A DNA stretch of 64,000 nucleotides, taken from Taklimakanibacter lacteus. Its GTDB lineage: Bacteria > Pseudomonadota > Alphaproteobacteria > Rhizobiales > Aestuariivirgaceae. This document shows, one piece after another, positions 1 through 64,000 of this stretch. The position numbers and the translations under genes were made by a program. Each line of letters begins with the position of its first letter. Positions within the stretch are counted from its first letter, which is position 1. The notes beneath the pieces were generated by a model. The model was not told where the DNA came from. It worked only from the letters and a program-made list of their open reading frames with translations, and did not search any database. The stretch spans positions 1-64,000 of the forward strand of contig QOZQ01000010.1 in the NCBI GenBank assembly GCA_003576695.1. Direction: 5' to 3'.

Positions 1-1
1 A

Positions 2-352
2 CCGGACTTCAGCCTGTTGCTGCGCGGCGACCTTCTGCTCGCCGAATTCGAGTTCGGCGGCGCCGATGCCGACTGGGATGGCTTTGCGATCACCGGCGAG
101 GGTGAGTATCTGGTGTGGGATCAGGGTCTGTCGCTGTTTGCTGGCGCCCGCTATGCCGAGCGGGAGTTCGATCCTGATGGTTCGAGCACGTCTCTCGATA
201 TCGACGATTTCCAGGTCTATGGCGGTGTGAAATTCTACTTCGGGCAGGATGGCACGCTGCTTGAGCGTCAGCGCACCGGGCCGATCGACAACACCAGCGT
301 CTTCGATGAGAAGCTGCCGAGGCTGATAGGCGGCATAGCCATCGTCGACTAA
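2..352 (+). CDS. Outer-membrane beta-barrel protein, copy 1 (3' part only)
   Basis: The window opens inside this gene, in the frame that starts at base 2. About 116 C-terminal residues are visible and they match the C-termini of the next two genes almost residue for residue. The pattern is alternating aromatic/hydrophobic and polar residues with many Asp and Gly, as in beta-barrel strands, including DFSLLLRGDLL and QVYGGVKFYFGQ. The tail after the last strand carries the ERQRTGPIDNTSVF block shared by all copies. The role is probably structural or porin-like in the outer membrane; no substrate can be inferred. Signal peptide and start codon lie upstream of the window. Confidence 0.8.
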   Translation, partial: PDFSLLLRGDLLLAEFEFGGADADWDGFAITGEGEYLVWDQGLSLFAGARYAEREFDPDGSSTSLDIDDFQVYGGVKFYFGQDGTLLERQRTGPIDNTSVFDEKLPRLIGGIAIVD

Positions 353-375
353 GGCGGAGTTGATAGATAATGGCA

Positions 376-410
376 GGGGGTCGGTGAAAGCCGGTCCCCG
401 TCCTATTTGG
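376..410 (+). terminator. Hairpin terminator after OMP copy 1
   Basis: A ten-pair stem (376-385 with 390-399, using three G-T wobbles) closes a GAAA loop and is followed by a weak T-containing tail. The GAAA loop and flanking GCCGGTCC arm recur in the terminator after copy 2, so the terminator was probably duplicated with the gene. Confidence 0.55.
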
Positions 411-634
411 CCCAGCTGCTGGCGCGTGTTCAGGAAAAGTGGGCGCCGGCTTTCCGCCCGATCCCGCGCTGACCTTGAGAATCCAAATCAGGGAAGAGCT
501 GGGTTCTCCTGTGACTTTCCGGCAACAGCAGAAAATTACTTGGTGAAGGTTGCCTCGCCGGCATTGAGTATCCTGGGGGGAATCTGTCTAATAGACCGGA
601 GAGGGTTGATTTAATTCCTTTGTGGGGATCACTG

Positions 635-1561
635 ATGATCAAGAGATTGAAGCTTTCCGCCAGCGCCGCTGCGCTGATGCTGCTTGTCGGGGGCGCTGTG
701 TCGTCGGCGCAGGCTGCCGACGTGATGGATCCGGGCTGCATGTTGTCGGGTTCGGTGGCGGCCGGCTTCCTGTATGACTGGCAGACGCTGGAGATTGACG
801 GCAGCAACGAGGATTTCGACATCGACTGGTCGACGCCGTTTGGCGAGGGTGCGGGCCTTGTGACCTGCGGCGGCTTCAACGCCCAGGCGGATGTCGCCTA
901 TTACGCCCATTCCGGCGATTTGGACGATATATCGAGCAAGGATGCCGACCTCGACCAGACCAATTCGCATATTGGCGGCGCGCTGTTCTACCGCGATCCG
1001 TCCAGCTGGGCTGGCGGCCTTCAGGCGTCGTGGATTTCGCAGGATATCTTCGGCAAGGACATCGATGTGTTCCGGGTCGGCCTGTTCGGCGAGTTCTATC
1101 TGGATGATGTGTTCACGCTCGGCGGTTCGGCGCATTACTATAACGCCGACTGGCCGGAAGGGGTGGACGAGGATGGTTTCCAGCTTGCGGCGTGGGGCCG
1201 GTTCTATGCGACGCCTGACTTCAGCCTGTTGCTGCGCGGCGATCTTCTGCTCGCCGAGTTCGACGCGGGTGGCAACGAGGGTGCCGACTGGGATGGTTTT
1301 GCGATCACCGGCGAGGGTGAATATCTCGCATGGGATCAAGGTCTGTCGCTGTTTGCTGGCGCCCGCTATGCCGAGCGGGAGTTCGATATTGATAATTCGA
1401 GCGCAGCTGTCGATATCGACGATTTCCAGGTCTATGGCGGTGTGAAATTCTACTTCGGGCAGGATGGCACGCTGCTTGAGCGTCAGCGCACCGGGCCGAT
1501 CGACAACACCAGCGTCTTCGACGAAAAGCTGCCGAAATTTCTGCTCGGTCCCGCCAGCTAG
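635..1561 (+). CDS. Outer-membrane beta-barrel protein, copy 2
   Basis: A 308-residue secreted protein. The ATG at 635 is chosen over an upstream in-frame TTG (620) because it is followed directly by a classic signal peptide: MIKRLK, a hydrophobic core, then cleavage near SAQA-ADV. The mature part is acidic, rich in Gly, Asp and aromatic residues, and has no hydrophobic helix, which fits an outer-membrane beta-barrel. Two cysteines (in DPGC and VTCGG), conserved in copy 3, could form a disulfide. A 112-base stretch (1410-1521) is identical to 195-306 of copy 1. It stands alone between terminators with about 280 bases of leader. Porin-like is the best description; specificity is unknown. Confidence 0.8.
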   Translation: MIKRLKLSASAAALMLLVGGAVSSAQAADVMDPGCMLSGSVAAGFLYDWQTLEIDGSNEDFDIDWSTPFGEGAGLVTCGGFNAQADVAYYAHSGDLDDISSKDADLDQTNSHIGGALFYRDPSSWAGGLQASWISQDIFGKDIDVFRVGLFGEFYLDDVFTLGGSAHYYNADWPEGVDEDGFQLAAWGRFYATPDFSLLLRGDLLLAEFDAGGNEGADWDGFAITGEGEYLAWDQGLSLFAGARYAEREFDIDNSSAAVDIDDFQVYGGVKFYFGQDGTLLERQRTGPIDNTSVFDEKLPKFLLGPAS

Positions 1562-1665
1562 CGTTTTCGGCGAAGAGGATTCGCGCCAAGTCAATGTATT
1601 GGAGCAAATTTCTATCGCCAAAGCCTTGAGCTTTGGCGATTACTTGGGGCGGACTCGATGGAGTT

Positions 1666-1700
1666 GAGGGGACTGGCGAAAGCCGGTCCTCTTTCTTTTT
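1666..1700 (+). terminator. Rho-independent terminator after OMP copy 2
   Basis: GAGG(G)GACTGGC pairs with GCCGGTCCTC around a GAAA loop, with one bulge and one wobble, followed at once by TTTCTTTTT. It is a strong intrinsic terminator and is related in sequence to the one after copy 1. Confidence 0.8.
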
Positions 1701-1903
1701 GGACTTGATCAGTACGGGCTTTTTTTCCTGGCATTTCCTGTCCCTGCGCCTGTGTGACGGGCTCCTCGACTGTGGCTTTCGGGTCACAGTCCTGGGGAAA
1801 TATGGTTTTCCCTCAGGTAATTCCTCTTTTGCGGTTGGCCGTTGCAGCAGTTTGAGGGTATCTGTCCATTCAGAGGGGCACTCGATGTTGGGGAATCGAC
1901 AAA

Positions 1904-2890
1904 ATGACCAATAGGCTGAAACTTTCGGTGAGCGCTGCGGCTCTGGCGCTGCTTGTCGCGGGGGGCGCATCATCGGTGCAGGCCGCCGACGTCGTGGCGG
2001 ATCCGGGCTGTACGCTGTCAGGCTCGGTGATGGCCGGCTACATGTATAACTGGCAGGACTTCTCCGCCGAAAACGACGAAGGAGAAGACGCCGATGGTGA
2101 TGTCGAGTGGAGCACGCCGTTTGGCGAGGGCGCCGGCCTCGTGACCTGCGGCGGCTTCAATGTCCAGGCGGACATCGCTTACTATGCGCATTCCGCCGAT
2201 ATCGACGATATTTCGGGCAAGGATGTCGATCTCGACCAGACCAATACGCATATTGGCGGCGCACTGTTCTATCGCGACCCGTATTCCTGGGCTGGCGGTG
2301 TTGGCGCCTCATGGATTTCACAGGATATCTTCGGCAAGGACATCGATATCTTCCGCGTCGGCCTGTTCGGCGAATTCTATTTCGACGACATGTTCACGCT
2401 GGGTGCCTCGGCGCATTACTACAATGCCGACTGGGTCGAGGGGAAGGACGAGGACGGGTTCGAGCTCGCGGCCTGGGGCCGGTTCTATGCGACGCCCGAC
2501 TTCAGCCTGTTGCTGCGCGGCGATCTTCTCTTCGCCGAATATGATATCTCGAACGCTCCCAACGACGTGGACTTAGATCTCAGCGGCTTCGCGATCACCG
2601 GCGAGGCCGAGTATCTCGTGTGGGACCAGGGCCTGTCGGTCTTCGGCGGCGCTCGTTATGCCGACCGGGAGCTTGATATCGACGATGGCGGTGATGACGT
2701 GGAGCTCGAGGTTGAGGACTTCCAGGTCTTTGCGGGCATCAAATTCTACTTCGGCCAGGGCACCACGCTGGTCGAGCGTCAGCGTACCGGGACGGTCGAC
2801 AATACCAGCGTATTCAATGAGAAGCTGCCGAGCTTCTTGCCATCCGCTGCGGTGGGCGCAATTGACGCCGAGGGTGGCGGCATCCCCTGA
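1904..2890 (+). CDS. Outer-membrane beta-barrel protein, copy 3
   Basis: A 328-residue paralogue of copies 1 and 2. It begins MTNRLKLSVSAAALALL with a signal peptide ending near SVQA-ADV. The same two cysteines, the WSTPFGEGAGLVTCGGF block, the FRVGLFGEFYFDD strand and the ERQRTGTVDNTSVF tail are present. It is longer than copy 2 through small acidic insertions in probable loops and a Gly/Ala-rich C-terminal extension after LPSF. Nucleotide divergence from copy 2 is clearly greater than between copies 1 and 2, so it is the older duplicate. It has its own terminator at 2918. Probable outer-membrane porin-like protein with unknown substrate. Confidence 0.8.
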   Translation: MTNRLKLSVSAAALALLVAGGASSVQAADVVADPGCTLSGSVMAGYMYNWQDFSAENDEGEDADGDVEWSTPFGEGAGLVTCGGFNVQADIAYYAHSADIDDISGKDVDLDQTNTHIGGALFYRDPYSWAGGVGASWISQDIFGKDIDIFRVGLFGEFYFDDMFTLGASAHYYNADWVEGKDEDGFELAAWGRFYATPDFSLLLRGDLLFAEYDISNAPNDVDLDLSGFAITGEAEYLVWDQGLSVFGGARYADRELDIDDGGDDVELEVEDFQVFAGIKFYFGQGTTLVERQRTGTVDNTSVFNEKLPSFLPSAAVGAIDAEGGGIP

Positions 2891-2917
2891 GACACGGTTG
2901 ATCTGGTGACATGGAGA

Positions 2918-2948
2918 GGCCCGCCGCGGTTTGGCGGGCCTTTTCTTT
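2918..2948 (+). terminator. Rho-independent terminator after OMP copy 3
   Basis: A perfect eight-pair GGCCCGCC/GGCGGGCC stem (2918-2925 with 2933-2940) with a seven-base loop is followed by TTTTCTTT. It separates the OMP tandem from the acyltransferase operon. Confidence 0.85.
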
Positions 2949-3211
2949 CGATGCGCGGTCAGGAGCATCGGAAAGCCACGACTCTCACCGCAATTTCAGG
3001 TAGTTAGAGAAGATCTCGCCAGAGTTGAAGGCTTTTGGCGATAAGGGGTCGCCCCGGCATATTGATTGGAAGGATCCCTTTTTGCGAAGCGATTCCCCTT
3101 TGCCGGGATGCGCGCTAGATAAGGGGCCGGACCGGCCGGCGCCTCCGGGCCTTGGCCTTTTCGTCATCCGGGGATAGAACGCGCTGGCTTCCAAGTCGTG
3201 AAATCGAGCTC

Positions 3212-3766
3212 ATGTCGCAAACAAAAGAACTTCAGACCAAGCGCTTCAGCCTTCGCCCGATCACCCCGGACATGGTCAGTGACAACTGGATAAGATGGAC
3301 CGGCGATCCGGTTCTCATGTCGCAGATGAACGCGCGCGTGGTGAAGCTTTCGCGCGCCGACCTGCAGCGTTATGTCGTCGCCGTCTGGAAGAGCAAGAGG
3401 ATGATCATCGGAATCTATGCGCGTACCGGCGCCGACCATATCGGGATCTATGAGGTGGCGGTCGATCCCCGCAATGCCAATATTACCCTTGATGCGCTTG
3501 TGGACCAGCAGAGATATGTCTTGCCGAACGTGCTGGCGGAAACGGATCCGGTGCTGCTGCGGTTTTTCGCCGGTGACCAGCGCATCGAAAAGGCGATAGC
3601 GCAGGTTGTCGAGACGAATGCCCCCCTCATCAGCCACTATGAAGCGACTGGCTGGGTGAAGGAAGGCGTTCTGCGGCAGGAGGTTCACGCAGCTTCCGGC
3701 AACCGCCGTCTCGATGTCGTCCAGTTCGGCAGGATCCTTGCGAGCGAGCAGCCAGAGAGAACCTGA
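3212..3766 (+). CDS. GNAT-family acyltransferase (first of three)
   Basis: A 184-residue protein that opens the GNAT/P450/ACP operon. The ATG at 3212 is preferred because residues encoded upstream in the same frame look non-coding. The fold is suggested by the N-terminal FSLRPITPDMV strand-helix, typical of RimJ/RimL-like GNATs, and a C-terminal NAPLISHYEATGWVKEG segment matching the last acetyltransferase helix and strand. It resembles the next two genes in layout (xxRP start, IGIY strand, late neighbour-helix) but is the most divergent. Family knowledge says GNATs transfer an acyl group from CoA, sometimes from ACP, to an amine or hydroxyl. Acceptor unknown. The stop at 3764-3766 is one base from the next start. 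Confidence 0.65.
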   Translation: MSQTKELQTKRFSLRPITPDMVSDNWIRWTGDPVLMSQMNARVVKLSRADLQRYVVAVWKSKRMIIGIYARTGADHIGIYEVAVDPRNANITLDALVDQQRYVLPNVLAETDPVLLRFFAGDQRIEKAIAQVVETNAPLISHYEATGWVKEGVLRQEVHAASGNRRLDVVQFGRILASEQPERT

Positions 3767-3767
3767 G

Positions 3768-4391
3768 ATGGCCAAGCTCCCGCCTCCCGATTTCGTGCTC
3801 GCGAGCGAAAACTTCGTCATTCGTCCGCTCGTCCGCGGCGATGCCAGCCCCAAGCTCGAGTCCTGGATAGACGACGAGAATGCTGCGGCGATGCTGAATA
3901 CGCCGCGGCGCAGCTGGACGGTCGCTCAGCAGGAAGATTTCTTTGGGCGGCATGAGGGCCAGCAGCAGCGCCTCATTCTGGGTATATTTCCCAAGCAGGC
4001 CAGGGAGCCGATTGGCCTGTTCATCGTGAAGGTCGCTGTGAGGGACGGTGTTTTCGTCATATCCCATCTGATCGGTGACAAGGCCTGGCGCGGCAAGAGC
4101 ACGACTTTCGAGGCTTCCGAGGCCGTCTACGACTATTTCTTCAACACCCTGGGCTACGACAAGGCCAAGGCGAATGTCCGCCCCGAGAACAAGGCGATGT
4201 TGTGGCTTCTATACACCTATGCATGGCGCAAGGAGGTACGTCTCATCAGGCACCTGCGCCTGACCGGATCGCGGGAGCGGTCCGATCTCGTGGTATTCGG
4301 CATGCTGGCCGATGAGTGGCGGGCGCGGCACGAGAAGCTGCGATTCCACCCCCAGGGCAAGGCGGGAGCAGACTCGACGGTGCGATCATGA
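3768..4391 (+). CDS. GNAT-family acyltransferase (second of three)
   Basis: A 207-residue protein starting at ATG 3768, one base after the previous stop. It is a close paralogue of the gene at 4453. Shared blocks are PPPxFxLxSExFxIRPL at the start, MLNTxxRxWTVAxQ, LGIFPK, FFNxLxYxKAKANVRPxNxAM near residues 125-145, and VFGxLADxWR at the end. The KAKANVRPENKAM helix is where RimJ/RimL-type GNATs carry their ENxxS-like acyl-donor contact. Its TGA overlaps the ATG of the micro-ORF at 4388. Acceptor and donor are unknown; the two ACP genes downstream make an ACP-bound donor conceivable. Confidence 0.7.
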   Translation: MAKLPPPDFVLASENFVIRPLVRGDASPKLESWIDDENAAAMLNTPRRSWTVAQQEDFFGRHEGQQQRLILGIFPKQAREPIGLFIVKVAVRDGVFVISHLIGDKAWRGKSTTFEASEAVYDYFFNTLGYDKAKANVRPENKAMLWLLYTYAWRKEVRLIRHLRLTGSRERSDLVVFGMLADEWRARHEKLRFHPQGKAGADSTVRS

Positions 4392-4456
4392 GCGCATCTG
4401 AGTTGCCGGCGAGGTTGCCGGAAAAAATCGCCGATCGCCGGGACATCGCGCCATGA
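4388..4456 (+). CDS. Candidate 22-residue micro-ORF bridging two GNAT genes
   Basis: Reading from ATG 4388 gives 22 codons ending in TGA 4454-4456. The start overlaps the upstream stop as ATGA, and the stop overlaps the downstream ATG at 4453, again as ATGA. Without it, this would be the only junction in the operon with a 61-base gap. The peptide is mildly basic, with no hydrophobic segment or known motif. It may be a real small protein, a translational-coupling device that carries ribosomes to the third GNAT gene, or the remnant of a lost gene. Confidence 0.4.
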   Translation: MSASELPARLPEKIADRRDIAP

Positions 4457-5055
4457 ACGGCCTGCCGCCCCCCGGGTTCAGCATCGAGTCCGAGAACTTC
4501 ATAATTCGCCCTCTCGGGCGCGCGGACGCAACTCCGGCAATGGAGGCATGGACAGAAGACGAAGTCGTCGTCGAGATGTTGAACACGACGCCGCGGCGTT
4601 GGACGGTTGCGGAGCAGGTTGCCTATATCTCGCGTTACGACGGAAAGCGGACGCGCTACCTGCTCGGCATCTTTCCCAAAGCGGAGAGCACGCCGATCGG
4701 CTTCTTCATCGTGAGATTGCGACCGCACGACCAGCTGATGTTGGTGACGCACGCGTTGGGCCGGAAGGAATGGCGCGGGAGCGGTGCGTCGCGGGAGGCG
4801 TCCATAGCGATCTTCGATTTCTTTTTCAACAAGCTTTCCTACGCCAAGGCCAAGGCGAATGTTCGGCCGGACAACAGGGCGATGCAGTGGCTGCTGCTCA
4901 ATGGGGGCTGGCGGGTGGAGGCTCGTCTGCAAAAGCATCTGCGCAGGAGCTCCACCGGCGAGCGTATGGACATGCTCGTCTTCGGCATTCTGGCGGACGA
5001 TTGGCGGGTGAACCGGGACTTGGCGAAGACCGTGCGCAGGCGGGCCAAGCCATGA
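4453..5055 (+). CDS. GNAT-family acyltransferase (third of three)
   Basis: A 200-residue paralogue of the gene at 3768, sharing all the blocks listed there, including the KAKANVRPDNRAM helix and the WRGSGASREAS segment where GNATs usually bind the donor pyrophosphate. The start ATG 4453 overlaps the micro-ORF stop, and the TGA (5053-5055) overlaps the ATG of the P450-like gene. The pair probably arose by tandem duplication inside the operon and may act on two positions or two acceptors. The direct link to P450 and ACP genes points to a shared pathway, but the reaction cannot be deduced. Confidence 0.7.
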   Translation: MNGLPPPGFSIESENFIIRPLGRADATPAMEAWTEDEVVVEMLNTTPRRWTVAEQVAYISRYDGKRTRYLLGIFPKAESTPIGFFIVRLRPHDQLMLVTHALGRKEWRGSGASREASIAIFDFFFNKLSYAKAKANVRPDNRAMQWLLLNGGWRVEARLQKHLRRSSTGERMDMLVFGILADDWRVNRDLAKTVRRRAKP

Positions 5056-6077
5056 GGACCTCCGAGTTCCATCTCGCCGCAAATCGGCGTCAGCATTTTG
5101 CCGCCCTGGAACCGAAGGTCTGGCTTGAAACGTCGCTCTTGAGAACCTGGGTGATCGCCGATCCGCAGGTGATCGCCAAGGTGCTGCGCAGCCGGCATGC
5201 CGTCATCCTCAGCGTCGAGGAGTTCATCGATTCCATCGAGCGGGCCTATGATGTAACCTTCCCGTGCGTACGCTTTGCCGCGCGCCACCTGCCGCTTTTT
5301 CTCGAGGGCGATATCCATGCCGAACGGCGCCGGAGCTTTTCGCGCTACCTGGCCAGCCGGATGGCGGAGCTGGAGCGCCATCTTCCCGACCTCGTCGCGG
5401 GTCGGCTGGAGCCATTCCGGCGCAAGGGAGTTGTCGATCTCGTATCCGAGGTCACCGGGCCTCTGGTCCGCGATATCAATTCCATATTCGTCGAGCGGCA
5501 GGTGACCGAGGAGATCGGCGCCTTGAATCTCCTCGATCTGTTCGCGCTCAACAAAAGCGTGCGGCGGTTCAAGGATCTCGAGGAGCGAGTGGGTCGGGCG
5601 ATCGCGTTCCTGGCCGCCGAGGGAGAGGACGAAGACCTTCTCGGATCCCGCTTCTCGGCCCTGACCATGGGCTTCGAGACGCTGATGACCATGTTGACGG
5701 AGGATCTCCATACGGCATTTCACGATCATGCGGGTGATCGCGTGCGTCTGCCGGACTATCCGATAGAGACCGGCGTTCCGCTGAGTTACCGCAGGGCCGG
5801 AAGCGATTTCGAGATGGGTGGGTATGCTTTCAAGGCCGGCGATCTCCTTCGTCTTCAGATGCAGACGACGGGCTATTCCGGGCGCCGGGCGGATCGCGAG
5901 ACCATGTTCGGCGCGGGAACGCATTCCTGCGTCGGAAAGCAGGCATCCTTGCGGATCTGGAATGCGCTCAAGCAGGCGTTCGACGCGATGGAAGTCCGCG
6001 GTCGCGTCAAAGCCAGCGAGCTTGTCCCCTCCCACTACATGGTTCGCCACAGCTTTGTTCATGTCGAGGTGATCTGA
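5052..6077 (+). CDS. Short divergent cytochrome P450-like protein (module 1)
   Basis: A 341-residue protein with the P450 haem-ligand signature FGAGTHSCVG at residues 286-295 (Cys293). It also has a C-helix-like HAERRRSF segment near 89, an I-helix-like MGFETL (206-211) keeping the acid-alcohol E-T pair, and the YRRAGSDFEMGGY strand that precedes the meander. It is about 60 residues shorter than typical bacterial P450s. The missing part lies between the I helix and YRRA: the J/K-helix region is collapsed, and the near-universal ExxR motif is not present (the local sequence is PIETGVPLSYRR). Start ATG 5052 overlaps the preceding stop; the stop overlaps the ACP start. Likely a carrier-protein-dependent oxidase or a P450-derived non-oxidase. 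No ferredoxin gene is nearby. Confidence 0.75.
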   Translation: MRTSEFHLAANRRQHFAALEPKVWLETSLLRTWVIADPQVIAKVLRSRHAVILSVEEFIDSIERAYDVTFPCVRFAARHLPLFLEGDIHAERRRSFSRYLASRMAELERHLPDLVAGRLEPFRRKGVVDLVSEVTGPLVRDINSIFVERQVTEEIGALNLLDLFALNKSVRRFKDLEERVGRAIAFLAAEGEDEDLLGSRFSALTMGFETLMTMLTEDLHTAFHDHAGDRVRLPDYPIETGVPLSYRRAGSDFEMGGYAFKAGDLLRLQMQTTGYSGRRADRETMFGAGTHSCVGKQASLRIWNALKQAFDAMEVRGRVKASELVPSHYMVRHSFVHVEVI

Positions 6078-6337
6078 TGAACCGAGAGGAAGCAAAGTCG
6101 ATGCTTCTCGATGTGCTCCATTCGATGGAGCTTATTTCCAAGGTCGAGAGGGATGCTGCGGCCGCGCCCGGCGCCGACGACATCGAGCTCGGCAGGCTCG
6201 GTATCGACAGTATGGCAGTCGTTGACATATGCGTCGAGGTCGAGGGCAAGATCGGCCGGGAACTGCGCGTCGAGGAGATCATCGACAATCCCACCGTCGA
6301 TATGCTGGCGGCCCATCTCGCCAGTCCCGCGCCATGA
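6077..6337 (+). CDS. Acyl/peptidyl carrier protein (module 1)
   Basis: An 86-residue acidic protein with the carrier-protein fold signature. LGIDSMAVVDIC places the phosphopantetheine serine at Ser45 in the Asp-Ser context, and LRVEEIIDNPTVDMLAAHL matches helices III and IV. DSM replaces the usual DSL, and the residue set resembles stand-alone carriers of secondary metabolism more than AcpP. TGATG fuses it to the upstream P450-like stop, and its own TGA overlaps the next ATG. It probably tethers the substrate seen by the adjacent P450-like enzyme. The activating phosphopantetheinyl transferase must be encoded elsewhere. Confidence 0.85.
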   Translation: MNREEAKSMLLDVLHSMELISKVERDAAAAPGADDIELGRLGIDSMAVVDICVEVEGKIGRELRVEEIIDNPTVDMLAAHLASPAP

Positions 6338-7368
6338 AGTCCTACCAGCTCCATTTGGCGCGGGATCGGCGCGATTTGTTCGCGCAACTGTCTCCTGCCG
6401 TCTGGTGCGAAACCGGAATCCTGCGCACCTGGGTCGTGGCCGATCCTGCCCTGGTCACGCGGATCATGCGCCATCCGTCGACAGTCATTTCGGATTTGGC
6501 CGAGGCGGTCAGGACCGTCAGGACGAAATTCGCAATCGAACTCCCCAATATCGACTTTGCCTGCAGCGTCCTTCCCGTGCTGGTCAGCGATGACGTGCAT
6601 CCCGACATTCGGCGCGGCTTTGCCACGTTCCTCTCCGGCCGTCTTGTCGAGCTCAATGCCGAGCTTCCCGGCATGGTCGGGGCCAGCCTGGCACCGCTTG
6701 CCCGGCGGGGCCAGGTGGACATCATGGCAAGCGTCATCAGGCCGCTCATGCGCCGGTTGTTCTCGATTTTCCTCAAGGCCGACATGCCGGAGGATTTTCT
6801 GTCTCTGCATGTCATCGAGATCCTCTCCTTCAAGGCGATGGTCGGGCATCTGAAGAGCCTCGATGCGCGCATCGGCAGGGCGCTCAGCTTTCTGCGCGCG
6901 ACCTCTGCAGACGAAAGGGAGGTCGGCTGGAAGTTCATCTGCCTGGTTTTCGGGCTGGACTCGGTGACGATGATGCTGGCGGAGGGGATTGTAGCCGCGC
7001 TGCGGGAGTTCGAATCCGGGCGCACCGACGCCGTGAAGCTTCCCGATTTTCCGGTCGAAACCGGCGTTCCGGTCTCGCATCGCCGTGCAAAGAGCGATTT
7101 TGAGATAGATGGGCACAAGTTTGCCGCCGGCGACTGGATACGCCTGCAGATGCAGTCGCTCGGCTATTCGCCGGCGCCTGATGATCGAAAGTTCATCTTT
7201 GGAGCCGGTGCGCACTCTTGTCTCGGCAAGCAGGTCTCGCTGCGCATATGGGATGCCTTCAGGCAGGAATTTGACAGCTTGAACTTGCGGGCGCGGCTGA
7301 TCGACTACAGCATCTTCCCATCCCATTACATCATCTATCACGATTCCATTCAGCTAGAGGTATTCTGA
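6334..7368 (+). CDS. Short divergent cytochrome P450-like protein (module 2)
   Basis: A 344-residue paralogue of the protein encoded at 5052. The haem signature is FGAGAHSCLG at 289-298 (Cys296). The I-helix region reads FGLDSV, giving a D-S instead of an E-T acid-alcohol pair, and SHRRAKSDFEIDG matches the pre-meander strand. As in module 1, the J/K region is shortened and the ExxR position reads PVETGVPVSHRR, with no matching arginine. Both proteins end in a FPSHY/VPSHY block followed by a beta strand. The shared loss shows it predates the duplication and is not a sequencing error. Start and stop both overlap carrier-protein genes. Confidence 0.75.
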   Translation: MKSYQLHLARDRRDLFAQLSPAVWCETGILRTWVVADPALVTRIMRHPSTVISDLAEAVRTVRTKFAIELPNIDFACSVLPVLVSDDVHPDIRRGFATFLSGRLVELNAELPGMVGASLAPLARRGQVDIMASVIRPLMRRLFSIFLKADMPEDFLSLHVIEILSFKAMVGHLKSLDARIGRALSFLRATSADEREVGWKFICLVFGLDSVTMMLAEGIVAALREFESGRTDAVKLPDFPVETGVPVSHRRAKSDFEIDGHKFAAGDWIRLQMQSLGYSPAPDDRKFIFGAGAHSCLGKQVSLRIWDAFRQEFDSLNLRARLIDYSIFPSHYIIYHDSIQLEVF

Positions 7369-7619
7369 TGCAGTCTGACGCAGCGAAGGCCGCGATCCTG
7401 GACGTTTTGAAGGAGCTGGAGCTCCTTAACGACAAGGCCGAGATGCCGGATATCGAGTTTGCCAGCCTGAGCATTGACAGCATCAAGGTCGTCGATCTGT
7501 GTGTGGCGCTCGAGGAGCGGTTCGGGCGCGAGGTTTCGATCGAGGAACTGGTGGAGAACCCGACGGTGAACCAGTTGGCGGCCCATCTCGCCAAGGTAGC
7601 TGCGGTCAGGCAGGTCTGA
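7368..7619 (+). CDS. Acyl/peptidyl carrier protein (module 2)
   Basis: An 83-residue paralogue of the carrier at 6077. The attachment serine is Ser38 in LSIDSIKVVDLC, and VSIEELVENPTVNQLAAHL gives helices III and IV. The start ATG shares one base with the upstream P450-like stop (TGATG), repeating the junction of module 1. It is the last gene of the operon; the convergent polysaccharide gene ends twelve bases further on and no clear hairpin lies between them. Two dedicated carriers paired with two oxidase-like proteins suggest two parallel or successive tethered substrates. Confidence 0.85.
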   Translation: MQSDAAKAAILDVLKELELLNDKAEMPDIEFASLSIDSIKVVDLCVALEERFGREVSIEELVENPTVNQLAAHLAKVAAVRQV

Positions 7620-7631
7620 ACAGGAAAGTAT

Positions 7632-8903
7632 CTACCGCGTTGCGGCACTCGGCTGGCCGCGCTGTCGCTGCGCAGTCTGATAAGCGAGGGTGGCACCGAG
7701 CAGACCCCACATGCAGCCGAGCAGCAGATAGAGATGGCGCCAGTGATCGGTGTCGATCTGCACTCCCTGGAGCAGCACAGCGACAAGCGGGCAGTAGATG
7801 GCAATGGCGTGATGCTGCCAGGGCGTAGGCACCTTGAGGGCGCGCCACCCCGCCCAGAATGACATGATCACCAGCGTGAAGAAGGTGAAGCCGCCGATCC
7901 AGCCATAGGAGGCGAAGGCGTTGAGAAAGACATTGTGCGGATCCTGGCCGTAGATATAGCGGAAATGCCGCGGATTCATTCCGGCCGGTTGGGTGAGCAC
8001 GCGGGGAATGCTGGCGATCTGCGAGCCGAAACGTCCGGTCTCGCCGACGTCATAGGATTGATTGAGGCTGGCGCGGATCTCGTAAAGCTGCCGCACGGCC
8101 GGAATCTGCAGCGCCGCGATGGTGCCGAGTACCAGTACTATGCTTCCGGTGATGGAAAGAAGGATAACTCGGTTGCGCAGCGCCCGACTGGGTGAGAACA
8201 TCAGTGTGAGCAGGACGAGCAGCACGGCCGCTCCGACGGCATTGACCCAGGCGCCGCGAGAAAAGGCGAGGAACAAGCCGAGCGCGATGATGAGGGTCGC
8301 GAAGCCCGCCAGGATGGGCCGCCGGCTGCGGCCGGTCAGCAAATCCTGGGCGAGGAAAATGAAGGGGGGCACGAGGAAGGGCGCGAATACATTCGGGTCC
8401 TTGAATGTGCCGGTCGCGCGGCCCGAATGGGCCCAGTGCACGGCGAGGCCGGCCACATCGAAATAGCCCAGAATTCCGGTGATCGAGCCGATCACCCCGG
8501 CGGCAATATAGGCGTTGCGCAGGATATCCATGCGCGCATTGGTCTCGGTCGACACGAGGAAGCAGTAGAACAGTCCGGTGACCGCCATATAGAACGAAAT
8601 GACGGTGAACCAGACGGAGATCTTGTCGTCGAGCGCCCCTTCGAGCCCGACCGCGCCGCCGTAATTGTAGAGGACCAGCGCGGTGACGAAGGGAAGCGAA
8701 ACAATCGGGACCCGCAAGCCGCCGTAAGGCAGAAAGAGAAGCAGCGCCAGGCAGAAGATCAGTTCATAGGGGGCGGGCTCGATGACGACGAGCCAGAGCG
8801 AGGCGACCAGCAGCCACAGCACGCCCTTGCGCCAGAAATCCAGGCTCCCCAGGGCGCGGTGCGGAGGAACGACAGGAGGCTGCTGCGCAATCGCATGCGT
8901 CAA
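7632..8903 (-). CDS. O-antigen ligase / Wzy-type polymerase family membrane protein
   Basis: A 423-residue protein with about ten to eleven hydrophobic segments. A FSRGAWVN motif sits at a helix start, then a larger external loop ends in DPHNVFLNAFASYGWIGG, the HN...G..G pattern of the WaaL/Wzy family. Role by family: joining or polymerising lipid-linked repeat units at the periplasmic face of the inner membrane. In this cluster with a polyprenyl glycosylphosphotransferase, an export protein and a Wzz-like copolymerase it is most likely the exopolysaccharide polymerase. The start overlaps the stop of the upstream gene (8900-8903). Confidence 0.8.
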   Translation of the reverse strand: MTHAIAQQPPVVPPHRALGSLDFWRKGVLWLLVASLWLVVIEPAPYELIFCLALLLFLPYGGLRVPIVSLPFVTALVLYNYGGAVGLEGALDDKISVWFTVISFYMAVTGLFYCFLVSTETNARMDILRNAYIAAGVIGSITGILGYFDVAGLAVHWAHSGRATGTFKDPNVFAPFLVPPFIFLAQDLLTGRSRRPILAGFATLIIALGLFLAFSRGAWVNAVGAAVLLVLLTLMFSPSRALRNRVILLSITGSIVLVLGTIAALQIPAVRQLYEIRASLNQSYDVGETGRFGSQIASIPRVLTQPAGMNPRHFRYIYGQDPHNVFLNAFASYGWIGGFTFFTLVIMSFWAGWRALKVPTPWQHHAIAIYCPLVAVLLQGVQIDTDHWRHLYLLLGCMWGLLGATLAYQTAQRQRGQPSAATR

Positions 8904-10414
8904 TAGGCATTCTCCGTGGATACCAGCGCCAATGGCGTGTGCAGCAGGATATAGAGATCGAAGGCGATCGACCAGTTCTCGATGTAATAGAGATCATGCT
9001 CGACACGGCGATGCAGCTTCTCGACTGTGTCGGTCTCGCCGCGCCAGCCATTGATCTGGGCCCAGCCGGTGATGCCGGGCTTCACCTTGTGGCGCGCAAA
9101 ATATCCCTCGACCGCATCCGGATAGAGATGCTCCTGCGCCTTGGCATGGGTCGCATGCGGCCGGGGCCCCACCAGCGACAGCTCGCCTTTCAGTACATTG
9201 AGAAGCTGCGGCAACTCATCAAGGCTTGTGCGCCGGATGAAGCGTCCGACCCGGGTCACGCGCAGGTCATCGCGAGTGACCAGCTTGGCCGCCGTCCGAT
9301 CCGTCATCTCCGTATACATGGAGCGGAACTTATAGACGTCGATGAGCTCGTTGTTGAAGCCATAACGGTGCTGGCGGAAGAATACCGGGCCGCGGCTTTC
9401 CAGCTTGATCGCAAGCGCCACCGCCAGCATGACCGGCGAGAGGACGACGAGGGCAAGGCCGGCGATGATCTTGTCCTCGATCGACTTGAGCAATTGACCC
9501 CAGTCCGTCAGCGGCTTGTCGAAGACATCGATGAAGGGGACGTTGCCGATATAGGAATAGGCGCGTGGCCGATAGCGCAGTTTCTGGGTATAGGCGCTCA
9601 GCCTGATATCGACTGGCAGTACCCAGAGCTGCCTCAGCATCTGCAGTATGCGGGCCTCAGCGGTCAGTGGCAGCGTGACGATCAGCAGATCGACGCGGTT
9701 GCGGCGCACGAAATCGATGAGCTCGTTGATATTGCCGAGCTTGGGGCGGCCGGCGATCGAAGCCGGCGAACGGTCGTCGTCGCGGTCATCGAAGATGCCG
9801 ATGACCGAAACATCGATATCATGCGAGGCTTCGAGCGCTTCGATGACCGAGGAGGCCGGTTCTCCGCCGCCGACCAGCACGGCGCGCCGGTCGAGCTGGC
9901 CCTTGGCATTCCAGCTGCGCACCAGGCGCGAGACGAGGATACGGAAAGCCAGCAGCGAGCACAGGCCACCGACGAACCACAGCGCGGCCCAGGCGCGCGA
10001 ATAATCATCTCCCGCCTTGCTGAAGAAGACATAGGCGATGACGAGGCCGGCGATAATCAGCCAGGCGCCGGCAAGTCTTGCGACATAGTCGGCCGGCCGC
10101 AGCAGGGCATGAATGGTGTAGATTCCGCCGATATGCAGCAACGCCACCAGGGCCGCGGCGGCCCCCAGGATGAGCGGCACATAGATCGCGTAGGAAATGG
10201 CATGCTCGGGCGCCACATAGCCAAGGAGGATGAGGATACCCAGTATGCTCATCAGGACGAAGTCGCCCAATCGGACGATCCCGGCAATGATCCTGGCCGA
10301 GATCAGGGGCGCCTTGAGGATTTCCGAGACGGGTTCGACCAGCGTCTCGCGGTCGAGCACCGCCAGGAAGTCGCTTGTGATGATTTTATGCCGATAGAGC
10401 TTTTCGTTGCGCAT
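8900..10414 (-). CDS. Undecaprenyl-phosphate glycosylphosphotransferase (initiating transferase)
   Basis: A 504-residue WcaJ/ExoY-type enzyme that starts polysaccharide assembly by moving a sugar-1-phosphate to undecaprenyl phosphate. The N-terminal half has four to five membrane helices and a CoA-binding-like domain (VLVGGGEPASSVIEAL). The C-terminal bacterial-sugar-transferase domain shows SRGPVFFRQHRYGFNN, YKFRSMYTEM, RRTSLDELPQLLNVLKGELSLVGPRP and KPGITGWAQINGWRGET. All catalytic blocks are intact and the length is normal for the long form. It is probably transcribed with the polymerase gene, which it overlaps by four bases. Confidence 0.93.
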   Translation of the reverse strand: MRNEKLYRHKIITSDFLAVLDRETLVEPVSEILKAPLISARIIAGIVRLGDFVLMSILGILILLGYVAPEHAISYAIYVPLILGAAAALVALLHIGGIYTIHALLRPADYVARLAGAWLIIAGLVIAYVFFSKAGDDYSRAWAALWFVGGLCSLLAFRILVSRLVRSWNAKGQLDRRAVLVGGGEPASSVIEALEASHDIDVSVIGIFDDRDDDRSPASIAGRPKLGNINELIDFVRRNRVDLLIVTLPLTAEARILQMLRQLWVLPVDIRLSAYTQKLRYRPRAYSYIGNVPFIDVFDKPLTDWGQLLKSIEDKIIAGLALVVLSPVMLAVALAIKLESRGPVFFRQHRYGFNNELIDVYKFRSMYTEMTDRTAAKLVTRDDLRVTRVGRFIRRTSLDELPQLLNVLKGELSLVGPRPHATHAKAQEHLYPDAVEGYFARHKVKPGITGWAQINGWRGETDTVEKLHRRVEHDLYYIENWSIAFDLYILLHTPLALVSTENAY

Positions 10415-10527
10415 CGCAGTTCTGTTTCAAGATGGTACAGTTTTGATCCCTGACTGCAGGAGAGCAACTTCGGGGCCCATTTTGCAGGCCTCGTTAACCA
10501 AACTGAAGGAACGTGCTTAACGCGCTC

Positions 10528-11637
10528 TTAACGGCTGGCCGTGCCCGCCAGGATGTCCCGATAGAAGACACTGATCTTGGCGCACATGCCCGCGGCCGAG
10601 AAGCGCGTCCGGGCCGTCTCGGCCAGGGAGCGGGCCAGCACCTCCCCATCCTCCAGACGGGTCAGGCGCTGCTCTATGGCTTTTGCCAGCATGGCCGGGG
10701 ATGCCGGCTCGACCAGGCATTCGGGGGGCAATATTTCTTGTATCCCGCCGACCCGGGTGGCGAGCAGCGGTTTGGCAGCGGCGACGGCCTCGAGGATGAC
10801 ATAGGGCAGCGATTCGGCCCGCGACGGCATGACCATGAGCCTGCCGAGACCGAAGGCCTGGCGCGCCGGCAGGGCGCCGGTGAAGCGCACACTGTCCGTC
10901 AGGCCGAGTTTGCGAGCCTGCGCCTCGAAGGCCCGACGGTCAGGCCCGTCCCCGACGAGCGTCGCGCTGACGGGCCGCGTGCGCTTGAGCAGCGCCAGAG
11001 CCTCGAGCAGGTCGCCCACGCCCTTGAGATGGCGCAACTCGCCCAGAAAGACAAGTTCGCGGATATACGCATCGGGCGCGACGCCGGCGAACTCCTCGGG
11101 CCACAAGCCGTTGTGGACCACGCGGCTGGGAAGATTGCCGAGGCCGATCTTCCTTTCGAAGACGGATCGCTCATAGTCGCACACGAAAAGAAGACCGGCG
11201 CCGCGCCGCAGCAGCAGGCGCTCCGCCGCCAGGAACACGGCGCCGCGCGGATCGGACCATTCGTAATGCAGGCTGCCGCCATGCGGCGTGTAGAGGGCCG
11301 GAATTTTCAGGCGCGATCCCGCAAGCCGCGCATAGACGCCACCTTTGGCGCCATGGCCATGCAGGATATCGGGTTTCATGGTCGTGGCGAGGCGGGCGAT
11401 CGCCGCGGCGGCGGTGACATCGGCAAGGCCGGGCAGGCGTCCGATCGGCAGTCGGTGAATGCCTAGTCTGCAGACTTTGGCCAGTGCCGACAGGCTGTCC
11501 TCGGCCGCGGGGCCTCCGGTCGTGGAATCGCAGACGAGGCCGACTTCATGGCCCAGGGCGGCGAGTCCCCGAGTAAGATCGCGCACATGACGGAATAGCC
11601 CGCCGACCGGAGTGCGAAAGACCTGGAAGCAGCGCAT
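10528..11637 (-). CDS. Glycosyltransferase family 4
   Basis: A 369-residue GT-B enzyme. The N-terminal VGGLFRHVRDLTRGL is the usual GT4 acceptor-domain opening. The C-terminal donor domain has LVGDGPDRRAFEAQARKLGL, VRFTGALP, VMPSRAESLPYVILEAVAAAKPLLATRVGG, i.e. the EX7E-type motif. It transfers a sugar from a nucleotide donor to the growing lipid-linked oligosaccharide in the cytoplasm; the sugar is unknown. It ends 113 bases before the glycosylphosphotransferase gene and starts nine bases after the export-protein stop, so it belongs to the same transcription unit. Confidence 0.9.
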   Translation of the reverse strand: MRCFQVFRTPVGGLFRHVRDLTRGLAALGHEVGLVCDSTTGGPAAEDSLSALAKVCRLGIHRLPIGRLPGLADVTAAAAIARLATTMKPDILHGHGAKGGVYARLAGSRLKIPALYTPHGGSLHYEWSDPRGAVFLAAERLLLRRGAGLLFVCDYERSVFERKIGLGNLPSRVVHNGLWPEEFAGVAPDAYIRELVFLGELRHLKGVGDLLEALALLKRTRPVSATLVGDGPDRRAFEAQARKLGLTDSVRFTGALPARQAFGLGRLMVMPSRAESLPYVILEAVAAAKPLLATRVGGIQEILPPECLVEPASPAMLAKAIEQRLTRLEDGEVLARSLAETARTRFSAAGMCAKISVFYRDILAGTASR

Positions 11638-11645
11638 GGGCTGGC

Positions 11646-12335
11646 TCAGAACCAGCGCTCGCGAACATAGATGACGTCGCCGGGATAAACCTGCGTGGTG
11701 ACCGGCGCCTTGTGGGTCTCCGTGCCTTCGACATTCTTGCGGGTGATCAGCACCGGCCCCTGATGGGCGCGCGGCGAGTATCCTCCGGCAATGGCGATCG
11801 CATTCTGCACCGTCATGCCCGGCTGATAGGGAAAGCTGCCGGCGGTGTTGACTTCACCGAGGATGAAGAACGGACGCAAGGTCGTGACCTGGACGGAGAC
11901 GCTGGGATTGCGCAGGAACCCGTTGCGCAGCCGCGTGGCGACGAGCTTCTCGACCTCGGGCGCTGACATTCCGCCGACATAGGTCGTCTTGATATAGGGC
12001 ATGGAAATGTTGCCGGAGCCATCGACGAGATAATCGTTGGTGAGGTCGGCCTCGCCGGCAACGCGGATGGTGAGGCGGTCGCCGGCGCCGATGCGGTAGC
12101 CTGTGTCATATTCGTATGCCGCGGCAGAGCCGGCGGCACCATAGGGAGGCTGGATTCCCTCTGGCGTGCTCGACGCCAGCTCGGTGACGCTGGCGACGGC
12201 ACCTGGTCCTTGGGCGACGGTTCCATCCGCCATCACGCCCATGCCGCCGGTAGCGGCTGTGGGTGGATCGGCATCCCAGGTCTCGGCGCAGGCCGAGAGG
12301 AAGAAGGGCAGAACCGCAAGGATGATGAAACGCAT
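11646..12335 (-). CDS. Polysaccharide export lipoprotein (Wza/OPX family)
   Basis: A 229-residue protein. The start at 12335 is chosen over longer in-frame options because MRFIILAVLPFFLSAC is a lipoprotein signal with Cys16 as the lipid site. The poly-export domain starts at YRIGAGDRLTIRV, followed by VDGSGNISMPYI, two SLBB-like beta-grasp units (VSVQVTTLRPFFILGEVNTAGSFPY) and GDVIYV near the end. Outer-membrane export channel for polysaccharide, working with the Wzz-like copolymerase transcribed divergently from it. It is shorter than E. coli Wza, as is normal for alphaproteobacterial OPX proteins without the C-terminal helix. Confidence 0.92.
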   Translation of the reverse strand: MRFIILAVLPFFLSACAETWDADPPTAATGGMGVMADGTVAQGPGAVASVTELASSTPEGIQPPYGAAGSAAAYEYDTGYRIGAGDRLTIRVAGEADLTNDYLVDGSGNISMPYIKTTYVGGMSAPEVEKLVATRLRNGFLRNPSVSVQVTTLRPFFILGEVNTAGSFPYQPGMTVQNAIAIAGGYSPRAHQGPVLITRKNVEGTETHKAPVTTQVYPGDVIYVRERWF

Positions 12336-12524
12336 ACGCACTATCGCAACACTCCATGACGCTGCCAGTCCGCGTGAGCGGCATGGCTTGGGGAAAACGA
12401 TAGGCATTTATGGTTAGCAATCGCTTAAGCGGCTGAAATGCCGCCGTATCGCTGTTAAGAAAATCCTTACCAGACGCAGCGCATGGTGCGGTGCCGAAAC
12501 CTTTCATTAAGCATAAGTCGAGCG

Positions 12525-14771
12525 ATGATCAGTCCAGAGCAAACCGGAACGAATGCCGGGTCCGTTGACCTGATGGATCTGCTGCGCGGCCTGTGGCGGC
12601 GCAAGCTGATGATCCTTCTGGTGACGCTCTTGTTTTCGGGGGCCGCCGCCTTCGTCGTGCTGCGCGACAATCCAAGCTACACGGTGGAGGCACAGGTTCT
12701 TGTCGATAATCTCGAGACGCCGTTCAGCCGCGCTCAACCCAGTGAAGGTGCTGATGCGCGCGCATCCTTCGACGATCGTGACATATTGAGCCAGGTCTCG
12801 GTGCTCAATTCACGCGATCTGGGTGACAGGGTCGTCAAGGACCTTGGCCTTGCCGGCAAGGGTGAGTTCGATCCTGCCCGTGAAGGCATCGGCAGGATCG
12901 GGCGGATCGTCATTGCGCTGGGCTTCCGCGACAATCCGCTGACCAAGAGTCTCGAGGAGCGGGCTTATGATCGCTACCGCAATTCGATGACGATCTTTCA
13001 GATTCCCGACTCGAAAGTGATCTCCATCAAATATTCGGCGCTCGATCCCAAGATCGCCGCCGATGTCGCCAACAAGCTGGCCGAGATCTATGTCACCTCG
13101 ACCCGGGAAACCCAATCGGAGCCGACCGGACGGGCCCGTGACTGGCTGGCCGAGCAGATCGATATCCTGCGCCGGAAGGTGGCGGATTCGGAAGCGGCGG
13201 CCGAGGAGTTTCGTGCCCAGGCCGGCCTGCTGAAGGGAACCCAGGCGACGCTCGGCACCCAGGAACTCTCCGAGCTCAACTCCCAGATAACCGTCGCTGA
13301 AGCCGCCCGCACCGAGGCGCAGGCCAAGGCCAAAGCCATCCGCAGCATGCTGGATGATTCAGGCTCGGTCGATGCCTCTTCCGACGTGCTGAACTCCCCC
13401 TTTATTCAGCGTCTGCGCGAACAGCAGATTGCGCTGCAGCGGAACATGGCGGAGCTTTCCGTCACGTATCTGCCCGGTCACCCCAAGATCGTCGCGGTGC
13501 GCAACGAGCTTGCCAATGTCGATCAGCAGATCCGCAATGAGGCAATGAAGATCGTCGCCGGCCTCGAGGACCAGGCGCGCATCGCGCAGACCCGCGAAGC
13601 GTCGTTGCGTGCCAGCCTCAATGCCGCCAAGGCCAAGGCCTCATCGAGCAATCTCGACGAGGTCAAGCTGCGCGCGCTGGAGCGCGATGCGGCCGCCAAC
13701 CGGACATTGCTCGAATCGTTTCTCAACCGCTACACCGATGCGAGCGCACGCCAGGAGATCGCTGCGCAGCCTGGTTTCGCCCGGATCATCCAGAAGGCGG
13801 TCCCGCCGTCCAATCCAAGCTACCCGCTGATCGGCCCGACGATCGTTCTGGCGACATGCGCCGGCCTTACGCTCGGTTTGGGCCTGGCTTTCCTGGCCGA
13901 AGTGCTTCGCATGGCCGGCGCTTATGCTCCGGCCCGGCCTTTGGCGCCTGAGCCTCAGCTCGGCGGTCCGGCGCTGGCATCGGTCCCGGTGCCTGCAATG
14001 CCTGGACCACGTCCCGTCGTTGCCGCCATGCCGGTGCAATTGCCCGCAGGCTTTGCCGGATCCGGCAATGGGCATGTGGCGCCCGTCAATCAGCCGATCC
14101 TGAGCGAGATTCCGGAGACCACCGATCTCATGGCGGCGGCAACTCACGCCAATCAGCCTTTGCACGATCCTGCCGCCATCTATGCGATGGCTGCCGGACG
14201 CATGGTGGGCTGGCTCGGCAATATCCGCCAGTCGCTCGGCGTCCAGAAGCTCGCCATCACGACCATCGGCGAGGAGGGGCCGGACGGGGCCACGGCGGCG
14301 GTTGCCATGGCGAGGATCATAGCCGCGCAAGGCAGCGGCACGCTGGTGATCGACGCCGACGACAAGCGCCCTTGCGTGCATACGATCTGCGGCATCGAGG
14401 CCGGCATGGGCCTTTCCGATATCCTCCTCAATGAGGCGACTCTCGACACGACGGTGCAGCGCGATCCGGGATCGCTCGCTCACATCCTGCGCGCTGGTAC
14501 TCACAATGGCGAGCTCGCCGGCCTGATCGAGAATCCGCGCTTCGACGCCTTGCTGGAAGCGTTCGCCCAGGTCTATCCGGTGATCGTGATCCATTGCGGG
14601 GGCCAGTCGCCGGCCGCGCAGGCGGTGATCCGCAAGTGCCATGCCGCCCTGCTCATGGCGCCGGGGACGCGCATCCTCGATGCGGCGCGCATGATCGAAT
14701 CCTGGCGGCAATCGGGTTTGCGCGCGGTGCAGTTCGTGCGCATCGGTCAGCCGGTGCGCCGCGCCGCCTGA
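12525..14771 (+). CDS. Wzz-type polysaccharide copolymerase with degenerate BY-kinase domain
   Basis: A 748-residue inner-membrane protein starting at ATG 12525. A Wzz domain follows TM1 (about 27-46), then a long coiled-coil periplasmic region (about 150-400), then TM2 (about 433-463), a Pro/Ala-rich linker and a C-terminal ATPase-like domain. In BY-kinases that domain has PGEGK(S/T), an A' motif and a Walker-B Asp. Here the first reads GPDGAT with Ala589 where Lys belongs, the A' motif LVIDADDKRP (607 on) is kept, and Walker B reads VIVIHCGG with His690 for Asp. No tyrosine cluster is seen at the C-terminus. It should set chain length and export structurally without autophosphorylating. Confidence 0.88.
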   Translation: MISPEQTGTNAGSVDLMDLLRGLWRRKLMILLVTLLFSGAAAFVVLRDNPSYTVEAQVLVDNLETPFSRAQPSEGADARASFDDRDILSQVSVLNSRDLGDRVVKDLGLAGKGEFDPAREGIGRIGRIVIALGFRDNPLTKSLEERAYDRYRNSMTIFQIPDSKVISIKYSALDPKIAADVANKLAEIYVTSTRETQSEPTGRARDWLAEQIDILRRKVADSEAAAEEFRAQAGLLKGTQATLGTQELSELNSQITVAEAARTEAQAKAKAIRSMLDDSGSVDASSDVLNSPFIQRLREQQIALQRNMAELSVTYLPGHPKIVAVRNELANVDQQIRNEAMKIVAGLEDQARIAQTREASLRASLNAAKAKASSSNLDEVKLRALERDAAANRTLLESFLNRYTDASARQEIAAQPGFARIIQKAVPPSNPSYPLIGPTIVLATCAGLTLGLGLAFLAEVLRMAGAYAPARPLAPEPQLGGPALASVPVPAMPGPRPVVAAMPVQLPAGFAGSGNGHVAPVNQPILSEIPETTDLMAAATHANQPLHDPAAIYAMAAGRMVGWLGNIRQSLGVQKLAITTIGEEGPDGATAAVAMARIIAAQGSGTLVIDADDKRPCVHTICGIEAGMGLSDILLNEATLDTTVQRDPGSLAHILRAGTHNGELAGLIENPRFDALLEAFAQVYPVIVIHCGGQSPAAQAVIRKCHAALLMAPGTRILDAARMIESWRQSGLRAVQFVRIGQPVRRAA

Positions 14772-14777
14772 GGTGGA

Positions 14778-15995
14778 TCAGTGGGCGCCTTGCCCGAAGA
14801 CGGCGCGTCGCGCTTTGGCAAGCGCATTCCAGAGCAGTGGCGTGCGCTTTATGAAACGCTTGCTCGCCAGGACGATGCTGCGGTGCAGCGCCCAGGCATA
14901 GCCGCACGGCGTCAGCCCGCGCACACCGTGGAACAGTTCGATATGTTCATCCGCCCAGGCCAGCTTGTAGTCGAAGCTGCCGGTCGAGAAATCGAAGAAC
15001 TTCAAGCCACGGCCGCAGCAGGCCTCGATCGTCCGGCGCAGCAGCGCATCGCCCGGCGAATAGCGCCGCAGCCTCGGTGAGCCGAGCGAAGAGATCAGCG
15101 CCCAATATCCGCCGCCATAGTGTCCGCCAAGCGCCACCGCCTCCAGTTCGCCATCCGCCTTCATGCAATAGGGTAGCAGGACGGGCTGCATGTGGTCGGG
15201 CAGGTCGATGAGGCGGTGCATGAATTGTCTTTCATGGGTGTTGAAGACGCCATGGATGCCGCTTTCGGCAAGCCTGGATTTTTGCTGCTCGAACATGTCT
15301 TCGATAAGCTGATGCGCCTGCGCTCGGTCCTGTGGCAGGCCGACCTCGATCTTCGCCGCCTTGGCGAGCTTGGCGTCGCGCTTGCGGTTGCCGCGCCGGG
15401 TCTCGCCGGAGCGCTTGCGCGCATAGAGCGCCTCGAAGTCTTCTCCGAGCCTCAGCACATAGGAGAGATTTCGTCCGGCGAATGAGAACCAGCTCGCCAG
15501 CGGATGAGCGCAACCTTCCCACTTTGCCGGCATATCGGCGAGATCGACGGCATCGATGTTGTGCAATTGCGCAAGGACGTTCCAGCCCTCTGCGGCGAAC
15601 CAGTCGGTTGCGCGGTGCAGGAACCGGCGGTCATAGAGGCCGTAGCCATAGGTCATTTGCTGTCCGCCCATCCATTCGAGGACACGGCAGCCTTGCCTCC
15701 GGCGCGCGCAGAAGGGGAGAAGAAACAGGAGTTCGCCGGACGGGTCTCGGCCGGTGACGATGACCGGTTCCGCTTTCGCCGCGGCGCCGGCGGTGGCGAT
15801 CCAGGCGCTGCACCACTGATAGGTCTGGAAGAAAGTGCCCGCGGCGCGATCCTGGAAGGCAAGCCAGTCCGCTTCGAGCCCATAGAGCGTGTCATACGCT
15901 TCGATCGCGATGCGGGGCGCATGGGCCGGCTCCGCCGGCCCGGCGGGAAGCCAACGCGCCTGTTCCTGCAGGGGTGTGGCGGGCACTATGCTCAA
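14778..15995 (-). CDS. FemAB/CelD-type GNAT acyltransferase
   Basis: A 405-residue protein of the Acetyltransf_6 group found in polysaccharide and cellulose loci. Diagnostic segments are TFFQTYQWCSAW early, a RKRSGETRRGNRKRDAKLAK basic patch mid-protein, then LEAVALGGHYGGGYWALISS and YSPGDALLRRTIEACCGRGLKFFDFSTGSFDYKL near residues 280-350, the usual late CelD block. It probably adds an acyl group to the polymer or its precursor. It is convergent with the copolymerase gene (six bases apart) and divergent from the deacetylase gene. Confidence 0.78.
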   Translation of the reverse strand: MSIVPATPLQEQARWLPAGPAEPAHAPRIAIEAYDTLYGLEADWLAFQDRAAGTFFQTYQWCSAWIATAGAAAKAEPVIVTGRDPSGELLFLLPFCARRRQGCRVLEWMGGQQMTYGYGLYDRRFLHRATDWFAAEGWNVLAQLHNIDAVDLADMPAKWEGCAHPLASWFSFAGRNLSYVLRLGEDFEALYARKRSGETRRGNRKRDAKLAKAAKIEVGLPQDRAQAHQLIEDMFEQQKSRLAESGIHGVFNTHERQFMHRLIDLPDHMQPVLLPYCMKADGELEAVALGGHYGGGYWALISSLGSPRLRRYSPGDALLRRTIEACCGRGLKFFDFSTGSFDYKLAWADEHIELFHGVRGLTPCGYAWALHRSIVLASKRFIKRTPLLWNALAKARRAVFGQGAH

Positions 15996-16095
15996 AAAGG
16001 GTTCCCTCCGGTACGAATCTTGCCTTGCCCTAGCAAAAGTTCGTCAAGTTTTGGCTGATACTCCTTAAGTCGCGCAAAATTTACGGTTCCCGGTA

Positions 16096-17154
16096 ATGGC
16101 CATCTCCGCCGCCTTCAAAGCAAGTCTTGATGTCCTGTACTATTCTGGGGCATCGCGGGTCTTGCAGCCGGTCTGTGGAGGAATGGGTGCAATATTCATG
16201 CTGCACCATGTACGCCCGAACGGCATTCCCCATCACGGTTTTGCGCCCAATGCGGGGCTCGAGATCACGCCGCAATTCCTCGATTCGGTCATCGGCCATG
16301 TCGTGGCCAGGGGCTATGATCTCGTTTCGCTGGCCGATGCCGCGCGCCGCGTCGCCGGCGAGGCGCCGTCGGAACGGCCCTTTGCCGTCTTCACGCTCGA
16401 TGACGGCTATGAGGACAATTTCATCCATGCCTGGCCGGTCTTCCGCCGCCATGGCTGCCCTTTCACCATCTTCGTCGCTCCCGCCATCACCGATGGCACT
16501 TGCGAATTATGGTGGCGCGGCCTCGAGGCCGTCATTGCCGGCGCGCCGCAGGTGAAGGGCGTGCTGGAGGGCAGCGGTTTCGAATTCGAGACACGCAGCG
16601 ATGCCGGCAAGCAGGCGGCGTTCAAGCGGCTCTACTGGCCGGTCAGGAGCCTGGAGGAACACCGCCAGCGCGAATGGATCAGGCAGTTCTGTGACCATCA
16701 CGGCGTCGATCTCGAAGCGCAATGCCGCAGCGAAGCGATGACCTGGGACGATATGCGCCAGATCGCCGCCGATCCGCTCTGCACCATTGGCGCCCATACC
16801 ATCAACCACTTCGCCCTGGCGAAGCTCTCGTCCGAGGAAGCGGTAATGGAAGCCGACCAGTCGCGCCGCCGGATCGGTGAGGAGCTGGGCCATATGCCGG
16901 AAGTCTTCGCCTATCCCTATGGTGATCCGACCTCGGCGGGCCCGCGCGATTTCGATCTCATGCGCGAGGCTGGCTTTACCACCGCCGTCACGACCCGCAA
17001 GGGCCTCATTTTCCCGGCCCACAGGGATCATCCGACCGCCTTGCCGCGCCTGTCGTTGAACGGCTTCTACCAGAAGCTCCGCTATGTCGATGTGCTTCTG
17101 TCGGGCACCGCGTTCGCACTCTCCAATGGGTTCAAGCGGGTGCGGGCAGCGTAG
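16096..17154 (+). CDS. Polysaccharide deacetylase (NodB/CE4 family)
   Basis: A 352-residue protein with the NodB homology domain. Motif 1 is TLDDG at 100-104 with the catalytic and metal-binding aspartates; motif 2 is HTINH, supplying the two metal histidines; AYPYGDP provides the later Arg/Pro-type motif region. The family removes N- or O-acetyl groups from sugars using a divalent metal. There is no clear signal peptide, so it may act in the cytoplasm on lipid-linked precursors. It is transcribed divergently from the CelD-type acyltransferase, so acylation and deacetylation genes share a 100-base promoter region. Confidence 0.88.
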   Translation: MAISAAFKASLDVLYYSGASRVLQPVCGGMGAIFMLHHVRPNGIPHHGFAPNAGLEITPQFLDSVIGHVVARGYDLVSLADAARRVAGEAPSERPFAVFTLDDGYEDNFIHAWPVFRRHGCPFTIFVAPAITDGTCELWWRGLEAVIAGAPQVKGVLEGSGFEFETRSDAGKQAAFKRLYWPVRSLEEHRQREWIRQFCDHHGVDLEAQCRSEAMTWDDMRQIAADPLCTIGAHTINHFALAKLSSEEAVMEADQSRRRIGEELGHMPEVFAYPYGDPTSAGPRDFDLMREAGFTTAVTTRKGLIFPAHRDHPTALPRLSLNGFYQKLRYVDVLLSGTAFALSNGFKRVRAA

Positions 17155-17162
17155 CTTCCTAT

Positions 17163-17183
17163 ATACTTGACAAAGTCAACTAT
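17163..17183 (+). promoter_or_regulatory. 21-base palindrome, probable MarR operator
   Basis: ATACTTGAC-AAA-GTCAACTAT has nine-base arms with a single mismatch, twenty bases before the start of a MarR-family gene. Size and position fit a winged-helix dimer site, so autoregulation is likely. The left arm also contains TTGAC, so the site could cover the -35 box. Confidence 0.65.
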
Positions 17184-17203
17184 CTATCGCACTTTCTGTC
17201 GCC

Positions 17204-18118
17204 ATGGAAAACCCCGTCGCGGCGGTCAGGCGCTTCAACCGTAATTATACGAAATGGACAGGCCTGCTGGACGAGCATTTGCTGGCGAGCCGGTTTGGCC
17301 TCACCGAAGCGCGCGTGCTTTATGAGCTTGCCGCCCGCAAGGTCGCCACCGCAAGCGACCTGATTGCCGGCCTCGGCATTGATCCGGGATATTTGAGCAG
17401 GATTATCAAAGGCTTCGCTGAATCCGGTTATATCACGCGTGAGCGTTCGAGCAGCGACGGACGCCAGATCCAGATCGGTCTCTCAAAGAAGGGCGAGGCC
17501 GCTTTCCGGCCCCTCGAGGAAAGCAGCGTGAAGGCGGTGGAGAGGCTTCTCGGCGATCTTTCCGCCGCCGATCGCGAAAAGCTGGTCGCGAGCATGGCCC
17601 TAATCGAAAGCCTGCTGGGCAAAGCTCAGGATACGGAGGAGATGACTTTGCGCCCCCCGCAAGTGGGCGACTTCGGCTGGATCGTGCATCGCCAGGCCGC
17701 CCTCTATGCTCAGGAATATGGCTGGAACGAAGAGTTCGAGGCGCTGGTCGCGGAGATCACCGCCAAATTCATTCGTGACTTCAAGCCGGCCCGGGAGAGA
17801 TGCTGGGTTGCCGAGAAGGGCGGCCGGATCCTGGGCGCGGTATTCGTTGTCGAGGAGGATACGGAAACCGCCAAGCTCAGGATGCTCTATGTCGAGCCCG
17901 CCGCGCGCGGCAGCGGCGTCGGCGCCAGGCTTGTCGGCGAGGTTATCGATTTCGCCCGCGCGACCGGCTATCGCCGCCTCACCTTGTGGACCAATGACAA
18001 TCTCACCGCCGCGCGCCGCCTCTATCAGAAGGCCGGCTTTCACCTGGTCCGCGAGGAGCCGCATGAAAGCTTCGGCCACAAGCTCACGGGACAGTTCTGG
18101 GAAATGGCGCTCGGCTAG
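17204..18118 (+). CDS. MarR-family regulator fused to GNAT acetyltransferase
   Basis: A 304-residue two-domain protein. Residues 1-145 are a MarR winged helix (LTEARVLYELAARKVATASDL, LSRIIKGFAESGYITRERSSSDGR). Residues 150-304 are a GNAT domain with the acetyl-CoA loop VEPAARGSGVGARL and a C-terminal NLTAARRLYQKAGFH helix. This MarR-GNAT architecture is a known bacterial family. The DNA-binding half probably acts on the palindrome at 17163; the GNAT substrate is unknown. The stop overlaps the end of the convergent DUF2842 gene. Confidence 0.9.
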   Translation: MENPVAAVRRFNRNYTKWTGLLDEHLLASRFGLTEARVLYELAARKVATASDLIAGLGIDPGYLSRIIKGFAESGYITRERSSSDGRQIQIGLSKKGEAAFRPLEESSVKAVERLLGDLSAADREKLVASMALIESLLGKAQDTEEMTLRPPQVGDFGWIVHRQAALYAQEYGWNEEFEALVAEITAKFIRDFKPARERCWVAEKGGRILGAVFVVEEDTETAKLRMLYVEPAARGSGVGARLVGEVIDFARATGYRRLTLWTNDNLTAARRLYQKAGFHLVREEPHESFGHKLTGQFWEMALG

Positions 18119-18318
18119 ACCGGGCGCGACATCCAGCGGATGAGGAACATCACCGCCGGCAGCCAGGCGATGCCGGCGACAGCAAAGAATCCGATTTCCA
18201 GCGGCAAGGGCAGGCCTACCGCGACCATGCCGCCGATCGCCATGGCGATGAGGCAATAGACGATGAGGAAGGCCACGATGGCCAGCATGCCGATGAATTT
18301 GCGCTGTCTCAGGGTCAT
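18115..18318 (-). CDS. DUF2842 small membrane protein
   Basis: A 67-residue protein starting MTLRQRKFIGM with two hydrophobic segments and a short WMSR tail. This matches the alphaproteobacterial DUF2842 family in length and layout, and it is often found near haem A synthase, as here. Function unknown. The start at 18318 is preferred over an upstream in-frame start because family members begin at MTLRxRK. The 3' end overlaps the MarR-GNAT gene by four bases. Confidence 0.75.
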   Translation of the reverse strand: MTLRQRKFIGMLAIVAFLIVYCLIAMAIGGMVAVGLPLPLEIGFFAVAGIAWLPAVMFLIRWMSRPV

Positions 18319-18410
18319 GCCGGATGACCTATTCCGTGCAAGCGTGGGGCGCAAGGTCCTGCGGCGTTTGGAGCCTTGAGGGCAGGGTGACTTGCGGCTA
18401 TCCCGCTCCC

Positions 18411-19463
18411 ATGATGACGCCCATAACCGACCGTGAGCGGGCCGCGCGGCCTCTGATCCGTGCCTGGCTGTGGTTCGCCGCCTTCCTCGTTTTCGTCATG
18501 GTGATCGTCGGCGGCGCCACGCGCCTCACCGATTCCGGGCTGTCGATCACCGAATGGCAGCCGCTGCTCGGTGCCATTCCGCCGCTCAGCGAAGCCGACT
18601 GGTTGGCCGCTTTCGAGAAATACAAGCAGATCCCGCAATACAGCCTCGTCAACCATGGCATGTCGCTCGCGGAGTTCAAGTTCATCTATTGGTGGGAATG
18701 GGCGCATCGCTTCCTCGGCCGCTTCATCGGCTTCGTGATGATCGTGCCGTTCCTTGCCCTGTGGCTCACGCGCCGGATCGAGCCCTATCTCAAGCCGCGC
18801 CTGGCTGGTCTCATCGTCCTGGGAGGACTTCAGGGCGCGCTTGGCTGGTACATGGTGAAGTCGGGCCTGGTCGATCGCGTCGATGTGAGCCAGCACCGCC
18901 TTGCCGCCCATCTCACTTTGGCCACCGTGATCTTCGGCGCCATCGTGTGGACGGCATTGGGCGTCGGCGATACGCGGCGGCAAAGGCCGCATGCGCCGGG
19001 GCAATGGGCGGCGCTGGGCCTCGTGGCCCTGATCCTTTTGCAAGTGGCGGCCGGCGGTTTCGTCGCCGGCCTCGATGCCGGCATGGGCTATAACACCTGG
19101 CCGCTGATGGACGGGCAATGGATCCCCGTAGGCCTCATGATCATGGAGCCCGTCTGGCGCAATTTCTTCGAGAACGCCATGACGGTTCAGTTCGACCATC
19201 GGCTTCTCGCTTATCTCGTGGCGGTCTGCGCCGGCCTCTATGCCTGGCGTGCGCGCAGCCAGGCATCGCTGGCGATGATCGCCGCGGTCGCGCTGCAGAT
19301 CGCTCTCGGCATCTGGACGCTGCTCGAGCAGGTGCCCTTGTATCTCGGCCTCATGCACCAGGGCGGTGCCATGATCGTCTTCGCCACCGCTGTCTGGGCC
19401 TTGCATGAAGCCCTCTCGCGGCAAGAGGCGAGAGGGCGCAAGCTCCGTCAGGAAATGGCCTGA
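18411..19463 (+). CDS. ctaA: Haem A synthase (COX15/CtaA)
   Basis: A 350-residue inner-membrane enzyme converting haem O to haem A for aa3-type oxidase. Eight hydrophobic helices are visible. Hallmarks are VIVGGATRLTDSGLSITEWQP, WWEWAHRFLGR with a haem-ligand His, VSQHRLAAHL, GFVAGLDAGMGYNTWPLMDG, VQFDHRLLAY and LGLMHQGGAM, carrying the four conserved histidines. The start at 18411 (MMTPITDRERAARPLIRAWL) fits the usual short cytoplasmic N-terminus. The 3' end overlaps the convergent metY gene by sixteen bases. Confidence 0.95.
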   Translation: MMTPITDRERAARPLIRAWLWFAAFLVFVMVIVGGATRLTDSGLSITEWQPLLGAIPPLSEADWLAAFEKYKQIPQYSLVNHGMSLAEFKFIYWWEWAHRFLGRFIGFVMIVPFLALWLTRRIEPYLKPRLAGLIVLGGLQGALGWYMVKSGLVDRVDVSQHRLAAHLTLATVIFGAIVWTALGVGDTRRQRPHAPGQWAALGLVALILLQVAAGGFVAGLDAGMGYNTWPLMDGQWIPVGLMIMEPVWRNFFENAMTVQFDHRLLAYLVAVCAGLYAWRARSQASLAMIAAVALQIALGIWTLLEQVPLYLGLMHQGGAMIVFATAVWALHEALSRQEARGRKLRQEMA

Positions 19464-20728
19464 TCGATATCGGCGATGATGTCCTCGACATCCTCGATGC
19501 CGACCGACAGCCGCACGACATCGGGCCCGGCGCCGGCCTGCTTCAGCTGTTCGGGCGAAAGCTGGCTGTGTGTCGTCGAGGCCGGGTGAATGATGAGCGA
19601 GCGCGTGTCGCCGATATTGGCGAGGTGTGACAGCAGCCTGGTGCTCGAGACCGCCTTCACGCCCGCATCATAACCGCCCTTCAAGCCGAAGGTGAACACC
19701 GCGCCCGCACCCTTCGGGCAGTATTTCTTGGCCAGCGCATGGTGCTTGTGGCCCTCTAGCCCGGCATAGTTCACCCAGGAGACCTGCGGATGCGTGTTGA
19801 GCCACTTGGCGACGGCGAGAGTGTTGTCGCAATGCTTGCGCATGCGCAGCGACAAGGTCTCCATGCCGGTCAGGATCAGGAACGAATTGAGCGGCGCGAT
19901 CGCCGGGCCCAGGTCGCGCAGGCCCAGCACCCGGCAGGCGATGGCGAAGGCGATATTGCCGAAGGTCTCGTGCAGTTTGAGTCCATGATAGGACTCGTTG
20001 GGCTCGGTCAGGAGCGGATAGCGCCCGCTTCTCGTCCAGTCGAAGGTGCCGCCATCGACGATGGCGCCGCCCATCGAATTGCCGTGCCCGCCCATGAATT
20101 TGGTGAGCGAATGCACGATGATGTTGGCCCCGTGATCGAACGGCTTGCACAAAAAGGGGGTCGCGAGCGTATTGTCGACGATCAGCGGCACGCCGGCCTT
20201 CTGCGCAATCCTGGCGATCGCCGCGATATCCGTGATGAGGCCGCCGGGATTGGCGATCGATTCGATGAAGATCGCCTTGGTCTTGGGCGACAGCGCCTTT
20301 TCGATTGAGGCGAGATTGTCGGCATCGGCCCACACCACGTGCCAGCCGAAGGACTTGAAGGAATGGGCGAACTGGTTGATCGATCCGCCATAGAGCTGGC
20401 GCACCGCTACGAACTCATCGCCGGGCTGCATCAGCGCATGGAACACGATCATCTGTGCGGCATGGCCGGATCCGACGGCCAGTGCGGCGGTGCCGCCCTC
20501 AAGTGCCGCGACTTTCGATTCGAGCACCGCCTGGGTTGGGTTCATGATCCGCGTGTAGATGTTGCCGAAAGTCCTGAGCGCGAACAGGTCGGCGGCATGC
20601 TTGACGTCCTCGAAAACATAGGCCGTCGTCTGATAGATCGGTGTCGCCCGTGCCCCTGTCGCCGGATCGGGTTGTGCCCCTGCATGGATCGCAAGCGTGT
20701 CAAAGCCCGGCATCTTGTCGGTCATCAT
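19448..20728 (-). CDS. metY: O-acetylhomoserine sulfhydrylase (Cys/Met metabolism PLP enzyme)
   Basis: A 426-residue PLP enzyme beginning MMTDKMPGFDTLAIHAGAQPDPATGARATPIYQTTAYVF. A GGGAG Shine-Dalgarno lies just before the ATG at 20728, which rules out the longer frame. The PLP lysine lies in VHSLTKFMGGHG, with PGGLITDI and VDNTLATPFLCKP as conserved neighbours and RLSVGIEDVEDI at the end. Length and SLTKFMGGH context favour the MetY/O-acetylhomoserine branch, which makes homocysteine from O-acetylhomoserine and sulfide, over MetB/MetC. Its leader, over 200 bases long, is shared with the divergent small-protein genes. Confidence 0.85.
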   Translation of the reverse strand: MMTDKMPGFDTLAIHAGAQPDPATGARATPIYQTTAYVFEDVKHAADLFALRTFGNIYTRIMNPTQAVLESKVAALEGGTAALAVGSGHAAQMIVFHALMQPGDEFVAVRQLYGGSINQFAHSFKSFGWHVVWADADNLASIEKALSPKTKAIFIESIANPGGLITDIAAIARIAQKAGVPLIVDNTLATPFLCKPFDHGANIIVHSLTKFMGGHGNSMGGAIVDGGTFDWTRSGRYPLLTEPNESYHGLKLHETFGNIAFAIACRVLGLRDLGPAIAPLNSFLILTGMETLSLRMRKHCDNTLAVAKWLNTHPQVSWVNYAGLEGHKHHALAKKYCPKGAGAVFTFGLKGGYDAGVKAVSSTRLLSHLANIGDTRSLIIHPASTTHSQLSPEQLKQAGAGPDVVRLSVGIEDVEDIIADIDQAIS

Positions 20729-21043
20729 TGTCTCCCGTGAAGGTCCTTCGGGGCGCAAACTAGCCGAGTAGCCCATACCCCACAATGTCTATGCATTACC
20801 CCGATTTAACTGGTCGGCCCAGGCGAGCGAGGTTAGCTTTTCACCATCCGGTTGCGAGATCGGATGTCTATCAGAGGTGAAATTCTGAATATTTGTAAGA
20901 CACGGGCGGCGCCCAAACCCGCCTGCGAGGCAATGGCTCGCTGAAGAAGGCCATGCGATCGTTTAGCGACAGGTAGCCCGGTTTCCACCGCCCCGGTGCC
21001 TGGCGCGACTGACCATCAAGCAACACAACATTGGAGAATAACA

Positions 21044-21319
21044 ATGAGAGCCCATCTTCTCATCGCGGCCGCGCTTGCGCTTGCCACAACGGTCTCATCG
21101 GCGAATGCGCTGACTCTCGTCAATTCCGACAAGACGAGCCATGCCGTCATGGTGACGCCGCAGGGCGGCAAGACCCATAAGTTGGTCATCAAGGGACGCC
21201 ACTCGGCCAACTACAAATGCGCCAGGGGCTGCGAGCTGAGGCTTGGCGCCGGGAAAGCCCACTATGACGCCAAGGTCCAGAAGATCTGGATCAAGGGCGG
21301 CAAGTTCGTTTCCGCCTGA
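21044..21319 (+). CDS. Small secreted CX3C protein, copy A
   Basis: A 91-residue protein with a GGAG ribosome site before ATG 21044 and a signal peptide cleaved near NALT. The mature part is about 70 residues, basic and Lys-rich, with TSHAVMVTPQGGK and one CARGC (Cys59 and Cys63) motif. It is a clear paralogue of the next gene: same length, same cysteine positions, same TPQGGK block. I do not recognise the family. Likely periplasmic; the CX3C pair may be a disulfide or a metal site. Confidence 0.7.
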   Translation: MRAHLLIAAALALATTVSSANALTLVNSDKTSHAVMVTPQGGKTHKLVIKGRHSANYKCARGCELRLGAGKAHYDAKVQKIWIKGGKFVSA

Positions 21320-21356
21320 CCCGAAACCCAGCCATCTGATTGCAAGGAGACAAGTC

Positions 21357-21632
21357 ATGAATATGCGCATTCTCGCTTTCGCGGGCCTCGCTCTCGCAGC
21401 TTCCATTTCATCGGCAAGCGCGCTCACGGTGACCAACACCGACAGGACGAGCCATACTTTCATGCTCACGCCGCAGGGCGGCAAAGCCGAGAAGGTCGTG
21501 CTTAAGTCGAAAGCCACCGGCACCTACGATTGCAGCAAGGGCTGCGAGGTTCGCATGAGCGCGCTCAAGACCAAATTTGATGCGAGCGTCGACAAGTTGT
21601 CGATCAAGGACGGGAAATTTGTAAGGCTCTGA
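21357..21632 (+). CDS. Small secreted CX3C protein, copy B
   Basis: A 91-residue paralogue of copy A, 37 bases downstream, with an AAGGAGA ribosome site before ATG 21357. Signal peptide, then LTVTNTDRTSHTFMLTPQGGK and CSKGC at Cys59/Cys63. Conservation is strongest in the N-terminal strand, the TPQGGK turn and the cysteine motif, with differences spread elsewhere, as in an old tandem duplication. Probably co-transcribed with copy A and ended by the hairpin at 21683. Function unknown. Confidence 0.7.
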   Translation: MNMRILAFAGLALAASISSASALTVTNTDRTSHTFMLTPQGGKAEKVVLKSKATGTYDCSKGCEVRMSALKTKFDASVDKLSIKDGKFVRL

Positions 21633-21682
21633 GCGTTTTCGCTCCCGCATTGGCGAATCTGAGCGCTGCTCGTACCACCCTT

Positions 21683-21724
21683 CTTCCCGCCGGCGACTTC
21701 CCGCTCCGGCGGGAAGGAGGTTTT
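21683..21724. terminator. Bidirectional hairpin terminator
   Basis: An eleven-pair perfect stem CTTCCCGCCGG/CCGGCGGGAAG (21683-21693 with 21706-21716) lies between convergent genes and is followed by GGAGGTTTT on the plus strand. It probably ends the small secreted pair and may also end the minus-strand unit. Confidence 0.7.
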
Positions 21725-22259
21725 AGCGCTTGATGCCGAGGCCCAGCCCCAGGCTCTGCACTTTGCCGCTCTCATGCAGCCGCTGGCGGCGCGAAGAGAT
21801 CAGGCCTGAGTTCCCGCCCACCCAGCTCCATTCCCCCGACAGCTTGCCATATTCCATCTTAGGGCAGCGGTTCATGACCACCTTGAGGCCGGCCGCCTCA
21901 GCACGCTCGGCCGCCGCATCATTGCGCACGCCGAGCTGCATCCAGATAACCCTGGGGCGAGGCGAGAGCTCGAGCGCTTCATCGGTGATGATGCCGGCGG
22001 CCTGCGAATTGCGGAATATATCGACCATGTCGAGGGCGTGGGGGATATCCTTGAGCGTCGCGTAGACCTTGCGCCCCGCGATCTCCTCACCGGCCAATGC
22101 CGGATTGACCGGGCTCACGTCATAACCTTTATCGAGCAGATACTTCACCACGAAATAGGACGGGCGCACGTCATTGTTCGAGGCGCCGACCAGCGCTATC
22201 GTCTTCACCTCGCGCAGGATGTCGCGAATATAGTCCGGAGAATAGCTGTCGTGATTCAT
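21723..22259 (-). CDS. CoA-binding domain protein (YccU-like)
   Basis: A 178-residue protein of the CoA_binding_2 family. An N-terminal Rossmann motif, TIALVGASNNDVRPSY, is followed by GYDVSPVNP, VDIFRNSQ, IWMQLGVRN and the late NRCPKMEY block. These proteins bind CoA or acyl-CoA; enzymatic roles are unclear. It ends inside the terminator stem and lies sixteen bases downstream of the enoyl-CoA hydratase gene start-side neighbour on the same strand, suggesting a common acyl-CoA context. Confidence 0.88.
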   Translation of the reverse strand: MNHDSYSPDYIRDILREVKTIALVGASNNDVRPSYFVVKYLLDKGYDVSPVNPALAGEEIAGRKVYATLKDIPHALDMVDIFRNSQAAGIITDEALELSPRPRVIWMQLGVRNDAAAERAEAAGLKVVMNRCPKMEYGKLSGEWSWVGGNSGLISSRRQRLHESGKVQSLGLGLGIKR

Positions 22260-22274
22260 TGTACCCGCATTCCG

Positions 22275-23066
22275 TCAGCGATCTTCCCATGCGGGCGGCC
22301 GCTTGTCGACAAAGGCGCCGATGCCTTCCCTGGCGTCCTGGATGAGAAGGTTTTCGACCATCACGCGCGAGGCATAGTCATAGGCATCGGCTAGCGGCAT
22401 CTCGATCTGGCGATAGAAGGCTTCCTTGCCGATCTTCGTCACCGCCCGGGATTTGCCGGCGATCTTCGCGGCCAGCTCGTCCACGCTCGACCGCAGGAGC
22501 TGGGTGGCGACCACCCGGTTGATGAGGCCGATGCGCTCGGCCTGCGCGGCGCTGATCATGTCGCCGGTCAGCAGCATTTCCATGGCGTGCTTGCGCGACA
22601 CGTTGCGCGAAAGGGCGACCATCGGTGTCGAGCAGAACAGCCCGATATTGACGCCGGGTGTCGCGAAGCGTGCCTGTTCGGAGGCGAGCGCCAGGTCGCA
22701 GCTCGCCACCAGCTGGCAGCCGGCGGCGCTTGCCGCCGCATGCACTTCGGCGATGACCGGCTTGGGGTGATGCACGATCGACTGCATGAGGGCTGAGCAA
22801 TGCGCCATCAGCTTGACGAAATAGCCACGGCCTCCATCCTCGTCGCGGCGATGCCGGGTTATTTCCTTGAGATTGTGGCCCGAGCAGAAAGCCGGACCTT
22901 CCGCGGCGATCACGACGACGCGTGCCGCATGGTCGCTCTTGGCCTCATCGAGCGCGATGGCGAGAGCGGCCATCATCGCCTCGCTGAGACTGTTGCGTGT
23001 CGAGGCGTCATTGAGCGTCAGCCGCAATATGCCATCGCGCCGGTCGCTCTGAAGGATACCGCTCAT
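22275..23066 (-). CDS. Enoyl-CoA hydratase/isomerase family protein
   Basis: A 263-residue crotonase-fold protein. The oxyanion-hole segment FCSGHNLKEI and the second block HAAASAAGCQLVASCDLALASEQARFATPGVNIGLF are present. The usual catalytic Glu pair of classical hydratases is not obvious in HAAASAAGC, which resembles the ECHDC3/EchA-like branch, so the reaction is uncertain. The start at 23066 overlaps the stop of the upstream gene as ATGA. A longer same-frame reading upstream overlaps that gene and is rejected. Confidence 0.85.
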   Translation of the reverse strand: MSGILQSDRRDGILRLTLNDASTRNSLSEAMMAALAIALDEAKSDHAARVVVIAAEGPAFCSGHNLKEITRHRRDEDGGRGYFVKLMAHCSALMQSIVHHPKPVIAEVHAAASAAGCQLVASCDLALASEQARFATPGVNIGLFCSTPMVALSRNVSRKHAMEMLLTGDMISAAQAERIGLINRVVATQLLRSSVDELAAKIAGKSRAVTKIGKEAFYRQIEMPLADAYDYASRVMVENLLIQDAREGIGAFVDKRPPAWEDR

Positions 23067-23788
23067 TCGCCTTCTTCGGCGAGGAGCCTGAGCTTCTCGG
23101 TATAGTCGGGGTCGTCGATCATCGCCTGGACGATTTTCTTGTTGTTTTCGGATGGAATCATGGCCTTGAGGCCCTTGATCATACGGTCTTTCATGTCCTG
23201 CGCCAGCGATGTGTCCTTCTCGATCTCGGCGATCTGGGCGGCAAGATCGTCGGCAAGGTTGTCGGTGATGGCCGAATAGGCAAAGCTGACGCTGGTCACC
23301 GCGATGTTCCATTCATCGACATTGGCGAAGCCCGCCGCTTTGATATCGGCCTCGAATTTCTTGCCTTCATCGGTCTTGTCGACGAAATCCTGCCAGCTCT
23401 CGTAATTTTCTAGATTGGCGTCCTTGTACTTGTCGCGCACCAGAGCGAGCGCGTCGATCGAGCGGCGGGCGATGTCGTCGGTGAGCTCGATGACGGTGAC
23501 GTCGGGAATCTCCCCGAAACTCAAATCATCAGGTGAGGTCTCTTCGGTGTCGGACTGGTCATCCGGCTCGGGAGGAGGGGGCTCGGTCAGATCTTCGCCG
23601 CTCTCGGCAGGGGGCTGGGCTTCAGGCGGCTGGGGTTGTTCGCCGGCGGCCGGCGGTTGCGGATTGGGCTCGACGCCCAAATCCTCACTTTGCGGCAGCT
23701 GGGTCTGGTCCTTGGCCGGCGTCTGGGCCAAAGCGGAGCCTCCGGCCAGGAGGCCAGCCAGCATGAGAACTGTAGCAAAACGAACCAT
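23063..23788 (-). CDS. Secreted proline-rich protein of unknown function
   Basis: A 241-residue protein with a signal peptide (residues 1-21, cleavage near ALAQ). It continues with a Pro/Glu/Gln-rich low-complexity stretch (about 25-85) and an acidic, mainly helical C-terminal domain (about 95-241) containing RSIDALALVRDKYKDANLENY. It resembles a periplasmic protein with an extended linker. I do not recognise the C-terminal domain. It is translationally coupled to the enoyl-CoA hydratase gene. Confidence 0.65.
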   Translation of the reverse strand: MVRFATVLMLAGLLAGGSALAQTPAKDQTQLPQSEDLGVEPNPQPPAAGEQPQPPEAQPPAESGEDLTEPPPPEPDDQSDTEETSPDDLSFGEIPDVTVIELTDDIARRSIDALALVRDKYKDANLENYESWQDFVDKTDEGKKFEADIKAAGFANVDEWNIAVTSVSFAYSAITDNLADDLAAQIAEIEKDTSLAQDMKDRMIKGLKAMIPSENNKKIVQAMIDDPDYTEKLRLLAEEGE

Positions 23789-23936
23789 CAGGCGCCCTCT
23801 AACGTCTTGAACCTTATGAAATACAAGCAGTTACGAAAAGGGGTCCGGCATGAGAAGCTTAAACTGTGGCAGCAAAACAACACTTTTAGGTATTATAATA
23901 CCACATAGAGAATCTGCTTGAATTACAAGGTTTTTC

Positions 23937-23965
23937 TTGACCTCCGCGGCTCGCTTGGCTATGTC
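23937..23965 (+). promoter_or_regulatory. Possible promoter of rplM-rpsI
   Basis: TTGACC at 23937 is followed eighteen bases later by TATGTC at 23960, upstream of the rplM start at 23998. The preceding 100 bases are unusually AT-rich for this genome, as expected of a strong ribosomal-protein promoter. The -10 match is only partial. Confidence 0.35.
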
Positions 23966-23997
23966 GGCGCCATCTGAACAAGCATTGGAACACTCAA

Positions 23998-24462
23998 ATG
24001 AAGACCTATTCGGCGAAAGCCAAGGAAATCGAGAAAAAGTGGGTGCTGATCGATGCGAACGGGCTGATCGTCGGGCGTCTCGCCACGATCATCGCCAACC
24101 GTTTGCGCGGCAAGCACAAGCCCACCTTTACCCCCCATATGGATTGTGGCGACAACATCGTCGTCATCAACGCCGAGAAGGTCGTCCTCACCGGCAACAA
24201 GCGCAAGGACAAGACTTATTACTGGCACACCGGCTTCCCGGGCGGCATCAAGGAGCGCAAGGCCGAGAAGATCCTCGACGGCAAGTTCCCCGACCGTGTT
24301 CTCGAGGCGGCAGTGAAGCGCATGCTCCCCGGCGGCCCTCTCAAGCGCCAGCAGATGTCGAATCTCCGCATCTACAAGGGCGCAGCCCACCCGCACGAGG
24401 CCCAAAGCCCGGAAAAGCTCGATATCGCTTCGCTCAATCCCAAGAACACGCTGAGAGGCTGA
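23998..24462 (+). CDS. rplM: 50S ribosomal protein L13
   Basis: A 154-residue protein with all L13 landmarks: [30 protein letters not shown], the [28 protein letters not shown] core, [12 protein letters not shown], and [11 protein letters not shown] with [15 protein letters not shown]. Full length. It binds 23S rRNA early in large-subunit assembly. It is paired with rpsI four bases downstream, the standard bacterial order, and its expression is probably from the AT-rich leader. Confidence 0.98.
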
Positions 24463-24466
24463 GACC

Positions 24467-24961
24467 ATGGCTGAACCGACAACTCTTTCCAATCTCGGCG
24501 AAGCGCTCGGCACCGCCGCCGTCCAGGGCCAGGCAGCTTTGGCTTCGGCCCCCGCCAAGCCCAAGCTCGACGCCAAGGGCCGCGCCTATGCCACCGGCCG
24601 CCGCAAGGACGCCATTGCCCGCGTGTGGGTGAAGCGTGGCGGCGGCAAGATCACGGTCAACGGCAAGGCGATCAATGTCTATTTCGCCCGTCCCGTGCTG
24701 CAGATGCTCGTCCAGCAGCCGATGGTGGCGGCCCTGCGCCGCGATCAGGTCGATGTCGACTGCACCGTCGTGGGTGGCGGCCTGTCCGGCCAGGCCGGTG
24801 CCGTCCGCCATGGCCTTGCCCGCGCGCTGACCTATTTCGAGCCGGAGCTGCGCTCGGTGCTCAAGAAGAACGGCTTCCTCACCCGTGACCCGCGCGCGGT
24901 CGAGCGCAAGAAGTATGGCCGCGCCAAAGCCCGCCGGTCGTTCCAGTTCTCGAAGCGCTGA
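24467..24961 (+). CDS. rpsI: 30S ribosomal protein S9
   Basis: A 164-residue protein. Residues 1-35 are the Ala-rich extension common in alphaproteobacterial S9. The core begins at [29 protein letters not shown], and the tail ends [17 protein letters not shown], which reaches into the ribosomal P-site. It follows rplM by four bases and is ended by the hairpin at 24992. Confidence 0.98.
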
Positions 24962-24991
24962 TCGCCAACGGAACATCCGGATTGCAGATGC

Positions 24992-25020
24992 AAGGGATGG
25001 TGGAAACACCATCCCTTTTT
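24992..25020 (+). terminator. Rho-independent terminator of rplM-rpsI
   Basis: AAGGGATGGTG pairs with CACCATCCCTT around a GAAA loop and runs directly into a T tract. Textbook intrinsic terminator, 30 bases after the rpsI stop. Confidence 0.92.
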
Positions 25021-25120
25021 CATGTTGCAGGCATGACACGGCAGGCTCCGCGGCCGAGTGCCCCCCGGGGACCATACAAGGCCCGACGAATGAAGACGGG
25101 AGCCCGCCATCACCCGGTGC

Positions 25121-26632
25121 TCAGGCACCTTCCTCGACGAAGACCTCGGCGCGCTTCTTCCCGATGGCCGGCAGGAAGACGATGACGAGGACGGCGGCGG
25201 CCAGCGCCAGCAGGCCGGCGCTGATCGGCCGGGTGACGAAGGTCGTGGGGTCGCCCTTCGACAGGATCATGGCGCGGCGCAGATTCTCTTCCAGCAGCGG
25301 ACCCAGCACGAAGCCGAGCAGCAGCGGTGCAGGCTCGCAGCGCAATTTCATGAGCGCGTAGCCAAGGATGCCGAAGAAGGCGACCAGATAGAGGTCATAG
25401 ACATTGGAGTTCACGCTGTAGATGCCGATCGAGCAGAAGGCCATGATGATCGGAAAAAGGATGTAATAGGGCACCGTCAGCAGCTTTACCCAAAGGCCGA
25501 TGAGCGGCAGGTTGAGGACGATCAGCAGGAGATTGCCGATCCACATCGAGGCGATGATGCCCCAGAACAGCGCCGGTTGTTCGCTCGCCACATTGGGACC
25601 CGGCACGATGCCCTGGATGATCATGGCGCCGCTCATCAGCGCCATCACCGGATTGGTGGGGAGTCCCAGTGTCAGCATCGGGATGAAGGACGTCTGGGCG
25701 CCTGCATTGTTGGCCGATTCGGGGCCGGCGACGCCCTCGAGGGCGCCCTTGCCGAATTCCTCCGGATGCCTGGAGACACGCTTCTCGACCGTATAGGATG
25801 CGAAGGCCGCGAGAATGGCGCCGGCGCCCGGCAGGATGCCGAGCACCGAGCCGAGCACCGTGCCGCGCAGGATGGGCGCCGTCATGCGACGGAAATCCTC
25901 GCGCGTCGGCATCAGGCCTTGCACGTTCCTGATCAGCACCGAACGCTCATGCTCGTTCTCGAGATTGCGCAGGATCTCGGCGATGCCGAAGACGCCGACG
26001 GCCACAGCCACGAAATTGAGCCCGTCGGCATATTCCCTGATGCCCAGGATGAAGCGCGGAGCGCCGCTGATGACATCGGTGCCGACCAGGCCGAGCAAAA
26101 GTCCGAGCACGACCATGCCAAGCGCCTTGATCACCGAGCCATGCGCCAGCACGACCGCCGAGACGAGGCCGACGATCATCAGTGACACATATTCGGCGGC
26201 GCCGAATTTGAGGGCGATCGCAGTCAAGGGCGGTGCGAACAGCGCGATGAGAAAGGTCGCCACCGTGCCGGCGAAAAAGGAGCCGATGGCGGCCGTGGCA
26301 AGTGCCGCACCGGCACGACCTTTGCGCGCCATCTGATAGCCGTCGACCGCGGTGACCGCCGAAGAGGATTCGCCCGGCATGTTGATCAGGATCGCGGTGG
26401 TGGATCCGCCATACTGGGCGCCGTAATAGACGCCGGCCAGCATGATGAGCGCCGCCACCGGGTCGCCGATCTGGAAAGTGATGGGCAGCAGCATGGCGAT
26501 GGTGGCGGTGGCGCCGATACCGGGCAGCACGCCGATCAAGGTGCCGAGCAGCACGCCGATCAGGCAGAAGAACAGGTTCCACAGCGTCGAGGCGGTGCTG
26601 AAGCCGAGGATCAGATTGTCGATGAGGTCCAT
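25121..26632 (-). CDS. tctA: Tripartite tricarboxylate transporter, large permease TctA
   Basis: A 503-residue membrane protein with about eleven to twelve helices. Family blocks are GTLIGVLPGIGATATIAMLLPITF, YYGAQYGGSTTAILINMPGESSSAVTAVDGYQMA, GILPGAGAILAAFASYTVEKR, and GVAGPESANNAGAQTSFIPMLTLGLPTNPVMALM. It moves carboxylates across the inner membrane using an ion gradient, fed by TctC. The last gene of the dctB-dctD-tctCBA series on the minus strand. Confidence 0.95.
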   Translation of the reverse strand: MDLIDNLILGFSTASTLWNLFFCLIGVLLGTLIGVLPGIGATATIAMLLPITFQIGDPVAALIMLAGVYYGAQYGGSTTAILINMPGESSSAVTAVDGYQMARKGRAGAALATAAIGSFFAGTVATFLIALFAPPLTAIALKFGAAEYVSLMIVGLVSAVVLAHGSVIKALGMVVLGLLLGLVGTDVISGAPRFILGIREYADGLNFVAVAVGVFGIAEILRNLENEHERSVLIRNVQGLMPTREDFRRMTAPILRGTVLGSVLGILPGAGAILAAFASYTVEKRVSRHPEEFGKGALEGVAGPESANNAGAQTSFIPMLTLGLPTNPVMALMSGAMIIQGIVPGPNVASEQPALFWGIIASMWIGNLLLIVLNLPLIGLWVKLLTVPYYILFPIIMAFCSIGIYSVNSNVYDLYLVAFFGILGYALMKLRCEPAPLLLGFVLGPLLEENLRRAMILSKGDPTTFVTRPISAGLLALAAAVLVIVFLPAIGKKRAEVFVEEGA

Positions 26633-26641
26633 TTCGTGCCC

Positions 26642-27103
26642 CTAAAAGCCGAGCCATGGACCAAAGGGACGGTACGGCAGACTGAGCCCTCTGCTGAAGA
26701 CGAGGTAGGAGAAGAGCGTGACCCCCGCCGACAGGATGAGGGCGGTGATGGGCTTCATGCGCATGCTGGCGAAGGAGGCGATGAGGGCGGTGATGAAGAT
26801 GGCGGGCAGGAAGCCCAGGCCGCGGACCGTGAGCCCGAAGAAAATGGGAGCCGGCAGGATCAGAAGCATCCCGCGCCAGGCGAGAGGACCAATCGGCTCG
26901 CTCGCCACACGGGTCGCCTGGATGAGCACGATGATGCCGAGGAGCAGCAGAATGCCGGCGAGCAGCAGCGGGAAATAGCCGGGGCCCATGCGCAGTGCCG
27001 TGCCCATGTCCATCATCCAGGACTGGTAGGCGAAGAAGAGACCGAGCACGACGAAGAGCGCTCCGCATAGACCGTTGGTCGTATCGATGTGAATGATTTT
27101 CAT
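26642..27103 (-). CDS. tctB: Tripartite tricarboxylate transporter, small permease TctB
   Basis: A 153-residue protein with four hydrophobic helices. The start at 27103 (MKIIHIDTTNGLCGALFVVLGLFF) gives the normal TctB length; a longer frame adds an implausible N-terminus. The family is poorly conserved in sequence, and the call rests on GPGYFPLLLAGILLLLG, hydropathy and position nine bases before tctA. Confidence 0.85.
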   Translation of the reverse strand: MKIIHIDTTNGLCGALFVVLGLFFAYQSWMMDMGTALRMGPGYFPLLLAGILLLLGIIVLIQATRVASEPIGPLAWRGMLLILPAPIFFGLTVRGLGFLPAIFITALIASFASMRMKPITALILSAGVTLFSYLVFSRGLSLPYRPFGPWLGF

Positions 27104-27180
27104 GGCGTGTTCCCTCACGCTGAAAGTCGATGGAGAAGGAAAAGGAGCGCCTATTGGCACCCCTTTCACCTGTTCAGTGT

Positions 27181-28155
27181 TCAGTCGGCGTATTGGCCGG
27201 CGGCGTCGATCACCGGCTTCCAGCGCGCGATCTCGCTTTCGAGCTTCGCCTTGAGCGCGGCAGGCGTCGCCTCGGCCTCGGTCGCGGGCGCTGTGCCGAG
27301 CTCGGCGAAACGGGCCACGACATTGGGGTCCTTGAGCGCGAGCTGCAGGGACTTCGACAGGCGCTCGGTTATTTCAGTGGGCGTGCCCTTGGGCGCATAG
27401 ACACCGTGCCAGATGCCGACCTGGAAACCGGCGATGCCTGCTTCCTCGGCGGTCGGCAGATCGGACAGCACGTCGAGACGCTTTGCACTGGTGACGGCAT
27501 AGGCCTTGATCGTGCCCGCCTTGATCTGCTTGGTGGTGTTGGTGGTCTGGTCGCACATGATGTCCACCTGGCCGCCGAGAAGATCGGTCATCGCCGGGCC
27601 CGTGCCCTTGTAGGGAACGGTGACCAGGGGCGTCTGGATGGCGCTCATGAACATCATGCCGCACAGATGCGAGGCGGCGCCGATGCCGGCATTGGCGAGC
27701 GTGACCTTGTCCTTGTTGGCCTTGACATAATCAAGCAGACTCTGGAGATCGCCGGGCTCGAAATCCTTGCGTGCCACGATGGTCATCGGCACATCGGTCA
27801 CGAGCCCCACATAGTCGAAAGCCTCGAGCGTATTATAAGGCAGCTTGCGGTAGAGCGTGGCGCTGGTCGCCATGCCGATATGATAGAGGAGCAGCGTATA
27901 GCCATCAGGATCGGCCTTGGCGACGCGTGCCGCGCCCAGCGTGCCGCCGGCGCCGCCGACATTTTCGACCACGATCTGCTGGCCAAGGTCCCTCGACATC
28001 GCCTCGGCGACGAGCCGGGTCACCGTATCGGTCGGGCCACCGGCGGAGAACGGGACCACCATGGTGATGGTGCGGTCGGGATAGGTTTGCGCTTGGGCGC
28101 CGCTCGTCAGGGCGAGCATGGTTGCAGCCGCCAGCGCGGCGAGTAGCTTCTTCAT
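27181..28155 (-). CDS. tctC: Tripartite tricarboxylate transporter, periplasmic binding protein TctC
   Basis: A 324-residue Bug-family receptor. Signal peptide 1-22 (MKKLLAALAAATML..AQA), then YPDRTITMVVPFSAGGPTDTVTR, VVENVGGAGGTLGAARVAKADPDGYTLL, and the Asp-containing VPYKGTGPAMTDLLGGQVDIMCDQ. Family members bind di- or tricarboxylates through two water-coordinated carboxylate sites; the ligand here is unknown. The start is preceded by GAGGATCT and a candidate sigma-54 promoter. Confidence 0.92.
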   Translation of the reverse strand: MKKLLAALAAATMLALTSGAQAQTYPDRTITMVVPFSAGGPTDTVTRLVAEAMSRDLGQQIVVENVGGAGGTLGAARVAKADPDGYTLLLYHIGMATSATLYRKLPYNTLEAFDYVGLVTDVPMTIVARKDFEPGDLQSLLDYVKANKDKVTLANAGIGAASHLCGMMFMSAIQTPLVTVPYKGTGPAMTDLLGGQVDIMCDQTTNTTKQIKAGTIKAYAVTSAKRLDVLSDLPTAEEAGIAGFQVGIWHGVYAPKGTPTEITERLSKSLQLALKDPNVVARFAELGTAPATEAEATPAALKAKLESEIARWKPVIDAAGQYAD

Positions 28156-28182
28156 GAGATCCTCCCTCAAAGGTTCCCGGGC

Positions 28183-28199
28183 CTGCTTTTCCAGTGCCG
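28183..28199 (-). promoter_or_regulatory. Candidate sigma-54 promoter of tctCBA
   Basis: On the minus strand the site reads CGGCAC-seven bases-AGC, with GG and GC at the -24/-12 spacing. The -24 block matches five of six consensus positions; the -12 block is weak (AAGC for TTGC). The implied start site is about 18 bases before the tctC ATG. The upstream gene encodes a sigma-54 activator, which supports the call. Confidence 0.4.
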
Positions 28200-28339
28200 G
28201 AATGGCCACATTAGCAGAAGCGTCGCTCCGGGCTGCAATTCAACCTGTGGCCATTGCAGGGCTTGGCACCCGTTTTCTGGCGACGATGGGTGGATTCCGT
28301 AACATCCGACGGGAATTCTGGGTGAAGAGTCACACATGC

Positions 28340-29695
28340 TCAGGTGCCGTCGGGTTCATTCTCGCCGAGCTCGCGCTTGTCCAGCCCGTATTTCTGCATC
28401 TTTTCGTAGAGGGTCTTGCGCGAGATTCCGAGCGCCTCATAGACGGGCTTCAGATTGCCGCCGCTGACGCGCAGGGCGCCGGCAATGATGCCGCGCTCGA
28501 ATTCCGCAACCCGCTCGGCGAGACGGGTGGTCTGCCCGGCGCCAGTCTCGCTTTCTTCGGGCATGCCGAGGCCCAGGACGAAACGCTCGGCCGCATTGCG
28601 CAATTCGCGCACATTGCCGGGCCAGTCGCGTCGCGCGATGTCGGCCAGCATCGGCGCCGGCACCTCCAGATCGTCGCGCCGATAGCGCGCTGTGGCTTCA
28701 TTGACGAGCTGCAGGAAGAGGAGGGGCACGTCCGCCCGGCGCTGCGCCAGGGCCGGCAGGCGCAGCGTCACCACATTGAGACGATAGAGAAGATCGGCAC
28801 GGAAGCGCCCGGCAATGACCTCGGCCTCGAGATCGGACTTGCTGGTGGCGATGAAGCGCACATCGAGCGGCACCGCTTCATTGGAGCCGAGCCGCGTGAT
28901 GACACGTTCCTGGATGACGCGCAGGAGCTTGGCCTGGAGATCGAGCGGCATCGAGCCGATCTCGTCGAGAAGCACGGTTCCGCCGCGCGCATGCTCGAAC
29001 TTGCCGTAACGCGCCCGCAGAGCGCCGGGGAACGAGCCCGCCTCATGTCCGAACAGTTCGCTTTCGATCAGGTTGGCCGGAAGCGCCGCGCAATTGATGG
29101 CGATGAAGGGCTTCGTCGCGCGACCGCTGATATCGTGCAAGGCGCGCGCGGTGACTTCCTTGCCGGTGCCGGTATCGCCGATGATGAGCACGTCCGCATC
29201 GGTCGGCGCCACGGCGCGCAGCCGGTAGCGCAGGTCGATCATCGCCTGGGTGCGTCCGGGCAGGCGCGCCTCGATATCGTCGCGCTTGCCGGCGACGGCC
29301 CGCAGCCGCCGGTTTTCGAGCACCAGCCGGCGGCGGTCGATGGCGCGCGCCGCGACATCCGCCAGCGCCTGGCTGTTGAACGGCTTCTCGATGAAATCAT
29401 AGGCGCCTTCGCGCATCGCCTTGACGGCGAGCTGCACATCGCCGTGACCGGTGGCGAGGATAACCGGAATGTCGGGATCGATGTCGCGCACCCGGTTCAT
29501 CAGGGTCATGCCGTCCATGCCGGGCATGCGGATATCGGTGATGACGACGCCATTGAAACCCTGGGTGATGAAGTCGAGCGCTCCCTCGGCGCTGCTGAGA
29601 TCGCGCACCGAGAAGCCGGCGAGATCGAGCGACTGCGCGGTCGACCGGCGCAACTCCTCTTCATCATCGACGAGAAGCACGAGCGCCGGCCTCAT
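28340..29695 (-). CDS. Sigma-54-dependent response regulator, DctD-like
   Basis: A 451-residue NtrC-family activator. The receiver domain is 1-120 with acceptor Asp54 in VITDIRMPGMDG. The AAA+ domain has Walker A GDTGTGKE (173-180), Walker B TVLLDEIGS (240 on) and RRDWPGNVRELRN. A Fis-type HTH near the C-terminus reads VYEALGISRKTLYEKMQKYGL. The sigma-54 contact loop reads GSFPGA (220-225) where most family members have GAFTGA. It probably activates the sigma-54 promoter of tctCBA. Four-base overlap with the kinase gene. Confidence 0.9.
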   Translation of the reverse strand: MRPALVLLVDDEEELRRSTAQSLDLAGFSVRDLSSAEGALDFITQGFNGVVITDIRMPGMDGMTLMNRVRDIDPDIPVILATGHGDVQLAVKAMREGAYDFIEKPFNSQALADVAARAIDRRRLVLENRRLRAVAGKRDDIEARLPGRTQAMIDLRYRLRAVAPTDADVLIIGDTGTGKEVTARALHDISGRATKPFIAINCAALPANLIESELFGHEAGSFPGALRARYGKFEHARGGTVLLDEIGSMPLDLQAKLLRVIQERVITRLGSNEAVPLDVRFIATSKSDLEAEVIAGRFRADLLYRLNVVTLRLPALAQRRADVPLLFLQLVNEATARYRRDDLEVPAPMLADIARRDWPGNVRELRNAAERFVLGLGMPEESETGAGQTTRLAERVAEFERGIIAGALRVSGGNLKPVYEALGISRKTLYEKMQKYGLDKRELGENEPDGT

Positions 29696-31533
29696 TCGGC
29701 CGCCTCACGCCGCTCAGACGATGCCGTATCGAGCGTGATGGTGAAAAGGGCGCCGCCTTCAAGTTTGTTCACAACCGCAAGATCGCCGCCAAAGTCCTTG
29801 ATGATATTGTAGGAAATAGACAGGCCAAGCCCCAGGCCCTTGCCGACCCCCTTGGTAGTGAAAAAGGGATCGAAGATGCGGGGCATGATTGCTTCCGGGA
29901 TGCCGGGGCCATTGTCGCCGACCGCAATCGTGACTTTGCCGCGCTTGCGGCGCGCGGCGAGCTCGATGCGCCGTTCCGCCTGGCCATCGACTGCATCGGC
30001 GGCATTGGAGATCAGGTTGACCAGCACCTGCTGCAGCCGGATCTGGCCAGCCTTGACAGTGAGCGGCTCAGGTCCGAGATCGACGGCGACCTCGGTCCCG
30101 GCAGTCTTGAGCCGTGAGGCAACGATCTCCAGCGTATCCTTGACTATATCGGCAAGCGTCATTGATCCCAGCTGCTCATTCGGCTTGCGCGCAAAATTGC
30201 GCAAATGCCGGCTGATCGCGGCCATCCGGTCGGCAAGGCTCGAAATGCGGGAAACATTGTCGCGCGCCTCCGCGATGCGGTTGCGCTCGATCAGGATCTC
30301 GGCATTTTCGGCATAGGTTTTCACCGCCGTCAGCGGCTGGTTTAATTCATGCGAGAGCGCGGCCGACATCTGCCCCAGGGCCGCGAGCTTGCCCGCCTGG
30401 ATCAGGTCCGACTGGGTCTGGCGCAGCTGCTGTTCGGTGGCGCGCCGCTCCGATACCTCGGTCTCGAGTTGCTGGTTGACGAGTGCCAGATCGGCGGTGC
30501 GTTCCTCGACGCGCCGTTCAAGTTCCGCTTGCGCATTGCGCTGCATCTCGAGGCGCTCGCGCAACCTGGCGCGGCGTTCCAGCAGGATCGTGCCGGCAAG
30601 CGCCGCGAGCCCCAGGAGCAGCAGCGCGGCAGCGACGCTGGTAAGGGCCTGGGCGCGCGCCGGTGCTGTGTCGAGCAGGACGCTTACCGTCCAGCCCGCC
30701 TCGGGCATGGGTTCGGCGAGCGCCAGGTATTCGCGCGGACCGTTGTCCGTTGCGATTCTCATCAGCTGGTGGCCGCTGTCCGAACTCGCCTGCGTGACAG
30801 GCAACTCGCGCAATTTGGCATTGGCATAGCGGCGCGAAACCTCCGTGCGCGCCAGCCGCTCGACCGTCAACGGCAACAGGCTGGCATAGAGCCAGTCCGC
30901 CTGGTCGGTCATGAAGATGATGCCTTCCGGGTCCGAGACGAGGATCTCGTAGTCATCGCCCGTCCACGAGGCCTCGATGGTGTCGATATCGACCTTGAAA
31001 ACGACCACCCCCTTGATCTGGCCGGTGATGATGACCGGTGCCGAGAAATAATAGCCGCGCTTGAGCGAGGTCGTACCGAGCGCGAAGAAGCGGCCTTCGC
31101 GGCCCTGGATCGCATCCTGGTAATAGGGCCGGTAGCTGAAATTCTCGCCGACGAAGCTGATCGGCCCGTCATGGTTGCTGGCAGCGATCGTGTCGCCGCC
31201 GGGCTTCATCACATAGATGTCGGAGGAGGCGAGAAGCGCGTTGATCTCCTTGAGGTAGGAATCGGCCTTGCGGCGCAAATCCCGGTTATCGGGATCGGCG
31301 AGCAGCGCCTTGATGTCGTAGTGATCGGCGACCAGAGCGGGCAGCGACTGGTAGCGGCTCATCTGGCCGCGCAGCACCGCCACTGCGAGCCGCAATGTCG
31401 TCTGCCCGCGCGATTCCGCCTGGTCGAGATAGGTCCGGGTGGCGAAGGCGCCGCCATAGACGATGATGGCGATGGTCGCCAAAGCGAGCAGCGCCGCCGC
31501 CCAGACCGCGGGGCGCGTGAAAAACCGCGTCAT
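29692..31533 (-). CDS. Sensor histidine kinase, DctB-like
   Basis: A 613-residue kinase. TM1 lies near residues 10-32 and a periplasmic double-Cache/PAS-like sensor at about 35-290 contains YRPYYQDAIQGREGRFFALGTTSLKRGYYF. TM2 is near 295-315, followed by a coiled coil (about 320-380). The H-box is MSAALSHELNQPLTAVKTY, and the N, G1 and G2 boxes (NLISNAADAV, VGDNGPGIP, GKGLGLGLSIS) are intact. This is the DctB architecture; DctB kinases sense C4-dicarboxylates, but with a Tct transporter alongside, the ligand may be a tricarboxylate. Confidence 0.9.
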   Translation of the reverse strand: MTRFFTRPAVWAAALLALATIAIIVYGGAFATRTYLDQAESRGQTTLRLAVAVLRGQMSRYQSLPALVADHYDIKALLADPDNRDLRRKADSYLKEINALLASSDIYVMKPGGDTIAASNHDGPISFVGENFSYRPYYQDAIQGREGRFFALGTTSLKRGYYFSAPVIITGQIKGVVVFKVDIDTIEASWTGDDYEILVSDPEGIIFMTDQADWLYASLLPLTVERLARTEVSRRYANAKLRELPVTQASSDSGHQLMRIATDNGPREYLALAEPMPEAGWTVSVLLDTAPARAQALTSVAAALLLLGLAALAGTILLERRARLRERLEMQRNAQAELERRVEERTADLALVNQQLETEVSERRATEQQLRQTQSDLIQAGKLAALGQMSAALSHELNQPLTAVKTYAENAEILIERNRIAEARDNVSRISSLADRMAAISRHLRNFARKPNEQLGSMTLADIVKDTLEIVASRLKTAGTEVAVDLGPEPLTVKAGQIRLQQVLVNLISNAADAVDGQAERRIELAARRKRGKVTIAVGDNGPGIPEAIMPRIFDPFFTTKGVGKGLGLGLSISYNIIKDFGGDLAVVNKLEGGALFTITLDTASSERREAAE

Positions 31534-31696
31534 CGACTGCCCTCAAGGCGCATGGCGCCTTCCTCCCATCCCCATTTCCTACACGCGTGGGATGAGCGGC
31601 ACAACAAGCGCAGGCTCGTGGATTGATCCCTTGATGCAAAGCAATTTTGCGGTAGGACAATGGTTTCCATTGACCTTTGTCAAACTCGGAACTGAC

Positions 31697-32896
31697 ATGA
31701 AGCAGGTGAACCCAGCGCGCTTGCAGCACATCCCGGTTGGTATCTGGGTGCTGGGCTTCGTCTCCATGCTCATGGACATATCTTCCGAGATGATCCATGC
31801 GCTTTTGCCGGTCTATCTCACCACCGTGCTCGGCGCGTCGGCGGTTACGGTCGGTGTCATCGAAGGAGTGGCCGAGGCCGCCGCCGCGATCACCAAAGTA
31901 TTCTCCGGCGCGCTCAGCGACTGGCTCGGCCGGCGCAAATTCCTGGCGGCCCTTGGCTATGGCCTGGCGGCGCTGGCCAAGCCGATCTTTCCCCTGGCGC
32001 CGTCGATCGGGTGGCTGGTGGCGGCGAGATTTATCGATCGCATCGGCAAGGGCATCAGGGGGGCGCCGCGTGACGCGCTTGTCGCCGATATAGCGCCGCC
32101 CGAGTTGCGCGGTGCCGCCTTCGGCCTGCGCCAGTCGCTGGACACGGTCGGCGCCTTCCTTGGGCCGTTCATCGCGATAGTGGCCATGTGGCTGACCGGC
32201 GGTCATTTCCAGCTGGTTTTCTGGATTGCCGTCATTCCCGCCTTTCTTTCCGCCGGCCTGATCATCGTCGCGGTCAGGGAGCCGGAACGACCAGAGGGCT
32301 TGCGGCGCGTGCGCATGCCTCTTCACCGCGGCGAACTGCGCCGGCTTGGTGCTGTCTACTGGTGGGTGGTCGCCATCGCGGCGATCTTCACGCTGGCACG
32401 GTTCAGCGAAGCTTTCCTCATCCTGCGCGCGCAATCCATCGGTCTGCCTCTGGCTGCCGTGCCTGTGGTCCTGATGGTCATGAGCCTCGCCTATTCGCTC
32501 TCGGCCTATCCGGTCGGCATGCTGTCCGATCGTATGGACAAAACGAAATTGCTCATCCTTGGCCTTTTGCTGCTGCTGGCCGCCGATATTGTGTTGGCCT
32601 TCACCACGGGCGTCCTCGCTCTCCTGGTCGGCGTCGTGCTGTGGGGACTTCACATGGGCTTCACGCAGGGCCTTCTGGCGAGCCTGATCGCCGGCGCGGC
32701 GCCTGCCGAACTGCGGGGCACCGCGTTCGGAATGTTCAACCTCATCACCGGTATCGTCCTGCTCATGGCCAGCGTTCTGGCCGGAGCGCTCTGGGATATG
32801 GCCGGTCCGCAAGGGACATTCCTGGCGGGCGCCAGCTTCACGCTGCTTACCCTGATCGGGCTGGCGGCCGGGCGCGGCCGGCTGCGCGGCCACTAA
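31697..32896 (+). CDS. MFS transporter
   Basis: A 399-residue protein with twelve predicted helices. ATG 31697 is chosen since the sequence upstream in the same frame is not protein-like. The MFS loop 2-3 motif appears as GALSDWLGRRK, and SDRMDKTKLL forms the equivalent loop in the second half. DRIGKGIRGAPRDALVADIAPPELRG is characteristic of a subgroup of uncharacterised MFS proteins. Substrate unknown. It stands alone between the divergent dctB gene and the ABC transporter operon. Confidence 0.85.
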   Translation: MKQVNPARLQHIPVGIWVLGFVSMLMDISSEMIHALLPVYLTTVLGASAVTVGVIEGVAEAAAAITKVFSGALSDWLGRRKFLAALGYGLAALAKPIFPLAPSIGWLVAARFIDRIGKGIRGAPRDALVADIAPPELRGAAFGLRQSLDTVGAFLGPFIAIVAMWLTGGHFQLVFWIAVIPAFLSAGLIIVAVREPERPEGLRRVRMPLHRGELRRLGAVYWWVVAIAAIFTLARFSEAFLILRAQSIGLPLAAVPVVLMVMSLAYSLSAYPVGMLSDRMDKTKLLILGLLLLLAADIVLAFTTGVLALLVGVVLWGLHMGFTQGLLASLIAGAAPAELRGTAFGMFNLITGIVLLMASVLAGALWDMAGPQGTFLAGASFTLLTLIGLAAGRGRLRGH

Positions 32897-33086
32897 AAGG
32901 GACCTGCGACACGAATGCAGCGCAAATCCGGATTGACCTTGGCGTGACAAGCATATGTAATAGGATGAGACAGAGCCATAAAAGCCTTGGGAACGAAGAA
33001 ATTCTCATGAGGCGACTAAGAAAGCTGAAGTGAACGGCGATTTGGCCAGATTTTTGGTGGTGGGAAACAAACTTGGGGAGTAGCAG

Positions 33087-34139
33087 ATGAGAATCCTGTC
33101 AAAATTCATGTTGGGGCTGGCCGCCGGTACGGCGCTGATGGCGGCATTGCCATCGGCATGGGCTGCCGACGAGCTGACGATCACCTCCTGGGGCGGCTCC
33201 TATCAGGAGAGCCAGCGCAAGGCCTTTTTCGAGCCGTTCATCAAGGACGGCAACAAGGTCACGGAAGAAGAATATAACGGCGAGATCGCCAAGCTGCGCG
33301 CGATGGTCGAAGCGAAGGCGGTTACCTGGGACATTGTCGATATCGACACCCAGACCGCGCTCGCGGCCTGTGCCGAAGGCGTGCTCGAAACCATTGATTG
33401 GGGCAAGCTCGGTCTCGACAAGTCGAAATTCATCGGCGGCGACCTTCAGGATTGTGCCGTTCCGAACATCGTCTATGCCACGATTATTGCCTATGACACA
33501 TCGAAGATGCCGGACGGCCCGAAGACCATCGCCGATGTCTTCGACCTGCAGAAATTCCCGGGCAAGCGCGGTCTGCAGAAGAACCCCTTCGTCAATCTCG
33601 AATGGGCGCTGATTGCCGACGGCGTGCCGCAGGCCGATGTCTACAAGGTGCTGGCGACACCTGAGGGCGTCGATCGCGCCTTCAAGAAGCTCGACACCAT
33701 CAAGAAGGACGTCGTGTGGTGGGAAGCGGGCGCCCAGCCGCCGCAGATGCTGGCTGACGGCCAGGTCGTCATGACTTCAGCCTGGAACGGCCGTATCTAT
33801 GGCGCGGTGGTGAGTGACAAGAAGCCCTTCGCCATCATGTGGGACCAGCAGGGTCTCGATTGGGACTGGTGGGCGATGCCGAAAGGCGGTCCCAGGGTAG
33901 ATGGCGCTTATCGCTTCATCACCTATGCATCAGATCCCAAGCGCATGGCCGAACAGACCAAGTATATCTCCTATGGTCCTGCCAACAGGGACGCCATTCC
34001 GAATGTCGATCCGGAGATCCTGCCGCATCTCCCGACGGCCGACGCCAACATGAAAACGGCGCTGATCGTCGACCCGCAATTCTGGGCCGACAATGGCGAT
34101 CAGCTGCGCGAGCGTTTCAACAGCTGGCTCGCGCAATAG
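33087..34139 (+). CDS. ABC transporter substrate-binding protein, polyamine type
   Basis: A 350-residue PotD/PotF-like protein, GGGGAG ribosome site before ATG 33087. Signal peptide 1-26 (cleavage SAWA-ADE). The domain begins ELTITSWGGSYQESQRKAFFEPF, with WDIVDIDTQTALAACAEGVLE, KFPGKRGLQKNPFVNLEWALIADGV, and a C-terminal NRDAIPNVDPEILPHLPTADAN typical of this family. Ligand could be putrescine, spermidine or another small cation or opine. First gene of the SBP-permease-permease operon. Confidence 0.9.
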   Translation: MRILSKFMLGLAAGTALMAALPSAWAADELTITSWGGSYQESQRKAFFEPFIKDGNKVTEEEYNGEIAKLRAMVEAKAVTWDIVDIDTQTALAACAEGVLETIDWGKLGLDKSKFIGGDLQDCAVPNIVYATIIAYDTSKMPDGPKTIADVFDLQKFPGKRGLQKNPFVNLEWALIADGVPQADVYKVLATPEGVDRAFKKLDTIKKDVVWWEAGAQPPQMLADGQVVMTSAWNGRIYGAVVSDKKPFAIMWDQQGLDWDWWAMPKGGPRVDGAYRFITYASDPKRMAEQTKYISYGPANRDAIPNVDPEILPHLPTADANMKTALIVDPQFWADNGDQLRERFNSWLAQ

Positions 34140-34156
34140 TCTGACATCAATTGATG

Positions 34157-34184
34157 TGCGGGAACGGGTTTTCCCGTTCCCGCA
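34157..34184 (+). terminator. Intercistronic hairpin after the binding-protein gene
   Basis: A perfect twelve-pair stem TGCGGGAACGGG/CCCGTTCCCGCA with a TTTT loop lies between the binding-protein and permease genes, without a long T tract. Such hairpins usually protect the upstream message or terminate partially, giving an excess of binding protein over permease. Confidence 0.7.
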
Positions 34185-34211
34185 TCTATTGATTTATCGC
34201 AGGATTGCCAG

Positions 34212-35453
34212 ATGGCTCATGCGGAAGCCGTTATTCACAACGCCCGTCAGCTCAAATTCCAGTTGAGAACGGCCGAGCGGCGGGGAAAGCTGCGCGCTTT
34301 GGCGCTTGTTGCGCCGCTCTTCCTGTTCATCGTCGTTTCCTTCGTCATCCCGATCGTGCTCATGCTGAAGAACGCGATCTATGATCCCGACATCAGCAAC
34401 AACCTGCCGCGGACCACCAGCCTCCTCGCGGCGTGGGATGGCAGCGCTCTGCCGTCGGAGGAGGTCTATGCGGCCCTGGCGGAGGATTTCCGCGAGTCCG
34501 AGAAGGCCAAGACCTCGGCGCTCATCGGCAAGCGCATGAACTATGAGATGTCCGGCATCCGCAGCAAGATCATCACCAGCGCCCGCAAGATCAAGGCGCT
34601 GACGGCGGCGCCCTATAAGGACCAGATCATCGCCATCGACCCGATCTGGTCCGATCTCAATGTCTGGACCACGATCAAGCGCGCCGGCAACCCGGTGACC
34701 GGCTTCTATCTGCTCAACACGGTCGATCTCGAAACCAAGCCCGACGGCCATATCGGCGCCGTCGATCCAGGGCGCGCCGTTTATCTCGACATCCTCAAGC
34801 GCACGATGGGTATCAGCCTCATCGTCACTTTGGCGACGCTCGTCCTCGGCTTTCCGGTCGCCTACGTGCTCGCCAACACGCCGCCGCGCATCGCCAACAT
34901 CCTGATGATCTTCGTGCTGTTGCCGTTCTGGACCTCGCTCCTCGTTCGCACCACCGCCTGGTTCGTGATGCTCCAGGACAATGGGCCGATCAACGACCTT
35001 CTGCTCGGATCAGGGCTTACCAGCCAGCCTCTGCCGCTCATCTTCAGCCGCTTCGGCACGATCGTCGCCATGACCCATATCCAGCTGCCTTTCACGCTCC
35101 TGCCAATCTACAGCGTGATGAAGACCATCCCGCCGACCTATATGCGCGCCGCCCGCTCGCTGGGCGGCGGCCCGGTCTATTCCTTCCTGCATGTCTATTT
35201 GCCCCAGACGCTGCCGGGGATCGGGGCAGGGTGCCTGCTCACCTTCATTCTGTGCCTCGGCTATTACATTACGCCGGCTTTGGTGGGCGGCCCTTCCGAT
35301 CAGATGATGTCCGGCATCATCGCCGAAGCCATCAACCGCGAGAACAATTGGGGCAAGGCCTGTGCCCTTGGCACCGTGCTGTTGCTCGCGACCCTCACGC
35401 TCTATTTCGTCTATAACCGCCTTGTCGGCATCGACAAGGTAAAGCTGGGCTAG
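34212..35453 (+). CDS. ABC transporter permease, PotB-like, with large periplasmic insertion
   Basis: A 413-residue permease. TM1 spans about 29-52, followed by a hydrophilic stretch of roughly 140 residues (58-195). The usual bundle of five helices then follows from ISLIVTLATLVLGFPVAYVL. The EAA-like coupling loop reads YMRAARSLGGGPVYSFLHVYLP. The long first periplasmic loop makes it bigger than PotB (about 280) and is a known but minority feature of this family. It pairs with the next permease seven bases downstream. Confidence 0.88.
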   Translation: MAHAEAVIHNARQLKFQLRTAERRGKLRALALVAPLFLFIVVSFVIPIVLMLKNAIYDPDISNNLPRTTSLLAAWDGSALPSEEVYAALAEDFRESEKAKTSALIGKRMNYEMSGIRSKIITSARKIKALTAAPYKDQIIAIDPIWSDLNVWTTIKRAGNPVTGFYLLNTVDLETKPDGHIGAVDPGRAVYLDILKRTMGISLIVTLATLVLGFPVAYVLANTPPRIANILMIFVLLPFWTSLLVRTTAWFVMLQDNGPINDLLLGSGLTSQPLPLIFSRFGTIVAMTHIQLPFTLLPIYSVMKTIPPTYMRAARSLGGGPVYSFLHVYLPQTLPGIGAGCLLTFILCLGYYITPALVGGPSDQMMSGIIAEAINRENNWGKACALGTVLLLATLTLYFVYNRLVGIDKVKLG

Positions 35454-35459
35454 GCCGAT

Positions 35460-36281
35460 ATGAAGCTACCGTCCTATGCCACGCCGATCGAGAAATTCGC
35501 CTATTACGCGACGCTCGCCTTTACCGGCCTGGTGCTGCTGTTCCTGATCTCGCCGATCCTGGCGATTATGCCCTTGTCCTTCAATTCCGAGCCCTATTTC
35601 AGCTATCCGATGCCCGGCCTGTCATTGCGGTGGTATGAGGACTTCTTCAGCAACGAGCGCTGGATGAATGCGGTCAAGGTGAGCCTGCTGGCCGCCGTGC
35701 TCGTCACCATCCTCTCGACCATTCTCGGCACCGTGGCGGCGCTGGGCCTCGCCCGCGCCAATCTGCCGTTCAAGCCGGTCATTCTCGGGGTCCTGATCTC
35801 GCCGATGATCGTGCCGGTCATCATCACGGCGGTCGGCATCTATCTTTTCTATGCCCAGATCGGACTGATCGCCTCGATCCCCGGCCTCGTGCTGGCGCAC
35901 ACGGTGCTCGCGACCCCCTTTGTCGTCGTCACCGTCACCTCGACGCTGTCGGGCTTCGATCACTCGCTGTCGCGCGCCGCGGCGGGGCTCGGCGCAACCC
36001 CCTTCCGGGTGTTCACCGCCATCATGCTGCCGATCATCTCCCCCGGGGTGATCTCGGGCGCGCTCTTCGCCTTCGTGACCTCCTTCGACGAGCTGGTGGT
36101 GGCTCTCTTCATCACCAGTGCCGAGCAGAGGACGCTGCCCAAGCAGATGTTCGCCGGCATCCGCGAGCAGATCAGCCCGACGATCACGGCGGCGGCGAGC
36201 ATCCTGATCGTGTTCTCGGTGGCGCTGCTGGTAGGGATAGAGCTGCTGCGTCGCCGCACCGAGCGTTTGCGGGGGCATTAG
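35460..36281 (+). CDS. ABC transporter permease, PotC-like
   Basis: A 273-residue permease with six helices. The coupling loop is DHSLSRAAAGLGATPFRVFTAIMLP, and FDELVVALFITSAEQRTLPKQMF is the conserved late block. Normal length for PotC/YdcV. It forms the transmembrane pore with the preceding permease. No ATPase gene follows on this strand; the probable partner is at 36516 on the opposite strand. Confidence 0.9.
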   Translation: MKLPSYATPIEKFAYYATLAFTGLVLLFLISPILAIMPLSFNSEPYFSYPMPGLSLRWYEDFFSNERWMNAVKVSLLAAVLVTILSTILGTVAALGLARANLPFKPVILGVLISPMIVPVIITAVGIYLFYAQIGLIASIPGLVLAHTVLATPFVVVTVTSTLSGFDHSLSRAAAGLGATPFRVFTAIMLPIISPGVISGALFAFVTSFDELVVALFITSAEQRTLPKQMFAGIREQISPTITAAASILIVFSVALLVGIELLRRRTERLRGH

Positions 36282-36454
36282 CCAGCCATGGGCTCGGCCT
36301 CGCCTCTTGCTATTGCGGGCTCGGCCGTGAGAATCCATTTTCAAAAAAGCCGGACCAGGGCGGCGTGAAGCGAGATCGGGATGCTGCCGGTATCAGGGAA
36401 GTAGGCTCACTCTCAGGCGCTAACCATATGATTTCATTGAAGTCGGGAATCCTC

Positions 36455-36504
36455 TCCCCTGTAATTCGCTGTAGTTCCCTGTAAATTCCCTGTATTTTCC
36501 CTGA
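36455..36504 (+). repeat. Cluster of degenerate TTCCCTGTA direct repeats
   Basis: Five imperfect copies of a unit close to TTCCCTGTA, about ten to twelve bases apart, lie between the convergent permease and ATPase genes. The spacing is near one helical turn. There is no gene here and no dyad. It may be a protein-binding array or the scar of a repeat element. Confidence 0.55.
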
Positions 36505-36515
36505 TCTTGTGCACG

Positions 36516-37631
36516 CTATTGCAGAGACTCAGTGCAGTCGAGCGCGCGGCAGTCCTCGACGGTCCAGCCGATCTTCACCTTCTCGCCTTCCCTGAAGCCG
36601 CAATCGCTCTGGCGGTTCGGCACCTTGACGATGAAATCGCTGTGCCCGGCGACCGACAGGCGTGTGCGCATGTGATCGCCCAGATAGATGATCTCCTCGA
36701 TGCGGCCGTCGAGGATATTCGACAGGCTGCCATTGCTGGGATTGATCTCGACCCGTTCCGGACGGAGCGACAGGAGGGTCTGCTCGCCCTTCTTCGAAAC
36801 GCCGATCGCGGACGCCTTGACCGTGTCGCCGGAAGTGAGACGCACGGTGCAGCTGTTGTTCTTGCCGAGTTCCTCGACCGTGCCCTTGAGTCGGTTGTTC
36901 TCGCCGATGAACTGCGCGACGAAGGAATTGCATGGCCGTTCATAGAGCTCGTCGGGCCGTGACAACTGCTGGATACGGCCATTGTTGAACACCGCGATCC
37001 GGTCGGACATGGTGAGCGCTTCCGACTGGTCATGCGTCACATAGACGACGGTGATCTGCAGCCGATCATGCAGATGCTTGATCTCATATTGCATCTGCTC
37101 GCGCAGCTGCTTGTCGAGCGCGCCCAGGGGCTCGTCCATCAGCACCAGATCGGGTTCGAAGACGAGGGCCCGTGCCACCGCGATGCGCTGCTGCTGGCCG
37201 CCCGACAGCTGGCCCGGCCGCCGCTCGCCGAATGTCGGGAGTTCCACCATGTCGAGCGCGCGTTCGATCTTGCTCTTGATCTCGGACTTGTCGAGGCCGC
37301 GCACCTTGAGCGGGAAGGCGAGGTTTTCGGCGACCGTCATATGGGGGAAGAGCGCATAGTTCTGGAACACCATGCCGATGCCGCGCTTATGCGGCGGCAT
37401 GCGACTGATCGGCTTGCCATGCAGGTAGATCTCACCTTGCGTCGGGGGCTCGAAGCCGGCCAGCATCATAAGCGTGGTGGTCTTGCCCGAGCCCGAAGGC
37501 CCGAGCATGGTCAGGAACTCGCCCTTGGCGATGTCGAGATTGAGGCTTTCGACGACGACGCTGACGCCGTCATAGCTCTTCTGAACATTCTGGAACCGCA
37601 CCATCGGTTCCGCGGTAGATTCCGCCGGCAT
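36516..37631 (-). CDS. ABC transporter ATP-binding protein, PotA-like
   Basis: A 371-residue ATPase; the start at 37631 is chosen for its GGGGAGA ribosome site. Walker A GPSGSGKTT, Q-loop FQNYALFPHMTV, signature LSGGQQQRIAVARAL, Walker B LVLMDEPLGALD and the H-loop VYVTHDQ are intact. A C-terminal TOBE domain follows (from about 290). It is the likely energy-coupling subunit of the neighbouring binding protein and permeases, but it is convergent with them, not in the same operon. Confidence 0.92.
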   Translation of the reverse strand: MPAESTAEPMVRFQNVQKSYDGVSVVVESLNLDIAKGEFLTMLGPSGSGKTTTLMMLAGFEPPTQGEIYLHGKPISRMPPHKRGIGMVFQNYALFPHMTVAENLAFPLKVRGLDKSEIKSKIERALDMVELPTFGERRPGQLSGGQQQRIAVARALVFEPDLVLMDEPLGALDKQLREQMQYEIKHLHDRLQITVVYVTHDQSEALTMSDRIAVFNNGRIQQLSRPDELYERPCNSFVAQFIGENNRLKGTVEELGKNNSCTVRLTSGDTVKASAIGVSKKGEQTLLSLRPERVEINPSNGSLSNILDGRIEEIIYLGDHMRTRLSVAGHSDFIVKVPNRQSDCGFREGEKVKIGWTVEDCRALDCTESLQ

Positions 37632-37896
37632 GTCTTCTCCCCATATCGGCCCATTTTCTTGGTCTTTCGCGCCGGCGCCTTTTGTCTGTCCGGCCCGCTG
37701 GAGCATCTACCTTAATGGCTTCGGAACCTGCTGCAAGCGGCAAGAATACGCATCCGGCGTGTTGTGTGAAAATGAGCCATTTCAACGGTTTGAAGGCCCC
37801 TGATGACAAACCGGCGAAACACGTTCCGGCAAACGATCTTTACAATTGCCCCGCGTGGCGTAAAGGAGCGCTCCACTTTTTCAGCGGAGCAGAGTC

Positions 37897-38937
37897 ATGC
37901 CTAAGATCAAGATCGGTGTCATCGGTGCCTCGGGCTACACCGGAGCCGATCTGGTGCGTCTGGCGGCGGTTCATCCGGGCGTCGAGGTCGTGGCCCTCAC
38001 CGCCAACTCCCATGCCGGCAAGGCGATGGCGGAGGTATTCCCGCATCTCGCCCATCTGAAGCTGCCGACCCTCATCAAGAATGAGGAGGCCGACTGGTCG
38101 AAGGTCGAGGCGGTCTTTTGCGGCCTTCCCCATGCAACGAGCCAGGCCGTCATCCGCGGGTTGCCCAAGCACCTGAAGGTGATCGACATGTCGGCCGACT
38201 TCCGGCTGCGCGATCCCGCCGTCTATGAGAAATGGTATGGCGGCCCGCATCAGGCGCTCGATCTGCAGAAGGACGCGGTCTATGGGCTCACCGAGCATTA
38301 TCGCGAGGCGATCAGGAAGGCGCGTCTCGTCGCCTGTCCGGGCTGCTACCCGACGGCAGCGCTCCTCATGCTGCTGCCGCTGGTAAAGGCGGGCCTCATC
38401 GATGCGTCGGACCTGATCATCGACGCGAAATCGGGCGTCTCGGGCGCCGGCCGCTCGCTCAAGCAGAATGTGCTGTTCTGCGAGGCGGGCGAGGGGCTCT
38501 CGCCCTATGGTGTCGCCAGCCACCGGCATGCGCCGGAGATCGAGCAGGAGATCGGTCAGGCCGCGGGCCAGGCGGTCATCGTCAATTTCACCCCGCATCT
38601 CATCCCGATGAGTCGCGGCGAATTGTGCACCTCCTATGCGAAGCTCAGGGGCAAGGCGACGGCGGCCGACTGCACGGCCGCCCTTGAGAAGCATTACAAG
38701 GATGAGCCCTTCGTGTTCATGGCGCCCAAGGGCGTCATGCCCTCGACGCAATTCGTGCGCGGCTCAAACAATGTGATGCTCGGCGTCTATGCCGACCGGG
38801 TGCCTGGCCGCGTGATCCTCATCTCGACGCTCGACAATCTGGTGAAGGGGTCAGCCGGGCAGGCGATCCAGAACTTCAATCTGATGTTCGGCCTGCCGGA
38901 GACGCAAGGCTTGGAGCAGGTGGCGCTCTTCCCGTAA
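37897..38937 (+). CDS. argC: N-acetyl-gamma-glutamyl-phosphate reductase
   Basis: A 346-residue enzyme for the third step of arginine synthesis. N-terminal NADP motif IGVIGASGYTGADLVRL, catalytic cysteine in LVACPGCYPTAALLML, then SGVSGAGRSLKQNVLFCE and YGVASHRHAPEIEQE. Start ATG 37897 has a GGAG site. Full length, no anomalies. The 265-base gap to the divergent ATPase gene should hold both promoters. Confidence 0.97.
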   Translation: MPKIKIGVIGASGYTGADLVRLAAVHPGVEVVALTANSHAGKAMAEVFPHLAHLKLPTLIKNEEADWSKVEAVFCGLPHATSQAVIRGLPKHLKVIDMSADFRLRDPAVYEKWYGGPHQALDLQKDAVYGLTEHYREAIRKARLVACPGCYPTAALLMLLPLVKAGLIDASDLIIDAKSGVSGAGRSLKQNVLFCEAGEGLSPYGVASHRHAPEIEQEIGQAAGQAVIVNFTPHLIPMSRGELCTSYAKLRGKATAADCTAALEKHYKDEPFVFMAPKGVMPSTQFVRGSNNVMLGVYADRVPGRVILISTLDNLVKGSAGQAIQNFNLMFGLPETQGLEQVALFP

Positions 38938-38955
38938 GGGGAGCGGCAATGCCTG

Positions 38956-39105
38956 CTAGCGGTGCTTGAAATACTGCACCGCGCGCTCGTGCTTTTCTGC
39001 CTCAGCCCGGCTCTTGAACGTGCCGAGATTGCGGCGCCTGCCGGTCTTGGGATCCTTCTTGCGCGAATAGAGGCGGTATTCGCCGGATTTGAGCTTGCGG
39101 ATCAT
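38956..39105 (-). CDS. Small basic conserved protein (49 residues)
   Basis: The protein starts MIRKLKSGEYRLYSRKKDPKTGRRRNLGTF and ends in an alpha-helical KSRAEAEKHERAVQYFKHR. This short, very basic pattern is a widespread conserved hypothetical in proteobacteria and actinobacteria, resembling a stand-alone arm-binding-like beta-hairpin plus helix. The start at 39105 is preferred over a longer frame because the homologous block begins at MIRKL. Nucleic-acid binding is plausible but unproven. Confidence 0.7.
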   Translation of the reverse strand: MIRKLKSGEYRLYSRKKDPKTGRRRNLGTFKSRAEAEKHERAVQYFKHR

Positions 39106-39255
39106 CGGTTGACCTTGTGCATTTGCCGTTTTCCAATGCCTGTTGAACGGCAAAGTTCCCGTGCTTGCGGGCCTTGAACGGGATGAAGTATGACGAGCTT
39201 TCACCCGTCAGGCCGCTCACATCGAATAGGCCGAATCGGTGTCCAATGAAGGATC

Positions 39256-41073
39256 ATGTCTCTCTTGCTCGATAGCCGGACGGCACCTCTGTCATCGCCG
39301 CCTTTTCTGGGGGTCAGCCGTTCGATCACCGGCAGGTCCTGGCGGACACGCGGCTTTCCGGCCCGCGATGCACAGGCCATAGCCGAGAAGAACGATCTGC
39401 CCGAGCTTCTGGGCCGCGTGCTGGCGGCGCGGGGCGTGGGCCTCGAAGCCGTTGAAGATTATCTCAACCCGACGCTGCGCCGCTTCATGCCCCAGCCTTC
39501 CGCTCTCCTCGACATGGAGAAGGGCGCCGACCGGCTGGCGCGCGCCATCATCGAGGGCGAGCGCATCGGCACGATCAGCGATTACGATGTCGATGGCGTC
39601 TCCTCGGCGGCGCTGGTGACGCGCTTCCTCGCCAGCGTGGGCGCCGCCAATATCGTGCATATCCCCGATCGCCTCACCGAAGGCTATGGCCCGAGCCGAG
39701 CGGCGGTGCAGTCGCTGAAGGAACGCGGCACGCAATTGCTCCTGACGCTCGATTGCGGCGTGCTGGCGCATGATCCGCTGGCGGAGGCAAGGGCGCTCGG
39801 CATGGATGTGGTCATCGTCGACCATCACCAGGCCGGCATCGACCTTCCCGAGGCGACGGCGGTCATCAATCCCAACCGCCAGGACGACATATCGGGCTTC
39901 GGTTATCTGTGCGCCTGTGGCGTCGCCATGATCCTGGTCAGCGTCGTCAACCGCCTGCTGCGCCAGCACGGCTGGTACACGGCCGACCGGCCGGAGCCCA
40001 ATATGCTGCAGTGGCTCGAGTTGGTGGCGCTCGCCACGGTGTGCGATGTCGTGCCGCTTACGGGCCTCAACCGCGCCTATGTCACGCAGGGCCTGCGCAT
40101 CATGGCGCGCCGGGAGAATCCCGGCCTCGCCGCGCTTGCCGACGCGGCACGGCTGAAGCGCCGGCCTGACGCCTATGCGCTGGCTTTCCTGCTGGGGCCT
40201 CGCCTCAATGCGGCGGGCCGCATCGGCCATGCCAATCTCGCCTTCGAATTGCTGGTGAGCCAGGAGCGTGGACGCTGCGCGATCATCGCCGCCGAGCTCG
40301 AGCGGCTGAATCGTGAGCGCCAGGCGATCGAGCTTGCCGTTCTCGACCAGGCCTTGCGCGAGGCGGAAGCCGGCCTTGGCGCCGAGCGGACGAGTCCGGC
40401 CATTGTGGTCGCCGGCGAAGGCTGGCATCCGGGCGTCCTGGGCCTCGCCGCCTCGCGCCTCAAGGAGCGCTTCAACCTGCCGAGCATCGTGCTCGGCTTC
40501 GAGAAGGATGGCCTCAAGGCGAGTGGCTCCGGACGGTCAATCTCGGGCGTCGATCTGGGCCAGGCAGTGCGCACCGCGCTTGCTGCCGGCATCCTCATCA
40601 AGGGTGGTGGGCATGCCATGGCGGCGGGCCTCACCATCGAGCGTTCGCGCCTTGGCGATTTCCGCGCCTTCCTCGAGACAGAGCTTGCTTACTCCCTGAA
40701 GCTCTCGGGCGAGCGCTATCTCGACATCGATGGCGCGCTGACCGCATCGGGGGCGACACTGGATCTGATCGAGCTGGTCGAGCAGGCGGGGCCCTATGGG
40801 GCGGGCAATCCGGCGCCCGTCTTCGTGTTGCCGGCGCATCGCGTCGTCTATGCCGACAGCGCCGGCAGCGATCATGTCCGGCTGACACTCGCATCGGCCG
40901 ATGGGACCCGCATCAAGGCGATCGCCTTCCGGGCGCTCGGCACCGATCTGGGAGAACTGCTGCTCACCGAACGCCAGCATCCCTTGCATGTAGCCGGCCG
41001 GCTGGTCGTCGATGACTGGGGCCGCGAGCGCGTTCCCTCCCTCCACGTCGAGGATGTGGCACATGTCGGTTAG
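39256..41073 (+). CDS. recJ: Single-stranded-DNA-specific exonuclease RecJ
   Basis: A 605-residue protein with an AAGGA site before ATG 39256. DHH motifs are TISDYDVDGVSSAAL, LTLDCG, VIVDHHQAG and CDVVPLTGLNR. The DHHA1 domain reads GEGWHPGVLGLAASRLKERFNLPSIV and IKGGGHAMAAGLTIE. An OB-fold C-terminal part follows (VRLTLASADGTRIKAIAFR). 5'-3' ssDNA exonuclease of recombination and mismatch repair. All metal-binding Asp and His positions are present. It ends in a short intrinsic terminator. Confidence 0.97.
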   Translation: MSLLLDSRTAPLSSPPFLGVSRSITGRSWRTRGFPARDAQAIAEKNDLPELLGRVLAARGVGLEAVEDYLNPTLRRFMPQPSALLDMEKGADRLARAIIEGERIGTISDYDVDGVSSAALVTRFLASVGAANIVHIPDRLTEGYGPSRAAVQSLKERGTQLLLTLDCGVLAHDPLAEARALGMDVVIVDHHQAGIDLPEATAVINPNRQDDISGFGYLCACGVAMILVSVVNRLLRQHGWYTADRPEPNMLQWLELVALATVCDVVPLTGLNRAYVTQGLRIMARRENPGLAALADAARLKRRPDAYALAFLLGPRLNAAGRIGHANLAFELLVSQERGRCAIIAAELERLNRERQAIELAVLDQALREAEAGLGAERTSPAIVVAGEGWHPGVLGLAASRLKERFNLPSIVLGFEKDGLKASGSGRSISGVDLGQAVRTALAAGILIKGGGHAMAAGLTIERSRLGDFRAFLETELAYSLKLSGERYLDIDGALTASGATLDLIELVEQAGPYGAGNPAPVFVLPAHRVVYADSAGSDHVRLTLASADGTRIKAIAFRALGTDLGELLLTERQHPLHVAGRLVVDDWGRERVPSLHVEDVAHVG

Positions 41074-41090
41074 CGTCGAGCCTGCCGGTT

Positions 41091-41112
41091 ATCAAGGCGA
41101 CCCCTTGATTTT
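41091..41112 (+). terminator. Short intrinsic terminator after recJ
   Basis: ATCAAGG/CCTTGAT stem of seven pairs with a five-base loop followed by TTTT, eighteen bases after the recJ stop and before the tRNA-Glu gene. Confidence 0.6.
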
Positions 41113-41172
41113 ACAGTGGAATTTCATGCCTTGCGCTTCCCGCCGAAGCCCCTTATAGAGCCGCCATTCCGC

Positions 41173-41247
41173 GCGCCCTTCGTCTATCGGTTAGGACGAC
41201 AGCCTTTCACGTTGTAAAGACGGGTTCGACTCCCGTAGGGCGCGCCA
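41173..41247 (+). tRNA. tRNA-Glu (anticodon TTC), CCA encoded
   Basis: Acceptor GCGCCCT (41173-41179) pairs with AGGGCGC (41237-41243), followed by discriminator G and an encoded CCA. The D arm is TCGTCTATCGGTTAGGACGA. The anticodon stem ACAGC/GTTGT encloses CTTTCAC, giving TTC, and the T arm contains GGTTCGACTCC. The layout matches bacterial tRNA-Glu closely. Confidence 0.95.
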
Positions 41248-41585
41248 CTTCTTTCATCGTTTCTATATTATGACGCTCACGCGATGAATTGTGTGAATGG
41301 GCTTGCCAAAGTAACGGCACCAGCCCCAATATTTCCAGGCCGGCCGCGCAGAAATGCAACATTTGCCATCTGGCGCGCTTTTTGAAGCGAAGACTTGCGA
41401 TCACAGCAAGTTTGACTGCCCTCGTTGAAGAATCCTTTTGCGTTGATTGAGAAAATATCATAGAAGGCGCGCGCGCTCGGCCTCCGAAGAGGCGCGCCAA
41501 TAACGACATAAACTCTGGATTCTGAAGTCGGGTCAACGATTTGGATCATGCGGCGCAATAGGGCGCGCCGTCCGGGAGGGACTGC
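41248..41585. other. Region after tRNA-Glu without a confident gene
   Basis: The stretch is AT-richer than its neighbours. Open frames on the minus strand exist but two of them overlap in different frames, lack ribosome sites, and one runs into the tRNA. I see no convincing gene. It ends near an 11-base copy of the tRNA 3' end (41559-41569). Confidence 0.5.
41559..41569 (+). repeat. 11-base direct repeat of the tRNA-Glu 3' end
   Basis: TAGGGCGCGCC occurs here and at 41236-41246 inside the tRNA acceptor stem, 323 bases apart. This is what an att pair left by a tRNA-targeting element would look like, but the repeat is short and contains the palindrome GGCGCGCC, so chance is possible. Confidence 0.35.
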
Positions 41586-41735
41586 TTGTACAACCGATTT
41601 GTTCTGGGCTTGACGCTCGGAGCGGCATTTGGCGGATTGTCGGGAATTTTCATCCTTACGCCACCGGTCGGCATTCTGATCGGCGCCATCATCGGCCTGT
41701 CCTGCGGCATGATCCTGCATGTCCTCATGATGTGA
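41586..41735 (+). CDS. Small glycine-rich membrane protein (49 residues, TTG start)
   Basis: A TTG start at 41586 follows GGGAGGGAC with ideal spacing. The product is nearly all hydrophobic, with two helices joined by LTPPVG. Each helix carries small-residue repeats (GLTLGAAFGGLSG and GILIGAIIGLSCG), a glycine-zipper-like pattern. It resembles small XapX-like or holin-size membrane proteins, but I do not assign a family. Confidence 0.5.
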   Translation: MYNRFVLGLTLGAAFGGLSGIFILTPPVGILIGAIIGLSCGMILHVLMM

Positions 41736-41805
41736 TGCACCAGCCGGTTTACAGCATCGCCGCGAACGCATAAGAGCGGCTTCCCTCATAGCTCAAGGAA
41801 GCCCC

Positions 41806-42552
41806 GTGTTCAGCGACCTCAAGAACAAGCGCATCGTCATCACCGGCGGCGTTACCGGCATCGGCGGAGCGGCGACGCTCGCTTTGGCAGGCATGGGGGC
41901 GAAGCTCTTCGCCCAATATCTGAGTGGCGACAAGGAAGCGGCCGATTTCGAGAAGAAGGGCATTGCCACCTTGAAGCTTGACCTCGTCCAGCGTAAGGCG
42001 CCGTGGAAGCTTGTCGAAGAAGCGCAGAAGCGCCTCGGCGGCATCGACGTCCTCATCAACAATGCCGGCGGCATGGTCGAGCGCCGCCTGATCTCCGAAT
42101 TCGACGATGCGCTCTATGACCGGGTGCTGGAACTCAATGTGCGCCAGCTGGTCGATTGCTGCCGGGCGGTGATCCCGCTCTTCGAGGCGCAGCGTTCCGG
42201 CAACATCATCAATGTGTCATCGATCGCGGCGCGTTCGGGCGGCGCGGCAGGTTCAGGCATCTATGCCGGCACCAAGGGCTTCGTGTCGGCCGTGACCAAA
42301 TCGATGGCCAAGGAGCTCGCGCCGAGCAATATCCGCGTCAATGCCGTGTCCCCCGGCACCATCCATACCGCTTTTCATGATCGCCATTCGACACCCGACA
42401 AGCTCGAGGCGACCCGCAAGCTGGTGCCGCTGGGCCGCCTCGGCACGGCGGAAGACTGCGCCGGAACCTTTGTCTATCTGGCGAGCGATGAGGCCTCGGG
42501 CTACGTCACCGGCCAGGTCATCGAGGTGAATGGCGGTCTGCTGATGCCGTAG
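41806..42552 (+). CDS. SDR-family oxidoreductase
   Basis: A 248-residue short-chain dehydrogenase with a GTG start at 41806 preceded by AAGGAAG. The cofactor loop is VITGGVTGIGGAATLAL, NNAGG follows at about residue 84, the catalytic Ser and the YAGTK lysine/tyrosine motif lie at about 143-160, and VSPGTIHTAFHD and GQVIEVNGGLLMP are present. Substrate unknown; it resembles 3-oxoacyl-ACP reductase-like SDRs. Confidence 0.92.
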   Translation: MFSDLKNKRIVITGGVTGIGGAATLALAGMGAKLFAQYLSGDKEAADFEKKGIATLKLDLVQRKAPWKLVEEAQKRLGGIDVLINNAGGMVERRLISEFDDALYDRVLELNVRQLVDCCRAVIPLFEAQRSGNIINVSSIAARSGGAAGSGIYAGTKGFVSAVTKSMAKELAPSNIRVNAVSPGTIHTAFHDRHSTPDKLEATRKLVPLGRLGTAEDCAGTFVYLASDEASGYVTGQVIEVNGGLLMP

Positions 42553-42972
42553 CTACCACGTCCCGGTATTGGGCATCGATGCCCAGGGCTCGGCGACGGG
42601 CAGGGAGCCGCCCTTGTTCAGGATCTCGATCGAGATACCGTCCGGCGTCTTGATGAAGGCCATGCGTCCATCGCGCGGCGGACGGTTGATGGTGATGCCT
42701 TGTTTCTGCAGCCTCTCGCAGTAGCGATAGACGTCATCGACCTCGATGGCGAGGTGGCCGAAATTGCGTCCGCCCGTATAGACCTCCGGGTCCCAGTTGT
42801 AGGTGAGCTCGACCGGCGCATCCGGGCTTTCGGGGGCGGCGACGAACACCAGCGTAAAGCGGCCTTTTTCGTTCTCGTAGCGGCGCTGCTCGACGAAGCC
42901 CAGTTTGTTGATGAAGAAATCCAGTGATTGGTCCAGATTGGATACGCGGATCATGGTGTGGAGATATTTCAC
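42553..42972 (-). CDS. VOC-family protein, lactoylglutathione lyase-like
   Basis: A 139-residue protein. A GTG start at 42972 gives MKYLHTMIRVSNLDQSLDFFINKLGF, the normal glyoxalase I opening with metal-binding His. Later come VELTYNWDPEVYTGGRNFGHLAIEVDDVY and FIKTPDGISIEIL with the second His and Glu ligands. This is the GloA pattern, converting the methylglyoxal-glutathione adduct to S-lactoylglutathione. It is convergent with the SDR gene and divergent from the Sir2 gene. Confidence 0.88.
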   Translation of the reverse strand: MKYLHTMIRVSNLDQSLDFFINKLGFVEQRRYENEKGRFTLVFVAAPESPDAPVELTYNWDPEVYTGGRNFGHLAIEVDDVYRYCERLQKQGITINRPPRDGRMAFIKTPDGISIEILNKGGSLPVAEPWASMPNTGTW

Positions 42973-43001
42973 GCTGGGTCTCCTTTGCTCGCGGACTGAC
43001 G

Positions 43002-43760
43002 ATGGCAAATGACATAGACGAGCTTGTCGAAATGATCCAGTCGGCGCGGCGCACTGTCGCCTTCACCGGGGCCGGCGTTTCGACCGAATGCGGCATACCG
43101 GATTTCCGCTCTCCCGGCGGCTTCTGGACCAGGTACAAGCCCATCGAATTCAATGCCTATCTCGCCTCCGAGGAAACGCGGCTCGAGGCCTGGCGGCGCT
43201 ATTTCATGATCTATGATGCGGTGTCCCACGCGACACCCGGGCGCGGTCATCAGGTGATTGCCAGGCTCTATCACACGGGCAAGGTCAGCCATGTCATCAC
43301 CCAGAATATCGACGACCTTCACCGCGCCTCGGGAGTGCCCGAAGCGGCCATCATCGAGCTGCATGGCAATGGGTCTTATGCGAAATGCCTGACCTGCGGC
43401 GAACGCTACGAGCTCGAATGGGCGCGCGCCGTGATCGCGAGCGAAAGCCGGCCGCCTTACTGCCGCTCCTGCGCCGGCATCGTCAAGACGGCGACCATCT
43501 CCTTCGGCCAGCCGATGCCCGAGGAGGAAATGGCGCTGGCGAGGGCGGCTACCTTCAATGCCGATCTGTTCCTGGCTCTGGGGTCGTCGCTCCAGGTCTT
43601 TCCCGCTGCGGGCTTCCCGGTGATGGCGAAAAGCAACCGCGCGCGGCTCGTCATCATCAACCGTGAGCCCACCGGCCTGGATGCGCTCGCCGACCTCGTA
43701 ATCGCGGGTGAGATCGGCGATGTCCTGACCTCGGTAGCCGAACGGTTGTGGCGGCAATAA
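43002..43760 (+). CDS. Sir2-family NAD-dependent protein deacylase
   Basis: A 252-residue sirtuin starting at ATG 43002. NAD motifs are FTGAGVSTECGIPDFRSPGG and ITQNIDDLHRASG. The catalytic His is in ELHGNGSYAKC, and the zinc site has two CxxC pairs (CLTCGE and CRSCAG). LALGSSLQVFPAAGFP follows. Deacylates protein lysines, linking NAD level to metabolism. The sequence does not show whether acetyl, succinyl or other acyl groups are preferred. Confidence 0.95.
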   Translation: MANDIDELVEMIQSARRTVAFTGAGVSTECGIPDFRSPGGFWTRYKPIEFNAYLASEETRLEAWRRYFMIYDAVSHATPGRGHQVIARLYHTGKVSHVITQNIDDLHRASGVPEAAIIELHGNGSYAKCLTCGERYELEWARAVIASESRPPYCRSCAGIVKTATISFGQPMPEEEMALARAATFNADLFLALGSSLQVFPAAGFPVMAKSNRARLVIINREPTGLDALADLVIAGEIGDVLTSVAERLWRQ

Positions 43761-43771
43761 CGAATCAGTTG

Positions 43772-43790
43772 CGCGCAATCTGCGCGTTTT
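43772..43790 (+). terminator. Weak hairpin terminator after the Sir2 gene
   Basis: CGCGC/GCGCG stem with a five-base loop followed by TTTT, twelve bases after the stop. Short but well placed. Confidence 0.45.
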
Positions 43791-44097
43791 CCCGGTTCTC
43801 GACGCTTGGGTACCTCTGCATGTTGCGCCTGTGCATGCCGACGGCGATTTCTGCGCTCGAATGAGCGGCGGTGAACGCGGGCTGGCCAGCTTGGCGTGAT
43901 TCAGCCTTTGTTTTCAGGGCCTTTTTGCATCGTGAGGGTGATTTTACCGGGCGATCATTGGGCGCGTTCGCGATCATTCCCATGTTTTCCACATCTCTTG
44001 CGCGGTGTCGCTCTGTACAATTGCAAAAGAGTCGCCCAATCTACGCCAATGGCAGCGGGGTTGAGCTGAGGGCTGCCATCAGTTCGGGTATGCGGTC
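43791..44097 (+). other. Long non-coding leader before the cold-shock gene
   Basis: No supported gene is seen in these 307 bases. A TACAAT box at 44016 could be a -10 element without a clear -35. Cold-shock genes often have long structured leaders, which would fit, but I cannot fold it here. Confidence 0.4.
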
Positions 44098-44676
44098 ATG
44101 GCGGTTAGCGGGCCCTTCGAGGCAGACAGGGAACTTGAGCATCAAGCTCCCGATGTGAATGTCAAAATCTTTCAGATCAGCGGATTCGTGAAGTGGTTCG
44201 ATGTCGGCAGGGGGTATGGTTTCATCATCCCCGACAATGGCATGCCGGACGTGCTTCTGCATCTGAGCTGTCTCAAGCGTGACGGCTTCGATGCGCCGCT
44301 CGAGGGCACGCGCGTCTTCTGTGAAGCCGTCGAGCGCCAGAAAGGCTATCAGGCGCTGCGGGTGCTCAATGTCGATACGTCGACCGCGATCCACCCGGTC
44401 GAGAGGCCAAGCCGCACCCATGTGAATGTCTCGGCGTCGAGCGGTTGGGTGAGAGCGCGGGTCAAATGGTTCAACCGGGCGCGCGGCTTTGGCTTCGTAA
44501 GCGAGGGCGACGGTTCGCCCGACATCTTCATCCATATGGAGACGCTGCGGAAAACCGCCATTGCGGAACTGCATCCCGATCAATGGATTTATGTGCGCTT
44601 CGGCAGCGGGCCGAAGGGTCAGATGGCCGCCGAGGTGCGCCTGACCCTCGACAACGGGCCGCGTCACACCAACTAG
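44098..44676 (+). CDS. Double cold-shock-domain protein
   Basis: A 192-residue protein with two CSDs: [20 protein letters not shown]...DVLLHLSCL (about 30-65) and [33 protein letters not shown] (about 117-150). Both keep RNP1-like GYGFI/GFGFV and RNP2-like LLHLS/IFIHM aromatic patches for binding single-stranded nucleic acid. This two-domain form is typical of alphaproteobacteria, where it usually precedes a DUF192 gene; here the DUF192 gene is about 2.5 kb away. Confidence 0.93.
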
Positions 44677-44686
44677 CGCGTCGCCA

Positions 44687-45022
44687 TCAGGGTAGACGGC
44701 TGCTGGGCAGATTGCCGGACGGCAATTGACTGCCGGGCAGGTAGCCGCCGGGCAGGGCACTCTCCGGCAGATTGCCATTCTGCGCTTCACGCCTCTCGAT
44801 TTCCCGTTCGCTGTCGCAGCGTGGCGGCCTGAGGCAGGCATTGGTGCAGCGATCGAAGGCGCGGTTCTGGAGGCCGGCGCAGCGCGCCAGGCAGGATTCG
44901 AACTGCGGGAAGCAGGTGCCGTACCAGATGCGCGCGGCAGCAGCGGCATCGCGGCTCTCACCGGCGATGGGCGAGAGCGCGAAGAAAGCGGATGCGCCTG
45001 CGATGACCAGTATCCGGGACAT
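44687..45022 (-). CDS. Secreted Cys-rich protein with xLPxx pentapeptide tail
   Basis: A 111-residue protein with an AGGAGG site before the start at 45022 and a signal peptide (1-20). Six cysteines (37, 44, 48, 59, 63, 69) include two CX3C pairs, CLARC and CTNAC. Residues 84-111 are six copies of a five-residue unit with Leu-Pro at positions 2-3, ending at the stop. The repeat also shows as about 15-base repeats in the DNA. Family not recognised; probably periplasmic or surface exposed. Confidence 0.65.
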   Translation of the reverse strand: MSRILVIAGASAFFALSPIAGESRDAAAAARIWYGTCFPQFESCLARCAGLQNRAFDRCTNACLRPPRCDSEREIERREAQNGNLPESALPGGYLPGSQLPSGNLPSSRLP

Positions 45023-45279
45023 TGCGAACCTCCTGCCGCCGAGCATACTGCTCCAACTGGCTGAGGTGGTGCAAGGTTCCGGGCAAGGGGAGGGCGTCCT
45101 GCCTCGCGGCATGGACTATGCCAATCCTGCCCCGGCACGAAGCAGGATGGGCGAGCCATCGGGGGTGAATGAGACACGCATGTCATTGAAATTGCGTGTT
45201 GTAGGTCACAGTAAGCCGCCATCAGGCGCGGCACGACGGTTGTCTGAGTTGGGCCATAGCGGAAACTTCAATCCGGCAA
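45023..45279. other. Intergenic stretch, no gene seen
   Basis: About 257 bases upstream of the pentapeptide-tailed gene. It holds that gene's promoter region and the 3' flank of the broken gene at 45280. I see no supported coding sequence or clear hairpin. Confidence 0.4.
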
Positions 45280-45579
45280 TCAGTCGTTCGCGGCCCCCTT
45301 GGTCCCTGTAGGTTCGTGTGAAATGCCGATCAGCCAGTCTGGATCCGGCCCACATTGCCGGAAGCGCGCGAGGATGGACTTTGCTCGTTCGACAAGCCCG
45401 AGGTGACCGCAAGAGGCAAACGCATGCATGGTGTCCCAGGCAAAGTCCGTGATTGCTCCGACTTATCCTTTCGCAATCACTTCGGTAACCTGCCTTTTCC
45501 ATCCAGCCCGCAGGTGAAATAGATCGACTTCTCGGTCGTGCCTTCGAGCCAACACATTGGCAACGTGAACTTCGCTCAC
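45280..45579 (-). pseudogene. Broken small gene with internal stop
   Basis: From GTG 45579 the minus strand reads 38 protein-like residues beginning VSEVHVANVLARRHDREVD. A TAA (45463-45465) follows, then the same frame continues for 60 more residues, including ITDFAWDTMHAFASCGHLGL and GPDPDWLIGISHEPTGTKG, before TGA. Residue composition and codon use look coding on both sides, so this is probably one about 99-residue gene with a nonsense mutation. Two separate small proteins (the second from the internal ATG) are less likely. Family unknown. Confidence 0.45.
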
Positions 45580-45729
45580 CCGCCTCTATCCAACGATGTC
45601 AGGTCAGAGCGTCAATTGAATGATTGTTGACAAATGGGAAGGTTTTGCCAAACTTCCAGCAGTGACGCACAGCGAGCTGAATTGGACGATCCATCATCGC
45701 GCAGAAGCGTCGATATGAGGGATTGAAAC

Positions 45730-46560
45730 ATGTCCGACAACAAGCCGGATGTCACCAAGGCCTGGCAGGCCAATCAGGATCAGAAGAGTGCTGCCCGGCG
45801 GCTTCGGATTTTCGCCCTGCTGTCCTGGGCCGTGGCCATTGCCGGCGAGATCGTCGGCATTTATCTGCTCAAGCAGCACAAGTTCGACGACGGCAATCTT
45901 CTCCTGCTGATCGGCCTTCTTGTCGGGATCGCCGTCTTTGCCATTGCCGGCAGCATGCTGTGGAAGGCGGCCAACAGACAAAATCCGGCCAGCAAGGCTG
46001 ACGGGTTCCGCTTCTTCGTGCAGAACCAGCTCGGTGCGATCATAACGCTGATCGCCTTCCTTCCCTTGCTTGTCCTGATCCTCATGGACAAGGACATGGA
46101 CCCCAAGAACAAGCAGATTGCCGGCGGCATCGGCGCTGTCCTCGCGGTGCTTGCGACGCTTATCGGGGTGAATTTCCAGCCACCGTCGGTCGAGCAGTAC
46201 ACTCAGGACATGAATGAGTGTGCCACCCAGATCAAGACCGGCCAGCCAACCACCGCCTGTTCACCGGAGGTCGCCTCGCAGGCGCAGGACATCGCCCGGG
46301 ATTCCGCGGCCGTCGCCGATGCGACGAAGGACGCGACACACCCGGAGGGCCAGGATGTCGTCTACTGGATCGCGCCGGAACCAGGCGCCACGAAGTCTTC
46401 AACCCCGCATGTTTTCCATCTTTGCGAAGCCGTAAGTCCCCTGCGCGGCAAGACGGTAAATCATGGCTCGGTAACGCAGGCCTATGCGGAGAACGCCATC
46501 CGCATTACCCAGCAGATCGCCATGGAACGGAAGCAGTGCGGGTTCGACACCACGCAGTAA
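45730..46560 (+). CDS. Four-TM membrane protein with soluble C-terminal domain
   Basis: A 276-residue protein with a GAGGGA ribosome site. Four hydrophobic helices lie at about 26-48, 58-79, 100-120 and 128-150. A hydrophilic C-terminal part with three cysteines (NECATQI, TTACSPE, HLCEAVS) ends near QCGFDTTQ. Helix 4 is followed by FQPPSVEQYTQDMNEC. I do not recognise the family. It lies in the stretch that separates the cold-shock gene from DUF192 and stands alone. Confidence 0.65.
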   Translation: MSDNKPDVTKAWQANQDQKSAARRLRIFALLSWAVAIAGEIVGIYLLKQHKFDDGNLLLLIGLLVGIAVFAIAGSMLWKAANRQNPASKADGFRFFVQNQLGAIITLIAFLPLLVLILMDKDMDPKNKQIAGGIGAVLAVLATLIGVNFQPPSVEQYTQDMNECATQIKTGQPTTACSPEVASQAQDIARDSAAVADATKDATHPEGQDVVYWIAPEPGATKSSTPHVFHLCEAVSPLRGKTVNHGSVTQAYAENAIRITQQIAMERKQCGFDTTQ

Positions 46561-46633
46561 TCCAATCAAGAACGACTTTCCTTCATATCGAGACGATGGC
46601 AGAGCCACCCGAAGCCCCGAAAGGGGGGTAGGG

Positions 46634-46710
46634 TGGCGACCCCGAGAGGATTCGAACCTCTGACCCACAGCTTAGAAGGCTGTTGCTCTGTCCAGCTGAG
46701 CTACGGGGTC
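46634..46710 (-). tRNA. tRNA-Arg (anticodon TCT), CCA encoded
   Basis: On the minus strand, GACCCCG (5') pairs with CGGGGTC (3'), followed by G and CCA. D arm TAGCTCAGCTGGACAGAGC, anticodon stem CAGC/GCTG enclosing CTTCTAA, T arm AGAGGTTCGAATCCTCT. The anticodon TCT reads AGA/AGG arginine codons. Confidence 0.95.
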
Positions 46711-46717
46711 CTTGCCA

Positions 46718-47023
46718 TCAATGGGTCCAGTTCTCGCTCCGGCCCCATTTGAAATTGTCGGCATAGGATTTGCGCTGCGTACGCTGCGGCGCCTCGGGCT
46801 CCACCCAATAGGCGATGCCGTTGCGCTCGGCATAGTCGATGGCCTGCTCCTTCGTCTCGAAGGTGAGCCGCAATTGCTGCTTCATGTCGGCCGACGATGT
46901 CCAGCCCATCAGCGGGTCGGCCGTCTGGCGCAATTCCGGCTCATATTCGAGCAGCCACATATCGGCCTTGCCCTTGCCGGACTGCATGGCGTTGCGGGCA
47001 GGCCTGTAGATCTTGGCGGTCAT
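46718..47023 (-). CDS. ETC complex I subunit, NDUFS4-like accessory protein
   Basis: A 101-residue protein: MTAKIYRPARNAMQSGKGKADMWLLEYEP, MGWTSSADMKQQLRLTFETKEQAIDYAERNGIAYWV, SYADNFKWGRSENWTH. This is the alphaproteobacterial homologue of the mitochondrial 18-kDa accessory subunit of NADH dehydrogenase. It is encoded apart from the nuo operon, as usual. Eight bases separate it from the tRNA-Arg gene. Confidence 0.92.
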   Translation of the reverse strand: MTAKIYRPARNAMQSGKGKADMWLLEYEPELRQTADPLMGWTSSADMKQQLRLTFETKEQAIDYAERNGIAYWVEPEAPQRTQRKSYADNFKWGRSENWTH

Positions 47024-47047
47024 GCCGTCACCTTCTTCAACTGCGGA

Positions 47048-47124
47048 TGGTCGGGGTGGCCAGATTCGAACTGACGACCCCCTGCGCCCAAGGCAGGTGC
47101 GCTACCAGACTGCGCTACACCCCG
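47048..47124 (-). tRNA. tRNA-Pro (anticodon TGG), CCA encoded
   Basis: Minus strand CGGGGTG pairs with CACCCCG, followed by A and CCA. D arm TAGCGCAGTCTGGTAGCGC, anticodon loop CTTGGGC giving TGG, T arm GTCAGTTCGAATCTGGC. Matches bacterial tRNA-Pro. Confidence 0.95.
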
Positions 47125-47170
47125 TCTCCGCCCGCACGGCTTAGCGAAATCGTCCCAAAGGGGCAAGGGA

Positions 47171-47635
47171 TCATCCGCCGGCGCCGAAAATGGGCGTAAT
47201 CAGGCGGTCCCCGGGCCTGATCTTGAGCCGGTGGGCGGTACCGGCCTTGACCTCGAGGACGGCATAGATGGGGACCCCCGGGGTGATGACATCTTCCGAA
47301 TAGGGGACCGTATTGTGGGCAATATAGAGCACCTTGCCGTGGTCGTCGGAGAAGATCATGTCGAGCGACAGCGGTGTGTTCTTCATCCACATGGAAACGC
47401 TGCGCGTCTCCTTGAAGTCGAACAGCATGCCGCGATTATCGGCGAGCTCGGTGCGGAACATGAGGCCCTTGGCCCGATGGGCGGGAGTCGCGGCGAGCTC
47501 GGCGGTAAAACCGGTCTTGAGGGCACCGCCGTCGCTTTCGATCGTGAGCGCCACGAGCGGCATGCCCGATGGGGTCTCGGCCGCGGCGATCGTAACGATG
47601 AAGAAGCTGAAGAAGAAGGCTGTGATCGCGCGCAT
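47171..47635 (-). CDS. DUF192 family secreted protein
   Basis: A 154-residue protein with a signal peptide (1-19, cleavage near AAAE) from the start at 47635. The DUF192 core is visible: ELAATPAHRAKGLMFRTELADNRGMLFDF, SMWMKNTPLSLDMIF, and PYSEDVITPGVPIYAVLEVKAGTA. The family is periplasmic or extracellular and of unknown function. It is usually next to the double cold-shock gene, but the two are separated here. Confidence 0.9.
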   Translation of the reverse strand: MRAITAFFFSFFIVTIAAAETPSGMPLVALTIESDGGALKTGFTAELAATPAHRAKGLMFRTELADNRGMLFDFKETRSVSMWMKNTPLSLDMIFSDDHGKVLYIAHNTVPYSEDVITPGVPIYAVLEVKAGTAHRLKIRPGDRLITPIFGAGG

Positions 47636-47639
47636 CACA

Positions 47640-48827
47640 TCATTTCCCGCAATTACCGGTCGGATGGGCACCCTTGAAGCGGCTTTCCATCCAGCTCACC
47701 ACCGCACCGGCGCTCTTGTCGGCGATCATGCCGTGATCGACTTGCGGCATGGTGAGGTAGGATACCGATTTTCCGCTCCGGCACAAAGCCCGCACAAAGT
47801 CCGCAGTGACACGGGGCTGCACGAGCGAATCCTGTCCGCCCTGGGCGATGAGGATGGGCGCGCCGATTCCCGATCCGACCGGGGTATTGCTGGCGAGCAG
47901 TCCCCGCCAGGGTTGCCGGGAGCCCGGATCATAGTTGAGGAATTTGGATCCCAGATCCTGTTCGGCCGATAGCGCCGCGAGCTTGCCGCCCAGATCATCG
48001 ACGCAATGCTTGTCGATATGCTGGACGATCTTGAGCGTGTTGTCGTTGAGAAGCCCATCGAGCGGGAAGCCGAAGCTGCGTGACCAGGAGAGCAGCGTCA
48101 TGGCGGCCAGGATGCGTCCAGCAATTGTGTTGATGTCGTCATCGAGCAGGGCGCCGAGACTGGTCGCCGGAGCGGCGGCCGCGACGCCGAGCAGGGCCAG
48201 ATCGGCGGCATGGGAACTGGCAAGGACGGCCGCGAACAGGGCTGCATGCCCGCCTTGCGAATGCCCCCACAACACATATCTGTTGCTGGCTTCCGCTTCG
48301 GGCAGGAACCGGATGGCCTTGACCGAATCGAGCACCGCCTGTGCCTCGCCGGTTCCGATCAGATAGGGCACCTGGCCGGCAGCTCCGAGGCCCGGATAGT
48401 CGGTGGCGACCAGCGTATAGCCTTTGACGATCATGTCCTTGGCCCCCGGAATGGCGAGCGGATCGGAACGCAGCGAGGGCGCACATTTGCGCGCGACACC
48501 GGTTGTGGCATGCGCCCAGGCCACCACCGGCCGCGGCACGCCATTGTTCGGGAAGGTCGAGACCATGGCCATGCCCGACACGCCGATCTTCTCGCCCTTC
48601 AGATTCTGCGAGACATAGAGGATGCGCCAGGCCTTGGCGCGATAGATGGAGCCGATCTGCATCGGCGCGGCGCGGATCAGCGTGCCGGGCGGACCGACGA
48701 GATCTTCCGGTCGCACGGTGTAGAAGATGTCGAGCGGCGAGACGGGCTTGGCTACCGCAGGTAATGAGGCTGCGAGAGGGAGAAGACCGGCAAGAATGAC
48801 AAACAAATGCATAACGATCTTGCTCAT
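47640..48827 (-). CDS. Secreted alpha/beta hydrolase, secretory-lipase type
   Basis: A 395-residue protein. The start at 48827 is preferred because GGAG lies five bases upstream; a GTG six bases earlier is possible. A signal peptide ends near AVAK. The nucleophile elbow GHSQGGHAAL has the catalytic Ser, GGQDSLV gives the probable Asp and VDHGMIA the His. AWAHATTGVARKCAPS and TDYPGLGAAG match the LIP/secretory-lipase family of fungi and bacteria. Probably hydrolyses esters outside the inner membrane. Confidence 0.82.
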   Translation of the reverse strand: MSKIVMHLFVILAGLLPLAASLPAVAKPVSPLDIFYTVRPEDLVGPPGTLIRAAPMQIGSIYRAKAWRILYVSQNLKGEKIGVSGMAMVSTFPNNGVPRPVVAWAHATTGVARKCAPSLRSDPLAIPGAKDMIVKGYTLVATDYPGLGAAGQVPYLIGTGEAQAVLDSVKAIRFLPEAEASNRYVLWGHSQGGHAALFAAVLASSHAADLALLGVAAAAPATSLGALLDDDINTIAGRILAAMTLLSWSRSFGFPLDGLLNDNTLKIVQHIDKHCVDDLGGKLAALSAEQDLGSKFLNYDPGSRQPWRGLLASNTPVGSGIGAPILIAQGGQDSLVQPRVTADFVRALCRSGKSVSYLTMPQVDHGMIADKSAGAVVSWMESRFKGAHPTGNCGK

Positions 48828-49015
48828 GCGCACTCCGCTGTCGGCCGTCGTCCGGAGGCTATCGTGAAGCCGGTCAACACGCCAGCCATATCGGGCGTGA
48901 TACCCGACCCGATACTCTTGTTTACCATATGAAACCGTGGCCAGCGGGGCCGGTTACAATTGACAGCCGGATGACATGCCTGCGATCTATGGTGCCTGCG
49001 AAAGGGCAATCCCCA

Positions 49016-49273
49016 ATGAGACTCATATTGCCGGTGACGGTTCTGCTATCGAGCCTTTCGCTGCCTGCTGCCGCGCAGGAGCCGAGTTATGCGGCGAAGC
49101 TTAGGCTCTATTGCTCGGCCACATCGGTTGTGGTGCGCGAACGGGCGAAATCGGAGAGCTACGACACCGCGAGCGCCATCGCGAAAGTGACGTCTCGTGC
49201 AAGAACGACAAGAGCCTGCCGCGCCCCGATTGACTATAACTCAGCGAATGGAGTGCGATCGTGCTTTTCATGA
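49016..49273 (+). pseudogene. Small secreted protein, possibly frameshifted
   Basis: The frame from ATG 49016 encodes a signal peptide and YAAKLRLYCSATSVVVRERAKSESYDTASAIAK, then turns into Arg/Ala-rich low-quality sequence that overlaps the next gene. Inserting one base after the AK codons (near 49187) gives DVSCKNDKSLPRPD and a stop at the end of a plausible 70-75 residue protein. A one-base deletion, real or a sequencing error, explains this. Family unknown. Confidence 0.45.
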
Positions 49274-49545
49274 TCATCGAACGGTTCACCAACCAGGATG
49301 GCAAGGCGGTCTATGCGCATCTGCGCGACAAGGGGCGCGGGCTTCCCGACGGACTCAAATATATCGACAGCTGGGTCGAGCCCAATTACGACCGCTGCTT
49401 CCAGCTGATGGAGTGCGATGATTTGCGGCTGCTGCAGCAATGGATGCTGCACTGGCACGGCCTTGCGACATTTGAGGTGGTGCCGGTGGTCACGGGCAAG
49501 GACGCGCGTGAAGCGGTCAGTGCGCGTTTGCCGCCACCGCCCTGA
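49261..49545 (+). CDS. DUF3303 family protein
   Basis: A 94-residue protein starting at GTG 49261 (MLFMIIERFTNQDGKAVY), the usual opening of DUF3303. LPDGLKYIDSWVEPNYDRCFQLMECDDLRLLQQW matches the core. It resembles small dimeric ferredoxin-like proteins (MIase/antibiotic-monooxygenase fold), with no known function. A GGAG site is within range of the GTG. Confidence 0.75.
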   Translation: MLFMIIERFTNQDGKAVYAHLRDKGRGLPDGLKYIDSWVEPNYDRCFQLMECDDLRLLQQWMLHWHGLATFEVVPVVTGKDAREAVSARLPPPP

Positions 49546-49553
49546 TTTTCCCC

Positions 49554-50072
49554 CTATTCGAGGAAATCCCCGCATTTGGGCGCCGGCAGCGAGCCCCAGG
49601 GCATGATGGCGACCGTCGTCGTCGAATTCTGCGGGCTGCCCTCGATGAGCTTGTCGGTATAGCTCAGATAGACGAGCGTGTTGCGCTTGGCATCGCAGCC
49701 GCGCGAGATGTGGAATTTCTTGAAGAACAGCGAGCGGCGCATGCGATAGACATCGTCGCCCTGGCCGAACTTGCCCTTGAAGGAGACGGGGCCGACCTGC
49801 CGGCAGGAGAGCGATGTCTCCGAGCGTTCCTCGGCAAAGCCCGCCCAGCCGCTCCAGCCGCCGATTTCGGGGACAGTGAAATGGCAGGCGACACCTTCGA
49901 TGAGCGGATCGTCGATCGCATAGGTCGCGAGCTTGGCGTCCGGTGACAGCATGCGCCAGACCGTCGTCTTCTTGAAGATGAGCTCGGGATCGTCGGCTTC
50001 CTGAGCGGCAAGTGGCGCCACTACGGCAAGACCCAGGACTGCGGCGGCAAGGAATTTGGCAAGTCGGCGCAT
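49554..50072 (-). CDS. creA: CreA family secreted protein
   Basis: A 172-residue protein starting at 50072 after GGAAGGA, with a signal peptide (1-22). VACHFTVPEIGGWSG, SLSCRQVGPVSF, RSLFFKKFHISRGCDAKRNTLVYLSYTDKLIEGSPQNS match the CreA family of periplasmic proteins. Function unknown. An in-frame extension of about 65 codons upstream is a shadow of metC and is rejected. Confidence 0.82.
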   Translation of the reverse strand: MRRLAKFLAAAVLGLAVVAPLAAQEADDPELIFKKTTVWRMLSPDAKLATYAIDDPLIEGVACHFTVPEIGGWSGWAGFAEERSETSLSCRQVGPVSFKGKFGQGDDVYRMRRSLFFKKFHISRGCDAKRNTLVYLSYTDKLIEGSPQNSTTTVAIMPWGSLPAPKCGDFLE

Positions 50073-50122
50073 GGACAATCCTTCCTTTCGGTAGGAGACA
50101 AATGGGCCTGTCGGGCCCGAAT

Positions 50123-51298
50123 TCAAGACGCGATCTTGAGGCGTTCGAAGCCCGCCTTGATGTCGGCCATGAGGTCGTCGGGGTCTTCGAGGCCGATGTG
50201 AAAGCGCAGGCAAGTGCCCTGGCGCGACCAGGGCCTCGCGCTGCGCACCGGTTTGAAGGGAACGCAAAGGCTTTCAAAGCCGCCCCAGGAATAACCCATG
50301 CCGAAGAGCTCGAGCCCGTCGAGGAAGGCGCCAAGGGCGGCTTCGCTTTGCGGCCTGAGCACCACCGAGAACAGGCCGGACGAGCCGGTGAAGTCGCGCC
50401 GCCACAGCTCGTGGCCCGCAGCACCCGGAAGGGCCGGATAGAGGACCTCTTCGACCTCTGGCTGGCCGCGCAGCCATTCCGCGATCTTGAGCGCGCTTCT
50501 CATATGCCGCTCGAGCCTGACATCGATGGTGCGTAGGCCGCGCAAGGTCAGATACATGTCATCGGGCCCGGCGAACTGGCCGAGCGTCTCATAGCCATCC
50601 TTGAAGCGCGGCCAGGTGGCCTCGTTGCAGGTGACGGCCCCCATCATCGCGTCCGAATGGCCGACGATATACTTCGTCGCCGCATGCACGGAGATATCGC
50701 CGCCATGCGCGAAGACATTGAAATAATGGCCGCCCGACCAGGTATTGTCGACGACGACAGTGGCGCCTGCCTTGTGCGCAACTTCGGCAATCGCCGGAAT
50801 ATCCTGCACCTCCATCGTCTGCGAGCCGGGGCTTTCGCAATAGACGATGCGGGTCGAGGGGCGCATGAAGGCCGAAATGGCGCCCCCGAGAAGCGGATCA
50901 TAATATTCGGTGACGACGCCCCAATTCTTGAGCAAGCCATCGCAGAAGGAGCGCACCGGCGCATAGACGGCATCCGTCATCAGCAGGTGATCGCCGGGCT
51001 TGAGGAAGGAAAGCAGCGTCGTGGTGATGGCGGCGAGACCCGATGAGGCCACCTTGCTGGCAAAGCCGTTTTCGAGTGTGGCGATGGCGGCTTCGACCGA
51101 GCGCGAGGTGGGCGTCCCGCGCCGGCCATATTGATAGGTCTGCTTGCGGTCCTTCAGCTCCTGATAGGTCGGATAAAGAATGGTCGAGGCGTGATAGACG
51201 GCCGGCGACACAATGCCGTGCTCGGAGAAGTCGCGCGCGGCCGAGATGAGCCGGGTTGCCGGTTTCAGGGTCTTGGGATCGGATTTGGATTTGGCCAT
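50123..51298 (-). CDS. metC: Cystathionine beta-lyase
   Basis: A 391-residue PLP enzyme: ATRLISAARDFSEHGIVSPAVYHASTILYPTYQEL, YGRRGTPTSRSVEAAIATLE, VDNTWSGGHYFNVFAHGGDISVHAATKYIVGHSDAMMG with the PLP lysine in ATKYI, and WGGFESL near the end. The SGGHYFN and ATKYIVGHSD contexts and WGGFESL favour MetC. It cleaves cystathionine to homocysteine. The start is uncertain: an ATG four codons upstream (51310) is equally open, and neither has a clear ribosome site. Confidence 0.88.
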   Translation of the reverse strand: MAKSKSDPKTLKPATRLISAARDFSEHGIVSPAVYHASTILYPTYQELKDRKQTYQYGRRGTPTSRSVEAAIATLENGFASKVASSGLAAITTTLLSFLKPGDHLLMTDAVYAPVRSFCDGLLKNWGVVTEYYDPLLGGAISAFMRPSTRIVYCESPGSQTMEVQDIPAIAEVAHKAGATVVVDNTWSGGHYFNVFAHGGDISVHAATKYIVGHSDAMMGAVTCNEATWPRFKDGYETLGQFAGPDDMYLTLRGLRTIDVRLERHMRSALKIAEWLRGQPEVEEVLYPALPGAAGHELWRRDFTGSSGLFSVVLRPQSEAALGAFLDGLELFGMGYSWGGFESLCVPFKPVRSARPWSRQGTCLRFHIGLEDPDDLMADIKAGFERLKIAS

Positions 51299-51364
51299 TA
51301 TGAGGATCATGCAGGGAAAGATATGGGCTTCCGGTTAGCACGGACTGTGGCTAAGGGAAAAGGC

Positions 51365-51595
51365 ATGGGTGACATGTCGCCACTGGGGAAGCTCATTCTG
51401 ACCGTCATGCTGTGGGGGGTGCGCTTTGCCGCTGCGGCGATCGCTGCGATTGCCGCCATCTTCATCTGGCAGAAATGGCTTTCCGCGGCGGACGAGATCA
51501 CGCGGCAGGATTACACCTTCCTCGCCATTCTCGTCGCGCTGCTCATCGCCGCCCTCTGGTTTGCCCGATCCCTCGCAAGGGAGTTGCGAAGATAG
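51365..51595 (+). CDS. Small two-helix membrane protein
   Basis: A 76-residue protein from ATG 51365: MGDMSPLGKLILTVMLWGVRFAAAAIAAIAAIF, a short loop KWLSAADEITRQDY, a second helix FLAILVALLIAALWFARS and a basic ARELRR tail. Family not recognised. It is divergent from metC and convergent with the beta-lactamase-like gene four bases away. Confidence 0.5.
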   Translation: MGDMSPLGKLILTVMLWGVRFAAAAIAAIAAIFIWQKWLSAADEITRQDYTFLAILVALLIAALWFARSLARELRR

Positions 51596-51598
51596 GCT

Positions 51599-52762
51599 TC
51601 ACGGGCCAGCTATTTGCCGCCAGGCTTCGTAGAGCGTCGAATGCAGCAATTGCGGTCGGCTGCCGAAGCGCACCACGACCAGATCCTTCTCCGGCATCAG
51701 ATAGACCGCCTGGCCGCCATTGCCCATGAAATAGGTGAAGCGGCCCTGCAGCTTCTCGCCCGGGCGATCGAGGATATCGTGCCAGGCATGGAGCCGGTAG
51801 GCGCCCTGGCGCAGCTCATCCGTGCTGAGATCCTGGCCAAGAAACGCCCGGTTCGATTCATCGCTGAGGAGCGGGTGGCCGGGCGTGCCGTTATGCATGA
51901 TGAAGCGGGCGGCGAGCACCCAGTCGCGCGCCCTGGCATAGAGGCAGCAATAAGCGGAAATATCGAGACCCGCGCCATAACGCCGCCAGCGCGCATCACG
52001 CGACCCGGACGGCCCCCAGATGTCATGGGACAGGCGGGTATCGAGAGCCGGAAGCAGGCTCCCCAGAAGGGCGGTGTTGACGTTCTGGTAGCTGAACACG
52101 CCGCGCCGGCCGGGATCGCTATGCAGCCTTTCCACGACGCCCTTGAGACCGCTCGCATGCAGGCGGGCCATAGGACCGAAGGGATTGGAGATGGTCGCTT
52201 CGAGATTCTTCCGCGGCTGGCCTGATGCCGTCTTCATCTCGTCGGTCTCGAAGATGATGCCGCTCTTCATGTCGAGGAGGTCGCGCGGCGTCACGCCGAG
52301 CGCGGGGATGGGCGCATCGAGCTCTGGAATCTCGCCTCGTTCGGCTGCCTTGAGTGCCAAGAGGCCAACCAGGCTCTTGGCCAGCGAAAACGAATTGAAC
52401 TGGGTGTCGCGCGAAAAGCCGGGGGCGTAATATTCGAGTTGCAACTGCCCGCCCTGATAGACGAGCAGCGCCTTGCCGCCGCTTTCCTGAAACAGTTTCG
52501 CGAGGCCGGGAGCAAGTGTCGTCTGCAGCGGCTCGCCCAGTTCCTGCGGTTGCGCGGCGCCGGCGATGTCGGCGAACGCGCCATGCGCCGGCCATTCGGG
52601 TGTCGGAAAGCCTTCGGCAAGGAGATGGGGCAGATAGGGCGCATAAGCGAGGGCGCCGGCCGAGAGAGCCAGGGTGACGAGGAGGGCGCGGGCGAGCCAA
52701 CGCAGATGGGGGAAGCGCAAGGGAGCTCTCAAAGCAGGCAGGAGACAATGATCGATCGCCAT
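51599..52762 (-). CDS. Serine hydrolase, beta-lactamase/class C fold
   Basis: A 387-residue protein with one N-terminal membrane helix (WLARALLVTLALSAGALAYA). The SxxK active site is SLAKS in FNSFSLAKSLVGLLALKAAERGEIPELDAPI, and GLDISAYCCLYARARDW gives the YxN-like region. A C-terminal GNGGQAVYLMPEKDLVVVRFG follows. The family includes esterases, 6-aminohexanoate-oligomer hydrolases and peptidases; substrate unknown, probably periplasmic and membrane anchored. Confidence 0.85.
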   Translation of the reverse strand: MAIDHCLLPALRAPLRFPHLRWLARALLVTLALSAGALAYAPYLPHLLAEGFPTPEWPAHGAFADIAGAAQPQELGEPLQTTLAPGLAKLFQESGGKALLVYQGGQLQLEYYAPGFSRDTQFNSFSLAKSLVGLLALKAAERGEIPELDAPIPALGVTPRDLLDMKSGIIFETDEMKTASGQPRKNLEATISNPFGPMARLHASGLKGVVERLHSDPGRRGVFSYQNVNTALLGSLLPALDTRLSHDIWGPSGSRDARWRRYGAGLDISAYCCLYARARDWVLAARFIMHNGTPGHPLLSDESNRAFLGQDLSTDELRQGAYRLHAWHDILDRPGEKLQGRFTYFMGNGGQAVYLMPEKDLVVVRFGSRPQLLHSTLYEAWRQIAGP

Positions 52763-52778
52763 TGTGGCGGATTTGTAT

Positions 52779-53327
52779 CTAGATTCCGAAGGCCTGCTTG
52801 ATCTTCAGGGCGCATTCGGCCGGGGTGGCCTTGCTCGTATCGACCTCGAGATCATAGGTCAGGCCCTGATGGACACGATCAAATTGCCAACGCGCAAGCC
52901 CGATCATGCGGTCGCCGCGCTGCCTTTCACGCTCTTCGAGGACCGCGAGCGGCGCGAAGACGCTGACAAGGGAGACGTCGAAGCCGGCGAGCAGCAGCTT
53001 GTAATCCTCCCATTCGGCAGAGAGCATCACTTCATCCACGATGAGATCATTGCCGGCTCCGGCAAGGGCGGCCACGGCACGCCGCATACCGGCGAGCGTA
53101 CGCGCGCCGACACTGCCGGTCCTGATGGCGACCGCGGGTCCATAGGGGCTTGACGCAGGCTCGGGAGCAAAACCTTCCGGATGCCCCCAATAGCTGGCGG
53201 GCAGCATGTCGATGAAGGCGTCCATCGCCACAAGCAGGAACGGCTTGTCGGCGATCTCCTGCAACGCGCGGGCGATCGAACTCTTGCCGGCGCTGCCGGC
53301 GCCATTGAGGATGATGATGCGGGCCAT
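52779..53327 (-). CDS. Chloramphenicol-phosphotransferase-like P-loop kinase
   Basis: A 182-residue protein; the start at 53327 gives MARIIILNGAGSAGKSSIARAL, a normal P-loop opening. AMDAFIDMLP and a late VFAPLAVLEERERQRGDR block fit the CPT family. Actual chloramphenicol resistance cannot be claimed; many relatives phosphorylate unknown small molecules. Confidence 0.8.
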   Translation of the reverse strand: MARIIILNGAGSAGKSSIARALQEIADKPFLLVAMDAFIDMLPASYWGHPEGFAPEPASSPYGPAVAIRTGSVGARTLAGMRRAVAALAGAGNDLIVDEVMLSAEWEDYKLLLAGFDVSLVSVFAPLAVLEERERQRGDRMIGLARWQFDRVHQGLTYDLEVDTSKATPAECALKIKQAFGI

Positions 53328-53433
53328 GAGAGGAGGAGATAGCGGTTTTTCCCGGATGCGGGAACTGCCCGGACGGTGGAACCAGTTTCCGCCCCATCCA
53401 TTGACATAGGACGATACGACCATGGAGGCACAC

Positions 53434-53760
53434 ATGATCGACGCGGGTGGTACGATGTGGATTCTGATAGCCGTTGTGGGCGCCGTAGTGCTGGCGCTCG
53501 GCCTGTTTTATGCATCGCAGCAGGCGAAGGAAGCGCCGCGCGATGCCGTGACGCTGAACCTCAAGGACGAGATGACCCGGCAGAACTTCTCGGACGAGGC
53601 TGTCGAGGAGAAGCCGCTTTTCGCGGAAGCCGAGGCGACGCCTGAGCCGATGAAGGTCGAGGCGGAAGCGAGCAAGCCGGCAAGGAAGCGGCGTCCGCGC
53701 GTCAGCAAGCAGCGTACGCGGCGCAATGAGGAGCGCCCATCGTCGCACGCTGTACATTGA
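53434..53760 (+). CDS. Single-TM protein with basic tail
   Basis: A 108-residue protein. ATG 53434 is preferred because GGAGG lies seven bases upstream. One hydrophobic helix (WILIAVVGAVVLALGLFYAS) is followed by a charged, Glu/Pro-rich middle and a strongly basic tail, KPARKRRPRVSKQRTRRNEERP. This could be an inner-membrane protein whose cytoplasmic tail binds nucleic acid or lipid head groups. No family recognised. Confidence 0.55.
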   Translation: MIDAGGTMWILIAVVGAVVLALGLFYASQQAKEAPRDAVTLNLKDEMTRQNFSDEAVEEKPLFAEAEATPEPMKVEAEASKPARKRRPRVSKQRTRRNEERPSSHAVH

Positions 53761-53824
53761 TCCGGAACCAACATCTCTGGCTCACGTTCGCTATGGACAT
53801 TCCTGCAAGCGAAGGGAGCCCATC

Positions 53825-54331
53825 ATGGGATTTTTCTCTAAAGACATAGGCACGCTGAACGATCTGTTTCTGCATACGATGCGCGACATCTACTATGCCG
53901 AGAAGAAGATCGTGAAAGCTCTTCCCAATATGGTCGACAAGGCGACCGACGACGGTCTCAAGACTGTTTTCGAGCGCCATTGCGATGAGACCGAAATCCA
54001 CATCGAGAGGCTGGAAAAGGCATTCCAGATGATGGGGGCGGAGGCCCGCCTCGTCAGCTGCCCGGCAATCGAAGGCATCCTGGACGAGGCCGACGAGATT
54101 TCCGGCGACATCGATGACGACATGGTCATGGACGCCGCTTTGATCGCTGCCGCCCAGACGGTGGAGCACTATGAGATCACCCGCTATGGCACGCTGATCG
54201 CCTGGGCGCGCGAGCTTGGCCGGGCTGATTGCGCGGCCCTTTTCGAGGAGACGCTGGCGGAGGAAAGGGCGGCCGACCACACGCTGTCCAACCTCGCCGA
54301 AAGACGGATCAACCTCAAATCGGCCGCCTGA
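53825..54331 (+). CDS. Ferritin-like DUF892 protein (YciE/YciF family)
   Basis: A 168-residue four-helix-bundle protein: LNDLFLHTMRDIYYAEKKIVKALPNMVDKATDDGLKTVF, HCDETEIHIERLEKAF, AAAQTVEHYEITRYGTLIAWARELG, LAEERAADHTLSNLAE. The Glu and His residues spaced along helices match the YciF di-iron-like site. Family members are induced by stress. GAAGGGAG ribosome site before ATG 53825. Confidence 0.9.
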   Translation: MGFFSKDIGTLNDLFLHTMRDIYYAEKKIVKALPNMVDKATDDGLKTVFERHCDETEIHIERLEKAFQMMGAEARLVSCPAIEGILDEADEISGDIDDDMVMDAALIAAAQTVEHYEITRYGTLIAWARELGRADCAALFEETLAEERAADHTLSNLAERRINLKSAA

Positions 54332-54335
54332 TCAC

Positions 54336-54410
54336 CCTTCGCCCTGGCGGGCTTCGGGTGACGTGCCGCCCCAAAGGAGGGCCTGCCCTCCGAAGCCCGC
54401 AGGGCGAAGG
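54336..54410. repeat. Large imperfect inverted repeat
   Basis: The left arm CCTTCGCCCTGGCGGGCTTCGG (54336-54357) pairs with the right arm at 54390-54410 over about twenty positions, with one bulged base and a 32-base loop. There is no T tract. It lies between the DUF892 stop and gatB. The sequence looks like a dispersed intergenic palindrome family of alphaproteobacteria, possibly acting as a transcription or message-stability signal. Confidence 0.65.
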
Positions 54411-54468
54411 AGGGTTGAACCGGGGCCCGCAACCCAGTACCTAGCTCTCCGGAATGGAGAGCAGGCGA

Positions 54469-55947
54469 ATGAATTCAGAGCTGCGCATTGCGGACAAGAA
54501 GGACTGGCTGAAGGGCGCCACCGGTGATTGGGAAGTCATCATCGGCATGGAAGTTCACGCCCAGGTCTCGTCCAAGGCCAAGCTGTTCTCGGGCGCTTCC
54601 GCCGAATATGGCGGCGAGCCCAATGACCATGTCTCGCTGGTCGATGCCGCCATGCCGGGCATGCTGCCGGTGATCAATGAATTCTGCGTCGAGCAGGCGG
54701 TGAAGACCGGGCTCGGCCTCAAGGCGCAGATCAACCCGCATTCGGTGTTCGACCGCAAGAATTACTTCTATCCGGACCTGCCGCAGGGTTACCAGATCTC
54801 ACAGTACAAGCAGCCGGTGGTCGGCGAAGGCGTGGTCAGGGTCGATGTCGAGGACGGTCATTCCATCGATGTCGGCATCGAGCGCCTGCATCTCGAGCAG
54901 GACGCCGGCAAGAGCCTGCACGACCAGCACCCCAATATGAGCTTCGTCGATCTCAACCGGTCCGGCGTGGCGCTGATGGAGATCGTATCCAGGCCCGATA
55001 TGCGCTCGGCCGACGAGGCCAAGGCCTATGTGACCAAACTGCGCCAGATCATGCGTTATCTGGGCACCTGCGACGGCAATATGGAGCAGGGGAGCCTCAG
55101 GGCCGATATCAATGTGTCGGTGCGCCGTCCGGGCGAGCCCTTCGGCACACGCTGCGAGATCAAGAACGTCAATTCCATCAGGTTCATGGGTCAGGCCATT
55201 GCCTATGAGGCGCGCCGCCAGATCGGTGTCCTGGAGGATGGCGGCAAGATCGACCAGGAGACCCGGCTTTTTGATGCGAAGAAAGGCGAAACCCGGTCCA
55301 TGCGCTCCAAGGAAGAGGCGCATGATTACCGCTATTTCCCCGATCCCGATCTTCTGCCGCTGGAGCTCGAGGCTGACTGGATCGCGCACATCAAGGCGGC
55401 CCTGCCTGAGCTTCCGGACGAGAAACGGGACCGGTTCATCAAGGACTATGGCCTTTCCGCCTATGACGCCGACGTCCTCATCGCCGAGCGCGCTTCCGCC
55501 GCCTATTTCGAGACGGTGGCAAAGGGGCGCGATGGCAAGACGGCCGCCAACTGGGTGATCAACGAGCTCTTCGGTCGCTTGAACAAGGAGGGCAAAGATA
55601 TTGAAAATACACCGGTTTCGGCCGATCAACTGGGCGCCGTCATCGACCTGATCCAGGCCGGCACGATCTCCGGCAAGATCGCCAAGGACGTGTTCGAGAT
55701 CGTCTGGACGGAAGGCGGTAACCCGGCGGAAATCGTCGAGAAGCGCGGCCTCAGGCAGGTGACCGACACCGGCGCCATCGAGAAGGCGGTGGATGACATC
55801 ATTGCCGGCAATCCCGACAAGGTGGAGCAGGTGAAGGCCAAGCCGACCATGCTCGGCTGGTTCGTGGGTCAGGTCATGAAAACCACCGGCGGCAAGGCGA
55901 ATCCCCAGGCCGTTAACCAAATTCTGCGCCAGAAACTCGGGCTTTAA
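54469..55947 (+). CDS. gatB: Aspartyl/glutamyl-tRNA amidotransferase subunit B
   Basis: A 492-residue protein from ATG 54469. [84 protein letters not shown] and [14 protein letters not shown] are family hallmarks. The C-terminal YqeY-like tail reads [40 protein letters not shown]. With GatA and GatC, encoded elsewhere, it makes Gln-tRNA(Gln) and possibly Asn-tRNA(Asn). Confidence 0.98.
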
Positions 55948-56085
55948 CCCCTGCCTTAAGATTTTTCTTAGATTTACCAATAAGTTATACGAAGGTTCCG
56001 ATTCGCCGTATTTGGCGCTATAGTCCGTACCCGGATTGTTGATGGGGGGCGCGCGCTGTTAGGGCCGCGCCAATCGGAGGTTTGA

Positions 56086-56844
56086 ATGGGCAAAGCAGCC
56101 AAGAAGGTCGCAAAGAAAGCGACCGTGAAGAAGTCTGTTGCCAAGCCGGCCGCGCGCCGGCCGGTGAAGCCGTCGGGGCGCTCGAAGCCGGCCGCCGTCG
56201 CCGTATCCGGCAACAAGGAGCGCTTCACTTTGCACGGCTTCGCGCTGTCAGGCCCCACTTACACGGTGGCGCTGATGCTGTCGCTGTGCCGGCATCCGTT
56301 CTCCTATATCCACGTCAATTTGCGCGAGGGCGCCCACAAGCAGCCCGATTACCTGGTGAAGAACCGCTACGGCCAGGTGCCGTGCCTGCGCGACGGCCAG
56401 ATCTTCCTCAGCCAGTCGGCCGCGATCCTCGAATATCTGGCGGGCAAGCTCGGCAAGTTCGACGGCAAGACCGAGTTCGAGCAGCAGCGGGTGCGCGAGT
56501 GGATGTTCTGGGTCTGGGACAAGCTGGCAGCGCCCATCTACCGCTTGCGTCAGCGGGCGCGGGGCCTGCGCCAGTTCGGCGATGAGGTAAAGGTCATGTA
56601 TGATACCGAGGCCCGCGGGGCGCTGGCGGTGCTCGACCATGAGCTTGCCAAGTCGGACTGGCTGACCGGCCGCAAGCCCACCATTGCCGATATCGACGCC
56701 TATGGCGTCATCCGCTATGCCGCCGAAGCCGGCATGGACATTTCGGCCTATCCCAGGATCGCTGAGTGGAAGAAGCGCTTTGAAGCGCTTCCCGGTTTTG
56801 CTACACCCGAGCAGCTCCTGCCGCTGGAAAGCCGGCTGCTGTAA
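56086..56844 (+). CDS. Glutathione S-transferase with histone-H1-like N-terminal tail
   Basis: A 252-residue protein. Residues 1-43 are Lys/Ala/Pro/Arg-rich with repeated AKK-type units, like histone H1 tails. GST N-domain follows from FTLHGFALSGPTYTVALML, with NRYGQVPCLRDGQIFLSQSAAILEYLA carrying the cis-Pro (VPCL) and SQS glutathione-binding turn. The GST C-domain is helical, with DWLTGRKPTIADIDAYGVIRYAAEAG. The ATG at 56086 has a TCGGAGG site seven to eight bases upstream, so the tail is translated. The tail may bind DNA or membranes; this is unusual for a GST. Confidence 0.85.
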   Translation: MGKAAKKVAKKATVKKSVAKPAARRPVKPSGRSKPAAVAVSGNKERFTLHGFALSGPTYTVALMLSLCRHPFSYIHVNLREGAHKQPDYLVKNRYGQVPCLRDGQIFLSQSAAILEYLAGKLGKFDGKTEFEQQRVREWMFWVWDKLAAPIYRLRQRARGLRQFGDEVKVMYDTEARGALAVLDHELAKSDWLTGRKPTIADIDAYGVIRYAAEAGMDISAYPRIAEWKKRFEALPGFATPEQLLPLESRLL

Positions 56845-56862
56845 GGAACTCTGAGGCCAGAA

Positions 56863-57879
56863 TTGACAGTCGAGACTGAGGCCGGCCCGCGCGAGCCGGA
56901 ATTGGAGGCGGATGAGTCTGCGCCTTCACCCAAGCCCCGCCGCAGGCGCGGCCGCTTCACCTGCTTCATCGGCTTGCTTTTCGGCATTGCCGGCGTGCTC
57001 GCCGGCTGGTTCGGCAAATTGTGGATCGCCTTCGATGTGTTCGCCCAGTTCGCGAACCACTTCTGGCTGATCGCCCTGGCCTTCGCGCTCGGCTTCGTGA
57101 TGCCGCGGGCGCGGGTGCTGACGGCGCTTGCCATCATCATCATCGGCATGCTGGTGATCGGCATCATCCCGCAGCGGAACGCCGCGACCTATCCTGCTCC
57201 CGGCATCCAGGCGCCCGCCGGCACGCGCCTCGTCCGCATCATGTCGTTCAACACCTGGATGGGCAATGCGAAGGTCGAGGCGATTGCCGCCGAAGTCGAG
57301 CGCAACGACCCCGATATCCTGGTGCTCCTGGAGTTCGGGCCAGAGAAGCGCGCTCTGCTCGACCGGCTGCGCGGCAAATACCGGTATCAGGAAGACTGCG
57401 TGCATCTGGAAGACTGCTACATGGCGGTGTTCTCCAAATATCCGATCGCCGATTCAGAGAGTCATGCCGTTTGGGAAGGGCCGCCCATGATGCGCGTCAC
57501 TTTCGGCAATGAGCTGAGCGGCCTCACCATCATCGGCGCGCATACGATCCGTTTTCCCTATCTGCGCGCCCAGCTGGCGCAACTCGGGCATCTGGGCGAC
57601 CTGGTGCGCCGGCTGTCCGGCCCGCGCATAGTGATGGGTGATTTCAATGCGACGCCATCCTCGCGCCTGCTGGCGACCTTCGAGGAGCGCTCCGGCTTGC
57701 GCCGGCTCGACGGCTGGCTGCCCACCTGGCCGGCGCGCCTGCAGATACCGCAGCTCGCCATCGACCACATCTTCGCCAGTGCGGAAGTGAAATCGGTGGA
57801 ACCGGTGCGCATCGGCAAAAATGCCGGGTCCGACCATTTCCCGGTGGTGGTACGCGTCGCCATTCCGACGCCGCTTTAG
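56863..57879 (+). CDS. Endonuclease/exonuclease/phosphatase family membrane protein
   Basis: A 338-residue protein with a TTG start at 56863 (GAGG six bases upstream). An acidic N-terminus with a KPRRRRGRF turn is followed by three membrane helices (about 30-105). An EEP domain follows: VRIMSFNTWMGN, PDILVLLEFG, IIGAHTIRFPY, PRIVMGDFNATPSS, AIDHIFAS, and SDHFPVVV. All catalytic residues (Asn, Glu, Asp, Asn, Asp, His) are visible. It resembles YafD-like proteins; substrate could be nucleic acid, sugar-phosphate or lipid phosphate. Confidence 0.88.
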   Translation: MTVETEAGPREPELEADESAPSPKPRRRRGRFTCFIGLLFGIAGVLAGWFGKLWIAFDVFAQFANHFWLIALAFALGFVMPRARVLTALAIIIIGMLVIGIIPQRNAATYPAPGIQAPAGTRLVRIMSFNTWMGNAKVEAIAAEVERNDPDILVLLEFGPEKRALLDRLRGKYRYQEDCVHLEDCYMAVFSKYPIADSESHAVWEGPPMMRVTFGNELSGLTIIGAHTIRFPYLRAQLAQLGHLGDLVRRLSGPRIVMGDFNATPSSRLLATFEERSGLRRLDGWLPTWPARLQIPQLAIDHIFASAEVKSVEPVRIGKNAGSDHFPVVVRVAIPTPL

Positions 57880-58104
57880 GCTCTCAAAGCCTCATGCTGG
57901 TTAGCGCCGTGTAAATGCGGCGCCCCAGGCGCTTACGCCAATCACCTGAAATGATTCGGTAAATCGTGACATGGCGGAAGCGGGCTTCAGTCCCCGTTAA
58001 GCCTGCCGCTTAACGCCGTCTTGGCGTCCTGGAGTGCATCTTTCCCTCGCACGGTCATCAAAAAAGGCCGGCGGTGGGACAAGTCAAACAGAAGGGACAG
58101 GAGC

Positions 58105-58371
58105 ATGAGGAGCTCTAGCGGGTCGTCGGCTCAAGCGACGGAGGCGGCCGGCACATCGGTCGAGATGCTTTTTCATCTCGGCATGATGTATTGTCTGGGC
58201 CGCGAGGTGGCGCAGGATTATGTCGCGGCGCATAAGTGGTTCAATATAGCCGCCCTCAGGGGCAGCGCCGAAGCCCGGCATTATCGTTGCGAGATTTCAC
58301 GCGAAATGACATCACTGCAGATCGCCGAAGCCCAGCGTCAGGCGAGGGCCTGGATCAGCAGCCTGCATTGA
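58105..58371 (+). CDS. SEL1-repeat small protein
   Basis: An 88-residue protein; ATG 58105 has an AGGAG site. VEMLFHLGMMYCLGREVAQDYVAAHKWFNIAALRGSAEARHYR is one SEL1/TPR-like repeat with its second helix, and IAEAQRQARAWI is a capping helix. No signal peptide. The family mediates protein contacts; partner unknown. Confidence 0.75.
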   Translation: MRSSSGSSAQATEAAGTSVEMLFHLGMMYCLGREVAQDYVAAHKWFNIAALRGSAEARHYRCEISREMTSLQIAEAQRQARAWISSLH

Positions 58372-58386
58372 GGACGCTGAAGCCGC

Positions 58387-58662
58387 TCAATATTCCAGCG
58401 AATGGTCTTCGCCATGCAGCTCCTGCTCGCCGGTGAAGCGCCGGAACTGGCTGTCGAGGATCTTCTGCTCGCGCTGCCTGCGGTAGATCTCCGACTGGAT
58501 CAGATCGGCATTCAGGTTGATGTTGTCCTGCTCGGAATTCAGGGACGGCAGGGGATCATTGTCGGGTGAGTAGGTGTGGCCGCCGGGAATGAAATTCTCG
58601 GCCGCCAAAGCGGGGCCGAAAAGCGCACCGGCGAAAGCAATAGTCAAGATAGTCCGGCGCAT
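58387..58662 (-). CDS. Small secreted protein of unknown function
   Basis: A 91-residue protein with a signal peptide (MRRTILTIAFAGALFGPALAA). The mature acidic, Asn/Gln/Glu-rich part has HTYSPDNDPLPSLNSEQDNINLN and a helical QSEIYRRQREQKILD segment. It may be a lipid-free periplasmic protein. No family recognised. Confidence 0.6.
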   Translation of the reverse strand: MRRTILTIAFAGALFGPALAAENFIPGGHTYSPDNDPLPSLNSEQDNINLNADLIQSEIYRRQREQKILDSQFRRFTGEQELHGEDHSLEY

Positions 58663-58857
58663 TCACGTCTCCTGATATCTGGCCTGACAGGGCCTTTATC
58701 GCGCGTCCCGATAAGATTCACTTAACTTTGTCAATCTCGCACGGTTGCAGGCCTTAGGCAATCACGCCTTGCGGACGGGAAGCGTAAATAAGATTAAATT
58801 CTTTGCAAGATTCCCCTTCACAGGCGGACCAAATCCGGGCAAGACGTGGCCCGCGCC

Positions 58858-58951
58858 GGAGACGTGGCCGAGTGGCTGAAGGCGGCGGTTTGCTAAACCG
58901 TTATACGCCCTTAAAGGTGTATCGAGGGTTCGAATCCCTCCGTCTCCGCCA
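58858..58951 (+). tRNA. tRNA-Ser (anticodon GCT), CCA encoded
   Basis: GGAGACG (58858-58864) pairs with CGTCTCC (58941-58947), followed by G and CCA. The anticodon loop TTTGCTAAA gives GCT. A long variable arm (ATACGCCCTTAAAGGTGTAT) identifies the class II tRNA. The T arm is GAGGGTTCGAATCCCTC. Its 3' end is repeated at 60206. Confidence 0.96.
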
Positions 58952-58971
58952 ATTATTTTTCTTCAAGAAAA

Positions 58972-59088
58972 TCAAAATGCTACTTCGGATCGAAGCTCGA
59001 TTTTGCAGCAGCTTTGTGACACTAATTTTGGGATTATTTCGTTACCTAGATCGACCCACATCGCCTGTTTCATGTTGCGGTCGGCCAT
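58972..59088 (-). CDS. Possible 38-residue ORF beside the tRNA-Ser end
   Basis: From ATG 59088 the minus strand encodes MADRNMKQAMWVDLGNEIIP and continues to a stop at 58972. The composition is protein-like, and AGG lies eight to ten bases upstream. It has no homologue I recognise. It could be the C-terminal scrap of a larger gene lost from the element. Confidence 0.3.
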   Translation of the reverse strand: MADRNMKQAMWVDLGNEIIPKLVSQSCCKIELRSEVAF

Positions 59089-59177
59089 TTTACGACCTGA
59101 CCTTCACGCTCATCGTTTGTCTCGACCGTTCGACCTAATGCGTCTTGGACGGGCTCTGGCGCGACAACCTGGCGGGC

Positions 59178-59309
59178 CTAGTGGATGTCTCTGTGAGTGA
59201 GCCCGATATCGGCGATGAAGGCGAAATACTGTTCTTGAAGCTTGCTCATGTCGCCGCTGTCTGGAAGGGCAGCATATTGACTGTTGGCGGCAACCTGTTC
59301 TCGATTCAT
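59178..59309 (-). CDS. 43-residue protein coupled to the upstream 81-residue gene
   Basis: ATG 59309 overlaps the preceding TGA as ATGA. The frame encodes 43 residues beginning MNREQVAANSQYAALPDSGD and ending in a helical KLQEQYFAFIADIGLTHRD. Acidic and soluble. The exact stop/start overlap and protein-like composition support a real gene too short for ordinary gene finders. Function unknown. Confidence 0.45.
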   Translation of the reverse strand: MNREQVAANSQYAALPDSGDMSKLQEQYFAFIADIGLTHRDIH

Positions 59310-59551
59310 GTCTTATCGTGGTCGCGCTTGTATTTCTCAATCTCGCTGGGCGATAGTCGGGTAATTCCGAACCGGTAGTCACTCGTCGGGTCGTCCTCAA
59401 GCTCTTGCTTGTTTCTGGCTTCGCAGACCGCTTTCACATCGCCGTATCTGGCGGGCAGCGGCGTGACGACATAGAGCGTCTCTGATTTGCCCTCGCCGAC
59501 ATTCCAGCGAGCCATCCCGAAATAGCCAATCTCGTCGTCCTGCTTATTCAT
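59306..59551 (-). CDS. Orphan 81-residue protein in the tRNA-Ser element
   Basis: MNKQDDEIGYFGMARWNVGEGKSETLYVVTP starts a small soluble protein. A middle DVKAVCEARNKQELEDDPTSDYRFGITRLSPSEIEKY segment looks like alpha/beta structure with an acidic helix. An AAGGG lies about ten bases before the ATG. It is translationally coupled to the 43-residue gene downstream. No family recognised. Confidence 0.5.
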   Translation of the reverse strand: MNKQDDEIGYFGMARWNVGEGKSETLYVVTPLPARYGDVKAVCEARNKQELEDDPTSDYRFGITRLSPSEIEKYKRDHDKT

Positions 59552-59625
59552 GTCATTGCCCTTGTACGCCTACCAGGGCGAATTCTGAATTTCATTGTCG
59601 ATGCTTCTCCAGCCCTTCCGCGGAG

Positions 59626-59817
59626 TCATTTAGCGTTTAGCAGTCGACCTTCGTGCATCGGAAAATATCTAATGGTGCAGTTTGGAGCACGCTCAGAGCA
59701 TTCTTCTAGGGCTTGGTTTTCTGTCCTCGCCCATCCTGCTCCGGCTCTTTTACCGCTTCTGCCGGTAGCAAGCGCCGCCCCAAATTGACCCGAGGGCAAT
59801 ACGTCCCTATAGTTCAA
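59626..59817 (-). pseudogene. DUF4189-like C-terminal fragment
   Basis: The 63 residues contain GAALATGRSGKRAGAGWARTENQALEECSERAPNCTIRYF, matching the Gly-rich strand, helix and two-cysteine pattern of the secreted DUF4189 domain. The expected signal peptide and first strands are missing. The only start is a TTG directly after an in-frame stop, so it is likely a truncated remnant. Confidence 0.4.
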
Positions 59818-59846
59818 GGTTTATGGGTTAGACGGATCGATTTGGC

Positions 59847-60125
59847 ATGCTTCTGTCCCGCGGATTCTCTATTGCCGTCTGTCTGCTGGTGATTGCCGGC
59901 GCCCATAGTGCAGTAGCTTCCGACACCAAGGCTTCGGTGGAAGTGTCCTGCGCCGACACCAATAACTCCTGCAAAACTATGTGCAGGGACCAACAGTCTT
60001 CTGCCAAAATTCGTACATGCCAGGAGAAATGCTCGGCAGCTTATCGAAGCTGTCGGCGTCAAGCCAAAAAGCGACGGAAAGACTGCCAGGTCCGCTGTGT
60101 CGGGGGACAGCCAGACTCAAGTTAG
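59847..60125 (+). CDS. Secreted Cys-rich cationic protein with three CX3C motifs
   Basis: A 92-residue protein with a signal peptide (1-25). The mature part has eight cysteines (35, 42, 46, 58, 62, 69, 80, 84), including CKTMC, CQEKC and CQVRC, separated by strongly basic stretches (RRQAKKRRKD). Twin CX3C spacing suggests a helical hairpin stapled by disulfides. The net charge is high and positive. It may be a periplasmic binding protein or a secreted toxin-like or antimicrobial-like peptide; nothing confirms either. Confidence 0.55.
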   Translation: MLLSRGFSIAVCLLVIAGAHSAVASDTKASVEVSCADTNNSCKTMCRDQQSSAKIRTCQEKCSAAYRSCRRQAKKRRKDCQVRCVGGQPDSS

Positions 60126-60252
60126 TTTGGCAGGGCGAGCCTCATGGAAGAAGGGAGGGATGCGGTATCAGGACCGATACCGTCGCAACAGAAACTAGGC
60201 TCCCACCGTCTCCGCCAAATTTCACTTCCCGAACAGCCAAGCAGATTGCCTT

Positions 60253-60564
60253 TTACCTGGCTGGCGGAGGCGTCCAGCCGGCCTCGGCCAGCATCTCGCG
60301 GCAGTCGTTGAGGGCCAGTTGATAGTTGAGAAACTTCTGGGCCTCGGTTGCTTCCTGCCAGTTTTGCGTCTGGCAGGCGTCCTCCACTTTCTTGCGGACG
60401 ATTTGCAAATAAGCCTGCCATTCTTTGTCGGTCTTGCGGAACGAATAGACCATGAAGTTGGAAAAGCGATTCTTGATGTCATAGGTGTCCGAGCCCGGCA
60501 GATTGGCCTGCCGCTCATTCGCCGCCTGCAACCAGTCTTGAAGTGTGTTCTTGAACAGTTTCAT
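60253..60564 (-). CDS. Orphan 103-residue helical protein
   Basis: MKLFKNTLQDWLQAANERQANLPGSDTYDIKNRFSNFMVYSFRKTDKEW continues into a mostly helical, charged C-terminus with two cysteines (VEDACQTQNW, LALNDCREML). Its ATG overlaps the TGA of the 56-residue frame upstream (ATGA). No signal peptide and no family recognised. It lies just outside the downstream att-like repeat. Confidence 0.5.
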   Translation of the reverse strand: MKLFKNTLQDWLQAANERQANLPGSDTYDIKNRFSNFMVYSFRKTDKEWQAYLQIVRKKVEDACQTQNWQEATEAQKFLNYQLALNDCREMLAEAGWTPPPAR

Positions 60565-60731
60565 TTTCCAAACTCGCCGTCGCCGCTCTCCAGCACCAAT
60601 GTAGCCGGGAATCCGTCGAAGCGCAGCTTCTCGCTCGTTTTGACAAGTCGGCCGGAATGGTCTGATCTGGGCGCTTGCCGCCTTGCCGGTATCGGCTTTT
60701 GAACAGGGCCAAACCGTGCTGGCGGCCGCAT
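60561..60731 (-). CDS. Candidate 56-residue protein coupled to the 103-residue gene
   Basis: From ATG 60731 the frame encodes a basic N-terminal half and then KTSEKLRFDGFPATLVLESGDGEFGK before a TGA that overlaps the next ATG. The C-terminal part resembles the end of thioredoxin-fold or DsbA-like proteins (GFPATLVLE), but it is too short for a whole domain. It may be a degraded gene or a genuine small protein. Confidence 0.35.
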   Translation of the reverse strand: MRPPARFGPVQKPIPARRQAPRSDHSGRLVKTSEKLRFDGFPATLVLESGDGEFGK

Positions 60732-60749
60732 CGACGATGGGGCAGCTGC

Positions 60750-60881
60750 TTATTCTGCGGTCTTCAGATCGCCAAGGTCTCTGAGCCTGGTGTCGTATTC
60801 GGCGAGCTCGCCGTTGCCGCCAATGAAGTGATCAGTGACATCAAGCGGGACCTCGACTCCGGCTACGACTCCAGCCCTGTC
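60750..60881 (-). pseudogene. Coding-like frame without a start codon
   Basis: Read on the minus strand, GVEVPLDVTDHFIGGNGELA and LRDLGDLKTAE lead to TAA at 60750. Codon use and composition look coding, but no ATG, GTG or TTG opens the frame before it enters the cyclic-nucleotide-binding gene in a different register. It is probably the 3' end of a decayed gene or a frameshifted tail. Confidence 0.3.
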
Positions 60882-61237
60882 AGCCGCGCATTCATGGCGC
60901 GCAAGCGGGCGCTCATGACCTTCATGACGCGCAGCGCAAAATGCGGGGTCTGCTGCACCATGAACAGGAAGCGCTTTTCATTGAACGGGATCACCTCGCT
61001 GGGCACGCTGGCCCGCACCGTGGCGCTGCGCGGGGCTCCATCGACGAGGGCCATCTCGCCGACGATGCCGCCCGGACCTATGGTCTCGAACACCTGGTTG
61101 CCGTCGAGAATCTGCAACTCGCCGGAGCGCACGATGTAAATCTCGCTGCCCACGTCACCCTTGCTGAACAGGATCTGACCGGCGTCGAGGCTGATCTCCT
61201 CGCCATTGCGAAAGCTACCCAGAAAATTCTCGGACAT
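60863..61237 (-). CDS. Cyclic-nucleotide-binding-domain protein
   Basis: A 124-residue stand-alone cNMP domain: LDAGQILFSKGDVGSEIYIVRSGELQI, GPGGIVGEMALVDGAPRSATVRA with the GEMAL...RSA phosphate-binding cassette, then FLFMVQQTPHFALRVMKVMSARLR. No DNA-binding domain follows, unlike CRP/FNR proteins. It may act as a cAMP/cGMP-responsive adaptor. The leader region is shared with the divergent Ku gene. Confidence 0.9.
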   Translation of the reverse strand: MSENFLGSFRNGEEISLDAGQILFSKGDVGSEIYIVRSGELQILDGNQVFETIGPGGIVGEMALVDGAPRSATVRASVPSEVIPFNEKRFLFMVQQTPHFALRVMKVMSARLRAMNARLTGLES

Positions 61238-61372
61238 CGCGATTTCTCCCCTTGCTTCCCCTGCGTGAGGGCGAGCGTAGCAACGGAATCGTGCCGCGTC
61301 ATTATTGCAGGAGCGTCACAGTGGCCGGCGAGTAGATTTGCCTGTTTTTCCGGCAGATCTCGGGAAGAAGGT
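61238..61372. other. Divergent leader of the cNMP gene
   Basis: No gene seen. The 374-base gap between the cNMP-domain and Ku genes (61238-61611) should hold two divergent promoters; I cannot point to convincing -35/-10 pairs. Confidence 0.35.
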
Positions 61373-61415
61373 GGAGACGCCTCCTTGGGAATGCGGGGCG
61401 GGCGGAGGCGTCTCC
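61373..61415. repeat. 12-base perfect inverted repeat
   Basis: GGAGACGCCTCC (61373-61384) and GGAGGCGTCTCC (61404-61415) are exact reverse complements, nineteen bases apart, in the gap between divergent genes. A short T-containing stretch follows. A terminator is unexpected in this position, so a dispersed palindrome or binding site is possible. Confidence 0.55.
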
Positions 61416-61611
61416 TTATTCCGCTTCGAGGGGATCAGAAGCGGCTTTTCCTGCCTTACGCTGTACAAGAACGAGACAGGATGCGCCTGTTCGGGGGGCG
61501 CATTCCGGAGGGGAGCAAGGCCCATGCCATGCCGGCCCCCCGGCCGTTGGCCATCATTAACCAGACCGTGATAGGATGGGCTTTCATCAGTAGTTTCAGT
61601 GAGTAACCGCC

Positions 61612-62448
61612 ATGGCACCTGCAGGCCGTCCCTATTGGAAGGGCTTCCTTCGCCTTTCGCTCGTCCAGATCGCCGTCCAGATCCACAGCGCGGTCGAGCC
61701 CACGGGCTCAGGCCTCAACCAGATCCACAAGCCCTCGGGCAAGCGGGTCAACTACACCAAGACGGTGCCGGGCGTCGGCCCGGTTGAAGAGGCTGATATC
61801 GTCAAGGGCTATCAGGTGAGCGAGGATGTCTATATCGTGCTCGAGCCCGAAGAGCTCGAAGCGGTGAAGCTCGACAGCAAGAAGACGCTCGATCTCCAGG
61901 AATTCGTGGCGAAGGAGGAGATCGACCCGCGCTATTTCGAGGCGCCTTACTATTTGCTGCCGGAAGACGAGATGCAGAATGAAGGCTATCGCGTCATCCA
62001 GGCGGCGCTGGCCAAGATGCGCAAGCTGGGCATCGGCCAGATCACCATGTCGGGCCGCGAATATCTGGTCGCCGTCGGCGCGCTGGAGCAGGGGCTCGCC
62101 ATGTATATCCTGCGCTATGCCAATGAGGTGCGCCCGGCCGATGCCTATTTCGGCGGCATCCCCGATGTGAAGGTGAATCCCGAGCTGGTCGATCTGGCCA
62201 CCAGGCTCATTGCCGAAGGGACCACGGCGTTCAATCCGACGCAGTTCCGCAACAGTTACGAGGTGCGCCTCAACGAGCTGGTGCAGCAGAAGGCGAAGGG
62301 CCGCAAGGTGGTCGTCAAGACGGAGGACGAGGACCGGCCGAAGGGCGCCAATGTCGTCGATCTGATGGATGCGCTGCGCAAGAGCATCAAGGGCGGCAAA
62401 TCGGGCGACAAGCCACCGCCGGTGAAGAAGGGCGGCCGCAAGAGATAG
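61612..62448 (+). CDS. ku: Non-homologous end-joining protein Ku
   Basis: A 278-residue bacterial Ku: YWKGFLRLSLVQIAVQIHSA, GYQVSEDVYIVLEPEELEAV, IDPRYFEAPYYLLPEDEMQNEGYRVIQAAL, ITMSGREYLVAVGALEQGLAMYILRYANEVR. It ends in a lysine-rich tail, KSGDKPPPVKKGGRKR. It forms a ring on DNA ends and recruits LigD. No ligase gene lies within the remaining window. The SD is weak (GAGTAACC). Confidence 0.92.
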   Translation: MAPAGRPYWKGFLRLSLVQIAVQIHSAVEPTGSGLNQIHKPSGKRVNYTKTVPGVGPVEEADIVKGYQVSEDVYIVLEPEELEAVKLDSKKTLDLQEFVAKEEIDPRYFEAPYYLLPEDEMQNEGYRVIQAALAKMRKLGIGQITMSGREYLVAVGALEQGLAMYILRYANEVRPADAYFGGIPDVKVNPELVDLATRLIAEGTTAFNPTQFRNSYEVRLNELVQQKAKGRKVVVKTEDEDRPKGANVVDLMDALRKSIKGGKSGDKPPPVKKGGRKR

Positions 62449-62463
62449 CGCCCATTGTCCCGC

Positions 62464-62691
62464 TCAAGCCTTTCGCCGGCTGAGCCTGACGGCTGTCCAG
62501 ATCGCCCCGGCGATGCCGCCGACCAGGGCGCCCACCGGCATCCAGAAGAACACGACGCCCATCGCATAGGCGCCTTCCATCTGCGAGATGTTGAACACCT
62601 CCTGGGCCGCGAGGCAGAGCGCGAAGGCGATTGCCGCCCCGGCGATGAGACCGAGCAGGAAGCCACCCAAGACCTTAAAAAAGCCGAGCAT
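62464..62691 (-). CDS. Small two-helix membrane protein
   Basis: A 75-residue protein with an AAGGAGA site before the start at 62691. Two helices (FFKVLGGFLLGLIAGAAIAFALCLA and MGVVFFWMPVGALVGGIAGAIW) are separated by QEVFNISQMEGAY, with a basic AVRLSRRKA tail. Glycine-rich helices suggest oligomerisation. No family recognised. Convergent with Ku. Confidence 0.6.
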   Translation of the reverse strand: MLGFFKVLGGFLLGLIAGAAIAFALCLAAQEVFNISQMEGAYAMGVVFFWMPVGALVGGIAGAIWTAVRLSRRKA

Positions 62692-62831
62692 CCTGTTCTC
62701 CTTTGACGGCTTGCCCCAAGGGAATGAAATGCAGTGTGAAGGAGATTCGTGGCGGCCGACAAGCTGCAATTGATGGTTGAACGGGTCGTCGTGCTCTGAC
62801 TATCCTGCCCACACTCAGGGGAGGGATTTCA

Positions 62832-63260
62832 ATGGACACAGCCAGCTCAAGCACGTCATGGCGAGCCGTCGCTATCCTGGTCGGCCGTCTGGTCTTTGCC
62901 GCGGTCTTCATCATGGCAGCGGTCTTCAAGTTCATCGATATCAACGGCACCGCGGCCTATATCGCTTCGGCCGGCTTTCCGCTGTCGCTGCCCCTGGCCT
63001 GGATCGCGGCCTTCTTCGAGCTTGCCCTGATCGCCTGTTTCCTGACCGGCGCCTTTTTCACCGAGGCGGCGTTGCTGGCCGCCGCCTATGTCATCTTCCT
63101 GGCTTTCGCCTTTCACGGCCCTTCGCACTGGCAGGGCAATCAGGCGGAGTTCGGCTTCTTCATCGACCACTTCACCTTCATGGCGGGCCTGCTCTTCGCC
63201 GCCGTCCACGGCCCGGGACGCCTGCTGGCCTGGCCCCGGACGATCCTGGGCAGGATTTAG
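62832..63260 (+). CDS. DoxX family membrane protein
   Basis: A 142-residue protein with four helices. VGRLVFAAVFIMAAVFKFID, GTAAYIASAGFPLSLPLAWIAAFFELALIACFLTG and the FAFHGPSHWQGNQAEFGFFIDHFTFMAGLL loop match DoxX/SURF4-like proteins. The usual function is unclear, sometimes in thiol-redox partnerships. GGGGAGGG site before the ATG. Confidence 0.85.
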   Translation: MDTASSSTSWRAVAILVGRLVFAAVFIMAAVFKFIDINGTAAYIASAGFPLSLPLAWIAAFFELALIACFLTGAFFTEAALLAAAYVIFLAFAFHGPSHWQGNQAEFGFFIDHFTFMAGLLFAAVHGPGRLLAWPRTILGRI

Positions 63261-63266
63261 GGCTCG

Positions 63267-63611
63267 ATGCCGAAAGCACTGATTTACAGCTTGTGGGTCA
63301 CGGCGGGCCTGCTCGTTGCCACACCGGCTTTGGCCGTCGAGAACCTCACGGTATGCGACAGCACGCCTTTCAAGCAGAAGCTAGCCCAGATCGCAGCGCA
63401 GCACCTTATTGACCAGGCAGCAAATTTCAAACGGGGAGGTGTGCTTGTCATGCGGGCTGAGGAATTGGGTGGCAGCTTTAGCCCAGGCACCTGGATTGTG
63501 TATTTTTCGAGCTTCGCTTGCGGTGAGCATGGCCTGGATGGCGGCGGTTGGGACGTCGTGATCGATCCCAAGACGCTCAAGATCCTCAAAAGCAGCTACA
63601 GTGACTTGTAG
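63267..63611 (+). CDS. Small secreted protein of unknown function
   Basis: A 114-residue protein with a signal peptide (1-23, cleavage ALAV). The mature part has two cysteines (NLTVCDST, SSFACGEHG), and WDVVIDPKTLKILKSSYSDL closes the sequence. It follows the DoxX gene by six bases and may be co-transcribed. No family recognised. Confidence 0.6.
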   Translation: MPKALIYSLWVTAGLLVATPALAVENLTVCDSTPFKQKLAQIAAQHLIDQAANFKRGGVLVMRAEELGGSFSPGTWIVYFSSFACGEHGLDGGGWDVVIDPKTLKILKSSYSDL

Positions 63612-63614
63612 AGG

Positions 63615-64000
63615 TTAGCGCGTTCGACCCCACCCCTTGCGGATGTTCTTGATCCCATCGCGATAGACGCTTTCGGGCGAAGGGAAGAAATCGCGCCATA
63701 CCCGGGTTGCGGCGGCGAGCGCCGGCAGCGAGCGGCCGAAAGCCTCGATGGTGAGCCAGCCGTCATACTTGCTGGCTTTCAGCGCCTTGTAGGTCGCCGC
63801 CCAGTCGACATGGCCCTTGCCGGGCGTCCCGCGGTCATTCTCGGAAATATGCACATGGCTCATATGCCGGCGGATGGTCCTGATCGCCTTGATCGGATCG
63901 GCTTCCTCGATATTGGCGTGGAACGTGTCATACATGCCGCTCACCGCCGGATGATCGACCTCATCGAGATAGTCGGCGAGACCTTGCATGGTCGTCAGGA
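63615..64000 (-). CDS. Sugar-phosphate isomerase/epimerase (AP-endonuclease 2 family), 5' end outside window
   Basis: The C-terminal about 128 residues of a TIM-barrel protein. The frame stays open to base 64000, so the start is beyond the window. SGMYDTFHANIEEADPIKAIR carries a metal-ligand Asp and His of the xylose-isomerase-like barrel; MSHVHISENDRGTPGKGHVDWAATYKALKASKYDGWLTIEAFG supplies the H-I-S-E-N-D-R block and final Glu. Typical of sugar isomerases or tagatose/psicose-3-epimerases; substrate unknown. Confidence 0.85.
   Translation of the reverse strand, partial: LTTMQGLADYLDEVDHPAVSGMYDTFHANIEEADPIKAIRTIRRHMSHVHISENDRGTPGKGHVDWAATYKALKASKYDGWLTIEAFGRSLPALAAATRVWRDFFPSPESVYRDGIKNIRKGWGRTR

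Follow-up and report, generated by a model that had tools for sequence, protein, structure and literature searches.

A putative acyl-tailoring operon of GNAT, mini-P450 and carrier protein genes accompanied by outer-membrane barrel genes

PCP-dependent P450s such as P450sky act on carrier-tethered substrates, and P450sky-type enzymes beta-hydroxylate the carrier-bound amino acid. FeeM- and LuxI-type enzymes, which have a GNAT-like fold, are N-acyl synthases that use acyl-ACP. The ExxR motif is usually treated as a P450 hallmark, and members of one CYP family share over 40% identity. P450BioI (CYP107H1) is the best structural match to the first of the two P450-like proteins reported here. According to the cited passage, this Bacillus subtilis P450 takes acyl chains tethered to ACP as its substrate (PMC7645780). 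P450s without ExxR are on record as well, for example CYP157, for which the cited section gives motifs of the E-x-x-W type, and one CYP105 sequence is listed there with the I- and K-helix missing (PMC3599690). RtxC/HlyC proteins have the GNAT fold without the CoA elements and move an acyl group from ACP to a protein, as described in the part of the paper referred to here (PMC8339906). Finally, clusters around MetRS paralogues contain genes for ACP, acyl-CoA ligase, GNAT and transacylase-like proteins, according to the relevant section of PMC2922099.

Among open-licence PMC papers, no paper was found that describes the combination of GNAT, mini-P450 and ACP. This combination occupies positions 3212-7619 of the window, i.e. 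the whole analysed stretch of 64,000 nucleotides, where seven tightly packed genes of the + strand, plus a micro-ORF of 22 aa between the second and third gene, follow each other in this order:

3212..3766, + strand: G1, divergent GNAT-fold protein with degenerate CoA-loop motif (Pfam scan, AlphaFold model)
3768..4391, + strand: G2, GNAT of PF13302 (Pfam; assigned to P2-A2 from the gene order of L061/L062/L021)
4388..4456, + strand: micro-ORF, 22 aa, bridging G2 and G3 (open frame)
4453..5055, + strand: G3, GNAT of PF13302 (Pfam; groups with the GNAT of L063 in the tree)
5052..6077, + strand: P1, mini-P450-like, 341 aa, heme loop with Cys293, no ExxR at the K-helix position (alignment, model, profile)
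6077..6337, + strand: A1, ACP, Ser in IDSM (PF00550)
6334..7368, + strand: P2, mini-P450-like, 344 aa, no ExxR at the K-helix position (alignment, tree)
7368..7619, + strand: A2, ACP, Ser in IDSI (PF00550)

The source bacterium belongs to the order Hyphomicrobiales. A re-check of the open frames agreed with the coordinates and the gene order of an earlier sequence-only reading. The micro-ORF overlaps the stop of G2 and the start of G3 by 4 nt each, and all remaining junctions are a 1-nt gap or overlaps of 1-4 nt. It is possibly a relic of the G2/G3 junction, a weak assignment; its origin from a P450 was considered and set aside, since in 12 comparisons with P450 5' ends even the best likeness was reached by 4-5% of shuffles.

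P1 and P2 share 41% identity and gave no Pfam family at E<=1, PF00067 included; their P450-like family, short and divergent in sequence, goes unrecognised by Pfam. Nevertheless, a profile of 16 family members led to solved P450s at E 2e-15, and the AlphaFold model of P1 (pLDDT 79.8, pTM 0.79) is predicted to be a P450 fold, nearest to P450BioI by a narrow margin. A Foldseek search with this model against the PDB gave 1341 matches at E<=0.001, of which the best 50 were all P450s, with P450BioI chains bound to acyl-ACP at ranks 1-9, 11, 13 and 14 and P450sky2 at rank 10. The lead of P450BioI is one of E-value, the TM-scores of other P450s being similar, and the 12-13% identity in the structural alignment lies under the CYP family rule.

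The family was compared in an alignment of 24 intact members; ordinary-length P450 matches (open frames of 405-551 aa) and the long-frame matches L007/L008 had been removed before all counts, and L077, which is split over two frames, was left out here and counted for ACP adjacency only. Cys, HxxxR and CxG are invariant in 24/24 members, and in the heme-thiolate loop FxxGxxxCxG this holds for C293, G289 and G295, with F286 present in 23/24. The acid-alcohol pair of the I-helix is less strict (D/E in 19/24, S/T as next residue in 16/24). The J/K-helix segment is deleted: beside six ordinary P450s the alignment gap opens just before the place of the K-helix, and residues 225-279 of the P1 model are free of helices. 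Model quality in P1 is lowest at the heme loop, with pLDDT under 50. ExxR is absent from 21 of the 24 members, P1 and P2 among them, while in L027, L079 and L159 an ExxR string is retained immediately ahead of T240.

Because the J/K-helix segment is missing and P1 and P2 have no ExxR, catalysis by the mini-P450s is not assured. These losses, together with the missing Pfam match, would fit proteins with a P450 fold that hold no heme or are inactive and serve solely as docking partners of the ACP. We regard such a degenerate state as quite improbable, given the invariant Cys, HxxxR and CxG and the precedent of CYP157, which likewise has no canonical ExxR; in contrast to the mini-P450s, CYP157 carries the E-x-x-W type motifs, and the cited section mentions no ACP link for it or for other ExxR-less P450s (PMC3599690). 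The family thus offers a direct test of how little a P450 needs for heme binding and catalysis.

A1 and A2 both pass the PF00550 cut-off of 20.8 bits (37.3 and 50.1 bits). An ACP gene stands directly beside 25/25 mini-P450 genes found, compared with 1/26 control loci of ordinary-length P450 matches, a comparison that favours the mini-P450 side because mini-P450-linked ACPs made up most of the local ACP profile. The phosphopantetheine Ser is present in 22/22 adjacent ACPs of one set and visible in the remaining three. The suggestion of the earlier reading that the P450 substrate is tethered to a carrier is backed by this adjacency and by the P1 model, which is nearest to P450BioI:ACP by E-value, so that a carrier-bound substrate is predicted here, as is described for P450BioI. 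The mini-P450s differ from P450BioI in the deleted J/K-helix segment, the adjacent ACP gene and the GNAT and outer-membrane barrel (OMP) neighbours. In a more direct correspondence, the mini-P450 would cleave the chain of a fatty acyl-ACP, leaving a short acyl-ACP of the dicarboxylic or aldehyde type for use in biotin or a similar short acyl donor, and the GNATs would be bystanders. Such a reading could draw on the Foldseek ranking and on alpha/beta-hydrolase-like neighbours in other members; for one of these neighbours, BioH is among many matches, with a weak E of 0.01. However, we consider it very doubtful: the structural identity to P450BioI is low, no biotin gene was recognised beside the loci, and four alphaproteobacteria make the pimelate part via BioZ, with no BioI gene found in their genomes according to the cited passage (PMC7645780).

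The carriers may also be of the peptidyl type, holding an amino acid that the P450 would beta-hydroxylate and the GNATs would acylate or transfer. For A2 the DltC model gives the stronger match, at E 9e-7 compared with E 2e-5 for the generic acyl_carrier model, both matches being far below the curated cut-offs, and P450sky2, which shares with the mini-P450s a carrier-tethered substrate (predicted here), appears among the ten best structural matches. Unlike the P450sky setting, the operon has no NRPS modules; no condensation domain was seen, and the ligases of the related loci L134 and L082 are classed just as AMP-binding, which does not indicate a substrate. Such aminoacyl tailoring seems to us rather unlikely.

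Regarding the GNATs, G2 and G3 pass PF13302 with 41.8 and 45.1 bits (cut-off 25.4), G1 fails with 14.5 bits. Its AlphaFold model matches GNAT structures, among them the nucleotide-sugar acetyltransferase PseH. G1 alone has visibly lost the CoA-loop motif, as is the case in RtxC/HlyC, while G2 and G3 keep the WRG loop. The earlier comparison with LuxI and FeeM, with which the operon has the GNAT-like fold and ACP in common, did not hold: G1-G3 resemble RimL/SpeG/PseH, and Pfam/NCBIfam scans at E<=1 gave no match to the LuxI, FeeM or RtxC families. Acyl-ACP use by G1-G3 is hence an inference. G2 and G3 may merely acetylate, as they keep the WRG loop and the solved GNATs nearest to them are acetyltransferases. 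In the GNAT, P450 and ACP trees, G3, P1 and A1 respectively fall together with their L063 counterparts (99/97, 100/100 and 100/99); the tree gives G2 no firm position, and its partnership with P2-A2 is taken from the gene order in L061, L062 and L021. The operon is best read as two nested GNAT-P450-ACP modules that share an additional GNAT, G1. Three GNATs had been reported before and three are present, not as loose genes but as members of two modules plus one extra copy.

Three further genes precede G1:

2..352, + strand: OMP beta-barrel copy, C-terminal part, cut by the contig start (OMP profile, E 1e-52)
635..1561, + strand: OMP copy 2 with signal-peptide-like N-terminus and conserved C-terminal tail (OMP profile)
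1904..2890, + strand: OMP copy 3 (PF13505 OMP_b-brl, 29.3 bits, cut-off 28.7)

GNAT-type clusters were found in 5/5 genomes of the genus that were compared, the window's own included, and again in two genomes outside the genus but within the family (L064 in G804, L134 in G799); this recurrence argues against a chance arrangement. A mobile element was also considered and rejected, since a plasmid search with P2 and a viral-contig search with A3 as query were both empty. One OMP beta-barrel family is common to 7/7 GNAT-type loci, standing upstream in the window; five of the seven show the order GNAT1-OMP-GNAT2-miniP450-ACP, and in the other two the OMP gene lies upstream of GNAT1. Some OMP copies stand without a cluster. 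By this co-occurrence, the OMP genes just upstream of G1 belong to the cluster; the sequence-only reading had missed them. As no GNAT-type locus was found without this OMP family, a surface-linked product is probable, with the barrel as its acceptor, its exporter or in another role. This constant link suggests a so far undescribed modification or metabolite of the cell surface, specific to the GNAT branch in Aestuariivirgaceae.

Another surface-related function would be the acylation, by the GNATs, of an amino sugar in an exopolysaccharide (EPS) made by the downstream Wzy-like/WcaJ/Wzz locus, whose first gene, on the opposite strand, has its end 12 nt beyond the operon; the PseH match of G1 agrees with this. 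But EPS genes follow only in the window, L021, L061 and L062, whereas the OMP gene is found at all seven GNAT-type loci. In L063, of the same genus, a MarR-like gene stands directly after A1, while in the window the MarR-like gene lies beyond the EPS genes; L064 has no EPS genes beside the cluster, and none were recognised on the 11.5-kb contig of L134. Therefore, polysaccharide decoration is an unlikely explanation.

Our preferred reading, which we hold to be slightly better than an even bet, is a two-module operon for acyl tailoring and transfer, in which the mini-P450 would oxidise an ACP-bound acyl group that the GNATs then hand on. Each ACP would carry an acyl or aminoacyl group, the shortened P450 would bind the adjacent ACP and oxidise the tethered chain by hydroxylation or BioI-like cleavage, and the GNAT of the module (G3 with P1-A1, G2 with P2-A2) would take the acyl group, once oxidised, off the carrier and attach it to an acceptor, perhaps assisted by the divergent G1, which both modules share. 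The chemistry, donor and acceptor proposed here are deduced from the observed gene content, conservation and pairing and from the predicted fold. Because the operon in the window has no loading enzyme, loading would have to come from elsewhere, i.e. from a ligase encoded elsewhere in the genome or from the fatty-acid pool. The general idea of modifying an ACP-bound acyl group and handing it to an amine had been put forward before and is partly borne out; its ACP-tethered substrate is retained here, the amine is a candidate acceptor, while LuxI/FeeM-like GNATs are given up, and the OMP partner and the ligase of relatives were lacking in it. In a more specific version, an ACP-loaded fatty acid would be oxidised by the ExxR-less mini-P450 and placed by the GNATs on the co-encoded barrel, with Stf0 sulfating the acyl group in some relatives and HlyC-type toxin acylation as analogy. 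We give this dedicated OMP acylation only a small chance.

The third partner of the mini-P450-ACP pair varies among relatives, being a GNAT (8), an alpha/beta-hydrolase-like protein (12) or an unnamed protein, and GNAT and hydrolase-like partners could both act as acyl offloaders. By the local profile, 17/25 mini-P450s have no neighbouring GNAT, which places the GNAT outside the core of the system. The third partner of L026, L076 and L078, of about 265 aa, was considered as an LpxL-type acyltransferase and left unnamed, as it had no match in Pfam, NCBIfam or PDB (L078 entered only within the profile, not as single query). In Pfam/NCBIfam scans, the seven operon proteins lacked domains of the ketosynthase, condensation, adenylation and thioesterase kinds, and on this ground an NRPS/PKS cluster was rejected for the window. 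The absence of assembly enzymes noted earlier thus stands for these proteins, but related clusters carry an adenylate-forming ligase, so that the lack of a loading ligase in the window does not define the system. In L134, the frame of an Stf0 sulfotransferase overlaps the ACP gene and the AMP-ligase lies 0.4 kb further on the same strand; no Stf0 relative was found in the window's genome. Its best ligase matches, of which L104 and L151 were viewed in context, are a generic-looking acyl-CoA ligase (L104) and part of a sphingolipid-type operon (L151), and neither is linked to the cluster. With carrier, ligase, GNAT and alpha/beta-hydrolase genes, this set resembles that of the MetRS-paralogue clusters; here no tRNA-synthetase paralogue was noticed, while mini-P450 and barrel protein are not mentioned in the section cited (PMC2922099). 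Two further OMP clusters show related combinations, L082 with AMP-ligase, GNAT and ACP, and L080 with ACP, GNAT and an ordinary P450 (PF00067, E 6e-39).

The operon at 3212-7619 is real and conserved. On the plus strand, three genes for GNAT proteins (G1-G3), two for mini-P450s, i.e. members of a short divergent P450-like family (P1, P2), and two for ACPs (A1, A2) lie end to end in the order G1, G2, (micro-ORF), G3, P1, A1, P2, A2. Outside the micro-ORF stretch, neighbouring genes among these seven either overlap by 1-4 nt or are 1 nt apart, the spacing seen in translationally coupled operons. Pfam PF13302 identifies G2 and G3 as GNATs, and G1 is one by fold only; A1 and A2 are carrier proteins that have PF00550 and the serine. 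The following features lie within or around the operon in this genome of 5.78 Mb (24 contigs):

2-352, upstream: copy of an outer-membrane beta-barrel family (OMP)
635-1561, upstream: OMP copy
1904-2890, upstream: OMP copy
4388-4456, plus strand: micro-ORF between G2 and G3
downstream, minus strand: Wzy_C-like protein, under its Pfam cut-off, polysaccharide gene
downstream, minus strand: WcaJ-type transferase, polysaccharide gene
downstream, minus strand: GT4 protein, polysaccharide gene
downstream, minus strand: export protein, polysaccharide gene
downstream, plus strand: Wzz-type protein

Adjoining the polysaccharide genes, a 405-aa protein (14778-15995, minus strand) resembles another acetyltransferase type by eye.

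P1 (341 aa) and P2 (344 aa) share 41% identity and matched no Pfam family at E<=1, while a profile of 16 mini-P450 members matched solved P450s at E 2e-15. H89, R93, G289, C293 and G295 are invariant in the 24 intact aligned mini-P450s, and R247 is kept in 22 of them. In an alignment with six ordinary P450s, a segment of the mini-P450s is deleted between I-helix and R247 strand, just before the place of the K-helix ExxR, which is missing there in P1, P2 and 19 other mini-P450s (21/24). The ExxR string is retained directly before T240 in the mini-P450s of loci L027, L079 and L159, which may record a stepwise loss of the K-helix segment. P450s without ExxR have been described, e.g. CYP157 (PMC3599690); hence, lack of this motif does not by itself rule out a P450. 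The I-helix of P1 ends at 225 in its AlphaFold model, which was built from an alignment of 6 (pLDDT 79.8, pTM 0.79), and the next helix begins only at 279. Foldseek searches with this model placed P450BioI:acyl-ACP chains at ranks 1-9, 11, 13 and 14 and P450sky2 at rank 10, but this lead is narrow, because the TM-scores of the 50 matches listed span just 0.53-0.71.

The mini-P450 profile found matches in each of the 4 other genomes examined from the genus, in 13 of 69 family genomes (E<=1e-15) and in 11 of 397 order genomes (E<=1e-12), ten of the latter being mini-type and one, G015, a 472-aa frame. Among 385 class genomes, 27 had a match at E<=1e-8, with mini-type proteins only in the window's own genome, G609 and G292. 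The mini-P450 of G609 is split over two frames (L077, 9662-10692).

An ACP gene adjoins every mini-P450 gene whose locus was retrieved (25/25, 21 genomes): 23 downstream on the same strand, one upstream (L078) and one convergent (L076). These 25 are not independent, since they include close pairs, e.g. L061/L062, L023/L024, L028/L029 and L030/L031. Among 26 control loci of ordinary-length P450s, read to ~1.5 kb beyond the match, an ACP gene was found at one, L034, whose P450 and adjoining ACP gene (606-2172) are the sole such case.

The third partner beside the mini-P450-ACP pair varies. It is a GNAT for eight genes (two in the window, L021, L061, L062, L063, L064 and L134), an alpha/beta-hydrolase-like protein for 12 (L023-L025, L028-L031, L075, L077, L079, L159, L161) and an unnamed family of ~265 aa for four (L026, L076, L078 and, by eye, L160); L027 has no clear third partner. 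When six of the 12 alpha/beta-hydrolase-like proteins were compared with Pfam, only L023 passed the cut-off, L079 (E 4e-4), L077 (0.003) and L030 (0.08) matched below it, and L028 and L075 had no match; the other assignments were made by eye, from homology or the G-x-S-x-G elbow. This variety would fit a P450-ACP pair making a tethered product that different enzymes release or transfer.

Within the window, the trees of GNATs, P450s and ACPs each pair G3, P1 and A1 with the proteins of L063 (99/97, 100/100 and 100/99, respectively), and G2, P2 and A2 fall outside this pair. P2 and A2 resemble the L061 proteins most, with no resolved grouping of G2, P2 and A2 with them in these trees. Because L063 reads G1-G3-P1-A1 and L061 reads G1-OMP-OMP-G2-P2-A2, the window order, together with the tree pairings, is best accounted for by a nested arrangement, in which a G3-P1-A1 module sits between G2 and P2.

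The OMP family occurs in 7/7 GNAT-type loci, i.e. mini-P450 loci with adjoining GNAT. The order GNAT1-OMP(s)-GNAT2-miniP450-ACP is found in L021, L061, L062, L064 and L134, and in L063 and the window an OMP precedes GNAT1. A signal-peptide-like start is common to these OMPs, as is a conserved tail past the last strand (RT/RS..DNT....E..P). With matches in 17/69 genomes of the host's bacterial family (E<=1e-12) and, among 297 order genomes, only in the host's own and G247 (E<=1e-20), the OMP family is nearly confined to that bacterial family. A GNAT stands beside a copy in nine of the 12 genomes with a match at E<=1e-60, and beside none in G247, G809 and G810, the latter two having their copies on short contigs. 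None of the six loci retrieved for a weaker or second copy (L135-L140) has a GNAT, and the copies of L083, L084 and L085 in the window's genome stand alone within 14 kb. The link to the operon is positional, and the OMP is only a putative acceptor. In the L084 region 6594-12747 (contig C1), a Cas9-like gene (RuvC_III, HNH_4) follows 0.7 kb downstream of the lone copy, accompanied by Cas1 and, by eye, a probable Cas2 gene; in the L083 region 3334-7771 (contig C7), the lone copy lies near genes with a terminase/portal, phage-like packaging look by eye.

Related clusters together show a set of ligase, ACP, P450, (sulfotransferase) and GNAT. L080 (G264) carries four OMPs, an ACP, a 415-aa ordinary P450 (PF00067, E 6e-39) and a GNAT, and L082 (G269) an OMP with AMP-ligase, GNAT and ACP on the opposite strand. 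In L134 (G799), GNAT-OMP-GNAT-miniP450-ACP is followed by an Stf0 sulfotransferase frame, which overlaps the ACP gene; an AMP-ligase, truncated where the contig ends, comes 0.4 kb past this frame. Stf0 also adjoins the last OMP in L061/L062; a search for Stf0 relatives in the window's genome found none. Elsewhere in this genome, genes for an AMP-ligase, an NAD-epimerase-like protein, an ACP and a serine-palmitoyltransferase-like protein stand in a row (L151, 8432-12729, contig C19), which resembles a bacterial sphingolipid operon; this row recurs in L152 and L153.

Regarding the acyl donor, the CoA-loop motif is missing in G1 and its relatives and partly kept in G2/G3 (WRG). In this respect G1 is like the RtxC proteins, described in PMC8339906 as GNAT-fold users of acyl-ACP that also lack CoA elements. 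Acyl-ACP use by G1-G3 stays putative, because their nearest relatives by sequence and fold are acetyltransferases. From gene context and predicted fold, we infer that the operon would perform carrier-tethered P450 tailoring in a new form, its P450 being unusual and its outer-membrane partner unexpected.

The window starts inside an OMP gene array (1-352), and contig C24 ends in an OMP gene (L086, 7552-8118) that is 98% identical to the copy at 635-1561 and preceded, as in L061, by plsX-fabH-ihf-merR-like genes. Therefore, the two contigs probably abut.
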